Assembly: GCA_019429185.1 (NCBI GenBank)
Contig: JAHYJH010000004.1
Coordinates: forward strand, 1-64,000
Origin: Vicingaceae bacterium
GTDB lineage: Bacteria > Bacteroidota > Bacteroidia > Flavobacteriales_E > Vicingaceae
Length of the DNA stretch: 64,000 nt
Direction of reading: 5' to 3'
The notes beneath the pieces are model-generated. The model was given only the letters and a program-made list of their open reading frames with translations, had not been told where the DNA came from and made no database searches. The translations under genes and the position numbers were made by a program. Each line of letters opens with the position of its first letter. Positions within the stretch are counted from its first letter, which is position 1. This document shows, in pieces, positions 1 through 64,000 of this stretch.

Positions 1-101
1 CCCTAAAAATAAAAAAACAACCTTTTACAAAAAAATCCGTAGTACACAAACTGGAAATTAAAAATTACCAATATGCTTTAAATAAAGGAAGTTCGGGTTA
101 A
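1..101 (+). other. Possible 3' end of an upstream plus-strand gene
   Basis: A frame is open from the window edge (codons from base 3) to a TAA at 99-101, giving about 32 residues ending NYQYALNKGSSG. A strong bidirectional hairpin follows, as expected after a plus-strand gene. Another frame is open to base 61, so the assignment is weak. I recognise no family. The window contains too little of it to name. Confidence 0.3.
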
Positions 102-122
102 TTAGCTGCAACTTGGGTTAAG

Positions 123-160
123 AAAAAAGCCATTGTTTCAAATGAAACAATGGCTTTTTT
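123..160. terminator. Bidirectional intrinsic terminator
   Basis: A perfect 11-bp stem (GCCATTGTTTC / GAAACAATGGC, 129-154) with a 4-nt loop is flanked by six A on the left and six T on the right. It therefore works as a Rho-independent terminator on both strands. On the minus strand it begins inside and just after the trpS stop codon (159-161). On the plus strand it would end whatever gene enters from the left. Confidence 0.85.
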
Positions 161-1127
161 AATACCCCAATTTTTCCCTTACACGCTGCAACACAGGTTG
201 AGCTGTTTTTCTGGCTTTTTCAGCACCATTTTTTAGTTGTTCTTCTAATTCAACTAAATTGTTCATGTAATAATTGAATGTTTCTCTTTCTTTCTCAAAC
301 TTAGTGCAAATTAAATCAAACAATGCTTGTTTGGCGTGTCCAAAACCATAATTCCCACCTTCATAGTTTTGTTTCATTAACAATGTTTGCTCGGCAGTTG
401 CAATTAAACTATATAATTTGAAAACAATACAAGTTGAAGTATTTTTAGGAGCTTCAAGCGGTGTACTGTCTGTTTGTATAGACATTATTTGTTTTCTTAA
501 ACTTTTATCATCTAAAAAAATATTAATTAAATTTCCTTTCGATTTACTCATTTTTTCGCCATCTGTACCAGGAATGAGCATCGCATCCTTTTGAATGATA
601 GGTTCTGGTAAAATAAACGCTTCGCCCATTAAATGGTTAAACCTACCTGCTACATCTCGTGTCATTTCTAAATGCTGCAATTGGTCTTTTCCAACAGGAA
701 CAAAATCAGCATCATACAACAAAATATCGGCAGCCATAAGCATTGGATAGGTAAATAAACCAGCATTAACATCTTCCAGTCTATCCGATTTATCTTTAAA
801 TGAGTGAGCCAATGTTAGGCGTTGATAAGGAAAAAAACAGCTTAAATACCATGACAATTCAGCAACTTCAGCAACATCAGATTGTCTGTAAAAGACAGTA
901 GTTGCAGGATCTAAACCGCACGCCAACCAAGTAGCTGCCGTTCTGTAAGTATTATCTCTTAAAGTTTCTTTATTTTTAATTTGAGTTAACGAGTGCATAT
1001 CGGCAATAAACAAAAAAGCTTCGTTTTTAGGGTTATTAGCCATTTCTATTGCTGGAAGTATTGCTCCCAATAAATTTCCTAAGTGTGGAGTTCCTGTGCT
1101 TTGAACGCCTGTTAATATTCTTGCCAT
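159..1127 (-). CDS. trpS: Tryptophanyl-tRNA synthetase
   Basis: Class I aminoacyl-tRNA synthetase that charges tRNA-Trp in the cytoplasm. The N-terminal MARILTGVQSTGTPHLGN carries the HIGH-type signature (TPHLGN, about residues 13-18). GEKMSKSKGN around residue 193 is the KMSKS loop. At 322 residues it has the usual length for bacterial TrpS. The start ATG at 1125-1127 lies only 4 nt after a TACTTTTG promoter box, so the message may have almost no leader. The stop codon runs into a strong terminator hairpin. It is divergent from plsC, and its sequence looks like an ordinary housekeeping gene. Confidence 0.97.
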   Translation of the reverse strand: MARILTGVQSTGTPHLGNLLGAILPAIEMANNPKNEAFLFIADMHSLTQIKNKETLRDNTYRTAATWLACGLDPATTVFYRQSDVAEVAELSWYLSCFFPYQRLTLAHSFKDKSDRLEDVNAGLFTYPMLMAADILLYDADFVPVGKDQLQHLEMTRDVAGRFNHLMGEAFILPEPIIQKDAMLIPGTDGEKMSKSKGNLINIFLDDKSLRKQIMSIQTDSTPLEAPKNTSTCIVFKLYSLIATAEQTLLMKQNYEGGNYGFGHAKQALFDLICTKFEKERETFNYYMNNLVELEEQLKNGAEKARKTAQPVLQRVREKLGY

Positions 1128-1131
1128 ACAG

Positions 1132-1139
1132 CAAAAGTA
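1132..1139 (-). promoter_or_regulatory. TAnnTTTG -7 promoter element of trpS
   Basis: TACTTTTG on the minus strand matches the Bacteroidota -7 consensus TAnnTTTG. Only 4 nt separate it from the trpS ATG, so the expected transcription start falls at or next to the start codon. The -33 element was not confidently identified. Confidence 0.6.
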
Positions 1140-1203
1140 AATTTTTTTATTAGTTTTAGGAACTTTAAAATTTAATAAAAAACAATAACAACGTGCTTTT
1201 TTA

Positions 1204-1211
1204 TACTTTTG
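1204..1211 (+). promoter_or_regulatory. TAnnTTTG -7 promoter element of the plsC operon
   Basis: TACTTTTG on the plus strand, 6 nt before the ATG at 1218. It is the mirror partner of the trpS box in the divergent intergenic region 1128-1217. It argues against the upstream TTG at 1209 as the start, because that codon overlaps the promoter box. Confidence 0.6.
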
Positions 1212-1217
1212 CTATTA

Positions 1218-1967
1218 ATGAAAAAAATAAGAGAAATAGCAGGAGGTATTTGGAAACTGTATGTAATACTGTGTTTCATTGTGTTTCTATTGCTTTTTTA
1301 TCCGATATACCTTGTTTTTTTACATAAAGAAAAAAGATATAATAACGGATTTAAGTTACTCATCTATCATACTAAAATATTGATGATACTAACAGGTATT
1401 AGAGTAAATCTTAAAAACAAAGAATTTATTCAAAAAAATCAATCGTATGTAATTGTTTCTAACCACTCTTCTTATTTGGATATCGTAATTTTATATCAAA
1501 CATTTAAAAATTATTTTGTTTTTATGGCAAAGGAAGAGTTGGCAAAAGTTCCTGTGTTTAATATTTTTTTTAAAGATATGCATATTACTGTGAACAGAAA
1601 AAGTAGTGCTTCTGGCAAAAGAGCAATGGAAAGATGTGCTGTGGAACTTCAAAAAGGAAGGAGCGTTGTTATTTTTCCTGAAGGAACAATTTCTGACAAC
1701 GCCCCTAAACTACTACCATTTAAAAGTGGTGCATTTAAATTGGCAATTGAAAATCAAACACCTATCATTCCTATTACTTTTTTAGATAATTATAAGCGAT
1801 TGCAAATGGGAAAATTGTTTAGTGGCATGGCTGGTCCTGGCATTGCAAGAGCAATTATTCACCAACCTATTCCTACAAAAGGATTAACTGAAAAAGATGT
1901 AACAGCTTTACGAGATAACGTGTTTAGCATAATTAATAATCAACTTTTAGACGATGAGCATAGATAA
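1218..1967 (+). CDS. plsC: 1-acyl-sn-glycerol-3-phosphate acyltransferase (PlsC/LPLAT family)
   Basis: Membrane-bound acyltransferase that makes phosphatidic acid from lysophosphatidic acid. An N-terminal hydrophobic helix (residues about 12-35) is followed by the family signature NHSSYLD (H-x4-D, about residues 82-87) and by FPEGT (about 153-157), which belong to the active site and the glycerophosphate site. Length is about 250 residues, normal for the family. I prefer the ATG at 1218 (MKKIREIAG) to an in-frame TTG at 1209 that sits inside the promoter box. The 3' end overlaps gatC by 14 nt, so the two are probably translationally coupled. Confidence 0.9.
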   Translation: MKKIREIAGGIWKLYVILCFIVFLLLFYPIYLVFLHKEKRYNNGFKLLIYHTKILMILTGIRVNLKNKEFIQKNQSYVIVSNHSSYLDIVILYQTFKNYFVFMAKEELAKVPVFNIFFKDMHITVNRKSSASGKRAMERCAVELQKGRSVVIFPEGTISDNAPKLLPFKSGAFKLAIENQTPIIPITFLDNYKRLQMGKLFSGMAGPGIARAIIHQPIPTKGLTEKDVTALRDNVFSIINNQLLDDEHR

Positions 1968-2244
1968 AAAAACAGTTCAAAAATTAGCTGCTTTAGCAAA
2001 ATTAGAATTTGATGAAACAACCGAGATTTCAATTCAAACGGATTTAACTAGAATGTTAAACTTTGTAAATAAATTAAATGAAGTTGATACCAATGGAATT
2101 GAGCCGCTTGTTTATATGTTGGACGAAAAACCAACATTAAGAGAAGATGTTGTTATACAAACGATTACACAGCAAGAAGCCCTTAAAAATGCTCCGGATA
2201 AGGATACGGATTTTATTAAAGTACCTAAAGTTATTAAACGATAA
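1954..2244 (+). CDS. gatC: Asp-tRNA(Asn)/Glu-tRNA(Gln) amidotransferase subunit C
   Basis: Small subunit of the GatCAB amidotransferase, which converts misacylated Glu-tRNA(Gln) and Asp-tRNA(Asn). The 96-residue length and the course of the sequence fit GatC: MSIDKKTVQKLAALAKLEF, then EVDTNGIEPLVYML, then LREDVV and a C-terminal FIKVPKVIKR. It overlaps the 3' end of plsC and is followed after 3 nt by a membrane protein gene. gatA and gatB are not in the window, which is common because these genes are often scattered in this phylum. Confidence 0.93.
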   Translation: MSIDKKTVQKLAALAKLEFDETTEISIQTDLTRMLNFVNKLNEVDTNGIEPLVYMLDEKPTLREDVVIQTITQQEALKNAPDKDTDFIKVPKVIKR

Positions 2245-2247
2245 ACA

Positions 2248-3741
2248 TTGTTTGAATTTATTCTGCCAATTGTATTTTTTTTAACCTTTTGCTATATCAT
2301 TTATAAGCATTCATTTTTTCATTTTTCGTTTCTTAAAAAAAGGTTGTTGCCTTTAATTTTTACAGTTAAAGTAGCTGTAGCCTTGGTTTTTTTTCTGTTA
2401 TATACTTTCTATTATCAAGACAGGTCAACCGCTGATATTTTTAAGTTTTTTGATGATAGCGTTGTTTTGTTTAATCTTTTTCATGAAAGCCCTTCTGATT
2501 TTTTTAGATTAATTTTTGACGGTGAAACTTCTCTTATTCAAGAGGCTTATACCAATAAATTGAATTTTTGGGTTAACTCCAATCCCAACGAACTTTATAA
2601 TGATAGTAGATTAATGATTAAGTTGAATGCCCTTTTGCATTTGGTTTCTTTTGGTTATTATGGGGTTCACTTAGTAGTATTTACTTTTTTATCGTTTGTA
2701 GGATTTACTTTTTTGTACAACGCTTTTGAACGGTTTTTTGAGCATAAAAAATTATTACTTTTAGTGGTATTTTTTGTTCCATCAGTAATGTTTTGGTCAA
2801 CAGGAGTAAGCAAAGAAAGTGTTTTGTTCTTTGGGTTAGGCTTATTTTTGTATGCCTATTTTAACTTTATTCACGTTTTTCAATCGGTAAAACATATTTT
2901 TCTTTTATTGCTTTCAACACTAATCATGTTAAGCATCAAGCCGTATCTGTTTTTGCTTATAATTCCAGCATTACTCATTTATTTTATAGTAGAAAAATAC
3001 CAATGGAAACGTGTTTTGTTAAGCTATTTTTTAAGCTATTTTGTTGTTGTTTTAATCGGGATTTCTGTTGGAGCATTATTCCCAAAATTCAGCATTATCA
3101 ATCAAATTGCTACTAAACAAAACAACTTTGTTAATATGACCCAGGGTGGAGTTTATATGCATAATGATAAAGGCGAAATTCGGATTCCGTATGAAAATAA
3201 AGCATCAATTATTTTCATAAATGATACACATTGTAAACTTCCTAAAAAAACGCCTATAGAATTTAGAGAGAAAGGTAGTAATAACTTTGTACCTATTATT
3301 TATAATGATGATACAACGGTTTTTAATATAACTTTTAATCAACCTGCATCAGGAAGTTTAATTCATACAAATAAATTGGATGGAAATGTTGTTTCATTTG
3401 CTTTACACCTACCAAGAGCGTTGTATTATGCCCTATTTAAACCTTTTTTGTTTTCGTCCAAAAATCCTTTGCTTTTAGTAAGTGGAATTGAAAACTTTTT
3501 TATTTTAGTATTAATATTGTTAGCTATTTTGTTTCGCAAAAAGCAATTCAACAGCAATTTAGTAGTTTTTGGGTTTACTTCTGCTTTATTAATTTTCGTT
3601 TTTGTAGGGCTAACAACTCCAGTTATGGGAGCTTTGGTAAGATATAAAATACCAGGATTGTTGTTTTTAATGGTTGGACTATTATGCTTATTAGATAATG
3701 AAAAATTACTTACTTTACTAAGAGCGAAAGTTAAAAAGTAA
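2248..3741 (+). CDS. Multi-pass integral membrane protein, polysaccharide-polymerase-like
   Basis: 497 residues with roughly ten hydrophobic segments and a soluble loop in the middle (about residues 290-375). The stretch PSVMFWSTGVSKES around residue 177 resembles the PSxxFWSSGxxKE pattern of uncharacterised Bacteroidota envelope proteins that look like O-antigen or EPS polymerases. That resemblance is from memory and does not fix a substrate. It starts with TTG 3 nt after gatC, so it belongs to the plsC-gatC transcript. Its 3' end overlaps the convergent phosphatase gene by 11 bp. Confidence 0.65.
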   Translation: MFEFILPIVFFLTFCYIIYKHSFFHFSFLKKRLLPLIFTVKVAVALVFFLLYTFYYQDRSTADIFKFFDDSVVLFNLFHESPSDFFRLIFDGETSLIQEAYTNKLNFWVNSNPNELYNDSRLMIKLNALLHLVSFGYYGVHLVVFTFLSFVGFTFLYNAFERFFEHKKLLLLVVFFVPSVMFWSTGVSKESVLFFGLGLFLYAYFNFIHVFQSVKHIFLLLLSTLIMLSIKPYLFLLIIPALLIYFIVEKYQWKRVLLSYFLSYFVVVLIGISVGALFPKFSIINQIATKQNNFVNMTQGGVYMHNDKGEIRIPYENKASIIFINDTHCKLPKKTPIEFREKGSNNFVPIIYNDDTTVFNITFNQPASGSLIHTNKLDGNVVSFALHLPRALYYALFKPFLFSSKNPLLLVSGIENFFILVLILLAILFRKKQFNSNLVVFGFTSALLIFVFVGLTTPVMGALVRYKIPGLLFLMVGLLCLLDNEKLLTLLRAKVKK

Positions 3742-5488
3742 CACTCAATAAACAAACATCATCAACTTGTTCTTGATCTTTTTTCCAATCTTTAAATAGT
3801 TGTTGGAGTTGATTTTTTTGTTTGTTCATAGATGTAGGATGAATTTCCATGAGCCAATTTTTCAATCCTTTCCATTTCAATTTCTTACCTCTTTCTCCTC
3901 CAAATTGATCGGGTAACCCATCTGTAGAAAGATAAATAGTATTTCCTTTTTTAATAAGCACTTCATGCTCAATAAATTCTGCCTTCTTTTCATAGAGCGA
4001 ATAACCAATGGATGATTTTGTTCCTTTAATTTCCATCAACTCACTGTTTGATGCTATGAATAGGGAATGATTTGCCCCAGCAAATTGCAGGGAATGATTT
4101 GTTTTGTCCCAGCAACAGATTCCTATATCAAAACCATCACTTATTGCAGATTCTGATTTTTTAAACTGGTTAATCATTGCTTTGTTGAGTGTAGTTAATA
4201 TTTTTTTTGGAGAAGTCATTTTATGCTCCAACACCACTTTGTTTAATAAATTAAAGGCTATTAAACTCACAAAAGCACCAGGAACACCATGTCCAGTACA
4301 ATCTATTATTGCAAACACTACTTTATTTCCAATATTTTCTACCCAATAAAAATCGCCACTAACAATATCTTTGGGTTGATAGAAAACAAAATAATTTTCT
4401 AAGTACGTGTTGAGTTTGTTTTCGTTTGGCAATATTGCCAATTGTATTCGCTTAGCATAATGAATACTATCCGTAATAGCAATATTTTTAATTTCTATTT
4501 CATTACGCTGAATTTCAATTTGATTAAATGCGTGTGTTAGTTGTTTGTTTTTCTTTTTTATTTCTTCGGTTTCGGATGTAATCGCTTTGAGTTGAAATTC
4601 AAATTCAATCTTTTTTAATTTTTGTGCACTGTTTTCTTTCTCTAATTCATCTCTATATTGATTATGAAGATTGAGATAGTAAAATGCTTTTTCAAAATTT
4701 GTAAGGTTATTATAGACTTTCGCAAGTAAGTTAAAAAGCGGAATTTGCTCTTTTTTAGATTTTTTATTCTTAGCAATATCCAATGCATATTCAAGTACTT
4801 CGAGTGCCTTACTATTTTCCCCTTGAGTAATAAAAATATCAGCTTTCATCGCACTAGAAGCTACAATTATTTGCCAATAGTTGCTTTCAATACCGTAGTT
4901 TAGTCCTTTTTTAAAATAAATAAGGGCTTGTTCAAATTCTTTCTTAAAGAAATGAACTTCTCCAATATTGTGGTTAACAATTGCTTTGGTGTGCGTGGTT
5001 AAATCTGGAAATGTTAAACAAATATTAAAATAACGAAGGGCATTTTCATAATTACCCATTACAGTATAGGTATCACCAATATTATTATAGGTACTGAGTT
5101 GCCCCTTAATATCATTTGCTTTTTCTCTGAGAGCCAAGCACTCTAAATTACACTCCAACCGTTTATGATAGTCTTTTAAAAAATTATAAACTCCTCCCAA
5201 CATATTTAAACAATCTGCTTCACCTTTATAATTATTAGTCGATTGATACAATTCCCTTGCATATAGTGCAGCTTTCATCGTTTCTGCATAGTTAGATGCA
5301 TTGGAATAGCAAAGAGCAATTTGTTTTAAGCTATCAGCTAATCCTTTGGTATTGAAATGTTCTAATGCTATTTTTTCTGCATCATGAGCTAAATCAATAG
5401 CAGCAATTGGATTGTCTTCCATTAGATTAGAAGACTGTGTTAAAAGGGAGGTAATGTTATTGGTTATATTTTCCAAACGATAAAACAA
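3731..5488 (-). CDS. TPR-containing SpoIIE/RsbU-type serine phosphatase
   Basis: Residues about 30-300 are degenerate TPR repeats (pattern KALEVLEYALDIAKN, KAFYYLNLHNQYRDE). A charged coiled coil follows at about 285-345, then a PP2C-like SpoIIE domain to the C-terminus. Metal-binding motifs are IVSGDFYW (about residue 373), DCTGHGVPGAF (about 397), STDGLPDQFGG and the terminal QVDDVCLL. Such proteins dephosphorylate anti-anti-sigma factors or related regulators. No partner lies nearby. No ATG is available near the 5' end; TTG at 5486-5488 fits, about 14 nt after a TACTTTTG box. No signal peptide is visible, so it is probably cytoplasmic. Confidence 0.88.
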   Translation of the reverse strand: MFYRLENITNNITSLLTQSSNLMEDNPIAAIDLAHDAEKIALEHFNTKGLADSLKQIALCYSNASNYAETMKAALYARELYQSTNNYKGEADCLNMLGGVYNFLKDYHKRLECNLECLALREKANDIKGQLSTYNNIGDTYTVMGNYENALRYFNICLTFPDLTTHTKAIVNHNIGEVHFFKKEFEQALIYFKKGLNYGIESNYWQIIVASSAMKADIFITQGENSKALEVLEYALDIAKNKKSKKEQIPLFNLLAKVYNNLTNFEKAFYYLNLHNQYRDELEKENSAQKLKKIEFEFQLKAITSETEEIKKKNKQLTHAFNQIEIQRNEIEIKNIAITDSIHYAKRIQLAILPNENKLNTYLENYFVFYQPKDIVSGDFYWVENIGNKVVFAIIDCTGHGVPGAFVSLIAFNLLNKVVLEHKMTSPKKILTTLNKAMINQFKKSESAISDGFDIGICCWDKTNHSLQFAGANHSLFIASNSELMEIKGTKSSIGYSLYEKKAEFIEHEVLIKKGNTIYLSTDGLPDQFGGERGKKLKWKGLKNWLMEIHPTSMNKQKNQLQQLFKDWKKDQEQVDDVCLLSVTF

Positions 5489-5502
5489 ATAATTTTCAGT
5501 TG

Positions 5503-5510
5503 CAAAAGTA
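5503..5510 (-). promoter_or_regulatory. TAnnTTTG -7 element of the TPR/SpoIIE gene
   Basis: TACTTTTG on the minus strand, 14 nt before the TTG start. The rest of the divergent gap (5511-5742) holds a weak 79-codon ORF that I do not accept as a gene, and no other clear signal. Confidence 0.5.
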
Positions 5511-5742
5511 ACATCAAAAACTTAATACTGAAACAAAATAAATATACATTCAACAATTGTTGTTATTAAAATGAGAATAAAAATTATGTTAACAAGGAAT
5601 ATAGCTGGCATTTTTACGTTAAATTCGTGATTAAAATTTAACGATATGAAATAGCCACGAACTGAAGCACACAACAAGTGATGAAGATAATATGGCGTCC
5701 GCTTTAGGCAGATGACTGATTTAAAACAATAAATATCTAAAT

Positions 5743-7521
5743 ATGAATATTCGATTAGCAATACTTTTTATTTTACTTAATACTACTATTTATGCTCAAT
5801 TGCATACCTATAAATGGACTAATGGCAATAAAAAAGCAGAAGGAGAAATTAAAGATGGATTGGAACAAGGTAAATGGACTTTTTGGAGTAAAGAAGGAGT
5901 TATTCAGCAAGAAGTAACTTATAAGGATGGAGAATTTAACGGAGAATATGTGAATTACAATGAACAAGGTAAAAAAATTGAACAAGGCAACTTTTTGCGT
6001 TCCATGAAACATGGAGCTTGTAAATCTTGGTATGAGAATGGGCAATTGGAACTAATAGGATTTAATAAAATTGGCTATAAAGATAGTTTGTGGACGTTTT
6101 TTTATCCATCAGGAAATAAAATGGAAGAAGGACATTATAAACGAGACGAACGTGTGGGAACTTGGGTTAGTTGGCATGAAAATAAACAACAAAAAAGTTT
6201 AATTTCATTTGAAGATAACAAAGAAATTCTTCAAAGTTTTTGGGATGAAAAAGGCAATCAATTAGTATCTAATGGCAATGGAAAATACATGGATTACTAC
6301 CCAAATAAAAAGCTAAAAATGGAGGGTTCTTACCTTAATGGGCAAAAAAATGGATTGTGGATTGAATATAATGAAGATGCAACTAAAACAGCTCAAGGAA
6401 ATTATTTAAAAGGTATTAGAAATGGAGTTTGGCAATTTTATTATGATAATGGACAAATTCGGTTCAAAGGAAATTTTAAAAATGGATTAAATGATGGACT
6501 TTGGGAATACTGGTATGAAAATGGTCAAAAATTAAAAGAAATTAATTTTTTAAATGGTAGCGAAGAAGGTATTTACAAAGAGTGGTTTGAAAATGGAAAA
6601 TTGAGTGCTGAAGGAAGTTATAAGCTCGGAAAAAAAGAGGGAAAGTGGACGTACTGGCTCGAAAATGGAAACATTGATTTTGTTGGGCATTTCAGCAATG
6701 AGTTGAAAGATGGTTTATGGACGTTTTATGATTCAAAAGCAAACAAAAGTTATGAAGGATATTATAAAAACGATAAAAAAGAGGGAAAGTGGACGTATTG
6801 GTATCCCAACGGAGCAATATGGAAAACGGGAAGCTATAAAGAAAACCTTAAACACGACCAATGGAATTTCTATTCTGAACAAAAGCAATTGGTAATGCAA
6901 GGAAATTTTTTGAATGGCAAAGAAGAAGGCGAATGGAAATCATGGTACGATTCGGGAGAGAAAAAAGACATTGGAAATTATACTAATGGGTTGATGAATG
7001 GAAAATGGGAAGGTTGGTATATGAACGGACAAAAAGATTACAGCGGATATTACAAACAAGCTTTAAAAGATGGTATTTGGGAACATTGGTACGAAAACGG
7101 AAAACAAGAGTTATTAGAAACCTATTTGGTAAAACCTGAAATTAAAAAGAAATTTTATAAGGATAAAAATAATAAGTTTATGGAAGTGGATGATAGTCGC
7201 CTTATTTCTGTAAAACAAGGGATGTATTATGAATGGTTTGAAAACGGAAAACCTAAAACAGAAGGTGAATTCAATGATAACCAACAAGATGGAAAATGGA
7301 CTTATTTCTACGAAAATGGCAATAAAATGTATGAACAAACCTTGGTTAAAGGAAGACAAGAAGGAAAAGTTACCTCATGGTATGCCATTGGTACGCTAGA
7401 AAGTGAAAAAGAATACAAAAATGGGCAAGCTCATGGAAAATGGGTGTTTTATGCCAAACAAGCTGGCAAAGTATTAAAAACAGCTTATTATAAAGAAGGA
7501 AAGAAAATTAAAGAAGAGTAA
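5743..7521 (+). CDS. Secreted MORN-variant (YwqK-like) repeat protein
   Basis: A signal peptide (MNIRLAILFILLNTTIYAQ) precedes about 24 repeats of roughly 22-24 residues with the core G-x-W-x-x-W-Y-x-N-G-x-x-x-x-x-G-x-Y/F. Examples are GKWTFWSKEG, GLWEYWYENGQ and GKWTYWYPNGA. The family (MORN_2, 'toxin-antitoxin system YwqK family antitoxin') forms extended beta-hairpin arrays, and the antitoxin name comes from one distant member. The repeats fill the whole mature protein. It is probably periplasmic or surface-exposed and may bind a partner. A short gap in the pattern at about residues 466-490 (EIKKKFYKDKNNK) separates two repeat blocks. Confidence 0.8.
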   Translation: MNIRLAILFILLNTTIYAQLHTYKWTNGNKKAEGEIKDGLEQGKWTFWSKEGVIQQEVTYKDGEFNGEYVNYNEQGKKIEQGNFLRSMKHGACKSWYENGQLELIGFNKIGYKDSLWTFFYPSGNKMEEGHYKRDERVGTWVSWHENKQQKSLISFEDNKEILQSFWDEKGNQLVSNGNGKYMDYYPNKKLKMEGSYLNGQKNGLWIEYNEDATKTAQGNYLKGIRNGVWQFYYDNGQIRFKGNFKNGLNDGLWEYWYENGQKLKEINFLNGSEEGIYKEWFENGKLSAEGSYKLGKKEGKWTYWLENGNIDFVGHFSNELKDGLWTFYDSKANKSYEGYYKNDKKEGKWTYWYPNGAIWKTGSYKENLKHDQWNFYSEQKQLVMQGNFLNGKEEGEWKSWYDSGEKKDIGNYTNGLMNGKWEGWYMNGQKDYSGYYKQALKDGIWEHWYENGKQELLETYLVKPEIKKKFYKDKNNKFMEVDDSRLISVKQGMYYEWFENGKPKTEGEFNDNQQDGKWTYFYENGNKMYEQTLVKGRQEGKVTSWYAIGTLESEKEYKNGQAHGKWVFYAKQAGKVLKTAYYKEGKKIKEE

Positions 7522-7535
7522 TTATAACAACTGCT

Positions 7536-8747
7536 TCATCCCATTAATGAAATTTCAGTAACAACATTTTTTTGTTTCAAGCATTTTATAGCTTGTTCAA
7601 TTCCTGAAATGGTAAGTGGGTACATTCTATTGTTCATTACTTTCTTAATCATCCCAATAGACTCGGTGTATTGCCAGTCGTTTTCGGCAACAGGGTTTAG
7701 CCAAACGAAGTAGGGAAAATGTTCTTTTATTCTATTAAGCCATGTTATTCCAGCTTCTTCATTGTAATGTTCAACACTACCGTTTTTATAAAAAATTTCG
7801 TAGGGCGACATGGATGCATCACCAATAAAAATTATTTTGTAATCTTCATTATACGTGTTCAAAATTTCATCTGTAGGAATTTTTTCGTGCCATCTTCTAG
7901 CATTATCTTTCCATAAGAATTCATAAATACAATTATGAAAATAATAAAATGAAAGGTGTTTAAACTCATATTTTGCAGCTGAAAATAATTGAGAACATAG
8001 CTCTATATGGTCGTCCATTGATCCTCCAATATCAAAAAACAACAATACTTTTACTGTATTTTTTTTTGATGGCACCATTTCCACTTCCAACATTCCTGCA
8101 TTTTTTGAAGTTTTTATAATGGTTTTATCCAAATCTAACTCTTCAGCTTTTCCTTCTCTGCTTAATATCCGTAATTTTTTTAATGCCATTTTCATGTTTC
8201 TGGTTTCCAGCTCCACTTCTTCATTAAGATTTTGAAAACTTCTTTTATCCCATACTTTTATAGCTTTTCGGTGTCGGCTTTCGTCTTGCCCTATTCTTAT
8301 TCCTTCGGGATTATATCCGTAGGCTCCAAATGGAGAAACTCCTCCTGTACCTATCCACTTACCTCCTCCTTGATGTCTTTCTTTTTGTTCTTTAAGTAAT
8401 TCTTTTAATCGTTCTAAAATTTTATCTAAATCTCCAAACGATTTTATCTTTTCCATTTCTTCTTTTGAAAGAAATTTCTCTCCATTTTTTCTCAGCCATT
8501 CTTCGGGGATGTTTAAAACATCTTCGGTAGAAATGGTTTCAATTCCTTTAAAGTATAAACCAAAAAGTTGATCAAATGTATCTAAATGGATTTCATTTTT
8601 CACTAAAACCGAACGACATAAAAAGTAAAAATCATCTATATTGTATGATGTAATTTCTTGATTTAGAGCTTCCAATAAATCAAAATACTCTTTTATGCTT
8701 ATCGGAATTTTGTTGTTTTTTAGTAATAAAAAGAAATCAATAAACAT
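7536..8747 (-). CDS. CoxE-like VWA domain protein
   Basis: 403 residues. The N-terminal half is helical and charged (DLDKILERLKELLKEQKERH). The C-terminal half is a von Willebrand A fold beginning KVLLFFDIGGSMDDH (about residue 238). The MIDAS metal motif DxSxS reads D-I-G-G-S, so one of its two serines is a glycine. This is the CoxE/DUF444-like group that works with MoxR ATPases in metalloenzyme maturation or membrane-complex assembly. It starts 10 nt downstream of the MoxR gene, which forms a two-gene operon with it. The client protein is unknown. Confidence 0.85.
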   Translation of the reverse strand: MFIDFFLLLKNNKIPISIKEYFDLLEALNQEITSYNIDDFYFLCRSVLVKNEIHLDTFDQLFGLYFKGIETISTEDVLNIPEEWLRKNGEKFLSKEEMEKIKSFGDLDKILERLKELLKEQKERHQGGGKWIGTGGVSPFGAYGYNPEGIRIGQDESRHRKAIKVWDKRSFQNLNEEVELETRNMKMALKKLRILSREGKAEELDLDKTIIKTSKNAGMLEVEMVPSKKNTVKVLLFFDIGGSMDDHIELCSQLFSAAKYEFKHLSFYYFHNCIYEFLWKDNARRWHEKIPTDEILNTYNEDYKIIFIGDASMSPYEIFYKNGSVEHYNEEAGITWLNRIKEHFPYFVWLNPVAENDWQYTESIGMIKKVMNNRMYPLTISGIEQAIKCLKQKNVVTEISLMG

Positions 8748-8757
8748 GGGATAGAGG

Positions 8758-9582
8758 TTATTTATATGAAGATAAAAGTGCTTTTTTATCCTGCTCGTTT
8801 TTTAACAATGCTCCTAAGTAGGGCAATTCGTTGGAGCCATTTTTTACTGCATCAAGCTCTTGGGTGGTAATTTTGCCAATAATTAATAGTTTAATCCAGT
8901 CAATAATTTCGCTAGTTGATGGTTTCTTTTTAAGATTTCTTTTATCTCGTATAGCATAAAAAATATCTAACGCATTATTGACTAATTTTTCGTCTAATTT
9001 CTCATAGTGTAAATCTATAATATCTTTAAGTGTTTCTCTATCGGGAAAAGAAATATAATGAAAAAAACACCTTCTAAGAAAGGCATCGGGTAATTCTTTT
9101 TCGTTGTTGGAAGTTATAATAATAATTGGACGATTTTTGGCTACTATGGTCTCGCCAGTTTCATAACAAAAGAACTCCATTTTATCTATTTCCAATAATA
9201 AATCATTAGGGAACTCAATATCCGCCTTATCTATTTCGTCAATTAACAACACCAATTGTTCTTCCGATTCAAAAGCTTCCCACAGTTTGCCTTTTTTAAT
9301 GTAATTGGCAATGTTATTCACTTTTTCGTTTCCCAACTGAGAATCTCTCAGCCTTGAAACTGCATCATATTCATACAAACCTTGTTGGGCAGTTGTGGTT
9401 GATTTTATGTGCCAAGTAATTAACCTTTTATTGAGTGCTTTTGCAATTTCATAAGCCAAAAGTGTTTTTCCTGTGCCAGGTTCACCTTTTATTAATAAGG
9501 GTTTTTGCAAAGTAATAGCTGCCTGAACAGCAACCTGTAAATCTCTTGAGGCAATGTAATTTTCTGTTCCTTTGAATTCCAT
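8758..9582 (-). CDS. MoxR-family AAA+ ATPase
   Basis: 274 residues with Walker A GEPGTGKTLL (about residues 36-45), Walker B LLIDEIDKAD (about 113), sensor IIITSNNEKELPDAFLRRC and a C-terminal lid domain. MoxR ATPases act as chaperones together with VWA proteins, and the next gene encodes such a protein. The ATG at 9580-9582 lies 16 nt after a TACCTTTG promoter box. Length and motifs are typical and nothing appears damaged. Confidence 0.93.
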   Translation of the reverse strand: MEFKGTENYIASRDLQVAVQAAITLQKPLLIKGEPGTGKTLLAYEIAKALNKRLITWHIKSTTTAQQGLYEYDAVSRLRDSQLGNEKVNNIANYIKKGKLWEAFESEEQLVLLIDEIDKADIEFPNDLLLEIDKMEFFCYETGETIVAKNRPIIIITSNNEKELPDAFLRRCFFHYISFPDRETLKDIIDLHYEKLDEKLVNNALDIFYAIRDKRNLKKKPSTSEIIDWIKLLIIGKITTQELDAVKNGSNELPYLGALLKNEQDKKALLSSYK

Positions 9583-9598
9583 TTATTTTATTTTCTTG

Positions 9599-9606
9599 CA
9601 AAGGTA
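9599..9606 (-). promoter_or_regulatory. TAnnTTTG -7 element of the MoxR/VWA operon
   Basis: TACCTTTG on the minus strand, 16 nt before the MoxR ATG. The remaining intergenic DNA up to 9762 shows no further clear element apart from a weak CAAC/GTTG hairpin near 9750 after the decarboxylase stop codon. Confidence 0.5.
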
Positions 9607-9762
9607 ATCAACTCCATTGGTTTGTTTGAGTATATCCATCACACATTCATAACATACACGCTGTTTTGTTATGAATAATGCTGGTTAAACCCATCACGCC
9701 AAAATCTTGTTAATTTGCATAGAATTTCTGGATAGGTTAAAGCAACAACAAATCCGTTGTGT

Positions 9763-11175
9763 TTAATATTTTTTGAATTCAAGTGTTAGGTTTTTCTCTA
9801 AAACCGAAGCGGTTTCTAAGAGTTGTTCAAAAAATAAAGAAACATCTTTTTCTTGCATTTCACCATTGGTAATTACTAAACGAAGGGCTAATTTTTCTCC
9901 AATATATCCATAATTTACAAGGCTTTTTCCTGATTTTCTTAGCTCTTCTCGTAATTGTAAATTAAATTGGTTGAGGTCGATTTCAATTTCTGGAACATAC
10001 CTGAAACAAATGGTAAACGATTGACGTGGTACCAAAAGTTCTAAATTGGTTCTATTTAGAACTTTTTGTTCGGAAAGTTGAGCTAAACGAATTAAATTAT
10101 CTATACGTTCTTCATAACCTTTAATACCATAATATTTCCATGCAAACCAAAGTTTAACAGCATCAACCCTTCGTCCGCATTGAATGGATTTTTTACCCAA
10201 ATCTTCCACCATATTCAAATCATGAAAAAGATAATCGGCATCAACATCGGCAATATTGTGGTGTAATGTTCCTTTGGTTTTCACCAATAAAGCTGAGCAG
10301 ATTAGCGGAATGTTCATGAGCTTGTGTGGATTCCACGCAAACGAATCGGTTTTTTCTATTCCTTTTAATAAGTACTTGTTTTTGTTGCTCAGAATAATAG
10401 ATCCACCAAATGAACCATCGGCATGAAGCCAAAGTTGATATTTTTGACAAATTTCAGCGATTTCATTAATAGGGTCGTAAGCACCTAAAAGTGTTGTGGC
10501 ACAAGTTGTTGCAACAAAAAATGGAGTTTCGCCTCGTTTTTTAGATGCAATAATTTCTTTTTCGAGTTCACCAACTATCATTCGCCCATTTTTATCGGCT
10601 TTAATTTTTATTAAGCTTTCCGAACCAATACCAATAATATTGGCAGCATTTGCAAAAGAATAATGGGCATGTTCATTTACAAAAGCTCTCAGTTTTATGT
10701 TGTTGTTGTAGCCTTTGTATCGACTTTCGGGCAGAAATTGGTTTCGGGCAGAAAACATAGCAATTAAATTAGCATTGCTTCCTCCACTTACAAAAATACC
10801 ATCGCCATGCATATAACCAGCATAACTATTCAAGAGTTGAATCATTTCTGTTTCAATGAGTGTAGCTACGGGAGCAACTTCATACGTGTACATCGAGGTA
10901 TTTGATAGGGCTGTAAAAATTTCGCCAATAAATGCAGGAAAATTAAATCCTGAATACAATTGATTTAGAAACTGAGGGTGATTGGTGTTTACCGAATAAT
11001 CTAAGTATTTATTTATCAATTCTAGAAACTCTAATTCGGAAACTCCTTTTTCAGTAATAGCAAAATTTATAGCATCACTTAGTTCAAAAGGGGCTTTGTA
11101 ATCAATGAGGCTTTCCTTGTTTAAATAGGTTGTTAGTTTTTCAAAAACTTGTTTTAATATGTAGTCTTTATTCAT
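9763..11175 (-). CDS. Group II PLP-dependent amino acid decarboxylase
   Basis: 470 residues with the group II fold: FVSGGSNANLIAM (phosphate loop, about residue 128), HADGSFGGSIILS (about 248, the HxDAAxGG strand) and NPHKLMNIPL with the Schiff-base lysine near residue 283. Relatives are glutamate, diaminobutyrate and aromatic amino acid decarboxylases. The motifs do not decide the substrate. It starts 10 nt after the DUF4833 gene and ends the minus-strand run that begins with the thioredoxin-like gene, so co-transcription is likely. The sequence appears intact. Confidence 0.87.
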   Translation of the reverse strand: MNKDYILKQVFEKLTTYLNKESLIDYKAPFELSDAINFAITEKGVSELEFLELINKYLDYSVNTNHPQFLNQLYSGFNFPAFIGEIFTALSNTSMYTYEVAPVATLIETEMIQLLNSYAGYMHGDGIFVSGGSNANLIAMFSARNQFLPESRYKGYNNNIKLRAFVNEHAHYSFANAANIIGIGSESLIKIKADKNGRMIVGELEKEIIASKKRGETPFFVATTCATTLLGAYDPINEIAEICQKYQLWLHADGSFGGSIILSNKNKYLLKGIEKTDSFAWNPHKLMNIPLICSALLVKTKGTLHHNIADVDADYLFHDLNMVEDLGKKSIQCGRRVDAVKLWFAWKYYGIKGYEERIDNLIRLAQLSEQKVLNRTNLELLVPRQSFTICFRYVPEIEIDLNQFNLQLREELRKSGKSLVNYGYIGEKLALRLVITNGEMQEKDVSLFFEQLLETASVLEKNLTLEFKKY

Positions 11176-11185
11176 GGAGGGAAGG

Positions 11186-11710
11186 TTAGGGTTTTATTAT
11201 TTCAACAATGTTTTTCTTTGTAAGAGGGTCATTGGTATGTAGCTCAACTTTTGAAATTTTTGGAAACCAAAAAGTGCCTCCATCTATTTGTATGAAAATA
11301 CGATTCACTTCCACTTCTTTGTTATTAAGATTGGTATATACTTTAAAAATTCCTTCTTTATTTTTCTTCAACACAAAATCTCTTTTTTTGTAAGACACAA
11401 AATGAAATTTAGCATAAGTTTCTGATTTATAAATATATTCTAAGCCGTATGCGTAATTATTTTGAATCCAAGTTAACGGCTTAATAACTCCTCCTTCGGT
11501 TTTTCTTATCCAATACGGATTAATAGGATTTTCAGGCTTTAACAACCCATTTTCAACTACATTTAAATCATAAAAAATTTGGTTATTGTCCTTACTTCGC
11601 TCAATTTTAAATAAATGAAACTCTTTAGCAACTTCTTGTTCAATCTTATTAGCGATAAAAGAAGTTAATAAAAAGAATAAAATAACTAAATATGTGATTT
11701 TATATTTCAT
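11186..11710 (-). CDS. DUF4833 family secreted protein
   Basis: 174 residues with an N-terminal signal peptide (MKYKITYLVILFFLLTSFIANK). The mature part carries the features I associate with DUF4833: HLFKIERSKDNNQIFYDLN, PINPYWIRKTEGG and YAYGLEY. The biochemical role is unknown; it is probably periplasmic. Its ATG (11708-11710) sits directly at the end of the 91-bp leader element and is part of a CATCTG/CAGATG stem, so translation may be coupled to the upstream 26-codon ORF. The PLP decarboxylase follows 10 nt downstream. Confidence 0.75.
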   Translation of the reverse strand: MKYKITYLVILFFLLTSFIANKIEQEVAKEFHLFKIERSKDNNQIFYDLNVVENGLLKPENPINPYWIRKTEGGVIKPLTWIQNNYAYGLEYIYKSETYAKFHFVSYKKRDFVLKKNKEGIFKVYTNLNNKEVEVNRIFIQIDGGTFWFPKISKVELHTNDPLTKKNIVEIIKP

Positions 11711-11801
11711 CTGTTTATATTTATTTTATTAAATCGGTCAGATGGAAGTCGCCTATAATCATTCTCCTGTGTGGTAAACTTTTTAGCATGGCTCGTTTCA
11801 T
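11711..11801 (-). promoter_or_regulatory. Single copy of the 91-bp leader element (before DUF4833)
   Basis: This stretch matches the tandem units at 58139-58411 over its whole length with a few substitutions. In the sense direction it starts ATGAAACGAGCCATG, contains CACAGGAGAATGATTATAG and ends AATAAATATAAACAG directly before the DUF4833 ATG. CATCTG (plus-strand positions 11739-11744) can pair with CAGATG (11708-11713), which includes that ATG, with a 25-nt loop. It begins 4 nt after the stop codon of the upstream peroxidase gene. Confidence 0.75.
11721..11801 (-). CDS. 26-codon leader ORF in the 91-bp element
   Basis: An ORF beginning MKRAMLKSLPHRRMIIGDF and ending DLIK fills most of the element and stops 10 nt before the DUF4833 ATG. 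Against the tandem copies at 58 kb it differs at four or five residues (L/F, P/T, R/S, M/I), and the reading frame is kept. It may be a translated leader peptide that opens the stem over the next start codon. Whether the peptide or only the act of translation matters cannot be told from the sequence. Confidence 0.45.
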   Translation of the reverse strand: MKRAMLKSLPHRRMIIGDFHLTDLIK

Positions 11802-11805
11802 TTAA

Positions 11806-12357
11806 TTAATAGTTGTAGCCACTTGCATTTTCTTCTAAATTTACACCTAGTCCTAGCACCATCCTATTTACAAAATTAAAATAGGCTATAACTAATGTTG
11901 CATCTAAAATGAGCTTATCAGATAATCCAATTGTTTTTAATTTTTCAACCAAACCAATGTCTTCGGAAGGAAAAAGTGTTAGCTGTTTGGCATATTCACA
12001 AAGTGCTAATTCTCTCTCTGAAAGATTTACTGAAACATAGTTTAGTCTAAATTTTTCAACTTTTTCTTTGTCTTTCCAATAGTTGTTTAACGCCTCAGCA
12101 TGATGTATTTGACAATAAAAACAATTGTTTGATGCGGAAACCACTACTGCCATCATCTCTCTTTCGGCACGTGTTAAATCCGATTTTGAAAACATGATTT
12201 CGAGATACAAATCCATGTGTTTTACAATGCTTTCTGGTCTGAGACTTTGTATCTTGTGAACTTCAGCTAATTTTCCTCTTTTGGCAATTAAATCGGTATA
12301 AATTTCTAACAATCTACCTTCCGCTTCCTCGGGCTGTATTACTTTTATTTTACTCAT
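11806..12357 (-). CDS. Peroxidase-related carboxymuconolactone-decarboxylase (AhpD-like) protein
   Basis: 183 residues with the redox motif NNCFYCQIHH (C-x2-C followed by His, about residues 79-86) typical of AhpD-like alkylhydroperoxidases. The N-terminal KVIQPEEAEGRLLEIY and the helix REMMAVVVSASN fit the 'uncharacterized peroxidase-related enzyme' subfamily. It is expected to be a cytoplasmic thiol peroxidase. It lies 5 nt after the peroxiredoxin-like gene in a run of thiol-redox genes, which supports a role in peroxide defence. Confidence 0.85.
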   Translation of the reverse strand: MSKIKVIQPEEAEGRLLEIYTDLIAKRGKLAEVHKIQSLRPESIVKHMDLYLEIMFSKSDLTRAEREMMAVVVSASNNCFYCQIHHAEALNNYWKDKEKVEKFRLNYVSVNLSERELALCEYAKQLTLFPSEDIGLVEKLKTIGLSDKLILDATLVIAYFNFVNRMVLGLGVNLEENASGYNY

Positions 12358-12362
12358 AGGTT

Positions 12363-13151
12363 TTATAAAGCTTCAATAATATCTTTTACTGTTGAACGAT
12401 ACTTGTAGTTAGGATCAAATTGTCTCCACACTATTTTTTTATCTTTTCCAATAATAAATGTTGCAGGAATTGGCAAACGCTCACTATCATCGGTATGTGA
12501 TTCTTTTAATTTTGCACCTAAAATGGTATTGTACATCATTTTAGTTTTTCCATCAGGGTTGAAAGTTACGTCAAAATAATCAGAAATTTTTTGCCCTTCA
12601 TCATAAAGTACAATAAATTCTGCTTGTGATTTTTCGATAGTCTTTTCAATATATTCAGGTTTTTCAGGCGAAATAACCACCACTTGGGCACCTTTTTCTT
12701 GAATGTATTTTAAACTGTCTTGAATGGTGTTCATGTGTCGATTACATACAGGACACCACTGACCACGAATAAAAATTAGCACAATAGGTCCTTTTTTTAA
12801 TTCCGTTTCTAATGAAAAAGTATTGTTATTTACATCTTTAGCTGTAAAGTTTTTTACTTCATATCCCACTTCGAGTCCTTTAGCATCGTTAACTGTTTTT
12901 ATGGTATCTTGAGCTTTGCAAGAAAAACCAATGGAAAGAATAGATATAGATAGTACAATTGTAGTTAGTACCTGCAAGAAAACACCCTTTTTTAGTGTCT
13001 TTGATAAGAAACTTCCAAAGACGAGGCTTTCGATATTTTTGATTCTAAGGAGTTTACCTATGTAAATGACTGAATCAAAAATGAGAATAACGAAGTATTT
13101 GGGAGTTTTCTTGCAAAGACTAGTTAGTTTAATTGTTTGCATTTTCTTCAT
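12363..13151 (-). CDS. Peroxiredoxin-like AhpC/TSA lipoprotein with a MITE-encoded insert in its signal peptide
   Basis: The C-terminal 190 residues are a thioredoxin-fold redoxin with WCPVC (about residue 130), EKGAQVVVISPE and IPATFIIGKD. The N-terminus is odd: MKKMQTIKLTS is separated from the hydrophobic, lipobox-bearing TTIVLSISILSIGFSCKAQ by about 53 residues. These are encoded by a palindromic element flanked by the 8-bp direct repeat TAGTTAGT (12962-12969, 13121-13128). Removing the element and one repeat (159 bp) restores in frame a normal lipoprotein signal, MQTIKLTTIVLSISILSIGF followed by SCKAQ. Export of the present protein is doubtful unless an internal start is used. The 5' end overlaps the upstream gene by 23 bp. 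Confidence 0.8.
   Translation of the reverse strand: MKKMQTIKLTSLCKKTPKYFVILIFDSVIYIGKLLRIKNIESLVFGSFLSKTLKKGVFLQVLTTIVLSISILSIGFSCKAQDTIKTVNDAKGLEVGYEVKNFTAKDVNNNTFSLETELKKGPIVLIFIRGQWCPVCNRHMNTIQDSLKYIQEKGAQVVVISPEKPEYIEKTIEKSQAEFIVLYDEGQKISDYFDVTFNPDGKTKMMYNTILGAKLKESHTDDSERLPIPATFIIGKDKKIVWRQFDPNYKYRSTVKDIIEAL
12962..13128. mobile_element. MITE-like palindromic element with 8-bp target duplication
   Basis: Direct repeats TAGTTAGT at 12962-12969 and 13121-13128 enclose 151 bp. Inside are inverted repeats GCAAGAAAACaCCC (12974-12987) and GGGaGTTTTCTTGC (13101-13114), and an inner pair TTTTTGATTC / GAATCAAAAA (13036-13045, 13072-13081). Its core (CGAGGCTTTCGA, and GAGAATAACGAAG) recurs at 54505-54970, so it belongs to a dispersed family. 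It has no coding capacity of its own. It lies inside the peroxiredoxin-like reading frame. Confidence 0.75.
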
Positions 13152-13668
13152 AGTTTAATAGTTTGTGAATATTAATATGGTCGCCAAAATCGCTACCATA
13201 ATATGCTTTTTGTATGATTTGATGTTCGTCAATTAAAAAATCGGCAGGAACAATAGGTTTGTCGTTACTTGATTTAAGATTAAAAAATCCACTCGTCATC
13301 ATGTTAATAATTTTTATTGGGTTTAACATGGTTCTTAGCATTCCCCATTTAGATTGTTCAACGCCATATTTGGTATAAAATTTTAGTGTTGGATCTGGAA
13401 TTATAGGAAAAGGAGCATATTGTTTTCCAGCAAATTCCATAATTTCTTCTTTTGAAGAAGCAAAAAAAGCAATAATTACTATTCCTTTTTCCTCAAATTT
13501 TGGGTAGTTGTTAATAAGCTCTCTAACCCTCATGTTGCAGAATGGGCAAGCGGCTCCCCTAAAAAAACTCAACAATACTTTTTTCCCTTTATAATCGGAA
13601 AGCGTTACTCGATTATTTAAGTAGTCAGACACACTAAAGTCGATTGCATTGTTGTTTTCTTTTAACAT
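13129..13668 (-). CDS. Peroxiredoxin/AhpC-TSA-like redoxin
   Basis: 179 residues without a signal peptide: the fold begins AIDFSVSDYLNNRVTLSDYKGKKVLLSFFRG and has the resolving pair ACPFC at about residue 38. It is a cytoplasmic thiol-dependent peroxidase or reductase of the AhpC/TSA superfamily. The start is 5 nt after the thioredoxin-like gene and the end overlaps the next redoxin by 23 bp, so the three are surely one transcript. Thioredoxin, two redoxins and an AhpD-like enzyme in a row suggest one peroxide-reducing pathway. Confidence 0.85.
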   Translation of the reverse strand: MLKENNNAIDFSVSDYLNNRVTLSDYKGKKVLLSFFRGAACPFCNMRVRELINNYPKFEEKGIVIIAFFASSKEEIMEFAGKQYAPFPIIPDPTLKFYTKYGVEQSKWGMLRTMLNPIKIINMMTSGFFNLKSSNDKPIVPADFLIDEHQIIQKAYYGSDFGDHINIHKLLNYEENANN

Positions 13669-13673
13669 AAAAT

Positions 13674-14117
13674 TTATTTTTTTGCAACAGTTTTACCTAA
13701 CTCAATAAATTCTTTAGCATTATGATAACCTACTGTTCGTTTTACAATATTACCATTTCCATCTAAAAAAAGTAATGTTGGGTAGCTTCTCACACCATAT
13801 TTTCTTGCCAATTCAACACCTTCTCCTTTTTCGCCATCAAAAGCAACATTAATGAATTTTTGATTGTAGAGATTCCCAACCTCAGCATCAGAAAACGTAT
13901 TTGCTTTTAATCGTTTACATGGACCACACCATGTTGCATAAATGTCCATAAAAATCAGTTTGTTTTCTTTTTTTGCCATACTTAAAACCTCGTTCCAATT
14001 TGTTTTTTTGAATTGTATTCCTCCAACAACATCTTCATTAAAATTTACGGGTTGAGATTTAAATGCAACAATTACTATTACAATTAAGGCTGCTGCTACT
14101 ATTAACATTTTATTCAT
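13674..14117 (-). CDS. Membrane-anchored or secreted thioredoxin-like protein
   Basis: 147 residues. Residues 1-20 are a hydrophobic segment (MLIVAAALIVIVIVAF) that acts as anchor or signal. A thioredoxin fold follows with ATWCGPCKRL at about residue 62-71 and a cis-Pro region YGVRSYPTLLFLDG. It is expected to provide disulfide reduction in the periplasm. It is the first gene of the redox run. Its leader AAATATAAACAC before ATG resembles other A/T-rich leaders in this window. Confidence 0.87.
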   Translation of the reverse strand: MNKMLIVAAALIVIVIVAFKSQPVNFNEDVVGGIQFKKTNWNEVLSMAKKENKLIFMDIYATWCGPCKRLKANTFSDAEVGNLYNQKFINVAFDGEKGEGVELARKYGVRSYPTLLFLDGNGNIVKRTVGYHNAKEFIELGKTVAKK

Positions 14118-14157
14118 GTGTTTATATTTTTATCTCAAAGAATAGACGAAGTTTTTT

Positions 14158-15513
14158 TTATTTCCTTACAATTAATTTAAAAAAATGTTTTTTTCTCACA
14201 ACCATTTCCCAAATAAACCAACCCAACACCAACAAATATTCTAAGGCAACTATCCACAAATTTTCGTTAAACTGATTGTTGGAATAAGCAGAATAACTTA
14301 AAATTACAGAAAAACTCCACACTAAAGCAAATCTATATTTGGTAAATACACTCAGGAAAACCAACGAAGCAACATACCAAGGATGAACGGTTGTACTCAA
14401 CAAGAAATAAATACTCAAACTTAGCAACATCGCTGTAATGAGTTGAATGGAAGTTTTGTTTTCTCGAAAAAAAGTAAATCCTAAAATAATTAAAACAACA
14501 ACCACAGGAAGTATTTTACCAATTACTGCAATTTGGTTGTAACCGCTAATTTGATAACCGATGGCTCGTGCTATATAATAAAAACTGGCATTAAACTCGA
14601 AAGTTTTAAACCATAAACCTATGCTTTCCGAATAATTTACAATAAAAGCCGTATTAAAAAAAGGAATAAAAAGCACAACAAAAGTAACGAGTGTTATTCC
14701 ATAAAAAATTAGTAGTTGCTTGAGTTTAAATCGTTGGTAAAACAAGGGTAGAAAAATTAATGGTATGAGCTTTACCGAAACAGAAAGAGCTAATAGTATT
14801 GCCGCCCATTTCCATTTTTGGGTATGCAAAAGGTACAACGACCAAACTAAAAAAAAGAGCATTACTCCTTCAAAATGTAGATTGCCTGTAAGCTCAATAA
14901 TAATAAAAGGATTTAAAAAATAGAGGAAAATAGTCGAAACAGGTAAATGAAGTTTTTCTAGTAACTTTTTTCCGAAATACAAAATGCCAATGTCTGCTAA
15001 AATAAGTTGGAAACGAAGCCCAATAACACTTCCTAAAATAGAATTGGTGCCAAACAAATTTGCCAACACAAAACAAAGTTGATTGATAGGCGGATAGTTG
15101 GTAAAGTTGCTGCCGTTTAATTGCCCCATTCCTTGGTAAAGTTCTTGGGCTTGGTTGATGGGTAATTCACCGCTTTGTATAAACGATTCGGGGGTAAATA
15201 AATAGGGATTAAATCCATTTAAAAGCATTCTTCCATCCCAAATAAACCGATAAAAATCTTGCGATAAATTAGGAATAGCAACAATAAAAATAATTCGGAA
15301 CAAAATGCCAATTCCAGCTAAGGTTAAAAAATTGTTTTTTTGAGTTTGATACATTCCAACAAACAACAAAAACAAAGCAGCGTAAACAACAAAAACATGA
15401 GCGTAATCGGCTCGTTGGGTATGATAAGCAAATAGAAAGTAGCCTATTGCACTTAAACCAATTAAGGCATAAAATAATATGGGGTTATTTTTTATCGTTG
15501 ATATCAACTTCAT
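14158..15513 (-). CDS. GT-C type polyprenol-phosphate-sugar-dependent glycosyltransferase
   Basis: 451 residues with about 11 membrane segments. The first large loop contains QDFYRFIWDGRMLLNGFNPY (about residues 85-104), a signature of bacterial mannosyltransferase-like GT-C enzymes (MptB/GT87 type) that take sugars from polyprenyl-phosphate donors on the outer face of the inner membrane. It overlaps the upstream GT2 gene by 4 bp (ATGA type), and a DPM1-like synthase lies first in the same operon. The three together could make polyprenyl-P-mannose and use it for glycan or glycoprotein synthesis; that pathway is inference. Confidence 0.75.
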   Translation of the reverse strand: MKLISTIKNNPILFYALIGLSAIGYFLFAYHTQRADYAHVFVVYAALFLLFVGMYQTQKNNFLTLAGIGILFRIIFIVAIPNLSQDFYRFIWDGRMLLNGFNPYLFTPESFIQSGELPINQAQELYQGMGQLNGSNFTNYPPINQLCFVLANLFGTNSILGSVIGLRFQLILADIGILYFGKKLLEKLHLPVSTIFLYFLNPFIIIELTGNLHFEGVMLFFLVWSLYLLHTQKWKWAAILLALSVSVKLIPLIFLPLFYQRFKLKQLLIFYGITLVTFVVLFIPFFNTAFIVNYSESIGLWFKTFEFNASFYYIARAIGYQISGYNQIAVIGKILPVVVVLIILGFTFFRENKTSIQLITAMLLSLSIYFLLSTTVHPWYVASLVFLSVFTKYRFALVWSFSVILSYSAYSNNQFNENLWIVALEYLLVLGWFIWEMVVRKKHFFKLIVRK

Positions 15514-17000
15514 TTAGCACGGCTAAAAATTGAGCTAAAAAACACATATCCAAAGCCTGCAAACAACATTAAATGAAAAGGAAACATTCCAAAATCTTGC
15601 CCTTCGGGTATTACAACAAAAGCACTGTATAAGCCAAAAGCAAAATAGAGCATCAATAGTCCTTCTATAATGGTGTTGAACGAAATTTTGTTGGTTATGT
15701 ATTTGTTGGCTGTCCGTTTATCGGAAATGGAATTAATATTGAATTTAGGCGTACGAATAAAAGCACTTTTTTTACCTAAATGACCTTCTAAAATAGCAAC
15801 AGTATTGTTCCACGAAAATCCCATAGCAATAGAAAAAAAGGTAATAAATTGACCTATAAAAACAAAAAACTTTTTCCAGCCTCCGCCATATATTTGCTTA
15901 AACATTTCCCAATAACAGCAAAAGAAAATAAGTGTACTCAATAAGAAAAAAGCCATGATATAAAATACAAACTTCAACTCTGGATACCAGGCTTTAATGT
16001 ATAAAATAGGAACGCTTAGTAATGCAACAATTAATATGGTAAAAAACATGGTGCTGTTGAGTAAATGAAAAGTTGCATGCCATTTTGTTTTCAAAGGAAT
16101 GTTAGAAGCAAAAACTTTTTTAATCATTTTTTGGTAGTTTTCAGCCCCTCCTTTGTTCCATCTAAATTGCTGTGAACGAGCAGCACTAATAATTACAGGT
16201 AATTCTGCAGGGGTTTCTACGTCTTCCAAATAATGAAATTTCCAATTGTTGAGTTGAGCTCTGTAACTTAAATCTAAATCTTCAGTTAGGGTGTCGCCTT
16301 GCCAATTTCCGGCATCTAAAATGCAGGTTTTCCTCCAAACACCAGCGGTACCATTAAAATTGATAAAATGCTGCTGACTGTTTCTCCCTGCTTGTTCTAA
16401 GGTAAAATGTAAATCCAATGCAAAAGCTTGTACTTTGGTAAGTATCGAATAATCTTTATTCAGATGCCCCCAACGGGTTTGCACTACGCCAATTTTTTCA
16501 TCGATAAAATAAGGCAAAGTAAGTTTTAGCCAATCTTTTTGAGGGAGAAAATCGGCATCGAAAATGGCAATAAATTCGCCTTTAGCAACTTTTAAGCCTT
16601 CTTTTAATGCTCCAGCTTTAAAGTTTTTTCTACCCACTCTGGTTATGTGCTGAATGTCTAACCCTGTTTTTTGAAGTGCTTCAATTTGTGTTTTGGTAGT
16701 TTCAAATGATTCGTCAGTAGAATCATCCAACACTTGTATTTCTAATTTATTTGTTGGATAATCTATTTGAGCTATATTATTGAGCAACCGTTCCATTACA
16801 TACATTTCGTTATAAACTGGAAGCTGAATGGTTACCATTGGCAATTCTTTAAAAACAGATAAATCTAGTTTAACTTGATTTTTAGTTGCTTTTTTGTGCT
16901 TAATGTAATTAAACAACAAATTGAGCTGAGACAACGCATACAAAAAGATGAGCAGCAAAGCCAGTGTGTATATAATAATGATGATGGTTGCTATTACCAT
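15510..17000 (-). CDS. Processive-type GT2 glycosyltransferase (cellulose-synthase-like)
   Basis: 496 residues: an N-terminal membrane helix, a GT-A catalytic domain and four or more C-terminal helices. Motifs are QLPVYNE, DDSTDES, FDADFLP (DxD), GTAGVWRK, TEDLDLSYR (TED) and QQFRWNKGG (Q/RxxRW), the complete D,D,D,QxxRW set of GT2 enzymes with an extruding membrane domain. The substrate is unknown; relatives make beta-glucans or glucomannan-like chains. It starts directly after the DPM1-like gene with no spacer. Confidence 0.85.
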   Translation of the reverse strand: MVIATIIIIIYTLALLLIFLYALSQLNLLFNYIKHKKATKNQVKLDLSVFKELPMVTIQLPVYNEMYVMERLLNNIAQIDYPTNKLEIQVLDDSTDESFETTKTQIEALQKTGLDIQHITRVGRKNFKAGALKEGLKVAKGEFIAIFDADFLPQKDWLKLTLPYFIDEKIGVVQTRWGHLNKDYSILTKVQAFALDLHFTLEQAGRNSQQHFINFNGTAGVWRKTCILDAGNWQGDTLTEDLDLSYRAQLNNWKFHYLEDVETPAELPVIISAARSQQFRWNKGGAENYQKMIKKVFASNIPLKTKWHATFHLLNSTMFFTILIVALLSVPILYIKAWYPELKFVFYIMAFFLLSTLIFFCCYWEMFKQIYGGGWKKFFVFIGQFITFFSIAMGFSWNNTVAILEGHLGKKSAFIRTPKFNINSISDKRTANKYITNKISFNTIIEGLLMLYFAFGLYSAFVVIPEGQDFGMFPFHLMLFAGFGYVFFSSIFSRAK

Positions 17001-17693
17001 TTATTTAAAACTGTATTTAAAAATCCAACTTAATATTTTTATTCCTGCCATAACAGACCCTTTAACCGTTCCCGAAACTTTTGATACGCCAATTCGGTTT
17101 CTATATTTTACTGGTATTTCCACATAACTCATTTTTTGTTTTAATGCTTTGAGTTGCATTTCTACTGTCCAACCGTAAGTTTTATCTTGCATATTTAGTG
17201 CGAGTAATTTTTCATATTTTATAGCTCTAAAAGGTCCCAAATCGGTAAAATTAGAACGAAAAAACAATTTCATTAAAAAAGTGGCTAACCAATTTCCAAA
17301 AACTTGTTGAGGAGTCATGGATCCTGCTTCTCTTAACTGTTTATCTCTTGCACCAATCACAAAATCAATATCGTTATGAATTATAGGAGCAACAATTTCG
17401 GTAAGTTGTTCGGGGTAATCGGAATAATCGCCATCCAAAAAAACAACTATATCGGGCTGTTGAGCTTGTTGGGCAATGTATTCCATACCTTTTAAACAAG
17501 CATAGCCGTAACCGGGATTGTTTTCAGTTAACACCGTTACTCCTGTAAGTTTTGCGTTTTCTGCCGTTTTATCAGACGAATTATTGTTTACCACAATTAC
17601 TTCATTAACCATACTAGGAATGTCGTTAATAACATGAGCTATGGAATTTTGCTCATTAAAAGCTGGGATAATTACTTTTATAATGGGGTTCAT
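17001..17693 (-). CDS. GT2 glycosyltransferase, DPM1/polyprenyl-phosphate-mannose-synthase-like
   Basis: 230 residues. The sequence begins IKVIIPAFNEQNSIAHVI and carries VVNNNSSDKT, FLDGDYSDYPEQL (DxD) and DLGPFRAIKYEKLL, which fit single-domain GT2 synthases that load a nucleotide sugar onto polyprenyl phosphate. A short hydrophobic C-terminus could touch the membrane. It is first in the 17693-14158 operon with a processive-type GT2 and a GT-C enzyme. It ends exactly where the next gene begins. Confidence 0.83.
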   Translation of the reverse strand: MNPIIKVIIPAFNEQNSIAHVINDIPSMVNEVIVVNNNSSDKTAENAKLTGVTVLTENNPGYGYACLKGMEYIAQQAQQPDIVVFLDGDYSDYPEQLTEIVAPIIHNDIDFVIGARDKQLREAGSMTPQQVFGNWLATFLMKLFFRSNFTDLGPFRAIKYEKLLALNMQDKTYGWTVEMQLKALKQKMSYVEIPVKYRNRIGVSKVSGTVKGSVMAGIKILSWIFKYSFK

Positions 17694-17758
17694 TAATGAA
17701 TTATAAATTTAGAAGATCGAAATCTTTAAAAAAAAGCAGGTGTTTTTTAGTTTTTACA

Positions 17759-19351
17759 CTACGTAGCATTTTTTCTTTCATTCATCATTTTTATTAAATC
17801 AATATCGTTTCCTAAAGGAATTTCAACAGATTTTATTCTACCATCTTCAGGTCCGTTTTCTAATTTTAATACGCCTCGAGGACAAACAGCAGCACAAACG
17901 CCACAGCCTACACAGCTTGCACGGATAATGTTTTCTCCTTTTTGAGCATAAGCTCTTACGTCAATACCTTGTTCGCAATAGGTAGAACAATTTCCGCACG
18001 AAATACATTGTCCGCCATTGGTGGTAATTCTAAAACGAGATTTAAACCGCTGCACCAAACCCATATATGCCGCAAGTGGACAACCGAAACGACACCATGT
18101 TCTATTTCCTAAAACAGGATAAAAACCTGTACCAATTACTCCTGCGAATATGGAACCTATTAAAAATCCATAATAATATTCCACATCTTTGGTTTTAATT
18201 CCCATCAAACTATCGGCTCCCGAAAAATAGGAATACAGTGAAAAAACGGTCATCAAAAGTGCAAAAACCAACACACCATGCACTAACCAGCGTTCAATTT
18301 TCCAAGCTACCATTTTTTTACTGGAAAGCTGACGGTAAGGGTCTCCCAGTGTTTCGGCTAATCCTCCGCAACCACAAACCCAAGAGCAATACCATCTTTT
18401 ACCGTAAAAATAAACCAATACAGGAACAATAATTAAGGTAAGAGCCAATCCCCAAACCAAAATAAAAATACCCATGTTACCGCTTGCCATTAGACTGTTG
18501 AGGTTCCAATCGAAAAAGAAATCATAATCTAAAGGAAAAGCGTTTTTAAAATCAACATAAGGTTGATTAAATCGAACTAAAATTTCGGGAATTAAAAAAG
18601 CAAACCCAATTTGAAAAAATAAAACAGAAGTTGTTCGCACTATTTGGTATTTATTGTGTCGGTATTTGATGTACATACGAACAGCCATAACCGTCATTAC
18701 TGTACAATACAAAAAGCCGTATAAAAACCATTGGCTGGCTAAATTTCCGCTAAGCGATAAGCTGATGGGATCAACAATATAGATCCAATTGACAACATAA
18801 TCGGGTTTAAAATAAAGCAACACATAAAAGCTTACCAAATAAATAAAAGCCAACATCCCTATCCATCCTCTGTTAGTAGCAGCACTTTGAAAAACCCCGT
18901 TGTTTTTAATTCCAGGACCTCCCATTAAAATTACATTGGGTAAAATAAAAAATAACGCTCCAATAATTCCTAACCCAAAAGTGAGCAGCCAAAACAAGCC
19001 TTTATTTTCATAAATTATTCCTTTTCCAGATGGTTTTAGGAGTTCGTAAGATAAATTATGTGGTTTGTCCCAAATTACTTTATCCCATTCCTGATTGGTT
19101 TTGTGTGTATTGTTGGCTTCTTCTAACGCATGAATAATAGCACTCGACAAAGCAAACTGACTAGAAAATTCGTTCCCAACTACTTTTTGCTCCATATTTG
19201 CTATAAACAGTTCGCTTTTAATGCCTTTGCTTTCAATAAAATTGGTGAAAGTGCTTTCGGAAAGCTCGTATTTACCTATAAAAAGTAGAGCGGTAAAAAT
19301 GCTCAATGCTATTAAAAATAGAATTAATCCTGTGGTTTTGATACTCTTCAT
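17759..19351 (-). CDS. Membrane-bound 4Fe-4S polyferredoxin (NapH/CcoG/RdxA-like)
   Basis: 530 residues with about eight hydrophobic helices. The membrane part carries WYCSWVCGCGG and CRFGCPLAAYMG, the cysteine pairs typical of NapH/NosR-type proteins. The C-terminus has two 4Fe-4S motifs, CISCGNCSTYC and CVGCGVCAAVCPRG. It should move electrons across or along the inner membrane. It lies 4 nt from the DUF547 lipoprotein gene and near an FAD oxidoreductase on the same strand, so the three may form one redox unit. The electron donor and acceptor are not evident. Confidence 0.82.
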   Translation of the reverse strand: MKSIKTTGLILFLIALSIFTALLFIGKYELSESTFTNFIESKGIKSELFIANMEQKVVGNEFSSQFALSSAIIHALEEANNTHKTNQEWDKVIWDKPHNLSYELLKPSGKGIIYENKGLFWLLTFGLGIIGALFFILPNVILMGGPGIKNNGVFQSAATNRGWIGMLAFIYLVSFYVLLYFKPDYVVNWIYIVDPISLSLSGNLASQWFLYGFLYCTVMTVMAVRMYIKYRHNKYQIVRTTSVLFFQIGFAFLIPEILVRFNQPYVDFKNAFPLDYDFFFDWNLNSLMASGNMGIFILVWGLALTLIIVPVLVYFYGKRWYCSWVCGCGGLAETLGDPYRQLSSKKMVAWKIERWLVHGVLVFALLMTVFSLYSYFSGADSLMGIKTKDVEYYYGFLIGSIFAGVIGTGFYPVLGNRTWCRFGCPLAAYMGLVQRFKSRFRITTNGGQCISCGNCSTYCEQGIDVRAYAQKGENIIRASCVGCGVCAAVCPRGVLKLENGPEDGRIKSVEIPLGNDIDLIKMMNERKNAT

Positions 19352-19355
19352 TATA

Positions 19356-20333
19356 TTATTCGTTTAAATTCCAATTGTATTCTAAGTAAGAAATTTTTGC
19401 GTTTTCGTTTATTTTTGTTGTGCTGTATTTATTGATAAACCCAATTACACCTCCCACTTTATCGAAATCAGCTTTGTACCAATCAAAAATTTGACTTACC
19501 TTAATTTTGTCGGGTGTAAGTTCGTTTTTTGAAACATCATTTACCCAATTTTTTGCTTGTTTAGTAAGTTGAGCAGTTAGTTTTTCGGCAACAAAGGCTT
19601 CATTGAGTAAAGTAGGACAAGAAACCGCAGCACAATTAAATGCAACATGCACTAAAGGTTCGTTAAATTTCGGACGAACAATAACATTTTCAATATCGTT
19701 AAGTGAGTAGGTTTTATCTCCCGATTTAATGAATTTTTTATCCCAAGGTTTGCCTTTTTCCAATTTGGTAATGCTAGAAGTTGGATAATTTGAGGCAATT
19801 AAATAAATCGTAGATGCATTGTAAAGGTTAAACCAATAAGCTAATTCTTCATTTTTGCTCCAGGTAGATTTTACAGGGTTTTCACCCAAATAATCAATGT
19901 AATTTTTTAACTTATCTAATTCAGATTTAAAGCCTTTGTAATTTACCTTCCCATTTGCCGAAACGTATTTTTTAGCAAGTTCGTCATAAGTTTGATGGTT
20001 GGGTTTGTCATTTACCACAACTTCTTTTTCAGCTTCAGGAAGTGTTTCTTCAATAGTTGGTTTAGGCTTGGTTTCCGTTTCAGGTTTTTTGTTTGAAGTT
20101 TGAGGTTTATTTGTTTCAGGTTTCTGATTTATAATTTCAACCGTTTTTTCTTCCATCACTTCGGCTAAAAGTTCTTCTTCTGGTATTGCTTCAATTTCTT
20201 GAGCAGCTTCAATAGGTTGTTCTACTACAGCATTTTCAGTTGAATTAGAAGTGTTATTTTCTTGAACTGTATTGTTGCTATTTCCGCAACTGATAAATCC
20301 AAAAAGGATAAGAGTTAAGCTAATTGATTTCAT
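19356..20333 (-). CDS. DUF547 domain lipoprotein
   Basis: 325 residues. The N-terminus is a lipoprotein signal (LTLILFGFISCGNS). Residues about 25-110 are a low-complexity Glu/Pro/Lys linker, and the C-terminal 200 residues are a DUF547 domain (YDELAKKYV, NEELAYWFNLYNASTIYLI, HVAFNCAAVSCPTLL). DUF547 resembles papain-like or transglutaminase-like folds, but its activity is not established. The Cys of VSCPTL is a possible nucleophile (inference). Context with the 4Fe-4S membrane protein suggests an envelope function linked to redox. Confidence 0.82.
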   Translation of the reverse strand: MKSISLTLILFGFISCGNSNNTVQENNTSNSTENAVVEQPIEAAQEIEAIPEEELLAEVMEEKTVEIINQKPETNKPQTSNKKPETETKPKPTIEETLPEAEKEVVVNDKPNHQTYDELAKKYVSANGKVNYKGFKSELDKLKNYIDYLGENPVKSTWSKNEELAYWFNLYNASTIYLIASNYPTSSITKLEKGKPWDKKFIKSGDKTYSLNDIENVIVRPKFNEPLVHVAFNCAAVSCPTLLNEAFVAEKLTAQLTKQAKNWVNDVSKNELTPDKIKVSQIFDWYKADFDKVGGVIGFINKYSTTKINENAKISYLEYNWNLNE

Positions 20334-20355
20334 AGTTTTTTTTTATTTTATTTTC

Positions 20356-20430
20356 AAACCTCCAAGGTTTTAAAAACCTTTTCAAGCCTCCAATTTCAAA
20401 CCTCCAAGGTTTTAAAAACCTTGGAGGTTT
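20356..20430. terminator. Palindromic repeat and terminator hairpin
   Basis: AAACCTCCAAGGTTTT (20398-20413) and its exact reverse complement (20415-20430) form a 16-bp inverted repeat around one base. The left half is also present directly repeated at 20356-20379. It lies between the FAD oxidoreductase stop codon and the DUF547 start on the minus strand and could end or attenuate that transcript. Such CCTCCAAGG palindromes also occur as dispersed repeats in Bacteroidota. Confidence 0.65.
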
Positions 20431-20436
20431 AGTCAT

Positions 20437-21786
20437 TTAATTAATTGAAAAAATTCGATTCCAATTTTTCTTTGTTAATATAATGTTAGTGTTGTTTTCT
20501 TTGTTGAATTTGGCTACAATTTCCGCCTCGTGCAATTGATAAAATTCGGGGTCGAAGTTGGCATCAGCTAAATGTTCCAACACGTATTCCACCGATTGTT
20601 TTTCGGTAAGTATTTTATCAAAAAACTCGTGTCGCATTCTAATTCCAAAATTGTTTATACCAATAAATTTATGGGTGTTTTTATCATAACTCAACCGAAT
20701 GGATTTTTTACCACTTTCGTGTTTCCAATAAAAATGTTGTTCATTTTCTTTAGGTTCTGCCCACACCCAACCATAAGTCTGGTATTCAATATCTAAAAAT
20801 TTGGCAGAGTTAAACCAATGCCCAGGTTGGTAAGCAATTCTGTTTCCGCATAAGGTTTGAGCCACCGTCTCGCCCATCATTCTTCCTGTGTACCAAACAG
20901 CTTCAATGACTCTTCTTTCTCCAATGGGTTCGTGTTGTTCTGCACAATCGCCAATCGCATAAACATCAGGCACATTAGTTTCTAAAAAGCGGTTTACTTT
21001 AACACCTCTTCCTAAAGTTATTCCAGAGTCTTTTAAGAAATCTATATTTGGAGAAACTCCAGCAGTAAGTCCAACTACATTACAAGAAAGTTCTTCACCA
21101 GTTTCTTCAATAATTATTGATTTTACTTTACCGTTTTCATCGGCTTTAATTTCTTTCAGATTGGTGTTTAAACGTAAATCAATATGATGTTCTAAAATGT
21201 GTTTGTTAATCATTGCCGATTCTTCTTTTGGCAAAATATTGCTCCAAAAACTTTTTTCTCTTACCAAAAAAGTTACAGGAATAGATCTGCTAACAAGCAT
21301 TTCGGCAAGTTCAATTCCTATTAATCCACCGCCTACAATTACAGCTCTTTTACATACTTTATTGTTTGGAGCATGTTTTTCTAAATTTTCTAAATCTTGT
21401 TTATGATACATTCCCATTACACCTTCGGCATCTTGTCCAGTCCAACCAAATTTGTTCGGTTTTGAGCCAGTTGCAACAATCAACTTATCATAATTCATGG
21501 TTTCTCCACCATCAAAAACAAGCGTTTTCTTTGATGTGTCAATGTTTTTCACAAAAGCTTTTTTAAGTGTGATGTTATTTTTTTTCCAAAACCAAGGTTC
21601 GTAAGGTTGTGTATGCTCAAACTTCATGTGTCCCATATACACATACATTAAGGCTGTTCTCGAAAAAAAATAATCCGTTTCGGCAGAAACAATAGTGATT
21701 TTTTTATCGGAAAGTTTTCTGATATGACGAGCAGCGGTAACACCCGAAATACCATTTCCAATAATTACAATGTGTTCTTGATTCAT
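20437..21786 (-). CDS. FAD-dependent pyridine-nucleotide-disulfide-type oxidoreductase
   Basis: 449 residues. An FAD Rossmann motif, IVIIGNGISGVTAARHI, is at the N-terminus. A second dinucleotide motif, AVIVGGGLIGIELAE, lies around residue 142, and the FAD-binding VYAIGDCAEQ around residue 283. It resembles NADH oxidases or the FAD part of nitrite reductases and rubredoxin reductases. The C-terminal 120 residues (FYWKHESGKKSIRLSY) are an added domain typical of the Bacteroidota version that neighbours DUF547 and 4Fe-4S genes. The partner acceptor is unknown. Confidence 0.82.
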   Translation of the reverse strand: MNQEHIVIIGNGISGVTAARHIRKLSDKKITIVSAETDYFFSRTALMYVYMGHMKFEHTQPYEPWFWKKNNITLKKAFVKNIDTSKKTLVFDGGETMNYDKLIVATGSKPNKFGWTGQDAEGVMGMYHKQDLENLEKHAPNNKVCKRAVIVGGGLIGIELAEMLVSRSIPVTFLVREKSFWSNILPKEESAMINKHILEHHIDLRLNTNLKEIKADENGKVKSIIIEETGEELSCNVVGLTAGVSPNIDFLKDSGITLGRGVKVNRFLETNVPDVYAIGDCAEQHEPIGERRVIEAVWYTGRMMGETVAQTLCGNRIAYQPGHWFNSAKFLDIEYQTYGWVWAEPKENEQHFYWKHESGKKSIRLSYDKNTHKFIGINNFGIRMRHEFFDKILTEKQSVEYVLEHLADANFDPEFYQLHEAEIVAKFNKENNTNIILTKKNWNRIFSIN

Positions 21787-21983
21787 TTGTTCGTTTTATT
21801 TTTCAAAAGTAGTCGTAAAAATGTATAAAGCCTTACATTTTTAAATTAAGTTTTGTAAGGATGTCATAATTAATTCGACAATTTAAACATCATTTTAAAT
21901 TAAATTATTTTTTTCGAGCATCATCGAAATATTGGTTTAAAAGAAACATATTAAGTATCAATAATTATCAACAATTATCAACA

Positions 21984-22094
21984 AATGAAACGACCATGAG
22001 TAAAAATTTTCTTACACAGGAGAATGATTATTATGGGCGTTCCATCTAGATTCCGATTCCGATAGTTCAGATTTAATAAAATAAATATAACCAG
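21984..22094 (+). promoter_or_regulatory. Diverged copy of the leader element before the PAP2 gene
   Basis: ATGAAACGACCATG begins the copy, ACACAGGAGAATGATTAT lies in the middle, and a block nearly identical to the other copies (ATTTAATAAAATAAATAT plus AACCAG) ends at the PAP2 ATG (22095). CATCT (22043-22047) can pair with AGATG (22093-22097). A deletion breaks the long reading frame, leaving a 17-codon ORF from 21995 (MSKNFLTQENDYYGRSI). A 10-bp direct repeat (AATTATCAAC) sits just upstream. The rest of 21787-21983 shows nothing else that I can name. Confidence 0.6.
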
Positions 22095-22880
22095 ATGAAA
22101 ACATTTTATCTTAAATACCTAATTCCTTCTATCAAAAAAAACAATGGGTTTAAAGAATTACTCGTTTTTTTAAGTTTTTTGGTCTTTTATAAAATTTCCA
22201 GATTTATTGCTATTGGAGATGAGTTAACAGCTTTTAATAATGCTTATCGGTTAATAAATGTAGAAGTGATAATGGGTATTTTTTATGAAATAAACATTCA
22301 GCATTTTTTTGCAGACTATACTTTTTTAATTAAAATTTTAAATAAATTTTATATGCTTGCTCACCTTCCTGTTACCATCTTATTTTTTGTTTGGGTTTAC
22401 CATAAAAGACACAACCATTATAAGTTTATCAGAAACGGATTTTTAATAGCTAATTCGTTAACCATATTTTTTTACGTAAATTATCCTTGTGCTCCACCTC
22501 GAATGTTGGGTAATGTAGGTTTTGTCGACACCTTACTTACAGTTAGTAATGTAAATTTATATACAGGGATGTTTTCAGGGTTATTTAATCAATATGCCGC
22601 TGTTCCTTCAATGCACTTCGGAAATGCTTTATTAATAGGAATCGTATTTTTTCTTTTAATAAAAAACAAACTAGTTAGTTGGTTATTCCTTATATATCCT
22701 ATATTTGTCCTTTTAGTTATTGTTGTTACAGGGAATCATTTCTTTTTAGATGCAATTATTGGTGGAATTGTTGTAATAATTCCTTATCCAATTTTGCTAC
22801 TTGCTAAAAAAGTTAACATAAGTAAAAATTACTCCTCTCGCACCTTGTCATTATTATTATTAAAAAGACACCATGATTAA
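22095..22880 (+). CDS. PAP2-superfamily membrane phosphatase / inositolphosphotransferase-like
   Basis: 261 residues with about six membrane helices. Motifs are CAPPRML (about residue 133), AAVPSMHFGNALLIG and GNHFFLDAIIGG, the PAP2_3 arrangement (PSxH and HxxxD). Such enzymes dephosphorylate lipids or transfer phospho-head groups at the membrane. It opens the plus-strand envelope locus and overlaps the next gene by 8 bp. It is preceded by a diverged leader element, so its translation may be controlled. Confidence 0.83.
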   Translation: MKTFYLKYLIPSIKKNNGFKELLVFLSFLVFYKISRFIAIGDELTAFNNAYRLINVEVIMGIFYEINIQHFFADYTFLIKILNKFYMLAHLPVTILFFVWVYHKRHNHYKFIRNGFLIANSLTIFFYVNYPCAPPRMLGNVGFVDTLLTVSNVNLYTGMFSGLFNQYAAVPSMHFGNALLIGIVFFLLIKNKLVSWLFLIYPIFVLLVIVVTGNHFFLDAIIGGIVVIIPYPILLLAKKVNISKNYSSRTLSLLLLKRHHD

Positions 22881-25800
22881 TCATGTAATGAATCAACAAG
22901 TCCTAAACTTATTTTTCCTATTTAATAAAAGAAATATTGGGTTATTCGTTCTAGTTTTATTGCTGTCATCTTCTTTTGTTGCTCAAAACAACATTTATGT
23001 TTTAGGCAACTTCAATGGAGCTAAGCTGCCAGAAAGACTAATTCAATTTGAAACCACATTAACTCATGAGCAAAACAATCAACCTTTTACATTATTGCTT
23101 TTGGGAGATGTGCATCAAGACCTACCCAAAAACACTAAAATACTAACCGATTTTCTTAAAAAAGTAAAATCAAAAGGAGCGGAAGTCATAGCCGTAACAG
23201 GAGATTTAGACTGGGATAACTCAGGTTATTATGGTTTAGACACAGTAAGTTCGCTACAGAAATCGTATAAAAAATTACTTGGAGAGAACATCTTTTTCCC
23301 AAAAAACGATTGTCCGGGTCCTTATGTAAAAGATATTGGAGATGACATTAGAATAATTGCCCTTAACTCACAATGGTGGTTACATCCATATCGAAAAGTG
23401 CTTCCTATAGATTCTGAATGTAAAGAAATTTTAAAAATTGAAATTTTAGATGAATTAGATGCTGCCATTGAAAGTGCAGGAAACAGAAAGGTAATTCTTA
23501 TGACGCATCATCCTATTACTTCGGGTGGAGTTTATGGTGGCAACTCCAATTTTATGGGGCAATTTTTCCCGTTTTCGCATAGCGACCCTGATAATAAAAC
23601 CTTTATTCCTTTTTATGGTACGTTTTATCATTGTTATCGCCAAAATATTGGTGAGATTCAGGATTTAAGCAACGATCAATATCAACTTTATATTAAAGAC
23701 ATAAAAAATGTGCTATTAAAACACGAAAATGTAGTGATATGCTCGGCCCACGAATACGATATGCAATTGCTGAATGTGAATTATAATTATCAAATTATTT
23801 CAGGAAATTTAGTGAAAAGTGCTCAAGTTAGTGCTTTAGAAAATACCATTTTTAAAACCAACAATACTGGTTTTGTTAAGTTGGAAATTAATCAAAACAC
23901 GCCAATTGTAAGTAAATTTTTTGTGTTGGATAAAAAAGAAAACAACTTTCAATTAGAAAAAAGTGTTGTGTTGGAAAGCAAAAAGAAAGTGCAAATTTTT
24001 AAAAACAAAATAAAATCTAATGCTGAGTTAAAACACTTTAACAACGATAGCATAGTCGCTGGAGATTACAAAGCATCGAAGTTTAAACAGCTTTTTTTCG
24101 GTTCTTTATATCGAGATGCATGGACAACTCCTGTTACCATTCCAACATTAGATTTAGACACTACTTTTGGCGGACTTACTCCACTAAAAAAAGGTGGCGG
24201 TTTGCAAACCATTTCCCTTCAGTTTGTTGATAAAGATGGAAGAAAATATGCTTTTCGTTCTATCGACAAAACACCCATTAAAGCCATTCCTTTTGAATTA
24301 CGGATTGATTTAGTAGCTAACATAATGCAGGATATGACTGCCACTCAACATCCTTACGGTGCATTGTTTGTTGCAAAACTATTGGATGCTACTCATCTTT
24401 ATCACGGTACTCCTAAACTTTACATTATGCCCGATTCCGAAAAATTAGGTGTTTTTAGAAGTCAGTTTTCGGGAATGTATGGCATGTTAGAACCTAAACC
24501 TACCGAATTAGATGATATAACAAAAAGCTACCAACAAGCCGACCAAGTAAAAAGCAGTTTGAGCTTACTACAAAAAATTTATAAATCGCCAAAAACCAAT
24601 ATTGATACCATGCAATATGCCGAAGCCAGGGTTGTTGATATTTTAATTGGCGATTGGGATCGTCATCAAGACAATTGGAAATGGATAGGCTATAAAAACG
24701 AACAAGATATTACCACCTACAAACCTTATCCGAAAGATAGAGACCATGCTTTTTCTAGAATGAATGGCTTGTTTTATTATTTGGCTGATAGAGATTGGGC
24801 AATTCCTTTTCGTGAAAACTTTAACGACCATTTTACCGGCATAAAAAGTTTAACCATCAAAGGGGCTCATTTAGATAGGTTGCTTTTATCGGGTATGAAT
24901 AAACAAGCTTGGCTAAAAGCTGCTAAAACCATTAATGCACAAATTACTGACGAAGTTATTGATGATGCCAAACTTGCTTTTCCTGAGCCGCTGCAAGAAA
25001 AATCGGGAAAAGAAATTGCCGAAAAATTGAAGAAACGAAAAACAGAATTAAATAAAGCTGTAGAAAAACATTACTTGTTACTTTCTAAAGAAGTTGACAT
25101 TGTTGGCACCAATAAAGCAGAGTTTTTCAACATAAATCGTTTGCCTTCGGGAGCTGTAGAAGTAAGCATGTATCAAAAAGAAGATACTTCTAATGTTTTA
25201 CTCAATAGAACTTTTTATCCTAACGAAACCAAAGAAATTCGTCTGTTTGGGTTAGCCAAAGCCGATAGTTTTTATGTGTATGGAACAAGCAATAAGAGTA
25301 TTTTAGTCAGAATTATGGGAGGCGATGGAAATGATAAAGTAGTTGATATTTCAAATGTAAAATGGGGAACTAGAAAAACATTGATTTATGATTATCCTAA
25401 TGGTATTGATGCAAAAAAAAGTAACGAAACACGTATTGCTTTTTCTGAAAAAAGCAAGTTAAACGAATTTGATCAAGATGCTTTTAAATACAATACCTAT
25501 TTGCCTGTTCCTATTTTAGTAGTTAATCCCGATGATGGTTTTGGTGGCGGCTTAAATTTGCAAATGAAACGCTTTGGTTATGCCAATAAACTATATAAAA
25601 CCCTGCACGATGTTAAGTTGTTTTCTACCACAGGCGGAAGTAATTATTTTTCCATTCAAACAGAAAGAAATATTGGAAGGTCTGATTTTTACCTCAATGG
25701 AAATGCCGAATTAGGTGCTTTCTTTCCTTTTTATAGTTTTTATGGCGTAGGTAACAAAACCGTTTTAGTAGATTCGCTGGAAGATGCAGGGTATTACAAA

Positions 25801-26526
25801 GCCAGGTATCAAGGTGCTATTTTAAAAGGAGGGATTACCTATCGTTTTTTAAGAAGAAGTTTTATATCGCTTAATGCAATTAGCGAATTATTGCAAAAAG
25901 GACATTCCGACCAATCGTTTTTTGATGTTTTTCCAAACCCACAGTTAGAACCAACCAATGCTACAGGTGGAGAAATAAAATTTGACCTCGATTTTAGAGA
26001 TAGCCCAAGCTTTACCACCAAAGGTATTCGGGTTGCTTTGGAAAATAAATCGCTATTTACCTCTTCTACGGCATTCGGAAAAACAAGTGCAGAAATCAGT
26101 TATTACAGTACTACACGCATAGGTATTCCTATAACACTTGGCGTTAAAGCTGGAACAGAAAGAACTTTTGGCAAAAACATTCCTTTTTATCATTTAGCCA
26201 GCATAGGGCAATCGTATCACTTGCGTGGATATTTACAAAATCGGTTTTCGGGCGAAGCAACCAACTATGTTAATACCGATTTGCGTTTCCATTTAGGAAA
26301 AAGTAAATCGAGCTTTTTGCCGATGTATTATGGCTTAAATGCGTTTATGGATGTGGGTCAGATAGTTGAGAATGAAAACTTCACCGAAAAAAAATGGCAC
26401 AACGGTTATGGCGGTGGAGTTTATTTAACACCCATCAGTAAAGATTATATTACCATTCAAGTTAATGTAGAATATTCTGATGAACAAAAGGCTTTCTTAA
26501 AAATTGGACTGGGATTAATCTTATAG
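22873..26526 (+). CDS. Outer-membrane fusion, paralog 1: degenerate phosphoesterase + HipA/Fam20-like segment + Omp85-type barrel
   Basis: 1217 residues. A signal segment (about 15-38) is followed by a calcineurin-like region (about 40-340) whose motifs are altered: LGNFNG, GDVHQ, GDLDW where GNHDW is usual, THHP, SAHEY. The middle has GGGLQTISLQF (about 441) and FRSIDK. It then has GDWDRHQDN (about 593), which matches the HipA/Fam20 loop GNxDRHxxN, and PKDRDHAF (about 620). The C-terminal third is rich in barrel strands with LRGYLQNRFSG (about 1116), the Omp85 loop motif. It is expected at the outer membrane. The kinase assignment is inference from motifs. Confidence 0.75.
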   Translation: MINHVMNQQVLNLFFLFNKRNIGLFVLVLLLSSSFVAQNNIYVLGNFNGAKLPERLIQFETTLTHEQNNQPFTLLLLGDVHQDLPKNTKILTDFLKKVKSKGAEVIAVTGDLDWDNSGYYGLDTVSSLQKSYKKLLGENIFFPKNDCPGPYVKDIGDDIRIIALNSQWWLHPYRKVLPIDSECKEILKIEILDELDAAIESAGNRKVILMTHHPITSGGVYGGNSNFMGQFFPFSHSDPDNKTFIPFYGTFYHCYRQNIGEIQDLSNDQYQLYIKDIKNVLLKHENVVICSAHEYDMQLLNVNYNYQIISGNLVKSAQVSALENTIFKTNNTGFVKLEINQNTPIVSKFFVLDKKENNFQLEKSVVLESKKKVQIFKNKIKSNAELKHFNNDSIVAGDYKASKFKQLFFGSLYRDAWTTPVTIPTLDLDTTFGGLTPLKKGGGLQTISLQFVDKDGRKYAFRSIDKTPIKAIPFELRIDLVANIMQDMTATQHPYGALFVAKLLDATHLYHGTPKLYIMPDSEKLGVFRSQFSGMYGMLEPKPTELDDITKSYQQADQVKSSLSLLQKIYKSPKTNIDTMQYAEARVVDILIGDWDRHQDNWKWIGYKNEQDITTYKPYPKDRDHAFSRMNGLFYYLADRDWAIPFRENFNDHFTGIKSLTIKGAHLDRLLLSGMNKQAWLKAAKTINAQITDEVIDDAKLAFPEPLQEKSGKEIAEKLKKRKTELNKAVEKHYLLLSKEVDIVGTNKAEFFNINRLPSGAVEVSMYQKEDTSNVLLNRTFYPNETKEIRLFGLAKADSFYVYGTSNKSILVRIMGGDGNDKVVDISNVKWGTRKTLIYDYPNGIDAKKSNETRIAFSEKSKLNEFDQDAFKYNTYLPVPILVVNPDDGFGGGLNLQMKRFGYANKLYKTLHDVKLFSTTGGSNYFSIQTERNIGRSDFYLNGNAELGAFFPFYSFYGVGNKTVLVDSLEDAGYYKARYQGAILKGGITYRFLRRSFISLNAISELLQKGHSDQSFFDVFPNPQLEPTNATGGEIKFDLDFRDSPSFTTKGIRVALENKSLFTSSTAFGKTSAEISYYSTTRIGIPITLGVKAGTERTFGKNIPFYHLASIGQSYHLRGYLQNRFSGEATNYVNTDLRFHLGKSKSSFLPMYYGLNAFMDVGQIVENENFTEKKWHNGYGGGVYLTPISKDYITIQVNVEYSDEQKAFLKIGLGLIL

Positions 26527-26573
26527 ATTGGAGATAAAAGTTGGAATACAGAAGAAAGGAATTGAGCATTGGC

Positions 26574-26606
26574 TTCCCCTCTTGAGAGGAGCAGGGGTGT
26601 GTTTTT
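26574..26606 (+). terminator. Hairpin of the dispersed CCCCTCTTGAGAGG type
   Basis: CCCCTCTTGAGAGGAGCAGG (26576-26595) and the following GG can fold on themselves, and TTTTT follows at 26602-26606. It lies between paralogs 1 and 2, whose gap is 125 bp. It may be a weak terminator. The same kind of sequence is a known dispersed intergenic repeat in this phylum. Confidence 0.45.
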
Positions 26607-26651
26607 ATAATTATGAACTAGAAATTTACGATTTTTTAACCTAAAATATAC

Positions 26652-29600
26652 TTGAAACAACTTTTTATAATATTGCTACTATCCCTTTTTGCTAAAAGTA
26701 TTTTTTCGCAAAGTACTGAAGTTGTTCCTTATTATCAGGTAATTAATATCGGTAATGTGGTTGATATAAAAAACAAAACTGCTTATGCTGCGGCATTAAA
26801 AACATTAATTGCTCAAGAAAAATTACCTACACTTTTAATTTTAAATGGCGATTTAACCCAAAAAAATGGTTCAGCATTTTTAAAAAATGATTCCTTACCG
26901 TTGTATGATTTTTTGAACGAATTGTCGGGAATTCCAAACACACAAACCATTGTTGTTGCTGGCGATAGAGATTGGGACAATTCGGGTAAAAAAGGCATTA
27001 AAAAAGTGAAACACTTAGAAAATTTAGTTGAATACAAAGGATTTAAAAACATTAAATGGGTGTTGGATAAAGGCTGCCCCGGACCGGAACTTATTGAGTT
27101 AGATAGCAACTTATTGCTAATGGTAATCAATACTCAATGGTGGAATCATCCTTACAAAAAACCCGAAGTAGTAAATGCCAATTGCGATATAAACACGCCT
27201 AAAGATTTTATTATTGAAGTAGAAAATGCCTTAGCAGAAACCGAAGATAAAAACTTAATTATAGCCGGGCATTTCCCTTTAGTAGAACAAGGAAACCTGC
27301 CTTTTATAAATCATTTATTCCCGCCTGTTTATGGGAGTTTTAAAACCTATTACCATCAAAACATAGGAGGAAAAAGAGATATTATTAACGCTAATTTTAA
27401 TCCCATAAGAGAAAAGATTTTAAATAGAATGTCGGTAAAAAGTGGTGTAATTTATTTTTCGGCACACGAATACAACACCCAAATTATTAAAGATTTTGAC
27501 AATTATTTTATCAATAACGGATTACCCGAATCATCTAAAAAAGCTAGAAAAACAAGGTTTGCCGTTTATTCTACTTCAAAACCAAGCATCACTAAAGTAA
27601 ATTATCATGTGGATGGTTCGGTGGTTGGTCTTAATTACCTATATAAAAATGAAAAATTTGTGTTAGATAAAAGTGTAATGCTTTACAAATCGCTTTTAGA
27701 TTCGAGCAATGACGACATTCCTGAAAACCATGCCAACAAAAGCTGTTTAAAAGATGTTTCTTCTACTTCTTTTCCTGAAAATGAAAGCATAGCTTTAGTT
27801 AATGCAGGAAATTATGACGCCTCTCGATTCAGAAAGTTTATTATAGGAAAACATTACCGTAAAAGCTGGAATACTTTTGTTGAAGTGCCTATTTTAAATA
27901 TGGATACCACAAAAAAAGGCTTGGTTGCTTACGATAAAGGTGGTGGACATCAAACCACTTCTGTAAAAATGGTTGGAAATGATGGTTTTGCTTATACTTT
28001 TCGTTCAGTAAATAAAGATGCCACACGAGGATTAAGTGCCGAACTAAAACACTCCTTATTAGCTCGTCAGTTGCAAGATAATGTTTCTATGCAACATCCC
28101 TATGGAGGATTAATTGTAAGCAAACTATTGGATAACACTACTATCTTGCACGCTCAACCTGATCTTTTTGTGTTGCCTTCTCATCCGAAATTGGGTATTT
28201 ACAATAAACACAGCGGAATGTTAGGCACGTTAGAAGATCATCAAAAAAATCCTAAAAAAGTAACACACGCTTTTGCCAATGCCGATTATTTGTTGCAAAG
28301 TTATGAGTTAAACAAAAAACGCTACGACAAGCAAAATCATACTATTGATGCAAAAGAATATACCAAAGCCAGGGTTTTCGACATCTTAGTTGGCGACCAT
28401 GGTAAACATCAAGACAATTGGAAATGGGCAGGTTACAAAACCGATACAGGCGTTTTTTATAGACCAATTCCCCGTGATAGAGATTTAGTTTTTGTTCAGT
28501 GGGACGGAATTATTCCTTGGTTGTTAGATAGAAAATGGATGCTAGAAGCAGGAGAAAATTTTGGCTATAAAATTAACGATGTAAAAAGTTTGATGTTTGT
28601 AGCAACCCCTCAAGATAGGCTGCTAACCAACGAAATGACCCGAAAAGATTGGTTAGAAGCAAGTGCTTACATTCAACATTCGCTAAACGATAGTTTAATT
28701 GATATTGCAGCACAAACATTGCCCAAAGAAATTTATGAACTATCAGGCAAAACCATAGCCGAAAAATTAAAAACCAGAATAAAAAACTTAGATAAGTATG
28801 CCGAAGAATATTACCAATTTTTAGCCAAACAAGTGGATGTGGTTGGAACTAACGAAAAAGAATTTTTTGAAATTACAAGAAATCCATCGGGTACAGTTGA
28901 TGTTAGTTTGTTTAATGTGGAGGAAGAACAAAAAGGCATGAAACAACTTTATCATCGAACATTCTTCCCATCAGAAACCAAAGAAATTAGGCTTTATGGA
29001 TTGGGAAGTAAAGATATTTTTGTACTAAAAGGTAAGGCGAAAAAATCCATTCCCATCATTATTGTTGGAGGAAAAGGTAATGATGTTATTTTAGACAGTT
29101 CATCTGTAAAAACGCCTGGAAAACAAACATTTATTTACGAAAAATCAAACAATGAAAACTCTTTTTTAGGAGCAGAAGCAAAGCATATAGATACTTGGAA
29201 TGATGATTTATACGATTTCCAACCTACCAAATTCAAATACAACAGGTATTTACCTTTGTTTTCGCTTAACTACAATGTTGATAATGGTTTTGGAACAAGT
29301 GCAGGAGTTATTTTTACTAAAAGAGAGCATTATAAAAACACCGATTATACAGCAAAACATAAATTTAATTTAGAAGTAACTACCGAACAAAACAACTCTT
29401 TTGAATACAGTAGTAAGTTCAGAAATGTGTTGCACAAATGGGATTTTACAGTTGGTGGTTTATTGGCAAATCACAACAAACTAACTAATTTTTATGGTTT
29501 AGGAAACAATACCGTAAACGATGATAGTTTGAGTGCTGCTAATTACTACAAAACTACTTACAACACCTATTCGGCACACATTGGGTTGGTTAGAGATTTT

Positions 29601-30296
29601 CGTAAAAAAAGCAGTTTTTATATCTCCACTCAATACGAGTACAACTCTGCACAAATTTCTGATAATACACTTTTTACTGCAACCGATGAAAACAGTTCTT
29701 CACTCATTTTTGGAACAAAAGGAAATGATATTATTGTTAGCACCGCAGGATTAGATTTAGATTTTAGAGACCGTTCTAACCTTCCAGAATCGGGTGTTAG
29801 ATTAGTTAGCGAATATCAAAACGGACAAGTAGTTTCGGAAAAAACCGATTACCATATTTTTAAAGGACATATTGAACATTATTTAACCGCCCGAATTCCT
29901 ACTCCCATCACTTTAGCTACAAAAGCTGGTGGTTCAATCAGCGAAGGAAACATTCCTTTTTACAATATGGTTTATTTGGGTAGCAACAATAATTTACGAG
30001 GTTTTAGAAGAAACCGATTTACAGGGAAATCTACCCTATTTTTAAACAATGAACTACGCATACAATTGGCTAATTTTACCACTTCATTTTTACCGATGAA
30101 AATGGGAATAAAAGTCTTTTTTGATACGGGTAGAATTTATGACGATTTAGATGTAACCAACAAATGGCACAGTGCTTATGGTGGTGGAATTTATTGGGGG
30201 TTTTTAGATGAGCAATTTACATTTAACTTATCGGTTGCTCATTCTGACGAAGAAAATGTTTTTGTATTGTTTAGTCTCGGAAAATCTTTTAATTAA
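26652..30296 (+). CDS. Outer-membrane fusion, paralog 2: most degenerate copy
   Basis: 1214 residues, same three-part plan as its neighbours. The signal peptide is MKQLFIILLLSLFAKSIFSQ from a TTG start. Phosphoesterase motifs are eroded (IGNVVD, NGDLTQ, GDRDWDNSG, GHFP, SAHEY). The kinase-like loop reads GDHGKHQDN (about 581), having lost the Asp-Arg of DRH, while PRDRD (about 606) remains. The Omp85-like motif LRGFRRNRFTG lies near residue 1114 and the last strand ends FSLGKSFN. The soluble parts may bind rather than catalyse, which is inference. Confidence 0.73.
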   Translation: MKQLFIILLLSLFAKSIFSQSTEVVPYYQVINIGNVVDIKNKTAYAAALKTLIAQEKLPTLLILNGDLTQKNGSAFLKNDSLPLYDFLNELSGIPNTQTIVVAGDRDWDNSGKKGIKKVKHLENLVEYKGFKNIKWVLDKGCPGPELIELDSNLLLMVINTQWWNHPYKKPEVVNANCDINTPKDFIIEVENALAETEDKNLIIAGHFPLVEQGNLPFINHLFPPVYGSFKTYYHQNIGGKRDIINANFNPIREKILNRMSVKSGVIYFSAHEYNTQIIKDFDNYFINNGLPESSKKARKTRFAVYSTSKPSITKVNYHVDGSVVGLNYLYKNEKFVLDKSVMLYKSLLDSSNDDIPENHANKSCLKDVSSTSFPENESIALVNAGNYDASRFRKFIIGKHYRKSWNTFVEVPILNMDTTKKGLVAYDKGGGHQTTSVKMVGNDGFAYTFRSVNKDATRGLSAELKHSLLARQLQDNVSMQHPYGGLIVSKLLDNTTILHAQPDLFVLPSHPKLGIYNKHSGMLGTLEDHQKNPKKVTHAFANADYLLQSYELNKKRYDKQNHTIDAKEYTKARVFDILVGDHGKHQDNWKWAGYKTDTGVFYRPIPRDRDLVFVQWDGIIPWLLDRKWMLEAGENFGYKINDVKSLMFVATPQDRLLTNEMTRKDWLEASAYIQHSLNDSLIDIAAQTLPKEIYELSGKTIAEKLKTRIKNLDKYAEEYYQFLAKQVDVVGTNEKEFFEITRNPSGTVDVSLFNVEEEQKGMKQLYHRTFFPSETKEIRLYGLGSKDIFVLKGKAKKSIPIIIVGGKGNDVILDSSSVKTPGKQTFIYEKSNNENSFLGAEAKHIDTWNDDLYDFQPTKFKYNRYLPLFSLNYNVDNGFGTSAGVIFTKREHYKNTDYTAKHKFNLEVTTEQNNSFEYSSKFRNVLHKWDFTVGGLLANHNKLTNFYGLGNNTVNDDSLSAANYYKTTYNTYSAHIGLVRDFRKKSSFYISTQYEYNSAQISDNTLFTATDENSSSLIFGTKGNDIIVSTAGLDLDFRDRSNLPESGVRLVSEYQNGQVVSEKTDYHIFKGHIEHYLTARIPTPITLATKAGGSISEGNIPFYNMVYLGSNNNLRGFRRNRFTGKSTLFLNNELRIQLANFTTSFLPMKMGIKVFFDTGRIYDDLDVTNKWHSAYGGGIYWGFLDEQFTFNLSVAHSDEENVFVLFSLGKSFN

Positions 30297-30320
30297 AACT
30301 GTACAATTATAAATATAAAA

Positions 30321-30378
30321 CCATTAAGAAGTTAAGAAACATGAAGAAAAACGCTTAATAATCTTAATGTCTTAATGG
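30321..30378. repeat. Inverted repeat overlapping the start codon of paralog 3
   Basis: CCATTAAGA (30321-30329) and TCTTAATGG (30370-30378) are exact inverted arms, with further matching between GTTAAGAAAC and GCTTAATAATCTTAA inside. The ATG of the third paralog (30375-30377) lies in the right arm. This is a common type of Bacteroidota intergenic repeat. Here it could hide the start codon in the mRNA. Confidence 0.5.
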
Positions 30379-33300
30379 TAGAAAAAACAAACGATTTGAA
30401 ATTCTCAAAAAATATCACCCTCCTCTTTTTTAGTTTTTTACTAATCAATCCCATTTTTACTCAACATAAAGACAGTATTGACCATGTTATCTTTTTGTTG
30501 GGCGATGCTGGCGAACCCAAAGAAAAAACACAAGCCGTTTTTAATGAGTTAATTCAACAAGCCAAAACCGTTGAAGAAAAAAGTATCATTTTCTTTTTGG
30601 GAGATAATGTTTATCCCAGTGGGATTCCTCCAAAAAACAAAAAAAATCACGAGCAAGCCAAAGCAATTATTGATTATCAAATCAATAGGCTAAAAGAACT
30701 AAAGTCAACCATTTATTTTATTCCAGGCAATCACGATTGGAACCAAGGCAAACGCAACGGATTAAGCTACATCAATCATCAACAAAAATACTTGCAAGAT
30801 GCTTTTAATGTGAAAGATGTGTTGATTCCCGAAAGAGGCTGCCCAGGCCCGTATAAAGTAAAAATTAGTAAAAACATGGTAGTTATTGCCATAGATACGC
30901 AGTGGTGGCTACATCAATACGAAAAAGGGCCAGTAAAAACTGGCGATTGTGAGGAAGAAACCAAAGCAGATGTAATTGCAAACATTAAAGATATTTTAGA
31001 AGAAAATACCGATAAAACAGTTTTAATTGTTGGGCATCATCCGTTAATTACCAAAGGCGAACACAATGGTTATGCTACGTTGTCCGACCATCTTTTTCCG
31101 CTTACTAACCTCAACAAAAATTTATATCTTCCGCTGCCTATTTTAGGTTCTATTTACCCGTTGTATCGCAAAAAAATTGGCAATATTCAAGATGTAAACC
31201 ATGCCGAATACCAAAAAATGATTAGCGAACTGCAACATATTTTTAAATTTCATCCAAACCTGATTTATGCTGCCGGACATGAGCATAATTTGCAATATTT
31301 TGATAAAACCAAATATCAAAACCTTCATTATATTGTAAGTGGTTCGGGAAGCAAAACCACACCTGTTAAAAAACTAAAAGCACCTGATTTTTCTGCCAAA
31401 GAAAAAGGATTTTTTAAATTAATAGTGCTTCATTCTGGAGCTGTTTTAATGGAAACTTGGAAAATTACCAACGAAAAATCGGAACTTATTTTTAGCAAAA
31501 CTTTAGTTGAAGAAAAAAAGCAAGAACCTAAAAATGAGGATGCTAATTTAATAAGGGATTATGACCCCTTGCCAAAAACAATGACATTAATCCCAGGTAA
31601 AAACTATGAAGCAAGTTTTATGAAAAAGTTTTTGTTGGGTGAGCATTACCGAAAAGCGTGGCAAACCCCCATTGAAGTGCCTACTATTGATATTCATAAT
31701 ACGCATGGTGGTTTGACTCCTATAAAAAAAGGTGGCGGACAACAAACAAAATCATTACGCTTAAAAGCCGAAAATGGCAACGAATACGTTTTTCGTTCCA
31801 TTCAAAAAGACCCTTCAAATGCTTTGCCAGACGAATTAAGAAATACGGCTGCTGCCGAAGTGGTACAAGATCAAATATCAACGGCTCATCCTTACAGTGC
31901 TTTTGTTATTCCACCAATGGCAGAAGCTGTTGGTATTTTACACTCCAAACCACAGTTAGTTGCAGTGCCAAACGACCCCCATTTGCTGGAATATCGTGAA
32001 GATTTTGCCAACCAACTCATGTTGTTTGAACAACGTGCTGCCAAAGATGTTTCTTCTACCGAAAATTTTGGTTACACCACCAATGCCATCAATTCTCAAA
32101 AACTGATTCATAAAGTGTTAGATGACCATAATTTTGTTATTGATGAAGAAGAAATGCTCCGAAATCGTTTGTTTGATATGTTAATTGGCGATTGGGACAG
32201 ACACGAAGATCAATGGCGTTGGGCTGAATATACTTGTGCAAAAGAAAACCACGAACATTGCAGCCATTTAATTGATAATAATAAATACTACATTCCTATT
32301 CCAAGAGACCGGGACCAAGCTTTTGTAAAGTTTGATGGCTTAATTCCTCGCTTGGCAGGAAGAAAATGGGTGGTTCGGAAACTCCAACATTTCGATTACG
32401 ATATTCGTGATATTAGTGGGATGAATTTTAATGGAAGATACATTGACCGCTCATTTTTAACTCGGTTAGACAAACAAGAATGGCTCGATTTAGCAGCAGA
32501 AATGCAACAAAACTTAACCGATAGTGTGATTATTAATGCCATTAAACTTTGGCCCGACACCATTTATAAACTTGATGGAGAAGAAATTACTGCCAAATTA
32601 CTTTCGAGAAGAGATAAACTACAAGAATTTGCCGAACGATACTATAATGTGTTGGCAAAACACGTAAATGTGGTGGGCAGCAATAAAGCCGAAAAATTTG
32701 AAATTGTTAGAGTAAATGATACCATCACTTCCGTAAAAGTTTATCACTTAAAAAAAGGAGAAAAAGGCAGCTTGTATTACAGTAGAAATTTTAATCGGTT
32801 TGAAACCAAAGAAATTAGAATTTATGGCTTGGGAGGAAAAGATGTGTTTACCATAGAAGGAGAGGTAAATAAAGGGATTTTAGTGCGAATTATTGGAGGA
32901 CAAGGAAATGATGAAATTACCGATATTTCTAACGTAAAAGGACTTCGTAAAAAAACAAAATACTACGATACCAAAAAAGAAGAAAATATAGTAGTTTGTG
33001 AAAAAAACAACGAACTAAAAAATTTGGTTTCGCATCAAAAAATGATTAACGAATACGACCGAAAAGAGTTTAAATACGATATGCTTATTCCACAATTATT
33101 TGTAGGTTATAACATAGATGATGGATTGTTTTTAGGCGGAGGAGTTGCCATTACCAAACACGGATTTAGAAAAAAACCTTATGCTCATTTTAATCGGTTT
33201 GTGGCTAATAGAGCGTTGAAAACGAACAGTTTTAATATTGAATATAAAGGAAGGTTTACTGATTTAATAAAAAAACTAGATTTAGACATCAACGCTTCAA

Positions 33301-34130
33301 TTAATGCTCCTAATAGCACCACCAATTTTTATGGTTTGGGCAACGAAACTCAAGTGGTAAATGGCGAAGACAACGCATTTCATTTAGTGCGATTTAACGA
33401 AATTAAATTCCAACCGATGTTGGTGCATAATGTAGGGAAATTTAATGAAATTACGTTTGGACCAAAATACCAACACATTGATGTAGAAGCTTCTGAAGAT
33501 AGGTTTATAACAAGCAACTTTGCCTCCAGCTATGTCAATAGTTTGACAGCAAGAAATTATTTAGGAGTAGAATTACAATATTCATTTAATAATACCGATA
33601 ATAAAATTATCCCTACACGAGGAATTAATTTTCACGTTGGCGGTAGTTGGGAAAGAGAAGCCGAGAATGCGAGTTTACAAGTTGGAAGGTTAGAGTCGCA
33701 ATTTGCCATGTATTTGCCTTTCGGGAAAAATGTGGTATTTTCCTCCAATGTTAAAGGCGTTCATTTGATTGATAAATTTGAATTTTTTCAGGCAGCAACC
33801 ATTGGAGCTAAAAACAGAAATCACCTTAATGGCGATTTAAGAGGATTTAGGCGAGATCGTTTTTCTGGAAGAAGTAGTTTAACTTTTAATCAGGATTTAC
33901 GCATAAAACTTACTGATTTTAAATCTTATTTATTTCCAGGGCAATTGGGAATACTCGGGTTCTTCGATTTAGGAAGGGTTTGGACAAGCAATGACTCCTC
34001 AACAAAATGGCACAACAGTGTTGGTGGTGGTGTTTGGATGAGTCCTTTTGATATGTTGGTAATAAATGCTTCTTACGCTGTTTCGTCAGAAGAAAATTTA
34101 TTTATACTTAAAATGGGATTTTTGTTTTAG
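30375..34130 (+). CDS. Outer-membrane fusion, paralog 3: intact calcineurin-like phosphoesterase + HipA/Fam20-like segment + Omp85-type barrel
   Basis: 1251 residues. The phosphoesterase motifs are complete: LLGDAGEP, LGDNVYPSG, PGNHDWNQG (about 118), GHHPL and GHEHNLQYF (about 301). The middle has GGGQQTKSLRL, FRSIQK, GDWDRHEDQW (about 603; the last Asn is Gln) and PRDRDQAF (about 642). The barrel carries LRGFRRDRFSG (about 1153) and ends ILKMGFLF, a typical beta-signal with terminal Phe. The signal segment ends near NPIFTQ. It is the best candidate for an active enzyme in the trio. The substrate is unknown. Confidence 0.77.
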   Translation: MVEKTNDLKFSKNITLLFFSFLLINPIFTQHKDSIDHVIFLLGDAGEPKEKTQAVFNELIQQAKTVEEKSIIFFLGDNVYPSGIPPKNKKNHEQAKAIIDYQINRLKELKSTIYFIPGNHDWNQGKRNGLSYINHQQKYLQDAFNVKDVLIPERGCPGPYKVKISKNMVVIAIDTQWWLHQYEKGPVKTGDCEEETKADVIANIKDILEENTDKTVLIVGHHPLITKGEHNGYATLSDHLFPLTNLNKNLYLPLPILGSIYPLYRKKIGNIQDVNHAEYQKMISELQHIFKFHPNLIYAAGHEHNLQYFDKTKYQNLHYIVSGSGSKTTPVKKLKAPDFSAKEKGFFKLIVLHSGAVLMETWKITNEKSELIFSKTLVEEKKQEPKNEDANLIRDYDPLPKTMTLIPGKNYEASFMKKFLLGEHYRKAWQTPIEVPTIDIHNTHGGLTPIKKGGGQQTKSLRLKAENGNEYVFRSIQKDPSNALPDELRNTAAAEVVQDQISTAHPYSAFVIPPMAEAVGILHSKPQLVAVPNDPHLLEYREDFANQLMLFEQRAAKDVSSTENFGYTTNAINSQKLIHKVLDDHNFVIDEEEMLRNRLFDMLIGDWDRHEDQWRWAEYTCAKENHEHCSHLIDNNKYYIPIPRDRDQAFVKFDGLIPRLAGRKWVVRKLQHFDYDIRDISGMNFNGRYIDRSFLTRLDKQEWLDLAAEMQQNLTDSVIINAIKLWPDTIYKLDGEEITAKLLSRRDKLQEFAERYYNVLAKHVNVVGSNKAEKFEIVRVNDTITSVKVYHLKKGEKGSLYYSRNFNRFETKEIRIYGLGGKDVFTIEGEVNKGILVRIIGGQGNDEITDISNVKGLRKKTKYYDTKKEENIVVCEKNNELKNLVSHQKMINEYDRKEFKYDMLIPQLFVGYNIDDGLFLGGGVAITKHGFRKKPYAHFNRFVANRALKTNSFNIEYKGRFTDLIKKLDLDINASINAPNSTTNFYGLGNETQVVNGEDNAFHLVRFNEIKFQPMLVHNVGKFNEITFGPKYQHIDVEASEDRFITSNFASSYVNSLTARNYLGVELQYSFNNTDNKIIPTRGINFHVGGSWEREAENASLQVGRLESQFAMYLPFGKNVVFSSNVKGVHLIDKFEFFQAATIGAKNRNHLNGDLRGFRRDRFSGRSSLTFNQDLRIKLTDFKSYLFPGQLGILGFFDLGRVWTSNDSSTKWHNSVGGGVWMSPFDMLVINASYAVSSEENLFILKMGFLF

Positions 34131-34142
34131 AGTAAAAGCCCA

Positions 34143-34162
34143 CCCAATTGCGAATAATTGGG
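34143..34162 (+). terminator. Weak hairpin after paralog 3
   Basis: CCCAATT (34143-34149) and AATTGGG (34156-34162) form a 7-bp stem with a 6-nt loop, 12 nt after the stop codon. There is no T tract, so any termination would be partial and the downstream PAP2 gene may still be read through. Confidence 0.35.
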
Positions 34163-34200
34163 ACTATGAAGATGAATAAAATAATTAACGAATACTAAAT

Positions 34201-35088
34201 ATGAGAAAAATTAACCCTACAATTTTATCGCTCTTGGCTTTTTTAATGCTTTTAAGTCAGTTAAAAGCACAGGATGTAAAAATAGATAAAGCAGGTCATA
34301 GTTGCAATTATTGCGTCAATGGAGAACACACCAATGAATCGCCTTATGAGATAAATTTTAAAAAAGAAATTCCATTTTTCGCAGCAGGAATAGGCTTATT
34401 AAGTTCTGGACTTATTCTTATGAAATACAATCAAAAAGATGTTTTTACACTTAATGAACTTAATCAATTGGATGCAAATAATGTAAATCGTTTTGATAGA
34501 GTTGCAATTAATAATAACAATGAAGAATCGAAAGAAATAAGCGATATTTTGCTTTATTCTGAACTAGCCTTGCCTCTTTTCTTTTTTAGTAATCACCACA
34601 CAGGGAAAGACTTTGGGCGACTTGGCATTATGGCAGTTGAAGTATTTGCAATAACATCTGGATTAACCATGAATGCAAAATATGCTTTTAACAGAACCAG
34701 ACCTTTAGTTTATAATGATGAAATTTCTTTTGATACTAGAACTGCATCTAACAGCAGGTTATCCTTTTTTTCGGGACATACGGCACAAACCGCAGCTTTT
34801 TCTGTTTTTATGGCAAAAGTAATTCACGATTATCATCCCAATATGAAAAAAGGAATAGAAATAGGAATATGGACAGTTGCTATAACATTACCTGCCGCTA
34901 TGGCTTACCTTAGGGTAGATGCAGGCAACCATTTTCCTTCCGATGTAATTGTTGGCTATGCCATTGGTGCTTCTGTGGGTTGGTTAGTGCCACATTTACA
35001 TAAAAAGAAAAACAAAGAATCTAATTTGTCTGTTGCTCCATTTAGGTATGGAAATGCAACAGGGTTAACATTGAATTGGAAACTGTAA
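34201..35088 (+). CDS. PAP2-family acid phosphatase, envelope-located
   Basis: 295 residues. A signal peptide (about 1-23, ending LKAQ) and several hydrophobic helices surround the full PAP2 signature: KYAFNRTRP (K-x6-RP), FFSGHTAQ (SGH) and RVDAGNHFPSDV (R-x5-H-x3-D). It therefore looks catalytically competent. Substrates in this family include lipid A phosphates, undecaprenyl pyrophosphate and phosphatidic acid; motifs do not choose between them. It lies between the barrel fusions and an LpxR-like gene, which favours outer-envelope lipids. Confidence 0.85.
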   Translation: MRKINPTILSLLAFLMLLSQLKAQDVKIDKAGHSCNYCVNGEHTNESPYEINFKKEIPFFAAGIGLLSSGLILMKYNQKDVFTLNELNQLDANNVNRFDRVAINNNNEESKEISDILLYSELALPLFFFSNHHTGKDFGRLGIMAVEVFAITSGLTMNAKYAFNRTRPLVYNDEISFDTRTASNSRLSFFSGHTAQTAAFSVFMAKVIHDYHPNMKKGIEIGIWTVAITLPAAMAYLRVDAGNHFPSDVIVGYAIGASVGWLVPHLHKKKNKESNLSVAPFRYGNATGLTLNWKL

Positions 35089-35106
35089 TTATAATATTTA
35101 GTTAAT

Positions 35107-36081
35107 ATGAAATTGAAATTTTTTACCATCTTACTTTTGTTATTAACCTCTGGGGTGTGGGCTCAAAAAAAAGTGTACGACCAAGAAATTCAACTTCAAA
35201 AAGACAATGATATTTTAACTTTTAAACGAAAAGTTGCCGACAGGTATTACTCTTTTGGATTACATTTCGACTACAGAAAATTAGCAGAAGATGATAGCAA
35301 AATAGTTGAATTAACTAAAAAACTAAAACCCAATTTAGAAAAAGTAATTGTAAACTGGCACGTTGGTATTGAGGGCTATACCTCCGACCAAGACCGAGAT
35401 AAACAAGTAAATAGCGTTTTTGTAGAGTTTGACAGACCGTATGCTGGATGGCTTTTTGCCGAAAATAAAATTACAGTTGCTAATCAAAAGTCATTAACCT
35501 TTTTTAGTTTAACTTTAGGCGTTTTAGGACCCGCTTCTGGAGCCGAAAAATTGCAAGATAATTTTCATGTGTTAATTAACAATCCAAAACTTGAAGAATG
35601 GGACAACCAGGTACAAAATGAGTTGGCAGCGAATATTGGCGTAGGATTTAACCTTCCTTTACTATCGTTGGGAAAATTTGATATTCATTCGCAATCAAGT
35701 GCAAGTTTGGGAACGCAAGCTACTTATTTTAAACAAGGATTTATGGGTAGGTTTGGGAAATTTAACAGCATAGACAACACCTTTTTTTACAACACGAACT
35801 TAACACATGAAGATGCTCCACCCGAAAGCGAATATTTTTTAGACTTTGGAGCTCATTTAATTACTTGGGGCTATAAAGCAACCATACAAGGTCGGTTTTT
35901 TGGAGAAAACAATAACATGAATACAGAAGGTATGCACAGAGTTAATGTGGATGTTTCCGCAGCTATTAATTTTTCGAGAAGAAGATTTACCACTTTTTTC
36001 AGACATCATTTAATTACTGCAGAAACTACTAGGGGAAGACATTTTTATTACGGAAGTTTAGGCTTAATTTTGAAAATATAA
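35107..36081 (+). CDS. LpxR-family lipid A deacylase-like outer-membrane protein (DUF2219)
   Basis: 324 residues with a signal peptide (ends GVWAQ). QKDNDILTF, DRYYSFGLHFDY and FVEFDRPYAGWLFAENK match the LpxR/DUF2219 pattern (NDxxx, then Y-x-x-G, then DRPYAGW). The rest alternates like a 12-strand barrel, ending SLGLILKI. LpxR removes the 3'-acyloxyacyl chain of lipid A. Activity here is inferred from family only. It follows the PAP2 gene by 18 nt and is very likely co-transcribed with it. Confidence 0.8.
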   Translation: MKLKFFTILLLLLTSGVWAQKKVYDQEIQLQKDNDILTFKRKVADRYYSFGLHFDYRKLAEDDSKIVELTKKLKPNLEKVIVNWHVGIEGYTSDQDRDKQVNSVFVEFDRPYAGWLFAENKITVANQKSLTFFSLTLGVLGPASGAEKLQDNFHVLINNPKLEEWDNQVQNELAANIGVGFNLPLLSLGKFDIHSQSSASLGTQATYFKQGFMGRFGKFNSIDNTFFYNTNLTHEDAPPESEYFLDFGAHLITWGYKATIQGRFFGENNNMNTEGMHRVNVDVSAAINFSRRRFTTFFRHHLITAETTRGRHFYYGSLGLILKI

Positions 36082-36097
36082 ATATAAATATATATCC

Positions 36098-37036
36098 ATG
36101 AAAACAATACTAACTTTAAGAAGATTTCTAAAAAATAATATTTTACTTCCCCTATCGGTAGTTATGATTCCTTTTTTATTCGCCTGCAACTTTATCAGTT
36201 CTGAGAATAAAGAAATAGCCACAGAACAACCCTCAACAGCATTTAACAACTATTGGTTTAACAACGAGGCGGAAATTACTTCCTATAAGTTGGAACAAGC
36301 TCGTTACGGAGAAATTCGCCAAGGAAATGCTGTGTTAATTTATGTTACCGAACCGTTTTCAAAGAAAAAACAAGTAAAAGCCGATAATCCAACACCAAAT
36401 GATTTTTCGGTGTTAAAATTAAATTTTACTAAAAAATTCAATACCGGAATTTACCCATATTCCATGATGAACTCCTTATTTCTCCCCATTGATGATTTAA
36501 GCAAACCGCTTATTAAAGCAACCAGTTCGGCTCAAGAGTGGTGCGGACATGCTTTTACTCAGCTCAACCAAAAAAACAATAAATGGAATATTAATTCATT
36601 TTCTTATTTTGAAAGTGAAGGAGATAACACTTCTTTTATCCCGAATGATGTATTGGAAGATGAAATTTGGTTGAGAATTAGAACCAATCCGGAAATGCTG
36701 CCAACAGGAAAAACAAAACTTATTCCTTCGCTTTTTTATGTGAGATTAATGCATAAAGAGCTTAAAGCCTATCGTGCTGAAATTTCTTCTACATCCGAAA
36801 AAAATATAACTACTTACACCATTTATTACCCTGAGTTAGAAAGAACGCTAACCATTCATTATCAAAACGTATTTCCTTATGCCATAGAAAGTTGGGAAGA
36901 AACTTACGTGAGTGGCTGGGGCGATAAAGCCCAAAAGCTAACCACCAAAGCAATCAAAATCAATACGCTAAAAAATGCCTATTGGACAAAAAATGCTGTA
37001 AAAGATAGTTTGCTAAGAAAAGAATTAGGGCTTTAG
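36098..37036 (+). CDS. Conserved Bacteroidota lipoprotein of unknown function
   Basis: 312 residues with a lipoprotein signal (VVMIPFLFACNF). The conserved core reads FNNYWFNNEAEITSYKLEQA, then RYGEIRQGNAVLIYVTE, and later SAQEWCGHAFTQ. I remember such proteins being labelled 'septum formation inhibitor Maf', a name that does not fit: nothing in it looks like the Maf nucleotide pyrophosphatase. It ends the plus-strand envelope locus. Function is unknown; an outer-membrane or periplasmic location is likely. Confidence 0.7.
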   Translation: MKTILTLRRFLKNNILLPLSVVMIPFLFACNFISSENKEIATEQPSTAFNNYWFNNEAEITSYKLEQARYGEIRQGNAVLIYVTEPFSKKKQVKADNPTPNDFSVLKLNFTKKFNTGIYPYSMMNSLFLPIDDLSKPLIKATSSAQEWCGHAFTQLNQKNNKWNINSFSYFESEGDNTSFIPNDVLEDEIWLRIRTNPEMLPTGKTKLIPSLFYVRLMHKELKAYRAEISSTSEKNITTYTIYYPELERTLTIHYQNVFPYAIESWEETYVSGWGDKAQKLTTKAIKINTLKNAYWTKNAVKDSLLRKELGL

Positions 37037-37081
37037 GTTGTGTTGTTATTAAAATGAGGTGCCTTTAGAAACGCTAAATCA

Positions 37082-38251
37082 TTAATACAAAAATCCAAAC
37101 AGCCAAAGAGGTATGATGTTTTGGTAACCTACCACAATATCATCTTTAACCAAATAACTGTTATCTGTATTCAATATTTGCGAGTTACTTTTATTTTTTC
37201 CTCCAATTTCAAAAGTAATGTTATCAATAAAAAAATCGCCTTTTTTAGGAATGGTTAGTTGATGAAATGCTGTTAATTGTGAAGCAAAAAATGTTTCTCT
37301 ATTATTTCCAATATTGGCACTGTTATTTCCAACTAATGTAGCACACAAATTGGTGTTATTTAAATATATTTTCTCTGGTTTACCTAATGCTTGCACTCCT
37401 TTCGTTGATGATTGCACAAGTGTAATCAAACCTGCACGTTCCAAATAATTAAAATAATCGGGTAGTAAAGAGCGAGAAATCTCGGTTAAATCGGCTATTT
37501 TAGAAACATTGGGTTTAAAAGGTACGCTTTCGGAAATAATTTGCAACAATTTTTTGAGTTTGGCTATGGTGCTTGGTTTTAACTCTAAATATTGCACCAA
37601 ATCAACTTCTAAAACAGTATTAATTACATTCATTAATTTTAGTTCAAAATCTTCTTCCTTATAAAACGGATAGAAACCTTTTTCTAAATAATTATGAAAA
37701 TGAAACAACGGTTTATCTATTTCAATTTTTACTTGATGATTAACAATTTCGTTTAAGGTAAATGTTGGGAAATTAGTATTGGTTTCAAATAATAAATATT
37801 CACGAAAAGACATGCCTTGTAATTTGTAATGAACGGCTCTTCGACTTAAATCACCATATCCTTTCATGATGTCTAAAATAGAACTGCCTGTGAAAACAAT
37901 GTTTAAATCGGGTATGGAATCATAAATGTGTTTTATTTCACCCGACCAATTGGCATATTTGTGTATTTCATCTATAAATAAATACTTTCCTCCATTGTTA
38001 CTAAAATTTAGTGCAATTTCGAAAAGCGATAATTTATAAATAAACAAACTATCGGCAGAAATATACAAATAATCTGCTCTATTTTCAGCCTCTTTTATTC
38101 GTTGTATAAGTAATGTGGTTTTACCCGTGCCTCGTTGCCCGGTAATAGCTATCAAACGGTTTTTCCAGTTTATTTGTTGGTATAAGTAGCGTTTCAACGA
38201 ACTGTTTGCTTGTTGTATTATTCTGTTTTGGGTATCAATTAATCGTTGCAT
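37082..38251 (-). CDS. AAA_14/DUF4143-type ATPase
   Basis: 389 residues. Walker A GQRGTGKTTLL lies at about residues 37-47, Walker B KYLFIDEIHKY at about 88-98, and VFTGSSILDI is the sensor. The C-terminal half (YLELKPSTIAKLKKLLQII, then ISRSLLPDYFNYLERAGLI) is a winged-helix/DUF4143 region. These ATPases are common on genomic islands and their function is not settled; links to toxin-antitoxin or DNA-binding roles have been suggested. It appears intact and stands next to a truncated relative at 38356-38613. Confidence 0.85.
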   Translation of the reverse strand: MQRLIDTQNRIIQQANSSLKRYLYQQINWKNRLIAITGQRGTGKTTLLIQRIKEAENRADYLYISADSLFIYKLSLFEIALNFSNNGGKYLFIDEIHKYANWSGEIKHIYDSIPDLNIVFTGSSILDIMKGYGDLSRRAVHYKLQGMSFREYLLFETNTNFPTFTLNEIVNHQVKIEIDKPLFHFHNYLEKGFYPFYKEEDFELKLMNVINTVLEVDLVQYLELKPSTIAKLKKLLQIISESVPFKPNVSKIADLTEISRSLLPDYFNYLERAGLITLVQSSTKGVQALGKPEKIYLNNTNLCATLVGNNSANIGNNRETFFASQLTAFHQLTIPKKGDFFIDNITFEIGGKNKSNSQILNTDNSYLVKDDIVVGYQNIIPLWLFGFLY

Positions 38252-38355
38252 TTTGTAAAATTGATTGGTTTATTTTACAAAAATAAGTATATTTTGATTA
38301 GTACACTACGCAAAACACAACTATTTTTAAATAGTCAACTATACAAAACCATCTA

Positions 38356-38613
38356 CTACACAACCAAATACATTAATTTTGTATTTCCGAGTTTTTCTTT
38401 GGCTATTTGTAATAAAAGTGTTGTTTTTCCTACACCTCTTGCTCCTTTTATAGCAATTAAACGATTGTTTAAATCAATAGAATGAAATAAATACCTTTTA
38501 AAGGTTGTGTTTACCTGAGTAAGTTTTATTTGATGTTCTAAAATTAAACTCTCCATAAATTGCTTTTTGTATTTAGGGTCTGTAATGAAATAAAGTGTGC
38601 TGCGTGGGTTCAT
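38356..38613 (-). pseudogene. Truncated AAA_14-type ATPase (N-terminal fragment)
   Basis: 85 residues that align with the start of the neighbouring intact ATPase: LEHQIKLTQVNTTFKRYLF parallels IIQQANSSLKRYLYQ. The Walker A GARGVGKTTLL is kept, after which the frame ends at LMYLVV. Everything beyond (Walker B, C-terminal domain) is missing. The DNA after its stop (38276-38355) contains a small ACTATTT/AAATAGT hairpin. It starts next to the hsdR stop codon and contains the left copy of a 23-bp inverted repeat (38572-38594). It is probably a remnant at an island edge. Confidence 0.75.
38572..38594 (+). repeat. 23-bp inverted repeat, left copy
   Basis: The plus strand here begins TTTAGGGTCTGTAATGAAAT and continues three more bases. 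Its exact reverse complement is at 47814-47836. The two copies enclose hsdR, the AbiE-like pair, the RAYT, hsdS, the GxxExxY gene and hsdM. Confidence 0.7.
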
Positions 38614-41600
38614 TAGTTCTGATTTTTCTTAAAGTTTTCTGCCTGTTCAAAAATCTCAATATATACTTCGTCTCTTTCAACTGGTGGATAACCAAACTCG
38701 TCAAGTAATAGAATTAGTCCAACTTTCAATGCTGATTTGATGTCGTCACGTTTGTTCCAGTCAGGGAATTTAGCTTGTCCGTCAACTAAGTTTTTAACCG
38801 CTTTTGCAAGTGCAATCAACTTGTCTTCGGGATACTTGAAGTCATACTTTACACACAGTTCTTTCAGAATGTCGTAAAATGCTTTTTCTTCAAAGTCAAT
38901 TCCTAAAGCGTCACCTGCCGAAAATTCTTTGTGTACTTCCCAAATCAAGTCTGTCAAGGCGTTTGCCATTTCTTCATAAACTTCACTTCTCAAAATATCG
39001 TTGGCATCACGGTTGTTATAGCGTTCAACAAGGGCTTGCATCTTTTTTGAAAAGTCAATTCCTTTTACTCGGTTTACTTTCTTGATTTCCGCAATCACTT
39101 TTGCCAATAACTGTTGAAGTAATTTGATTTTGGTATTTGGCAGTTTGATTTTATCAATCTTCGCCAAATAATCTTCATCAAAAATGTCTTGTTCGGTTTC
39201 TGCTTCGTTACCGAGTTTGAAAATTTCTTCTACTCCGTCACTGTGGAGAGCTTCTTTTATCATTTCCCGAACTTTGGCGTTCATTTGTGCTGTGTCGGGT
39301 GCATTGCCTTTTGTTAGCTTGAAAACAATGGAACGAATAGCCAAATAGAAATGAGTATAATCTCTTTCTAACTGCGTTAATTGTTCGCTACCTGCACAAA
39401 TATCATAAGCGGCTTTTAGTCGCTTTACCAAACCCATAAATCGGGTTTCAAATTCTTTAGTTTGTTGCACATATTCGGCAGCCAAATTCAAAGTGTTTAA
39501 TTGCTGAATAGTTGTGCCTTTGAAATATTTTGAGTTGTCAAAAGTGTGAAACAGTTTAGCCAAAAGGTCTAAATGATTTCTTACGATGATGATGGATTCG
39601 GCAATGTCTTCAAAATTGTCTTTGTCGCCTTCGCTGTATTGCTTCAACGCCAAATTCATTTGGTTTTTAATACCGATATAATCCACCACCAAACCTTTGT
39701 TCTTGCCTTCAAACTTACGGTTTACTCGTGAAATGGTCTGAATTAAATTGTGGCGTTGTATTGGTTTATCAATGTAAATACTATCTAAGGAAGGAATGTC
39801 AAAACCTGTGAGCCACATATCAACAACAATTGCAATTTTGAAATTCGATTTTTCGTTTTTGAATTGGCGGTCAAGTTCTTTGCGTTGCTCTTTCGTTCCT
39901 AACAAATCATACATTTCTTTCGGGTCGTCTTGTCCTCTGGTGGCAATGAGTTTGATTCGTTCAATTGGTTTTAGTTCTCGTTTGTCTTTGTCGGTGAGTT
40001 CTGCACCTTCTTCGGCTGCTCGTATTTCGTTCCATTCTGGTTTTAGTGCAATGATGTTTTTATACAACTCGTAGGCAATTTCACGAGTACTGCATACAAA
40101 CATTGCTTTGCCTTTTACGGTTGAACCTTCCGAAACTCTTTTTTCATAATGGTTTACAAAATCTTCGGCAACAGCTTTTAAACGGTCAGGGTCGCCAATA
40201 ATGGCATACATCTGTGCCATTTCTTTTTTGCTTTGCTCAATCTGATTTTCGTTGCTTCCTATTTCAGCACACTTGGCGTAATAATCTTCAATCTCTTTCA
40301 GTTTTGAATTATTCAACAATACTTTTGCTGCTCTGCCTTCATACACAATCCGAACAGTGATTTCATCTTTCACCGATTCCGTCATTGTATAAGCATCAAC
40401 TACTTTTCCAAACACATCAAGCGTTGCATCTATTGGCGTTCCTGTGAACCCAACAAAAGTGGCATTTGGTAATGAATCGTGTAAATACTTAGCAAAGCCA
40501 TAAGTTTTGGTAACGCCTTTGTTGGTTACTTTCACTTTTTGGTCAAGATTTACTTGGCTTCTGTGTGCTTCGTCTGATATACAAATTACATTGGTTCTAT
40601 CGGTGAGCAGTTCGGTATCTTCTGTAAATTTGTGAATGGTAGTAAGAAAAACTCCTCCGCTTTGTCTGCCTTGAATTAATTCTCTCAAATTGGCTCGGCT
40701 TTCAACGCTTACAACAGTATTGTCGCCTATGAAATTTTTTGCATTGGTAAATTGTCCCGAAAGTTGGTCGTCTAAATCGGTGCGGTCGGTTATTAAAACA
40801 ATGGTCGGACTTTCAAAGTATTCACTTTTCATTAAAAGCCTTGTCAGATAAAGCATTGTAAAACTCTTTCCGCAACCTGTAGCACCAAAGTAAGTTCCGC
40901 CTTTTCCGTTTCCTTGGGGCTTTTGGGATTTTTTGATGTTGTCATACAAGGCTCTTGCTGCATAGTATTGCGGGTAGCGACAAACAATTTTCTCGTTTTT
41001 CTTTGAGCTGTCAGGAATGTATATGAAGTTGCGAATAATATCACGCAATCTGTTTTTGTGAAACATTCCCTGAATGAGTGTAAACATACTGTCAATGCCG
41101 TCAACCTCTTTTGCCAATCCTGCCACTCTACGCCAGGCATAGAAAAACTCATAAGGGGCAAAAAACGAACCTGCTTTGTTGTTTACGCCATCGCTGATTA
41201 CGCAAAAAGCATTGTATTTAAACAGTTCGGGAATGTCTCTACGGTAACGAATCGTTAATTGCTTGAATGCATCAAAAATGGTGGCTTCTTCACGAATGGC
41301 ACTTTTAAATTCAAACACAACTAAAGGCAAACCATTGATATACACAATGCCGTCAGGAATACGTTTTTCTGTTCCGAAAATTTCTAACTGATTGACAAAC
41401 TTATAAATGTTATTGTCGGCTTGTGCTGAGCCTGTTGAAGTACCGTATTCTTCCTTGCCTTCTGCTACTATTGAAATAAGTTGTTCTTCTTCGGGTTGGC
41501 GGTGTTTATTCAGTCCTGAATAATCAATCAACTGAATGTATATGTCTTTTTGGCTGCGGTCTTCTCTTTTCAGAATAAAACCGTCTGAAAGCATTTTCAA

Positions 41601-41846
41601 AAATGTTTTGTTGCTTTCGTAAAGGTTAGAAGATGGTAAGGATTTGATTTGTAGAATGATAGATTTGGTTTCGTTTATAGTAATTCCCTGACTGGCGTAT
41701 TGCGATAATAGAAAGTTCTGCAAGTCTTCTTCTATCAATACTTCATCAGGCTTACAGGCAATAGTAATCCCCAAGTGGTGGGGGAATCCTTCTTGCCCCA
41801 ACAACTCGGTAAACGCTTTTTCTAAACTTGCCTCTGTAAATTTCAT
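38613..41846 (-). CDS. hsdR: Type I restriction enzyme, R subunit (HsdR)
   Basis: 1077 residues, normal for HsdR. The N-terminal nuclease domain has RIPDGIVYINGLPLVVFEFK (about residues 160-180), the PD-(D/E)xK site. The helicase motor has Walker A GATGCGKSFT (about 319), ICISDEAHRSQ (DEAH, about 426), FVGFTGTPID and QTISRVNRKFEGKN. With HsdM and HsdS it forms the complex that translocates and cuts unmodified DNA. It overlaps the AbiEii-like gene by 4 bp, so the toxin-antitoxin pair is in its operon. No damage is visible. Confidence 0.96.
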   Translation of the reverse strand: MKFTEASLEKAFTELLGQEGFPHHLGITIACKPDEVLIEEDLQNFLLSQYASQGITINETKSIILQIKSLPSSNLYESNKTFLKMLSDGFILKREDRSQKDIYIQLIDYSGLNKHRQPEEEQLISIVAEGKEEYGTSTGSAQADNNIYKFVNQLEIFGTEKRIPDGIVYINGLPLVVFEFKSAIREEATIFDAFKQLTIRYRRDIPELFKYNAFCVISDGVNNKAGSFFAPYEFFYAWRRVAGLAKEVDGIDSMFTLIQGMFHKNRLRDIIRNFIYIPDSSKKNEKIVCRYPQYYAARALYDNIKKSQKPQGNGKGGTYFGATGCGKSFTMLYLTRLLMKSEYFESPTIVLITDRTDLDDQLSGQFTNAKNFIGDNTVVSVESRANLRELIQGRQSGGVFLTTIHKFTEDTELLTDRTNVICISDEAHRSQVNLDQKVKVTNKGVTKTYGFAKYLHDSLPNATFVGFTGTPIDATLDVFGKVVDAYTMTESVKDEITVRIVYEGRAAKVLLNNSKLKEIEDYYAKCAEIGSNENQIEQSKKEMAQMYAIIGDPDRLKAVAEDFVNHYEKRVSEGSTVKGKAMFVCSTREIAYELYKNIIALKPEWNEIRAAEEGAELTDKDKRELKPIERIKLIATRGQDDPKEMYDLLGTKEQRKELDRQFKNEKSNFKIAIVVDMWLTGFDIPSLDSIYIDKPIQRHNLIQTISRVNRKFEGKNKGLVVDYIGIKNQMNLALKQYSEGDKDNFEDIAESIIIVRNHLDLLAKLFHTFDNSKYFKGTTIQQLNTLNLAAEYVQQTKEFETRFMGLVKRLKAAYDICAGSEQLTQLERDYTHFYLAIRSIVFKLTKGNAPDTAQMNAKVREMIKEALHSDGVEEIFKLGNEAETEQDIFDEDYLAKIDKIKLPNTKIKLLQQLLAKVIAEIKKVNRVKGIDFSKKMQALVERYNNRDANDILRSEVYEEMANALTDLIWEVHKEFSAGDALGIDFEEKAFYDILKELCVKYDFKYPEDKLIALAKAVKNLVDGQAKFPDWNKRDDIKSALKVGLILLLDEFGYPPVERDEVYIEIFEQAENFKKNQN

Positions 41847-42787
41847 TCAATTCTTTTTATTAATTCTTCAAAGCATTTCGCTACATCTTTTTCATCAGGT
41901 ATTTTTCTGTAAGCTAAAGCGGATAGTTCAGTTTGATATTTTTCTCTTAATTGTTTCCAAAGGGTTGAAAAATCCATCATCAAGGGAGATTCGGAAATTG
42001 ACTTAGATTGCCAGCCCATCGGCTCTTCAAACATAGCTCTATCGTGTTGCAGAATGGTATCAAATTGTTTCTTAAACGAACCTGATGCTACAAATTCAAT
42101 GCACTCAGGATGTTGAATTAAGTAATATAAATCATAAAAGTGTCTTATCTTTTCGGAGATACTTTCAACAGTATTTTCCTTAAATGAAAATCGAATTAAT
42201 GACACCATCTTTTCCAATAGCGTTTGTTCTTTGCTCAATACGTTCACTTCAAAGGATTGGAGATTGTATTGCTCAATATATTTTTCATTGCTTGTTTGCA
42301 TCAAAAAGTCAAACACCATACTCTGAATGGTAAGTCGTTGATAAGGGAAAGGATTGGCAAACGAGTTTATTTCAACAATGAGTTTGTTATTTGCATTGCC
42401 TTTTTCAGTTGTAACATATTCAAAAACAGATTTTCTGAATCTTGAACCTTTACTTGTTACACCGTCCATTTGCAACTCTTTTAAATCGGGCGTGATTTCT
42501 TTTTCAATAGTTCGGATGATGGTTTTAATCTCATTTCCTGTTTTACCCTTGTCGTTTATGATGGCAATATCTACATCCTCCGAAAATCGCTCTATCAGAT
42601 TGTATCCTTTTGATAGCGATGTGCCTCCTTTAAAAACAGATTCATCAACATATTTACTTTTTGCCAATCGACTTAACACCAATGTTATCCAGTAATCTTT
42701 TTCTACAAAGGACAATGGGATGTTCAAATGCAAAGAAGCATTGAGCAGTAAATCTTTAAAAATGATATTATCCTTGTGTAGTATCAT
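41843..42787 (-). CDS. AbiEii/AbiGii-family nucleotidyltransferase toxin
   Basis: 314 residues. KDYWITLVLSRLA is followed by VFKGGTSLSKGYNLI (GGT-S motif, about residue 50) and FSEDVDIAI (D-x-D, about 69), the nucleotidyltransferase signature of AbiEii toxins. In type IV systems such enzymes add nucleotides to tRNA acceptor stems or other targets. It overlaps the antitoxin-like gene by 4 bp (ATGA) and hsdR by 4 bp. The motifs look intact. Confidence 0.9.
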   Translation of the reverse strand: MILHKDNIIFKDLLLNASLHLNIPLSFVEKDYWITLVLSRLAKSKYVDESVFKGGTSLSKGYNLIERFSEDVDIAIINDKGKTGNEIKTIIRTIEKEITPDLKELQMDGVTSKGSRFRKSVFEYVTTEKGNANNKLIVEINSFANPFPYQRLTIQSMVFDFLMQTSNEKYIEQYNLQSFEVNVLSKEQTLLEKMVSLIRFSFKENTVESISEKIRHFYDLYYLIQHPECIEFVASGSFKKQFDTILQHDRAMFEEPMGWQSKSISESPLMMDFSTLWKQLREKYQTELSALAYRKIPDEKDVAKCFEELIKRIE

Positions 42788-43509
42788 TCAATATTCCAGT
42801 TTTTGATAGTTGGCAATTCTGTTTCTTTTATGCTCAAATTTACTTTCGTCAATGGGTTAAGGCTACTTTTTAATTTATCCAGATCCATTTTCAGGTTTAA
42901 ATTTTCTAAAATAGCTCCAAGCAATGCTCTTACTCTAGCTGGATAAAACAATGCGTATTGAATAATTTCATTTTTCTCTTTTGGAGTTAAATCTTTTATT
43001 AAAAAACTCATTCGCTTTACTGCCTGTATAACTGAGCAATCGGGGATTCTTTTAATGTCTTTTAAGGCATCCAAAAAACCTAGCAGTCGATAGTTTTTCT
43101 CTGTTATATCAACATAACTTTTTACAGAACTTACTTGCAGTGTACCTTGATTTATTTTGATGGGATTTTTCTTTGTGGCAATCTTTATTTTAAAAGCCAT
43201 TTGTGTAGTTAATCCCAATCTATTGTACAAAGAAAAGCCTGTTTCATACGCTACTCGTTTACCATCTTCAAATAAGTACCTTTCCAATATTCCATTGCTA
43301 TCTGGGCCCAACTCTCCAAATATGGTTTTACGTGGAATATAAAATACACCTTTGGATACCTTTTTTATAGTCCCATTCTTTTGCAAACGCTCCAAAGCCT
43401 TGGCAGCACTAAAAAAATCATTGGCTTCAATTCCCAAATCAGTATAGTCAAAAGGTATGCTTTCTGGTAAATTTAATATTGTATTTCGTATTTGCTCGGC
43501 TACTTTCAT
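42784..43509 (-). CDS. AbiEi-like antitoxin / DUF6088 transcriptional regulator
   Basis: 241 residues. The N-terminal 60 residues are a winged helix (FFSAAKALERLQKNGTIKKV, then SKGVFYIPRK), and the rest is the antitoxin-type domain (ERYLFEDGKRVAYETGFSLY). AbiEi proteins repress their own promoter by binding inverted repeats. Here a perfect 15-bp inverted repeat lies 26 nt upstream of the ATG. The gene is first in the unit antitoxin-toxin-hsdR. The start is 4 nt after a TACCTTTG box. Confidence 0.82.
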   Translation of the reverse strand: MKVAEQIRNTILNLPESIPFDYTDLGIEANDFFSAAKALERLQKNGTIKKVSKGVFYIPRKTIFGELGPDSNGILERYLFEDGKRVAYETGFSLYNRLGLTTQMAFKIKIATKKNPIKINQGTLQVSSVKSYVDITEKNYRLLGFLDALKDIKRIPDCSVIQAVKRMSFLIKDLTPKEKNEIIQYALFYPARVRALLGAILENLNLKMDLDKLKSSLNPLTKVNLSIKETELPTIKNWNIE

Positions 43510-43513
43510 ACTA

Positions 43514-43521
43514 CAAAGGTA
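43514..43521 (-). promoter_or_regulatory. TAnnTTTG -7 element of the AbiE-like operon
   Basis: TACCTTTG on the minus strand, 4 nt before the ATG, the same spacing as at trpS. The TTGACATTTG of the operator arm lies about where the -33 element is expected. Confidence 0.6.
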
Positions 43522-43534
43522 GTTATTTTAATTC

Positions 43535-43570
43535 AAATGTCAAGTTTTTTACATCAAAAACTTGACATTT
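43535..43570. promoter_or_regulatory. Perfect inverted-repeat operator before the AbiEi-like gene
   Basis: AAATGTCAAGTTTTT (43535-43549) and AAAAACTTGACATTT (43556-43570) are exact reverse complements separated by 6 nt. The promoter-proximal arm overlaps the presumed -33 region, so binding of the AbiEi-like protein would block RNA polymerase. A role as RNA hairpin or terminator for the RAYT gene is less likely because of the A/T content and position. Confidence 0.65.
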
Positions 43571-43675
43571 TTACTAATTATTGATTGTAAATGTGTGTTT
43601 TCGTTTTTTCATTAACCATTAATAATTGACCATTAACCATTGCTTTCGTCTTTTCTAATTTTTCTTTGGTGAATT

Positions 43676-44305
43676 TCATTTTTGATAAAATTTATCCTCT
43701 GCCCATTTTACAGGATTGTTTATTATGTATTCAGAAATGGTTTGATACGATTGTTCGTTGCGAATTATGTGTTCGTGGAAATTGCGTTGCCATAATTTAC
43801 CCATCGTTTCATTTTTGGATTTATAGATTTCCAAACATCCATTTGTTACCAACGATTTATATGCCCCAACAATATCCGATACCGTAGGGGCGATCCTTGC
43901 GGTCGCCCTAATATCATCATTGGGTTGCCCATCATTTTGGGTGTTTCCATTATTTTGGGTGTTTCCATTATTTTGGGTGTTTCCATTATTTTGGGCAGGG
44001 GTGAACCCTGCCCCTACGGGTGTATCGTTCAATAACATAATACCGTGCATGTGGTTGGGCATTATTTGAAATACATCCAATTCAAAATTTGGAAACCGTT
44101 CCGATAATTTAACCCATTCATTATTTGCAATTTGTCCATATTCATTCAATATCATTACCCCATTTACCACATTACCAAAACGGCAAATTCTATCCTGACA
44201 ACAAATGGTTATAAAATACAATCCCGCCTGCGAATAATCGTATCCTTTTAATCGGATAGACCTGCGGTGGTGAATATGGGGGTTGTATATTGGTTTATTG
44301 TTCAT
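43676..44305 (-). CDS. REP-associated tyrosine transposase (RAYT, IS200-like) with in-frame palindromic insert
   Basis: 209 residues. RRSIRLKGYDYSQAGLYFIT, FPNFELDVFQIMPNHMHGIM (HUH-type H-M-H, about residues 83-88) and the C-terminal KLWQRNFHEHIIRNEQSYQ, ending YIINNPVKW, are typical of RAYTs, which act on REP hairpins in single-stranded form. Residues about 96-141 (PVGAGFTPAQ, then NNGNTQ repeats, then ATARIAP) are an insertion. It is encoded by a 138-bp palindromic segment and keeps the frame. REP-like hairpins flank the gene at 44352-44400. Activity with the insert is uncertain. Confidence 0.87.
   Translation of the reverse strand: MNNKPIYNPHIHHRRSIRLKGYDYSQAGLYFITICCQDRICRFGNVVNGVMILNEYGQIANNEWVKLSERFPNFELDVFQIMPNHMHGIMLLNDTPVGAGFTPAQNNGNTQNNGNTQNNGNTQNDGQPNDDIRATARIAPTVSDIVGAYKSLVTNGCLEIYKSKNETMGKLWQRNFHEHIIRNEQSYQTISEYIINNPVKWAEDKFYQK
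43882..44019. repeat. 138-bp palindromic insert inside the RAYT gene
   Basis: CCGTAGGGGC (43882-43891) and GCCCCTACGG (44010-44019) are exact inverted ends. Inside are the hairpin GGGCGA..CC-TTGC-GG.TCGCCC (43888-43908) and the hairpin GGGCAGGG-GTGAA-CCCTGCCC (43993-44013). Three 18-bp direct repeats (43935-43988) encode NNGNTQ units. The length is 46 codons, so the host frame is kept. Confidence 0.7.
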
Positions 44306-44327
44306 TTATTAATTTACGTTTTTTGTT

Positions 44328-44400
44328 GAGGCTATCGTTGGGCTATCGTTGGGGCAACCCTTGCGGTTGCCCTTTTATTGGGTAGCCGCAAGGGCTACCC
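44328..44400. repeat. Pair of REP-type hairpins with direct repeat
   Basis: GGGCAACC-CTTGC-GGTTGCCC (44352-44372) and GGGTAGCC-GCAAG-GGCTACCC (44380-44400) are perfect 8-bp stems whose 5-nt loops are complementary, so the pair stands in inverted orientation like a BIME. GGCTATCGTTGGG is repeated directly just to the left. The pair lies between the RAYT start and the hsdS stop and could also end the hsdS message. Confidence 0.75.
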
Positions 44401-45621
44401 TTACGTTACTGTCGCCAACTTAGAAAGCAGCAAGTCTTTTAGTTCCGTTAGCTTTTGGTTTTCTTTTGAATAAATTTTTAATAAGTCGAAAATCGAGGAT
44501 ACCAACTTATCATATTTGAGCATAATATTATAACTTGGGATTTGAATTTTCATTTGTTCAAACTCCGATTTGTTCATATTTACGCCCACAGAACCTTTTC
44601 CGCCCCACTCTTTTATTTGTTGTTCTAGACCGCTTAATGTTTGAAACATATAGTAAATACTTATATTCTTTTTACAAATCACCGAATTAATTTGCTGATT
44701 TGTTTGACATTCAACATCTGTTATTGATACTAACCCAGCTGTACCAATACAACTTACACAAATTGAATTAATTGGTAATGTTTTGTTCTGTTGATGTTTA
44801 ACACCTTTTTCAGATAGCCATCTAATTGCTGAATTAACAAATATATTATTATGCATATCGGGTATAGTTACAAAAGGCATATAATCACCAAAATTTTCTT
44901 CATCATTTGTAGGGGGTGTTTTACCTGTGACAATATTTTGTGCAATACTCGATATTTCATCAAATCGCCAACCTTCAGGAATCTCTTTCTCCAATTCCTC
45001 ATTCCAAATCATTTCCCCACCATTGCTTTTGTAAGGTTTGCCATCCTCATCAGGAAATTCAAACTCCACAAACCACTCCCTATAAATCGCCTGTGCGGTT
45101 TCTTCGAGTTTTTGGATGAGTTGCTCGTTCAGTTGTATGCGGTTTTGGATGGTGTTGTATTCTTTTACGATTTCTCGTTGTTTGTCTATGTGGGGGATGG
45201 GGAGCATTACTTCTTGCATTTCGTCCCAAGAAAAAATTTCTCTTGCACTGCCGTGGCTTTTAAATCTTGCATACCTATCAAACTCAGGTCTGCGAAACCA
45301 CATCATTAAGTATTCAGGCAACAATTTTTCAGTGTCTGTAACTTCAAAAGGAACATACGCCTGTGAAATCATTGCTTCATCATAATCATCAAATAACGCA
45401 ATGGTAATTTTCTCTCCATTTCTGGAAGTTACAGGTCCATAACCAAATTGATTGCGTTTGATAATTCGGTAGGTTGCCATATTTGTTCCTACGGTATTGG
45501 CAATAGAAGGAATGAAAACCTTATTAATGCTTAATCCCATCAAAGGAATATCACGCAAATCGGAATTTCGCCCTTCAACTGGTTGTATGTATTCACCCAA
45601 TCGTTTATAATTCAATCTCAT
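44401..45621 (-). CDS. hsdS: Type I restriction enzyme, S (specificity) subunit
   Basis: 406 residues in the usual two-half layout. TRD1 covers about residues 1-150, a conserved coiled spacer follows (DKQREIVKEYNTIQNRIQLN, EKLEETAQAIYREWFVEFEF). TRD2 starts at PEGWRFDEISSIAQNIVTGK and the terminal helix is QKLTELKDLLLSKLA. It directs HsdM and HsdR to a bipartite target that I cannot predict. The ATG lies inside the leftover tail of an hsdM-like frame (ELGYEIEL-stop at 45605), suggesting that hsdM and hsdS once overlapped. The stop codon touches a REP hairpin. Confidence 0.93.
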   Translation of the reverse strand: MRLNYKRLGEYIQPVEGRNSDLRDIPLMGLSINKVFIPSIANTVGTNMATYRIIKRNQFGYGPVTSRNGEKITIALFDDYDEAMISQAYVPFEVTDTEKLLPEYLMMWFRRPEFDRYARFKSHGSAREIFSWDEMQEVMLPIPHIDKQREIVKEYNTIQNRIQLNEQLIQKLEETAQAIYREWFVEFEFPDEDGKPYKSNGGEMIWNEELEKEIPEGWRFDEISSIAQNIVTGKTPPTNDEENFGDYMPFVTIPDMHNNIFVNSAIRWLSEKGVKHQQNKTLPINSICVSCIGTAGLVSITDVECQTNQQINSVICKKNISIYYMFQTLSGLEQQIKEWGGKGSVGVNMNKSEFEQMKIQIPSYNIMLKYDKLVSSIFDLLKIYSKENQKLTELKDLLLSKLATVT

Positions 45622-45690
45622 ACCCCAACTCTTTGAACATTGTCTGAACCTTGATTTTCAAGATTGGCTTGATAGCTTGATTTTTAAGCA
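45605..45690 (-). pseudogene. Remnant of an hsdM 3' end
   Basis: A frame ending MFKELGYEIEL-stop (stop 45605-45607) resembles the C-terminus of HsdM (KVFEELGYKISLEP at 46134). It has no start of its own and overlaps the hsdS ATG. It is best read as the original or a duplicated hsdM tail, now cut off by the GxxExxY segment. Confidence 0.5.
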
Positions 45691-45719
45691 CTCTAATCAC
45701 GGTAATTTTACAATCCTTT

Positions 45720-45738
45720 TTAATCATGGTTCAAGACT
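45720..45738. repeat. 19-bp direct repeat, copy next to hsdS
   Basis: TTAATCATGGTTCAAGACT, identical to 46130-46148, bounds the GxxExxY gene. Similarity continues outward (AATCCT..TTAATC). In this copy the repeat supplies the stop codon of the GxxExxY gene. Confidence 0.7.
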
Positions 45739-46111
45739 TTTTATTGTTATGTACTCTCTTGTGTTGTAAGCTTTTTGCTCCAAAATTTATAAGTAACCCT
45801 ATTTCAAGATTATAGGCTTCAACATAATTCATGGCTTGGGCAAGGTGAACATCTTCAAGATTGATAATAGCCTTTAATTCAACCATAATTGTATTTTCTA
45901 CAAAGAAGTCAACTCTGCGTGTTCCAATATCATGTCCTTTGTATTGTAAGGGCATTTCGTGTTCTCTACTAAACTCAATTTCTTGCATTTGCATCTCAAT
46001 GGCCAATGCTCTTTGATAAACAACTTCCTGAAAACCATTACCCAAATGCTTATGCACTTCCATAGCACAACCAATTATCCTGTAAGTCAAATCTTCATAT
46101 TTCATAATCAA
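45731..46111 (-). CDS. GxxExxY protein
   Basis: 126 residues. HKHLGNGFQEVVYQRAL carries the name-giving G-x-x-E-x-x-Y (GFQEVVY). RVDFFVENTIMVELKAI gives a PD-(D/E)xK-like D-x(n)-E-x-K arrangement. LAQAMNYVEAYNLEIGLLINFG, followed by the Lys/Arg-rich end, is typical. A nuclease fold is likely; no function is established. The gene is inserted between hsdM and hsdS and bounded by exact 19-bp direct repeats. Genes of this family often sit in odd places in Bacteroidota genomes, which suggests mobility. Confidence 0.85.
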   Translation of the reverse strand: MIMKYEDLTYRIIGCAMEVHKHLGNGFQEVVYQRALAIEMQMQEIEFSREHEMPLQYKGHDIGTRRVDFFVENTIMVELKAIINLEDVHLAQAMNYVEAYNLEIGLLINFGAKSLQHKRVHNNKKS

Positions 46112-46129
46112 GTAATCTTATAATCCTCA

Positions 46130-46148
46130 TTAATCATGGTTCAAGACT
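46130..46148. repeat. 19-bp direct repeat, copy at the hsdM stop
   Basis: TTAATCATGGTTCAAGACT, identical to 45720-45738. In this copy the repeat carries the last hsdM codons (SLEP) and the stop codon. Confidence 0.7.
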
Positions 46149-47709
46149 GATTTTATACCCCAATTCTTCAAACACTTTCAGCAAATCAGCTTTCGATTGG
46201 GCTTCTGTTTTCAGCAAGTCGGTAAACTCGCCTTTTAAAGCCGTCATTTTCTCCTCAAAGTCAATATTCTCATCACGGTTTACAAACGCAATGTATTTAC
46301 TTGGTACGAGAGAAAAATCTTTTTTGGCTACTTCTTCAAAAGAAGCGGAGTAGCAGTATTCAGGAATATCTTTATAACTATTCTTTTCTTGCTGCCAAGT
46401 GTGATAGGTCTTTCCAATATCTTTGATATGCTGCTCGCTGAATTGGATATATTTCTTTTCAAATGGTTCGCCTATTTGTCGTAAGTCCATAAACAGGATT
46501 TCTTTTTCACGGTTTCGGTAGTTACGGGTTTCGTCACCAATCTTTCGGGAATGGACTTTTTTGTTTTTGTTCAGAATCCAAAGCGTTACACTTATGTCTG
46601 TGGTATAAAACAAATTTCGTGGCAATACCAAAATGGCTTCCACCAAATTATTTTCTATCAGCTTTCTGCGTATTTTATATTCTTCTCCACCACCGCTCAA
46701 TGCACCGTTTGCCAAAATAAAACCTGCCACACCGTTTTCGGAAAGTTTAGAAACCATATTCAAAATCCAACCGTAGTTGGCGTTGCTTTTGGGCGGCACA
46801 TCATAACCTCTCCAACGTGGGTCGTCTGTTAGTTCGGTTGCTGCACGCCAGTCTTTTTTGGTTAAAAGGCGGGTTTGCCATAATGTAATCGGCTTTCAGG
46901 TCTTTGTGTTGGTCATCCGCAAAGGTGTCGGCATCTTTTTCGCCAAGATTGGCAGAAATTCCTCTTATGGCAAGGTTCATCTTTGCCAGTTTGTAAGTGG
47001 TTTTGGTGTATTCCTGTCCGTAAATAGAAATTTCTTTTTTGTTGCCGTGGTGTGCTTCAATAAACTTAATGGATTGCACAAACATACCGCCCGAACCGCA
47101 AGCTGGGTCATAGATAATACCTTTGTAAGGTTCAATCATTTCAGCAATCAAGTTTACAATTGTCTTTGGCGTATAAAATTCTCCTTTGCCTTTTCCTTCT
47201 GCCAAAGCAAATTTTGAAAGGAAATATTCATATACTTTGCCAACTACATCTTGCTTGGGGTCTTTGGTGGTATCAATATCGTTAATGGTATCGAGCAAAG
47301 AAGCCAGTTTGGTAATGTCTAAACCTAAACGAGAAAAGTAGTTGTCAGGCAATGCACCTTTTAGGGCTTTATTATTTTTCTCAATGGTATGCAAAGCGGT
47401 GTCAATGAGCAGGGCAATGTCGTTTTGCTTTGATTTTTTTATCAGGAAATTCCAACGGCTTGTTTCTTCCAAAAAGAATACATTGTTCATATTGTAGAAC
47501 TCAGCCATTTCAAGGTATTTGTCTTTGCCTTCGGCAATCAGTTTGGCTCGGTGTTCTTCAAACTTGTCGCTGGCAAACTTTAAGAAAATCAGTCCTAATA
47601 CTACGTGTTTGTATTCGGAAGGCTCTACGCTACCTCGCAGTTTATTCGCTGCTTCCCAAAGGGTTACTTCAATAGCTTTTTCTTTTAGTTCTTTCTTCTG
47701 TTTCGCCAT
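46134..47709 (-). pseudogene. hsdM: Type I methyltransferase M subunit (HsdM), frameshifted
   Basis: The first frame (47709-46801) carries the helical N-domain, FYTPKTIVNLIAEMIEPYKG, DPACGSGGMF (SAM motif I) and ANPPFNQK (NPPF catalytic motif). It then goes out of frame into RLACSNRT. The second frame (to 46134) resumes with the rest of the enzyme (PPKSNANYGWILNMVSKL, LEAILVLPRNLFYTTDISVT, KVFEELGYKISLEP). One extra A in an A6 run (46854-46859 on the minus strand) explains this: with five A the frame reads NQKDWRAATELTDDPRWRGY. It could be a real mutation, slippage or a sequencing error. Apart from this the gene is complete. Confidence 0.9.
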
Positions 47710-47813
47710 TTTATGGTGTCAATATTTTATATTATTTCTGTCTGCTAAATTAGGTTTTATATGCTTATTATCTTTATCGGTGCGTTGGCAAAAGAGCAAG
47801 GCTAAATGTATAG

Positions 47814-47836
47814 TTTATTTCATTACAGACCCTAAA
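47814..47836 (-). repeat. 23-bp inverted repeat, right copy
   Basis: Exact reverse complement of 38572-38594. It overlaps the DUF1348 stop codon (47832-47834). The remaining gap 47710-47813 holds the hsdM upstream region; no clear promoter box was recognised. Confidence 0.7.
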
Positions 47837-48242
47837 GTTTTCTTTCGTTTTCATCAATGGCTAAATCGTTTATACTGGCAAATCGTTTTTTCATTAATCC
47901 ATTTTCATCAAACTCCCAGTTTTCATTTCCATAAGCTCTCCACCATTGCCCTTTTTGGTCTTGATATTCGTATTCAAACCGAACAGCAATTCTGTTTTCG
48001 GTGTGTGCCCAATATTCTTTTTTCAACTTATAGTTGATTTCATTGTCCCATTTTCTTTTAAGAAAAGCTACAATTTCGGCTCTGCCGTTAATAAACTCAT
48101 TTCTGTTTCTCCATTCGCTATCAATGGTATAAGCTAAGCTAACTTTTTCAGGATTTTTACTGTTCCAGGCATTTTCAGCCATCTGTATTTTTTGCTTTGC
48201 TGTTTCAGCTGTAAAAGGAGGTAAAGGATGTTTTTGTTCCAT
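47832..48242 (-). CDS. DUF1348 / SnoaL-like NTF2-fold protein
   Basis: 136 residues. [40 protein letters not shown] and [20 protein letters not shown] match DUF1348, an NTF2-like cone fold. The biochemical function is not established. It lies 5 nt after ppk1 on the same strand, so it is read from the same transcript. The product appears full length and cytoplasmic. Confidence 0.85.
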
Positions 48243-48247
48243 TTTTG

Positions 48248-50272
48248 TTAGTTTTTAAGTTTTAAATAATCGTAAAAATCGTATTGAGCCCTTATGCTGG
48301 TTGTTGATGTAGATTTTTTATAAGGATTGCTTTGCGTTTTATTCAAATTTCTTGCTTTAACATTGTCTTTTAATTGAAGTGCGATTAATTTTTTAATTTC
48401 ATTTTTAAGTTTCGTGTTATAAACAGGAAAAGCCACTTCAACCCTGTGGCTTAAGTTTCTTTTCATCCAATCTGCCGAAGCCAGATACAGTTTTTCATCG
48501 CCATTGTTATGAAACAAATAAATTCTTCCGTGTTCTAAATATCGGTCAATTATACTAATTACTTTAATGTTTTTGCTCATGCCTTCCACGCCAGGAATCA
48601 AACAACAAATACCTCTTACAATAATGGTTATTTTAACTCCTGCATTACTTGCATCATAAAGTTTATTAATCATTTGTTTGTCTTCTAAACTGTTCATTTT
48701 AAGCACCATTTTTCCAACCCTTCCGTTTTGTACATGTTCTATTTCAACATCAATTAAGCGTTCGAACTCTTGGCGTAAATTAAACGGGGCAACTAACAAA
48801 TGATTAAAAGTAGGCTGTTTAATTTCTCCTTTTAAAAAACTAAAGACTTTGTTTAATTCGTTAGTTAATTGAATATCGGAAGTTAACAAGGCATGGTCGC
48901 AATAAATTTTTGAAGTATCTTCATTAAAATTACCCGTTCCAAAATAGGCGTAGTTCACTACTTTTTCGCCTTCATGTCGTTTAATTAAACAAATTTTAGA
49001 ATGTACTTTCAGCTCATCAAAACTATAAATTACATTTACTCCAGCAGCTTTCATTTCGCTTGCCCATTTCATGTTTAGTTCTTCATCAAATCGGGCTTTT
49101 AATTCACTAAAAACCGTTACTTTTTTGCCATTTTTGGCAGCAACAATAAGTGCTTTACAAATTCGAGATTCTTTGGCAACACGGTAAAGGGTAATGTTTA
49201 TTTCGAGCAATTGAGGGTCGATACTGGCTTGTTCAACAAAATTGAGTACGTATTCATATTGTTGATAAGGAAAATGCAAGGCAAATTCTTTTTGCTGAAG
49301 GGCTTCAAAAATAGACGAATAATTAGCTAATTCAGAATGATTTAGTGTAGGCAAATCATCATAAAAAAGTGATGGATTTCCTACTACTGGAAATTTAAAA
49401 AAATCATTAAAATTATGGTGGCGACCACCAGGAACCAGTTCGTCCTTTTTTATTCCCAATGCTTTTCTTACCAATTTTAAGATTGCTTTTGGCATTTTTT
49501 CATCATAAAGAAAACGAGTGGGATCGCCAATTTTTCTTTTATGTAAACTGTTCAAAATTTTCCCTTTAACTGTTTCAGCAATTTCTTCTTCTAAATACAA
49601 TTCGGCATCTCTGCTTAGTTTCACGGAATAACATTCGGGAGAATTTATTTCAGGTACAAGTTCTTTAATAAACAATCGCATTACGTCTGACAACATAATA
49701 ATTACTTCATTATTAGCATCCGAAGGTAATTTTATAAATCTTTCTGTTTTATCGGTAGGAATATGTAAAAGAAAAACATCAAAAGTCTCTGCTAAATTGC
49801 TTACAGTTAAGTATAATCCCTTGTCATTTAAAAAAAGAGGAGCATTAATATCAAGCTTAATCTTTTTTATTAAGGGCTTAATCTTTTTATTAAAATACGT
49901 TACCAAAAAATTATATTGAAGAGCCTCTACTTCATCTTTATTGATAATATAAATTTTTTCTTTTTGCAACAACGGAATCAACTCATCATTAAAAATTCTT
50001 CCAAATTCAATTTGTTGTTTTTTAACAATTTTGTTTATTTTTTTGAGTAATTTCTTTAATTTTTCATCTTTTGGAAGGTTTTCTAACTCCTGAAGTTTAA
50101 GAATGTGTTTGTATGACGCAACCCTAACCCGATAAAATTCATCCAAATTGGAAGAATAGATAGCCAAAAAACGTAAGCGTTCAATAAGTGGAACTTTAGG
50201 ATTTATGGCTTCTTGTAAAACCCTATAATTGAATGACAACCAACTTAATTCTCTATCGAAATAATTATTCAT
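48248..50272 (-). CDS. ppk1: Polyphosphate kinase 1
   Basis: 674 residues, usual length. The N-domain begins [20 protein letters not shown]. The phosphotransfer histidine lies in [13 protein letters not shown] (about residue 424), after the conserved [30 protein letters not shown] and [16 protein letters not shown] belong to the two catalytic C-domains. It makes inorganic polyphosphate from ATP. It is divergent from the DUF2652 gene across a 69-bp gap. Nothing appears damaged. Confidence 0.95.
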
Positions 50273-50336
50273 GTTTTTTTAATATGTTATAATAAGATTT
50301 GTATTCTAAATTACAAAAATGAAGTTCAAATTTAAG

Positions 50337-50344
50337 TAAGTTTG
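50337..50344 (+). promoter_or_regulatory. TAnnTTTG -7 element of the DUF2652 gene
   Basis: TAAGTTTG at this position overlaps the first possible TTG start codon (50342). If it is the promoter, translation more likely begins at the in-frame TTG at 50363 or close to it. Confidence 0.5.
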
Positions 50345-51451
50345 TTCGTTAAAATAGCTCCTTTGCAGATAGACGATACATTAAAGAAATCCTTACTACT
50401 AATACCTGATATTAGTGGTTTTACTCGCTTTGTGAATGATACCGAAATTATTCATGGTACTCATATTGTTGCAGAATTACTCGAAATTATTATAAAAAGC
50501 AATATATTAGACCTTAAAGTAGCAGAAATTGAAGGTGATGCTGTACTTTTCTATCGCATAGGAAAGAAACCCACAATAAAAGAAATTTACGCTCAGTGCG
50601 AAAAAATGTTTTTAGCGTTTCATCAACATTTAAAACTTTATGAAAGAGACCGTATTTGCGATTGTGGTTCTTGTACACACACTCCTGAGCTTACCCTAAA
50701 ATTTGTTGTTCACTATGGCAATATTGTAGAAAGACAAATTGTTGGTCATCTGCAATTGATGGGACCAGAAGTAACTACGGTGCATAAACTCATGAAAAAT
50801 GATTTAGAAATGCATGAATATATGCTAATTACTGATAATTTATTAGGAAAGACCAATGCCATTGATGCATTAAATTGGACTACTTTTTCAAAAGGACATT
50901 CATTTTATGATGATTTAGGAGAGGTAAACTATTTTTATACCTATTTTAAGGATTTATTAGCTAACGTACCTGAACCGCAACCTCGAAAAGAAGTTAAACT
51001 AGATAACCCTACAGTGCATATCGAAACTAAAATTAAAACTTCAGCAGCAAAAGCTCATGAGCTACTTAAAGACCTCAACCGAAAAAAAGAGTGGATAGTT
51101 GGACTTAAAAAGGTAAAGTTTGACCAAACTAAAGTGCCTCGAATTGGAACACAACACGAATGTTTGTTGCCGTTTAATTCGTTAAACATTGTAACATCAG
51201 AAAATAAAACTACTTCTGATAACAAAATTATTTATGCCGAAAGAGTAATTAATGGAGGGTTTTTACCTACTTCTAGCCATGTTTTTACCATCGAACCCTT
51301 CAATGATAATGAAATAAAACTTTCTATGGATATTTTCTTTAAAAACACCTTTTTAAATAGAATGTTTAAAGAAGTAATGCGAAAATCATTTACTAAATCA
51401 ATAGCCAATTTTAGAGCTATTTTAGAAGATAAAATTAATGATGATTTGTAA
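50342..51451 (+). CDS. DUF2652 (class III cyclase-like) + SRPBCC domain protein
   Basis: 369 residues from the first TTG; a start near 50363 is also possible. Residues about 15-190 are DUF2652. LLIPDISGFTRFVND and EIEGDAVLFYR keep both Asp residues that bind metal in class III nucleotide cyclases. GPEVTTVHKLMKND occupies the place of the cyclase G-x-x-V-N-x-A-A-R segment without its Asn and Arg. CDCGSCTHTP is a cysteine cluster. Residues about 215-360 are an SRPBCC lipid-binding-like fold. Cyclase activity is unproven. It converges with an HD-PycTM gene with 17 bp overlap. Confidence 0.78.
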   Translation: MFVKIAPLQIDDTLKKSLLLIPDISGFTRFVNDTEIIHGTHIVAELLEIIIKSNILDLKVAEIEGDAVLFYRIGKKPTIKEIYAQCEKMFLAFHQHLKLYERDRICDCGSCTHTPELTLKFVVHYGNIVERQIVGHLQLMGPEVTTVHKLMKNDLEMHEYMLITDNLLGKTNAIDALNWTTFSKGHSFYDDLGEVNYFYTYFKDLLANVPEPQPRKEVKLDNPTVHIETKIKTSAAKAHELLKDLNRKKEWIVGLKKVKFDQTKVPRIGTQHECLLPFNSLNIVTSENKTTSDNKIIYAERVINGGFLPTSSHVFTIEPFNDNEIKLSMDIFFKNTFLNRMFKEVMRKSFTKSIANFRAILEDKINDDL

Positions 51452-52589
51452 ATAAAATAACAACAGCATAAACGCTAACGCTTAAAATCATTCCATACAT
51501 AAAAACGATATAACACCACCTTAGGTAGGTGTATTTTTTAGACAAAACAACGCCTAAATAATATAAATCTCTTATTAAAGAAGAATATAAATAATCCCCA
51601 TCTTTCATTAATTCTTTCATTCCCCACTCATAATCGGGCAGATTCATACTATGAAAATTTCCAAAAAACAGCAAATTAGCTTTTCTATTTTTCACGTCAT
51701 CAGTAGTAAACTTTCCTTCGGTTATTTTTGGTTTTGTTGATAAGGTTGCTAAAACTATGGCTATTAAACATATTACCAACATTAATACCGTTGGAAATAT
51801 AAATTCGGGGTGCTTATCAAATTTTGATATTAATGATGAAACCACTATTGAAATAACCAACGCATTAATACTAAGCATTATATTTGCTTTATTATCGGCA
51901 ATAGCACTTAATTCCATGTGGTTTTTTAGTGCTGTTCTAAACATGGTTTCAATGCCTTTTTCGGGAATTTCTTTTTTGTTTTGTTTTTTTAAAATTTTTT
52001 CAATCTCTTTTTCTTTTTGTAAAAGATTTTGAATTTTCTTTTCGTTTAAATTAAGTTGGGCATATTTGGTATAATATTTTTGATTGGTAAGAAAATCAAT
52101 TTCTTTTTTTAGCCAATCTTCTTCGTTTAATGTTTCTTCTTTTTTAATTAATTCAAATTCTGTTCTTAATAAAAGCGTTCGTTCGTTGTAGTTTGGCTTA
52201 GATAAACCAGTCATATCGGCATCACAGATAATTTCTTCTAATAAATTAGTTGGTTCAACTTTCAGTTTGGTAGCTAAAATACAGGATGAAACAACTTTTA
52301 TTTTTTCTAAGGAAATTTTATGCTCTTGAAGAAAACTTGTTGCCTCATCAACACCAAGTTGTTCATGATTTTCGCAGCTTTTTAAATAACCTACATCATG
52401 AAACCAAGCAGCAATTAAGACCAATTCTAATTCTTCATCACTAATTTTTTCTGCTTTAGCAATTTCTTTAGCATTTTCAACCACTTCGTTGGTATGCTTA
52501 AAGTTATGATAAACCAATTTAGTGTTATAGTGTTGCTTAAACAAGTTGAAAACGTGCTGTTCGGCTGCTATTAAAAGAGGACTATTCAT
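51435..52589 (-). CDS. HD phosphohydrolase fused to Pycsar-effector-like (PycTM/DUF5706) membrane domain
   Basis: 384 residues. The N-terminal HD domain has VYHNFKHTNEVV, AAWFHDVGYLKSCENHEQLG (HD) and EIICDADMTGLSK (D). A coiled linker follows (QKEKEIEKILKKQNKKEIPE). The C-terminal 170 residues have AIADNKANIMLSINALVISI and several membrane helices, ending with LRWCYIVFMYGMILSVSV, as in PycTM/DUF5706. PycTM proteins disrupt the membrane when cCMP or cUMP binds, in Pycsar defence. The HD fusion is widespread in Bacteroidota and its role is unknown. The overlap with a cyclase-like gene is suggestive only. Confidence 0.82.
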   Translation of the reverse strand: MNSPLLIAAEQHVFNLFKQHYNTKLVYHNFKHTNEVVENAKEIAKAEKISDEELELVLIAAWFHDVGYLKSCENHEQLGVDEATSFLQEHKISLEKIKVVSSCILATKLKVEPTNLLEEIICDADMTGLSKPNYNERTLLLRTEFELIKKEETLNEEDWLKKEIDFLTNQKYYTKYAQLNLNEKKIQNLLQKEKEIEKILKKQNKKEIPEKGIETMFRTALKNHMELSAIADNKANIMLSINALVISIVVSSLISKFDKHPEFIFPTVLMLVICLIAIVLATLSTKPKITEGKFTTDDVKNRKANLLFFGNFHSMNLPDYEWGMKELMKDGDYLYSSLIRDLYYLGVVLSKKYTYLRWCYIVFMYGMILSVSVYAVVILFTNHH

Positions 52590-52644
52590 TTGTATATTTT
52601 TATAACACAGATTTTTTTCTCGTAAAGTTACAAGTTTTTAATTC

Positions 52645-52919
52645 TCACATTCTCACATTTCTTTTCCCGCAGATGACGCAGATTATCGCAGATTTTTATT
52701 TTCAAAATTCTACATTTCCACATTCACACATCATCACATTCTCACATTTCTTTTCCCGCAGATGACGCAGATTATCGCAGATTTTTATTTTCAAAATTCT
52801 ACTTTTCCACATTCTCACATCATCACATTCTCACATTTCTTTTCCCGCAGATTATCGCAGATTATCGCAGATTTTTATTTTCAAAATTCTACTTTTCCAC
52901 ATTCTCACATCATCACATT
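52645..52919. repeat. Three tandem copies of an 89-90 bp repeat
   Basis: The 379-bp gap between the HD-PycTM gene start and the glutamate-synthase-like gene end holds three near-identical units. Each contains TTTTCCCGCAGAT, CGCAGATTATCGCAGATTTT, CAAAATTCTAC and TTTCCACATTCTCACATC. The period is 89 bp between copies 1-2 and 2-3. The CGCAGAT motif is itself repeated inside the unit. Similar 'cgcagat' repeats occur between genes across Bacteroidota. No reading frame or RNA gene is recognised. Confidence 0.85.
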
Positions 52920-52968
52920 TTTAAATTGTTACATTTTCACATTCCAATTATCATCAAACAAAAGTAAC

Positions 52969-54474
52969 TTATTCAGGATATATTTCACTGTATTTCATCA
53001 CCTTTGTTTCCGAAACCCTTCTGTTGATGTGTATTCTGGTTAATTCTTCGGGTTTTGATAATCCAGAAGCTGCTAATAATTCAACAAAACTTTTAACGGT
53101 TTCTCTGTGAAAATTTGTTACTCTTACCGATTTATCTGCGACATTTAATCCTTTCATTAAACTTTTATTTTGAGTAGCAACACCAACTGGACACGTGTTT
53201 GTATTGCATTGTAAAGCTTGAATACAACCTACTGCCATCATCATGGCTCTGGCACTGTTGCACATATCTGCCCCTAAAGCGATAACTCTGGCTATATGAA
53301 AGCCTGTAAATATTTTTCCTGAGGCAATTACTTTTATATCTTTTTTTAAGTCGTATTTTTTAAGTGTGTCAACAACAAATGCTAATCCATCTCTAAGTGG
53401 CATTCCCAACGAGTTTGAAAACTCTACTGGAGCAGCTCCAGTACCACCCTCACCTCCATCAACAGTGATAAAATCGGGTTTAATTCCTGTTTTTAGCATG
53501 GCTTCACAAAAGTCGATAAATTCTTGTTTTTTACCAACGCACAACTTGAATCCAACTGGTTTTCCGCCAGATAAATCTCTTAATTGTTTAATAAATTGCA
53601 TTAATCCTTCGGCATTATTAAAAGAAGTATGTCCTGGAGGAGAATGAACATCCGTAAAAGGTTTCACGTGTCTAATGGTAGCAATTTCTTCGGTATTTTT
53701 ACTTGCAGGTAAAATTCCCCCATGCCCTGGTTTTGCTCCTTGCGATAGTTTAATTTCTATCATTTTCACATTTTCTAAAGCAGCATTTTTTTGAAATGTA
53801 TCTGCACAAAAATTGCCTTGCTCATCTCTACAACCGAAATAACCAGTGCCTACTTGCCAAATTAAATCCCCACCTGGTTTTTTATGGTAAGGACTAATTC
53901 CTCCTTCGCCAGTGTTGTGGGCAAACCCACCCATTTTTGCACCAGTATTCATTGCTAAGACAGCATTTTGGCTCAATGCACCGAAACTCATGGCTGAGAT
54001 ATTTAAAATACTAGCCGAGTAAGGTTGTTTACAATCTTTTCCTCCAATCAACACTCTTGGCGAGGTGTCTAAATCATGTCCGTTCTTTGCATACACAGAA
54101 TGATCCATCCACTCATAGCCATTTTGATAAACATTTATTCGTGTTCCAAAAGGAGTAGTATCGTTTACATTCTTTGCACGTTGATAAATTAATGACCTAA
54201 AAATTCTATTGATGGGAGTTCCTTCGGTATCTGTTTCAACAAAATATTGCATAATTTCCGGACGCACTTTTTCTAGTATGTATCTGAAATGTCCTAAAAC
54301 CGGAAAATTTCTTTTGATGGTGTGCTTGGTTTGTAGTACATCAGAATAACCTAATAAAATGATAGGTCCGAAAAAAATAAAACTCCATAAAATGGGTTTC
54401 CAAATTAATGACAACCCTAAAATTGAGGCAATTATAATTACTGATACTAGGATAAATGTTTCTCTTACTTTCAT
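52969..54474 (-). CDS. FMN-binding glutamate-synthase-like protein
   Basis: 501 residues. Two N-terminal hydrophobic helices (about 5-45) are followed by a GltB-type FMN/Fe-S barrel. Motifs include SAMSFGALSQNAVLAMNTGA, NTGEGGISPYH, DGGEGGTGAAP (about residue 340), SARAMMMAVGCIQALQCNTN and TCPVGVATQ. It lacks the glutaminase domain of GltB, so it belongs to the stand-alone 'FMN-binding glutamate synthase family', whose substrate is unsettled. The A/T-rich leader AATAAATATAAACAC resembles that of the 91-bp element. Confidence 0.87.
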   Translation of the reverse strand: MKVRETFILVSVIIIASILGLSLIWKPILWSFIFFGPIILLGYSDVLQTKHTIKRNFPVLGHFRYILEKVRPEIMQYFVETDTEGTPINRIFRSLIYQRAKNVNDTTPFGTRINVYQNGYEWMDHSVYAKNGHDLDTSPRVLIGGKDCKQPYSASILNISAMSFGALSQNAVLAMNTGAKMGGFAHNTGEGGISPYHKKPGGDLIWQVGTGYFGCRDEQGNFCADTFQKNAALENVKMIEIKLSQGAKPGHGGILPASKNTEEIATIRHVKPFTDVHSPPGHTSFNNAEGLMQFIKQLRDLSGGKPVGFKLCVGKKQEFIDFCEAMLKTGIKPDFITVDGGEGGTGAAPVEFSNSLGMPLRDGLAFVVDTLKKYDLKKDIKVIASGKIFTGFHIARVIALGADMCNSARAMMMAVGCIQALQCNTNTCPVGVATQNKSLMKGLNVADKSVRVTNFHRETVKSFVELLAASGLSKPEELTRIHINRRVSETKVMKYSEIYPE

Positions 54475-54504
54475 GTGTTTATATTTATTGTTTTTTAAAT
54501 TGGT

Positions 54505-54818
54505 AATTAGTGTCTGTCCATAATGTATTACTTTTTACAATTAAGTTCTCAATCTTCAGTCAACAGTTGGCAAAAAACAACACTTTGCAACAGCTTTTGC
54601 TAACTGAAGACAAAGACACACCCATGCTCATCGCTATCGTCATTGCAAGGCACGAAGCACCACGGAGTAGCATCAATCCCTAAATTTACAATAAAAAAGC
54701 ATTGATAATCTGTCCTTCGATTAGACAGATTGCTTCAGCTCCAACACTCAACCCAAACGCTTGGGCTTCGCAATGACGTTCTTCATCGGATTTCCGACTT
54801 TAAAGACAGCCTCTAATT
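54505..54818. mobile_element. MITE-like element 1 (about 314 bp)
   Basis: It starts AATTAGTGTCTGTC (54505-54518) and ends GACAGCCTCTAATT (54805-54818), an imperfect inverted pair. It contains CGTCATTGC (54638-54646) and GCAATGACG (54771-54779), the ends of a widespread REP-like palindrome. A large imperfect hairpin lies at 54551-54611. No coding capacity is seen. It shares AATT with element 2 to the right. Confidence 0.65.
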
Positions 54819-54970
54819 AGTGTCTGTCCATTTAGTCGAGAGGCTGAACTGTAAAGTTCAAATTCGAGGCTTTCGAAGTTTTGAAAATCAGGAGCCCCGA
54901 TAGCTATCGGGATAACTGTTTCAAAAACGAGAATAACGAAGAAGTTGGACTTTACAGACAGACTCTAATT
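54815..54970. mobile_element. MITE-like element 2 (about 156 bp)
   Basis: The ends are AATTAGTGTCTGTC (54815-54828) and GACAGACTCTAATT (54957-54970). Inside are CTGTAAAGTTCAA and TTGGACTTTACAG as a second inverted pair, and in the centre the perfect palindrome CCCGATAGCTATCGGG. CGAGGCTTTCGA and GAGAATAACGAAG are shared with the element inside the peroxiredoxin-like gene (12962-13128). It is a foldback element without genes. Confidence 0.7.
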
Positions 54971-54987
54971 AAATATCGGTTAACACG

Positions 54988-56373
54988 CTATAAAGCATTA
55001 CTTTTAATTACCATTAATTTTTCTCTCGTCATTTCGTGCATGGTATAAGGAATTCCTCCCATACCAATTCCAGAAGCATCTCTTCCTCCAAAAGGCATCC
55101 AATCTACTCTAAAAGCGGTGTGATCATTTACCATCACCGCAGTTGCATTTAGTTTTTTTACGGTATCTAACGCAATATCAATGTTTTTTGTAAAAACGGC
55201 TGCCTGAAAATGCACCTCTAAACTGTTGGCAATTTCTATTGCTTTTTCTCTATCCGAGTAAGCATAAATACAAACTACGGGTCCAAAAATTTCGTGAGTA
55301 GAAACGGTTGCATCTAAAGGAGGATTTAATAAAACGGTTGGTTCATAACAAGTTTCAGAAATTCGCTTTCCACCACACAAAACAGTAGTACCTTTTGCTA
55401 TGGCTTCATTTACCCATTTCTCAACTCTATCTACTTCACTTGGTGTGATAAGTGGGCCAACTTCTGTTTTTTCGTCAAGCGGATTTCCTACAATAAGTTT
55501 TTTAGCTAAAGTGGCTAATTCGTTAGCCACTTTATCGCAAATTGATTGATGCACAAAAACACGTTGCACCGAAACGCAAACCTGTCCCGCATGATAAAAA
55601 CCACCTTTTAATAACGAAGGAATTAATTCGTTTAAATCGGCATCTTGTTCAACAATAACAGGAGCAACTCCACCATGCTCTAATGCACACCTTGTGCCAG
55701 GCGAAAGTTGTGATTTTAGTTTCCAACCAACTGCTGCAGAACCTATAAACGAAAAATAATTAACTCTTTTATCGGTTACTAAAAATGTAGCTGCTTCCCT
55801 ATCGCAAATACTGGCTTGGCACCAACCATCGGGCAAACCGGCTTGTTTTAAAATTTCAATAAAATTTAAGCACGAAAGAGGCGTTGTTGAGGCTGGTTTT
55901 ATGATAACAGGGCAACCTGATGCTATGGCTGTAACCGTTTGATGTATGGTTAAATTTAAGGGGTGATTAAATGCACTTACCGAAACAACTACACCAATCG
56001 GTTCTCTGGAAACAAAAGCCATTCTGTTTTCTGATGCCTTTGTTAAACTCATTGGTATTTGTTCGCCTTTTAATTGTGAAATGTGTTCGGCAGCTAATTT
56101 TACACCATTTATTGCTCTTAACACTTCAACTTTTGAATCCATATAAGGTTTTCCACCTTCTTGAGCAGCAATTTTGGTAAGCTTTTCTACTTGCGATTTC
56201 ATTATTTCAGCTGTTTTTTCTAAAATTTCGATGCGTTGATAGGCAGGCAACCAATTGGATTGATGTTGAAAAAGAGCATAAGCCGTTTGTAATTGTTTTT
56301 CAACTTCTGCTTTGCCAATTAAGGGAAGCTCTTTTATTAAACTTTGATCGAATGGGGAAAATACTTTTAACAT
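54988..56373 (-). CDS. NAD(P)-dependent aldehyde dehydrogenase
   Basis: 461 residues. VSAFNHPLNLTIHQ holds the oxyanion Asn, ALEHGGVAP the general base Glu (about residue 231), GQVCVSVQR the catalytic Cys (about 264) and HEIFGPVVCIYAYSD the cofactor motif. It oxidises an aldehyde to an acid or acyl product; the substrate cannot be read from motifs. It lies 25 nt after the acetolactate-synthase-like gene on the same strand, so a joint pathway (for example decarboxylation followed by oxidation) is plausible but inferred. Confidence 0.9.
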   Translation of the reverse strand: MLKVFSPFDQSLIKELPLIGKAEVEKQLQTAYALFQHQSNWLPAYQRIEILEKTAEIMKSQVEKLTKIAAQEGGKPYMDSKVEVLRAINGVKLAAEHISQLKGEQIPMSLTKASENRMAFVSREPIGVVVSVSAFNHPLNLTIHQTVTAIASGCPVIIKPASTTPLSCLNFIEILKQAGLPDGWCQASICDREAATFLVTDKRVNYFSFIGSAAVGWKLKSQLSPGTRCALEHGGVAPVIVEQDADLNELIPSLLKGGFYHAGQVCVSVQRVFVHQSICDKVANELATLAKKLIVGNPLDEKTEVGPLITPSEVDRVEKWVNEAIAKGTTVLCGGKRISETCYEPTVLLNPPLDATVSTHEIFGPVVCIYAYSDREKAIEIANSLEVHFQAAVFTKNIDIALDTVKKLNATAVMVNDHTAFRVDWMPFGGRDASGIGMGGIPYTMHEMTREKLMVIKSNAL

Positions 56374-56398
56374 AATTAGAGATTAGAGATTAGACTAT

Positions 56399-58039
56399 TT
56401 ACAAAATACACGATTTTTCTTTTAATAACACATTTAAAATGGAATGATTTAACGAATAATCAACAGCTAAATCAATAACATGAACGCCATCAGCATTAAG
56501 GCATTTTTCTAATGTATTTCTAAAATCTTCATCGGAAGTTGGTCGATGAGCATAAGCACCATAACTTTCGGCATATTTCACAAAATCAGGATTGGCATAA
56601 TCCAACCCAAAATTATCAAAACCCATTCCTTCTTGTTTCCATTTTATCATTCCGTAAGCACCATCGTTTAAGATAATAACTACTAAATTTAATTTTAAAC
56701 GAACAGCTGTTTCTAGTTCTTGCGAGTTCATCATAAAACCACCATCACCGCAAACAGCAATTACTTTTCGATTTGGATTGATTAGTTTAGCCAACATTGC
56801 GGAAGGTAATCCTGCTCCCATAGTAGCTAAAGCGTTATCCAACAGCAGTGAGTTTCGATTGTAGCATTTGTAATTTCGGGCAAACCAAATTTTATAAACA
56901 CCATTATCAAGCGTAACTATTCCATCTTCGGGTAGTTGATTTCTTACTATGTTTACTAATCGCTGAGGCAATAAAGGAAAACGGGTATCTTCAAAATATT
57001 TTGTAAGATGTATATTTACTTCGTTTTTTATGCGTTCAAAATAAGAAAAATCCCAATTTGATTTGTTTTTAATGCTGTTTGCAATGTTTTCTACCGAAGT
57101 ATCAATATCTCCAACTACATTGAGTTGTGGAAAATAAACAGCATCAACCTGAGCAGGAAAATAATTTACGTGTATTACTTTTGTTCCACTGTGTTCCATA
57201 AAAAAGGGTGGTTTTTCAATCACATCGTGACCAACATTTATAATTAAATCGGCTCGGTTTATCGCACAATGCAAAAAGTCGTTATCCGAAAGTGCTGCTG
57301 TACCTAAGTATAGTGGATGACGCTCATCAACGACTCCTTTTCCCATTTGGGTATTAAAAAATGGAATTTCTAATTTGTTCACAAAATCGGTTAGGGCTTT
57401 ACTTGTGTTTTTTCGGTTAGCACCAGCACCAATAAGTAATAAAGGCATTTTTGCATTTTCTATCATTTCAACTGCTTGTTGAATAACAACCTCTCCGGCA
57501 TTTGGTCGCCTACTGCCAACAGCTTCAAAAACTTGTTCGGAGCATTGTTCATTTGCAATATCTTCGGGGAGTTCTAAATGGACTGCCCCTGGTCTTTCGT
57601 CTATTGCTAAACGAAATGCCTCTCTAACCAATGAGGCAATGTTGTTGGCATTAACAATTTGCTTGGTAAATTTGGTTATAGGTCGCATTAAATCAACAAT
57701 ATTCACAATTTGAAATTGCCCTTGTTTACTTTTTTTAATAGGTTTTTGCCCTGTAATCATTAACATAGGCATTGCTCCAAGCTGAGCATAAGCAGCGGGG
57801 GTAACAAAGTTTGTTGCTCCAGGCCCTAAGGTTGCAATGCAAACACCTGGTTTCCCTGTTAATCTGCCATAGGTTGCTGCCATAAAACCAGCTCCCTGCT
57901 CGTGCCGAGTAAGAACTAATTTTATAGAGGAATTTCGTAACGAATCTAAAAAATCTAAATTTTCTTCTCCGGGTACGCCAAAAATGTATTCAACGCCTTC
58001 GTTTTCGAGTGCTTTTACAAATAAATCTGATGCTTTCAT
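56399..58039 (-). CDS. Thiamine-diphosphate-dependent enzyme, acetolactate-synthase large-subunit-like
   Basis: 546 residues in the PYR-central-PP layout. FGVPGEENLDFLDSL and LTRHEQGAGFMAA (catalytic Glu about residue 48) are in the PYR domain, and CGDGGFMMNSQELETAVRL (about 426, GDG-x-N ThDP motif) in the PP domain. It resembles catabolic acetolactate synthase, which joins two pyruvates. Related decarboxylases or ligases are possible, and no regulatory small subunit is nearby. It is preceded by three tandem 91-bp leader units and a 24-codon ORF, which may control it. Confidence 0.85.
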   Translation of the reverse strand: MKASDLFVKALENEGVEYIFGVPGEENLDFLDSLRNSSIKLVLTRHEQGAGFMAATYGRLTGKPGVCIATLGPGATNFVTPAAYAQLGAMPMLMITGQKPIKKSKQGQFQIVNIVDLMRPITKFTKQIVNANNIASLVREAFRLAIDERPGAVHLELPEDIANEQCSEQVFEAVGSRRPNAGEVVIQQAVEMIENAKMPLLLIGAGANRKNTSKALTDFVNKLEIPFFNTQMGKGVVDERHPLYLGTAALSDNDFLHCAINRADLIINVGHDVIEKPPFFMEHSGTKVIHVNYFPAQVDAVYFPQLNVVGDIDTSVENIANSIKNKSNWDFSYFERIKNEVNIHLTKYFEDTRFPLLPQRLVNIVRNQLPEDGIVTLDNGVYKIWFARNYKCYNRNSLLLDNALATMGAGLPSAMLAKLINPNRKVIAVCGDGGFMMNSQELETAVRLKLNLVVIILNDGAYGMIKWKQEGMGFDNFGLDYANPDFVKYAESYGAYAHRPTSDEDFRNTLEKCLNADGVHVIDLAVDYSLNHSILNVLLKEKSCIL

Positions 58040-58063
58040 AGTTTTTTAAGTTCTTTTTTTAAA

Positions 58064-58138
58064 TTAAATATATATACCGAAACCAAATAGCTTTTCGGAA
58101 AATAAATGTATTTTGGTTACGAGTCCCGAAAGTTTCAT
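58064..58138 (-). CDS. 24-codon ORF between the leader triplet and the ThDP enzyme
   Basis: An ORF starting MKLSGLVTKIHLFSEKLFG begins at the ATG that ends the third leader unit and stops 24 nt before the ThDP enzyme ATG. Its sequence differs from the 26-codon leader ORFs apart from the first MK. It could be a last leader peptide or simply an open stretch. No ribosome-binding evidence beyond the shared AATAAATATAAACAG leader. Confidence 0.3.
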   Translation of the reverse strand: MKLSGLVTKIHLFSEKLFGFGIYI

Positions 58139-58148
58139 CTGTTTATAT

Positions 58149-58229
58149 TTATTTTATTAAATCGGTCAGATGGAAGTCGCCTATAATCATACTCCTGTGT
58201 GTTAGACTTTTAAACATGGCTCGTTTCAT
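58149..58229 (-). CDS. 26-codon leader ORF, unit next to the ThDP enzyme
   Basis: Begins MKRAMFKSLTHRSMIIGDF and ends DLIK; its stop codon is 10 nt before the next ATG. It differs from its two tandem neighbours by one residue (Met for Ile) plus a silent change. Function unknown; see the leader element. Confidence 0.4.
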   Translation of the reverse strand: MKRAMFKSLTHRSMIIGDFHLTDLIK

Positions 58230-58239
58230 CTGTTTATAT

Positions 58240-58320
58240 TTATTTTATTAAATCGGTCAGATGGAAGTCGCCTATAATAATACTCCTGTGTGTTAGGCTT
58301 TTAAACATGGCTCGTTTCAT
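58240..58320 (-). CDS. 26-codon leader ORF, middle unit
   Basis: Begins MKRAMFKSLTHRSIIIGDF and ends DLIK. It appears identical to the ORF of the first unit (58331-58411). Stop-to-start spacing to the next ORF is 10 nt. Confidence 0.4.
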   Translation of the reverse strand: MKRAMFKSLTHRSIIIGDFHLTDLIK

Positions 58321-58330
58321 CTGTTTATAT

Positions 58331-58411
58331 TTATTTTATTAAATCGGTCAGATGGAAGTCGCCTATAATAATACTCCTGTGTGTTAGGCTTTTAAACATG
58401 GCTCGTTTCAT
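58331..58411 (-). CDS. 26-codon leader ORF, promoter-proximal unit
   Basis: Begins MKRAMFKSLTHRSIIIGDF and ends DLIK. It is the first ORF of the triplet in the sense direction. Upstream (58412-58440, minus sense) is AT-rich and I see no certain TAnnTTTG box on that strand. Confidence 0.4.
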   Translation of the reverse strand: MKRAMFKSLTHRSIIIGDFHLTDLIK

Positions 58412-58496
58412 TTTATTTAATATGCTTTTCCTAAAAGTCGATTATTAAACTTAAAACTGACAACTTGTAAGGATTTATTGTTTTTACGACTAATCG

Positions 58497-58504
58497 TATA
58501 TTTG
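58497..58504 (+). promoter_or_regulatory. TAnnTTTG -7 element before the barrel gene
   Basis: TATATTTG on the plus strand, 63 nt before the ATG at 58568, with TTG at 58478-58480 in the range expected for the -33 element. Confidence 0.45.
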
Positions 58505-58567
58505 GTAAATATATCAATTTATACAGAAATAAAGTCTTTTATTCTAACCTTACGTGTTTAATTAATA

Positions 58568-59461
58568 ATGAAGCAATTTTTTTTAGTAGTAATATTTTGG
58601 AGTGTATCTTTTTATGGGTTTACTCAAATAGATACTTCACAAAGTAATTTACAAAAATTTACACCATCACAATTAATTAAAGACCAAAATTGGGATGTTA
58701 AAATTTTTAATAGCCTTTATACACAAAACAAACGTGAAGATAACGGTAAAATAATAAATGAACCTCGCTCTAATTTTTTCACAACAACTTTTGAGGTATT
58801 TACTGGAGTTTCTAAAAAATCAACAGCTAATTTAGGGTTTATTTTCAATTTTAAATCGAATACGATTAATGAAAATCGTTGGAGTCCGCTTAAATTTATT
58901 GATAACAAAAGTAATTCGGCAAGAGCATTAACAAGTGTTGGTATTAGTTTAAAATGGCGACCTAACAAGAATTCCAAAAACTTCACCATTCAATCTAGTT
59001 TTTTTGCGCCAATATTTGAAGATCAACCACGCTTTTTTTTAGATAAGAGAAGTTATGTAATCGAAAACCGACTTTTTTATGACAAGACTTTTCCGGGTAG
59101 AAAATTTCAGTTATTTACAGAAATTGATTTTGCTTATAATTTTGGCGGAAAAGCTAAAGATGCAACTCAATTTCAGAATGTTGGAGAGCGTTATGCGAAC
59201 AATAGTTTAGGGATTCCTGTAAGTGCTTTTTTAAGTTATTTCATCACTTCAAAATACACGGCTTTAATTTATCTTCAACATTTTGAGTTAGTAGATTTAG
59301 GAAATAATTTTTCTCAGGGTTATAGTTTAGCTGGCTTAGGATTTAAAATGCAACTGTTTGATAATGTTACCATAGAAATGTCCTATTCCTATTTTTTTCA
59401 AGCCAGAGGAGCTGGTTTGGGCGAATCGTACAATTTTGGTGTAAGGTATTTACTAATTTAA
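58568..59461 (+). CDS. Putative outer-membrane beta-barrel protein, unknown function
   Basis: 297 residues. The signal peptide is MKQFFLVVIFWSVSFYGFTQ. The mature part alternates hydrophobic and polar residues in strands (FFTTTFEVFTGVSKKSTANL, RKFQLFTEIDFAYNFGGKA, VTIEMSYSYFFQARGAGLGE) and ends YNFGVRYLLI, like a small barrel. No family is recognised with certainty; it is of the kind often labelled transporter or hypothetical. It is transcribed away from the ThDP enzyme operon and has no partner gene close by. Confidence 0.6.
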   Translation: MKQFFLVVIFWSVSFYGFTQIDTSQSNLQKFTPSQLIKDQNWDVKIFNSLYTQNKREDNGKIINEPRSNFFTTTFEVFTGVSKKSTANLGFIFNFKSNTINENRWSPLKFIDNKSNSARALTSVGISLKWRPNKNSKNFTIQSSFFAPIFEDQPRFFLDKRSYVIENRLFYDKTFPGRKFQLFTEIDFAYNFGGKAKDATQFQNVGERYANNSLGIPVSAFLSYFITSKYTALIYLQHFELVDLGNNFSQGYSLAGLGFKMQLFDNVTIEMSYSYFFQARGAGLGESYNFGVRYLLI

Positions 59462-59652
59462 AATTTGGTTGCTTTGATAATTTGTTACTCCTATATAACT
59501 AATTTTTAATTTACTTGTCATCAATATTTTACAAATATTTATGTAGAAAATTTAAAGGCTCACGCGCACCCTTAATCCCTAAAGGGAGCCTACGCACGTG
59601 GTGGTGTTAGTGCTTGGTATAACACTCACTGAATACAAGCAACTTCTGTTTT

Positions 59653-59937
59653 TTAATTTAATGACATTTGTTTTCTGGTATTCATATTATCTTTAACTAC
59701 TCTCCATAATTCTCCATACCATAGGTACTTATCTTCTTCTATAATAGGAAATAATTCTTCTACTTTTATAAGCCAATCAATATCAGCTCCAGCATATTCA
59801 GTTTCATTATCTGGCTCATCTAATAAAACATCTAACTTCTTACGATTCTCTTCAGACATATCAAAAATATCAGCCAACTGCATATAAATATGACCAGTAT
59901 TTGTCTGACGCATATATTGTTCTTTTAATAACTTCAT
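59653..59937 (-). CDS. Small acidic protein of unknown function
   Basis: 94 residues, rich in Glu, Asp and Leu (DMSEENRKKLDVLLDEPDNE, VEELFPIIEEDKYLWYGELW). No signal peptide or membrane segment. I do not recognise a family. The ATG at 59935-59937 is followed by a uniform coding pattern, which supports a real gene. The 191-bp gap to its right neighbour (59462-59652) has only short palindromes (CCCTaaAGGG, GTGTTA/TAACAC). Confidence 0.5.
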   Translation of the reverse strand: MKLLKEQYMRQTNTGHIYMQLADIFDMSEENRKKLDVLLDEPDNETEYAGADIDWLIKVEELFPIIEEDKYLWYGELWRVVKDNMNTRKQMSLN

Positions 59938-60005
59938 TTCATTAGAATTATAATATGAAAATTTAACATATTAACATATGTTAAAAAAGTTTAATTTAAT
60001 AATAA

Positions 60006-60046
60006 TTTTCTTTGCCTTTGTTTGTGTCTTCACAAACAAAAGAAAA
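60006..60046 (-). terminator. Hairpin downstream of the interrupted SpoIIE gene
   Basis: TTTGTTTGTG (60017-60026) and CACAAACAAA (60031-60040) form a perfect 10-bp stem with loop TCTT, extended by TTTTC/GAAAA flanks. It lies about 125 nt beyond the last in-frame stop (60169) on the minus strand and before the 94-codon gene. The intervening DNA (60047-60168) shows no gene. Confidence 0.55.
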
Positions 60047-60168
60047 TATCAATTCTATTTTTTATAATTTTTTGTTCTTCTACTACATACAAACCTCAAA
60101 AGTAATAATTATTTTGACTTTGTAGTTTTTAAGCCCGAGTTGCCATCACTCTTTGCTAACGCTTCAAA

Positions 60169-61917
60169 TTACGTGCAGTGGGGGTTTTTAAAACCCATTA
60201 CTAATACATCATCAATTTGTTCTTCATTTCCTCTATAACTTTCAAAGTTTTCATCTTATAAATCTTTTTGATACTTAAATTCTATTTTTGAAAGTTCTAA
60301 TAAATATTCTCTAAATCTTTTAGATCCAAATTTTTTACCAGCTTCTCCTCCAAACTGATCAATATAACCATCAGATGTCATATATAATAAATCATTATTT
60401 TTTTTCATATCAAAAGTAATAACATCATTTTCAGGTTTAAAAACTTCTATGTTTCCTTCTCTTACAAAAAACAAGGGTCTTTTTATTCCATAAAATTCAA
60501 CATTATTATCTTTAATAGATATAATACTTAATTCTAAAGAATCTCTTCTTCCAATTTCAGACATTTTATTATCAATACTAATACTAACATAATCAATAAT
60601 ACTTTTTAAATCATTATATTTTGATAAACCTTCAGTTAATAATTGAGAACATAACATTGATAATAATGCTCCTGGAACTCCATGTCCTGTACAATCAGCT
60701 GTAACATATAATTTTCTACCATTTTTTTCTCCTGTCCAATAAAAATCTCCACTAACAATATCTTTTGGTTTAAATAATGTAAATACATTTTCATCTTCTA
60801 TTATAGGTAAAATTGATTCTTGTATACCTTTAGAATAATTTATACTATCATTTATTTCTGTATTTTTATGATTTAATTCTTTGTATAAAATATCTTTATC
60901 TTCTTTTTCTTTTTTAATTTTAAAATATAATTTAGTAACAACTCCTATAAATAATATAAAAATAATTGATAATATAATAAATCCTATATTAATTAACCTT
61001 CTTTTTTCCATCTCTTTTTTAATAGCATCTATTTTCATTTCTTTTTCTAATTTTCTATTAATTAAAATACTTTGATATTGATTTCCATCAGATTGTTTAA
61101 CACGTAAATTTGAAGAATATAAATTAATATAATGATATATAGAATCTATATTATTTTTTAATTTATAATATTCTATCATTTTAGCTAGATAATCTGAATT
61201 ATCTTTAAAACTAAATTTATCTAATTATTCTTTAAATTTTACAAGATTATTATTTTCAAAATATAATTCTGTTGCCATATAATATATTCCATATATATGA
61301 TGTTTTTCTATATATTTTGATGAACATTTAAATTTTATATTATTATTATTAATATCTTTTAAATATTTATTTCTATTTTCTTCAGTTTCACACATTATAA
61401 TGTTTATAATATATAAATAAAAATAAGAATAATATCCAAATTCTTCATTTAATTCATTTAATTCTCTTTCTCCTTTTTCTCTATCATTATTAAGTTCTAA
61501 TAAATTTTGATATACTCTAATAAGTTTTTTAATTTTTTGTTTTTCTTTAGAATTTAAATCCATATCGTCTACCATACTATATAATCCATAATAATCTATC
61601 CCTCCTGATGAATTTGAAAATATATGATTAAATATTGCTTCTTTTTGATATTCTGAATTTAAAGATTTCGACATTTTCAATAATTTAATACTAATGTCTT
61701 CAACTTCTACACAACTTGAAAAATGATAATACATATTAAATTTCATTTCTAAATTTATAGTATCATCTTCAATATCTTTTAAATTAGATAAAAAATATGT
61801 AGAAAATCCTTTATTATCATTAACATCAAAAAGAGAATCTAATTTTTTATAATGATCATTTACATTAGAATATACTAATGTTGGAATGATTGCGAGTATT
61901 AAAATTAATTTTTTCAT
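60169..61917 (-). pseudogene. SpoIIE-type phosphatase with N-terminal sensor, interrupted by two in-frame TAA codons
   Basis: A single frame of 582 codons runs from ATG 61915-61917 to TAA 60169-60171 with no frameshift. It is cut by TAA at 61225-61227 (between KFKE and LDKF) and at 60256-60258 (between QKDL and DENF). It encodes a signal peptide (MKKLILILAIIPTLVYS), a helical TPR-like region, a membrane helix (FIILSIIFILFIGVV) and a SpoIIE domain: IVSGDFYW, DCTGHGVPGA, SDGYIDQFGGE, EEQIDDVLVMGF. The last motif is only reached after the second TAA. The gene is strikingly AT-rich with many ATA and TTA codons. Its ATG overlaps the stop of the DUF2779 gene (ATGA). Confidence 0.8.
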
Positions 61918-63395
61918 TTGTATATTTCTTTTAACTTTTCTAAAATTTTTACCATAGCCAACGTGTCCAACGCACAATAAGCCAATAAATCTTTTTTTGT
62001 TTGTTCAATATCTCCTTTAAAATTACCTTGAAGCATGTTTGCGAAGGTATTACTTGCTGTTCCTCCATCCTGAATAGTTAAGTTTTGATAAGTTAATTCA
62101 GGAAACAAAGCAGGAAGAACTTTCTTTATTGAATAAGAGCCCTGCATCTTTGGAGTGTAATACCAGCGTTCTCTGAAAGGAATCATTAAATCTTTTAAGC
62201 GATTAATGATTTTTAGAATAGGAACTTTATGTTTAGGAGAAAATTCAATGAGGTCGAATAATTTGCTTCGTTCAAAAGAAATGTTATAAACCAATATATC
62301 TCCTTTGTTTCCGCAATTAGCTATTAAGCTTTTAATGAAATGAATACGAGGGTCTATCCCATTCGTTTCTGCTAAAAATTCTTTGTGCTCTACCTTCCCA
62401 TCTTTACTTTCTATGTGAAGTGAATATTGGAATACCAATTGCTGATAGGGTCGGCTGTTGTCAAAAATTGGAACAGCAGATGTAAAGGTTTCAAAATCTA
62501 AATGATAAATTGGATAGTTAAGGTCTTGAATAAATGTGTGTATGGTTTCTTTGTTAATGAATGTTTCATTTCTGACTTCGCTTTGTACCTGCATCCATTG
62601 GTTGTCGTTTAAAGGAAAAGCTTCAGGAATATCCTTTAAGTGAAGTATGTTGTTCTCGTACAGTTCAAACTTTTTAGCTGCATTTAAGCGGGCAATATTG
62701 AAGATGGAATATGCTGGAACATGCTTCCAACAATGACCTATAAAATCGCATGGATAAGGAGAATTGCAATGTGGGCCAATGTCTCTTGTTGGTGCTTCGG
62801 GTTGTTGCAATATATTTTTTAGATGATTGACCTGATTGGGAATACTTGGTAACAATTGAAGCACTCGTTCTTTTACAGATTCAATGGTAAACAGTTTGTT
62901 TACATCAATAGAACCCTTTTTCACGTATTTATTATTGATGTGAACAATAGAAATATCTTTTAGGTTAATACCTGAATTGGTAATTGTGTAATACTGAATG
63001 GTTGCATCTAGTTCATAGATTTCGCTTACACTCGTTGAGCTTTTAACTTCATAAGCTCTCCAACCATCTTTGTGTTTTACCAAAATATCCAATACTGCCA
63101 ACACTCCGTTATATTGAAAAGCTGCTTCATAAATGACTGTTGTCCCTTTTTCTATTTCTTCTTGCGTTTTGATTACAGCAGCTTGAAAGTCATAATAGCT
63201 TTCGGGTGAGCAATCCACTCCTCCTGGATAGAGTTCTTGAGCCAATTCACCAACGGAAGTTCCCTGAGCAAAAATAGCTTCCTGAGTGGCACTCAACTCA
63301 TCTCTTAGCTCCCTGTTGTGTTTGTGGTAATACAATGCCTTGTTGCATTGCATTCCTTTGATGAATGTAGATTTGGAAAGAATGTGTTTTTCCAT
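61914..63395 (-). CDS. DUF2779 protein: RecB/Cas4-like nuclease + DEDD exonuclease-like domain
   Basis: 493 residues. The N-terminal half starts LSKSTFIKGMQCNKALYYHK (with Cys) and has AYEVKSSTSV (E-x-K, about residue 116) and CNSPYPCDFIGHCW (about 207-220), the nuclease and Fe-S cysteine layout of Cas4/RecB-like enzymes. The C-terminal half has YHLDFETF (about 299), DILVYNISFE and AYCALDTLAMVKIL (about 475), the D-E-D-D set of 3'-5' exonucleases. The function is not established; a DNA or RNA processing role is likely. It follows a UDG-like partial gene and is coupled to the interrupted SpoIIE gene. Confidence 0.82.
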   Translation of the reverse strand: MEKHILSKSTFIKGMQCNKALYYHKHNRELRDELSATQEAIFAQGTSVGELAQELYPGGVDCSPESYYDFQAAVIKTQEEIEKGTTVIYEAAFQYNGVLAVLDILVKHKDGWRAYEVKSSTSVSEIYELDATIQYYTITNSGINLKDISIVHINNKYVKKGSIDVNKLFTIESVKERVLQLLPSIPNQVNHLKNILQQPEAPTRDIGPHCNSPYPCDFIGHCWKHVPAYSIFNIARLNAAKKFELYENNILHLKDIPEAFPLNDNQWMQVQSEVRNETFINKETIHTFIQDLNYPIYHLDFETFTSAVPIFDNSRPYQQLVFQYSLHIESKDGKVEHKEFLAETNGIDPRIHFIKSLIANCGNKGDILVYNISFERSKLFDLIEFSPKHKVPILKIINRLKDLMIPFRERWYYTPKMQGSYSIKKVLPALFPELTYQNLTIQDGGTASNTFANMLQGNFKGDIEQTKKDLLAYCALDTLAMVKILEKLKEIYK

Positions 63396-63421
63396 GGGAT
63401 TTGTTTACATTTTACTTTTTA

Positions 63422-64000
63422 TTAGGGTAAATTTTGATAATTTATTTCTCCGAGTACCTGTTCAATCTCTCTGCCTAATCTTCTATCGCTCCAATAGTTA
63501 CTTTGGCTAAGATGAACGCTGAAAATGATGGGGACTTCAAATTTTTCATCAATTAATAATGTTGTTTGAGTCATGCCTTCTATATATTTTTCTATATGAT
63601 ATTTTTCTATATGAGAATTAGTTATGTTTTTATTTTGCAATAAAATTCCAGTTTTATCTTTTTCTGACATGAAAGTTTTTACCAATTCTATACAAGTTCT
63701 TTTACCAGCTCCTATAATTAATTTGGGTATGTTCTGTTTGAGTTTAGCAATTAAATAGGGCTTACAATTTTCAATTACCAATTCAGCCTCTGGTTTTGTT
63801 AAAAGAGAAGGAGGAGGAGGAAATTTTTCTGTCGCACAACATACTAAATCTGTGTGCGCAAAATTGGCACTTAAAATACCATTAATATCTTTTTTCCATA
63901 ATTCACCTGAAACACGCAAAAATGGTTTGAAATAAGGGTGGGTGTTTGGTGTTAATGGGTTTTTAAGACTTTGTGAGTTTCTAAAGTGTAAATCATTATT
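63422..64000 (-). CDS. Partial UDG-superfamily-like protein (5' end outside the window)
   Basis: The frame is open from the stop at 63422 to the window edge. The visible part covers about 192 codons, starting NDLHFRNSQSLKNPLTP. ANFAHTDLVCCATEKFPPPP, ENCKPYLIAKLKQNIPKLII and GAGKRT resemble the middle of uracil-DNA glycosylases (NVVKCRPP, then CxPYLxxQIxLIxPKVIVALG). VHLSQSNYW could stand for the later H-P-S motif. The internal TTG at 63917-63919 is therefore not a start. It ends 26 nt before the DUF2779 gene. Family assignment by motif only. Confidence 0.55.
   Translation of the reverse strand, partial: NNDLHFRNSQSLKNPLTPNTHPYFKPFLRVSGELWKKDINGILSANFAHTDLVCCATEKFPPPPSLLTKPEAELVIENCKPYLIAKLKQNIPKLIIGAGKRTCIELVKTFMSEKDKTGILLQNKNITNSHIEKYHIEKYIEGMTQTTLLIDEKFEVPIIFSVHLSQSNYWSDRRLGREIEQVLGEINYQNLP

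Follow-up and report, generated by a model that had tools for sequence, protein, structure and literature searches.

Three tandem genes and their shared four-part plan

The window, that is, the whole stretch of 64,000 nucleotides analysed here from a Vicingaceae bacterium (contig JAHYJH010000004.1), carries three consecutive genes on the plus strand. Each gene follows one plan of four parts: a phosphoesterase, a kinase-like domain, a beta-rich linker and an Omp85 barrel. The genes and their main features are as follows.

22873..26526, plus strand: copy 1 (W1), 1217 aa; the phosphoesterase is degenerate and the kinase-like domain keeps its motifs; linker and Omp85 barrel follow
24028..25074, plus strand: kinase-like domain of copy 1, motifs intact (DWDRHQDNW, PKDRD)
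26652..30296, plus strand: copy 2 (W2), 1214 aa, TTG start; degenerate phosphoesterase, kinase-like domain without the catalytic Asp (DHGKH), linker, Omp85 barrel
27774..28814, plus strand: kinase-like domain of copy 2, with GKH in place of DRH
30375..34130, plus strand: copy 3 (W3), 1251 aa; five of five purple acid phosphatase motifs in the phosphoesterase, motifs of the kinase-like domain intact, then linker and Omp85 barrel
30471..31559, plus strand: phosphoesterase domain of copy 3 (GDAG, GDNVY, GNHD, VGHH, GHEH); Pfam Metallophos 1.4e-8; purple acid phosphatases in the PDB profile search
31566..32645, plus strand: kinase-like domain of copy 3; AlphaFold pLDDT 91.3; Foldseek matches CtkA, CotH and HipA
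32190..32216, plus strand: putative catalytic loop DWDRHEDQW of copy 3; D, W, D, R, H, D, Q and W identical in 22/22 divergent relatives
32301..32315, plus strand: PRDRD of copy 3, candidate metal-binding motif; P, D, R and D identical in 22/22, paired by hhalign with CotH IPxDxD
32652..33089, plus strand: beta-rich linker of copy 3 from kinase to barrel, no POTRA match
33096..34127, plus strand: Omp85-type barrel of copy 3, Pfam Omp85 3.5e-11
33837..33863, plus strand: L6 loop LRGFRRDRF of copy 3; in the model of copy 1 the corresponding loop joins barrel strands 11 and 12

A sequence-only reading of this DNA had described three consecutive open reading frames of 1217, 1214 and 1251 residues built alike. 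Their coordinates and strand were confirmed, and the plan is not a product of chance because full-length relatives occur across Bacteroidota. Three family copies were found in the source genome, all of them in the window. They are full-length paralogues, each with a signal-like N-terminal sequence, and copies 1 and 2 share about 31% identity with copy 3. Domain borders in copy 3 (phosphoesterase, residues 33-395; kinase-like domain, 398-757; linker, 760-905; barrel, 908-1251) were placed from the alignment and later checked against the break points in relatives. Relatives break at these same borders, which supports the split. Besides its matches in copy 3, Pfam gave a Metallophos match in copy 1 that was marginal only (9e-4) and a ShlB barrel match in copy 2 (6.6e-9). 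NCBIfam Omp85_fam matched all three copies, each under its curated cut-off. An Rfam scan of the window found no RNA family. Elsewhere in the window, a 592-aa protein with MORN_2 repeats is encoded at 5743-7521 on the plus strand.

Profile and fold searches with the phosphoesterase domain returned purple acid phosphatases and GAP50, and a single-sequence PDB search returned purple acid phosphatases and nanobodies only. Calcineurin-like motifs had been read in each copy. They are intact in copy 3, which carries the whole purple acid phosphatase set GDxG / GDxxY / GNHD / VxxH / GHxH, and degenerate in copies 1 and 2, where GNFN / GNVV, GDLD / GDRD and AHEY stand in place and motifs I, II, III and V are lost wholly or partly. 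Likewise, GDWDRHQDN had been ascribed to every copy; this does not hold for copy 2, which reads GDHGKHQDN, without the Asp and Arg of the catalytic loop. The phosphatase and kinase residues are thus complete in copy 3; copy 1 is without the phosphatase site and copy 2 is without both. Since the same losses recur in relatives (both copies in L004, the copy 1 type in L005), they are inherited and are not sequencing errors, and they suggest a division of labour among the copies after duplication. The combination of phosphoesterase, kinase-like domain and barrel on a single polypeptide, as first read from the letters, is borne out in copy 3.

The kinase-like domain and its side of the outer membrane

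No Pfam model covers the middle domain. A Pfam scan of 49 members gave no credible family for it, with neither HipA (PF07804) nor CotH (PF08757) listed, and Pfam plus NCBIfam searches of copies 1-3 likewise gave nothing credible; in plasmid records, relatives of the domain are labelled hypothetical protein or left without annotation. We predicted its structure by AlphaFold from a 49-row alignment (pLDDT 91.3, pTM 0.92) and searched the model against the PDB with Foldseek. CtkA was the top match (E 3.6e-6, probability 1.00), followed by CotH (8.8e-5, 0.99), HipA (2.4e-3, 0.98) and PI4K-II beta (5.1e-3, 0.98), with Rio2 also among the matches. The similarity to CtkA is borderline, with a TM of 0.55 by target and an rmsd of 9.5 A across a gapped alignment. 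The model has strands at 53-59, 66-71 and 76-81, a helix at 98-107 and a strand at 153-159, then the loop with DRH, strands at 220-226 and 243-249, and DRD at 251-253. In copy 3, a GGGxQT loop lies amid the strands, R474 on the third strand, D499 in the helix and E552 near a strand end; DWDRHEDQW, the strand pair and PRDRD follow. The predicted order is that of an N-lobe with a glycine-rich loop and a C-lobe in which the catalytic loop precedes two paired strands and an Asp for metal binding. As far as a model can decide it, the kinase fold of the middle domain is well supported; the kinase-like layout proposed earlier from motifs held up under structure prediction, fold search and residue conservation.

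By hhalign against CotH (PF08757), GDWDRH was paired with the NWDxY region and PxDRD with IPxDxD at a score of 31.1, where 60 column shuffles reached at most 23.3, and the HH probability was just 5.6%. A PDB profile search matched CtkA with the DRH motif aligned at an E value of 0.21, below significance. For HipA, the hhalign score fell within the range of shuffled columns and was dropped as evidence although the motif aligned.

Among 22 divergent relatives (below 60% identity and outside the group of copies 1 and 2), the glycine-rich loop, the R, K, D and E positions, DWDRH and PxDRD are fixed or nearly so, and the kinase residues vary less than the phosphatase residues. Judged from these alignments, selection on the kinase-like active site is strong; catalytic phosphotransfer by the domain is our inference. 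Two positions are peculiar to the family: most members have Gln for the metal-binding Asn of usual kinases, and Arg occupies the position of the beta-3 Lys.

The side of the membrane on which such a reaction would run may be read from the barrel. In a full-length model of copy 1 (pLDDT 81, pTM 0.66) we counted 16 barrel strands from the predicted elements. As in BamA, the LRGY motif falls between strands 11 and 12, and the fold matches of the barrel are BamA, TamA and Sam50. Together with the Pfam matches, the 16 strands and the conserved RGF/RGY L6 loop bear out the Omp85-type barrel of the sequence-only reading and place the proteins in the Omp85 superfamily, of which the barrel is the defining feature (PMC4104836). 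As a Pfam scan of copies 1-3 found no POTRA domains, we do not file the family under the BamA, TamA or TamL subfamilies; the same scan gave no patatin match, which sets the copies apart from type Vd (PlpD-like) proteins. The domain arrangement in the full-length model is reliable no further than strand parity. With an even number of strands and L6 on the outside, the N-terminal enzyme domains would come to lie on the periplasmic side.

The domains had at first been assigned to the cell surface. A surface-exposed kinase-phosphatase that uses its own Omp85 barrel for export or anchorage would suit the signal-like N-termini and the barrel, and PlpD was once seen in this way, as a surface-secreted enzyme (discussed in PMC4104836). 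However, a 16-stranded barrel whose L6 follows strand 11 leaves the N-terminal side in the periplasm, and PlpD itself, the nearest precedent studied by experiment, was later shown to keep its enzyme domain there (PMC11116518), so we regard a surface location as improbable. By this parity and by analogy with PlpD, the enzyme domains probably lie in the periplasm, at the inward-facing side of the outer membrane.

A kinase in this place is a puzzle, and with it comes a further explanation. We know of no ATP supply in the periplasm; a kinase there would need another donor, or is no kinase. The domain could then be a pseudokinase: it might sense phosphate or nucleotides, or bind proteins, and in this way control the phosphatase or the barrel. 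The Gln at the expected Asn would be in keeping with this, as would the persistence of copy 2 and its L004 relative despite the loss of DRH. There are also degenerate kinase-barrel proteins (L131, L132 at 3452-6112, L134, L135 and L136), in which the kinase is eroded, DRH is lost and the barrel is kept. Yet a pure binding module would not need DWDRH and PxDRD, both fixed in 22/22 divergent members outside the group of copies 1 and 2, and forms without a fused phosphatase to control are common. We therefore hold a pseudokinase to be a serious but rather unlikely alternative to an active phosphotransferase.

Domain layouts and gene neighbourhood

The kinase domain is carried by 114 of 296 Bacteroidota genomes and is also present in a Rhodothermales MAG (L081). 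Phosphoesterase-kinase-linker-barrel is the commonest layout, and kinase-linker-barrel, kinase-linker and kinase alone occur as well. In the forms without a barrel (L123-L126, L130, L137) the N-terminus, read by eye, is lipoprotein-like, signal-like or a membrane anchor, so the kinase domain appears to be extracytoplasmic in every layout. On the tree of kinase domains the full four-part layout needs at least six gains or losses on well-supported branches, a number that may in truth be lower because the tree includes L122 and L140 (phosphatase-less, cut by contig ends) and L076 (incomplete at the other end). L122 and L140, which start at contig ends, were excluded from the argument on kinase-barrel forms. 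In L110, L111 and L142, phosphoesterase and kinase are separate genes, adjacent or overlapping, which supports a joint function of the two. Stand-alone CotH kinase genes were also seen a few kb from family members (G070:C10:23802-24674 and G019:C15:16534-17403).

It is also conceivable that the barrel is the functional part, a factor for outer-membrane protein assembly or translocation like BamA or TamA, with enzyme domains that are just docking sites in place of POTRA. Its matches to BamA, TamA and Sam50 and its conserved L6 RGF/RGY motif agree with such a role. Against it stand the barrel-less kinase domains, the strict conservation of the catalytic residues and the lack of a POTRA match, and we give this possibility the least weight of those discussed here.

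Several neighbouring genes in the window bear on the function of the family.

22095..22880, plus strand: PAP2_3 membrane protein (PF14378 2.6e-36), overlapping the start of copy 1
34201..35088, plus strand: PAP2 phosphatase-family protein (PF01569 1.8e-20), 70 bp past copy 3; PAP2 adjoins the family in other lineages too
35107..36081, plus strand: LpxR-family outer-membrane protein (lipid A 3'-O-deacylase family; PF09982 1.9e-41), with homologues in the closest loci, L004 and L005, only
48248..50272, minus strand: polyphosphate kinase PPK1 (PF13090 2.2e-72 and other PPK domains), a conserved neighbour of the family
50342..51451, plus strand: DUF2652 protein (PF10851 5.1e-43), a conserved neighbour
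51435..52589, minus strand: HD domain fused to a Pycsar-effector-type membrane domain (HD-PycTM; PF18967 1.1e-33, PF01966 5e-7), from a cluster of 68 loci

PAP2_3, copies 1-3, PAP2 and the LpxR-family gene form an operon-like run on one strand with short gaps. This run would fit lipid A modification in particular, an adjustment of lipid A phosphates and acyl chains. LpxT offers a precedent: this member of the PAP2 family works in the periplasm, where it phosphorylates lipid A with undecaprenyl pyrophosphate as donor. PAP2 adjoins the family in L004-L006, L012, L014, L018, L029 and L076. On the other hand, LpxR adjoins it in the closest relatives only, PAP2 proteins have many substrates, and most members have PPK1, HD-PycTM and SdiA-regulated genes as neighbours instead. 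So narrow a role is in our view unlikely.

Across public-genome loci the recurrent neighbours were HD-PycTM (68), an SdiA-regulated/phytase-like secreted protein (30), DUF2652 (30) and PPK1 (27), along with a SixA-like phosphatase and PAP2. PPK1 lay within 20 kb of the family in at least 26 of the 114 carrier genomes, from 10 families, against 1.6 genomes expected; this is a lower bound from an evenly drawn genome set with positions transcribed by hand, in which related genomes are not independent. In L007, L127 and L129 the genes for PPK1, the SdiA-regulated protein and the family are co-directional, and two of these three are kinase-barrel forms without phosphatase. The window shows PPK1, DUF2652 and HD-PycTM in the same order as its close relative L004, where PPK1 follows the family genes by about 3 kb; in the window a restriction-modification island (37082-47709) separates the two. 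The neighbourhood with PPK1 is an association only.

The island itself holds HsdR, HsdS, a split HsdM, a DUF6088/AbiEii pair (41843-43509), an IS200-like transposase remnant (43676-44305) and an AAA_14/DUF4143 ATPase (37082-38251). Its type I HsdM (46134-47709, minus strand) consists of two open reading frames whose halves match consecutive parts of N6_Mtase with a one-frame shift near 46800, and is either a broken methylase or an assembly error. PycTM is the membrane domain found in Pycsar effectors against phages. Its fusion to an HD domain is conserved beside the family on chromosomes across Bacteroidota, and often beside PPK1 too, which suggests a role beyond defence. In L123, a membrane-anchored free kinase domain lies near a gene that, judged by eye, resembles a proton-pumping pyrophosphatase (coordinates 1921-4350 and 5364-6650), with PPK1 about 6 kb away.

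Proposed role and comparison with known systems

Taken as a whole, the explanation towards which we lean is that an outer-membrane enzyme family widespread in Bacteroidota has expanded locally to these three genes, that its core is kinase-linker-barrel, with the phosphoesterase an add-on gained or lost several times, and that it acts as a periplasmic phosphotransferase/phosphatase, anchored in the outer membrane and linked to the economy of phosphate and polyphosphate. Built on the computed architecture, kinase fold, residue conservation and neighbourhood, the mechanism would run as follows. A POTRA-less 16-stranded Omp85 barrel would anchor a CotH/CtkA/HipA-like kinase domain on the periplasmic side, and many members would add a purple-acid-phosphatase-type phosphoesterase to the same anchor. 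The kinase domain may transfer phosphate inside the periplasm, and the phosphoesterase may strip phosphate from envelope substrates of the same or a related class; lipid A, phospholipids, lipoproteins and small phospho-compounds are candidates. The pair would set the phosphorylation state of the substrate and, together with PPK1, feed the phosphate economy. In the window, copy 3 could carry out both reactions and copy 1 the kinase reaction only, with copy 2 as a putative non-catalytic partner.

A bolder version makes this an ATP-independent periplasmic kinase family, whose donor would be exported or envelope phosphate (PPK1 polyphosphate or lipid pyrophosphate), whose targets would be envelope molecules and whose fused phosphatase would be the reverse arm; we put it forward as a speculation with the odds against it. 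For Flavobacterium johnsoniae, the published low-phosphate gene table has no entry with both PF00149 and Omp85, and induction by phosphate starvation is unsupported there (PMC8115612). A strictly conserved kinase domain in more than one third of the sampled Bacteroidota genomes, often beside PPK1 and probably facing the periplasm from the outer membrane, makes the donor question directly testable.

In the literature searched, we found no paper that reports a fusion of kinase and Omp85, or PPK1, SixA and HD genes clustered in Bacteroidetes, nor any that describes the kinase domain or its PPK1 link, although such absence is no proof; papers on TamL and the Bacteroidota BAM mention neither kinase nor phosphoesterase. 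New here are the kinase-linker-barrel form without phosphatase, the kinase without barrel and the presence of the family near PPK1. The family also suggests that the use of Omp85 barrels as anchors of envelope enzymes extends beyond the patatin example.

Each part of these proteins has known counterparts. The phosphoesterase finds its best profile and fold matches in purple acid phosphatases (TRAP) and GAP50, with all five motifs shared by copy 3; here, in contrast, it is fused to a kinase and a barrel, and its motifs are lost in copies 1 and 2. CotH kinases have the same fold, are also extracytoplasmic and, by the low-probability hhalign pairing, may correspond in the catalytic and PxDxD motifs, whereas the family has no Pfam CotH match, carries its own R and Q for the expected K and N and is fused to a barrel. 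Helicobacter CtkA is the best structural match; CtkA and HipA share the D-R-H spacing, and a GxQ-type glycine-rich loop is common to the family and HipA. Those kinases are soluble, however, and the sequence-profile matches to them are not significant. PlpD and FplA (patatin-Omp85, type Vd) also place an enzyme ahead of an Omp85 barrel, but PlpD has a patatin lipase and a POTRA domain, neither of which was found in the proteins here.

The closest relation is to the Omp85 Metallo subfamily. The sequence-only reading knew of no described system with this combination, yet fusions of a phosphoesterase (PF00149) with Omp85 were catalogued in 2014 by Heinz and Lithgow, who called the domain a metalloprotease (PMC4104836); the kinase is absent from that description, in which the word does not occur. 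Copy 3 belongs there by Pfam, with PF00149 N-terminal to the barrel, and copies 1 and 2 by homology only. The subfamily is probably the same kind of protein as the family described here, likened by description and not by the exact 2014 sequence set. Its label would accordingly change from metalloprotease to phosphatase plus kinase, and the kinase domain, the phosphatase-less forms and the PPK1 neighbourhood go beyond the Metallo description.
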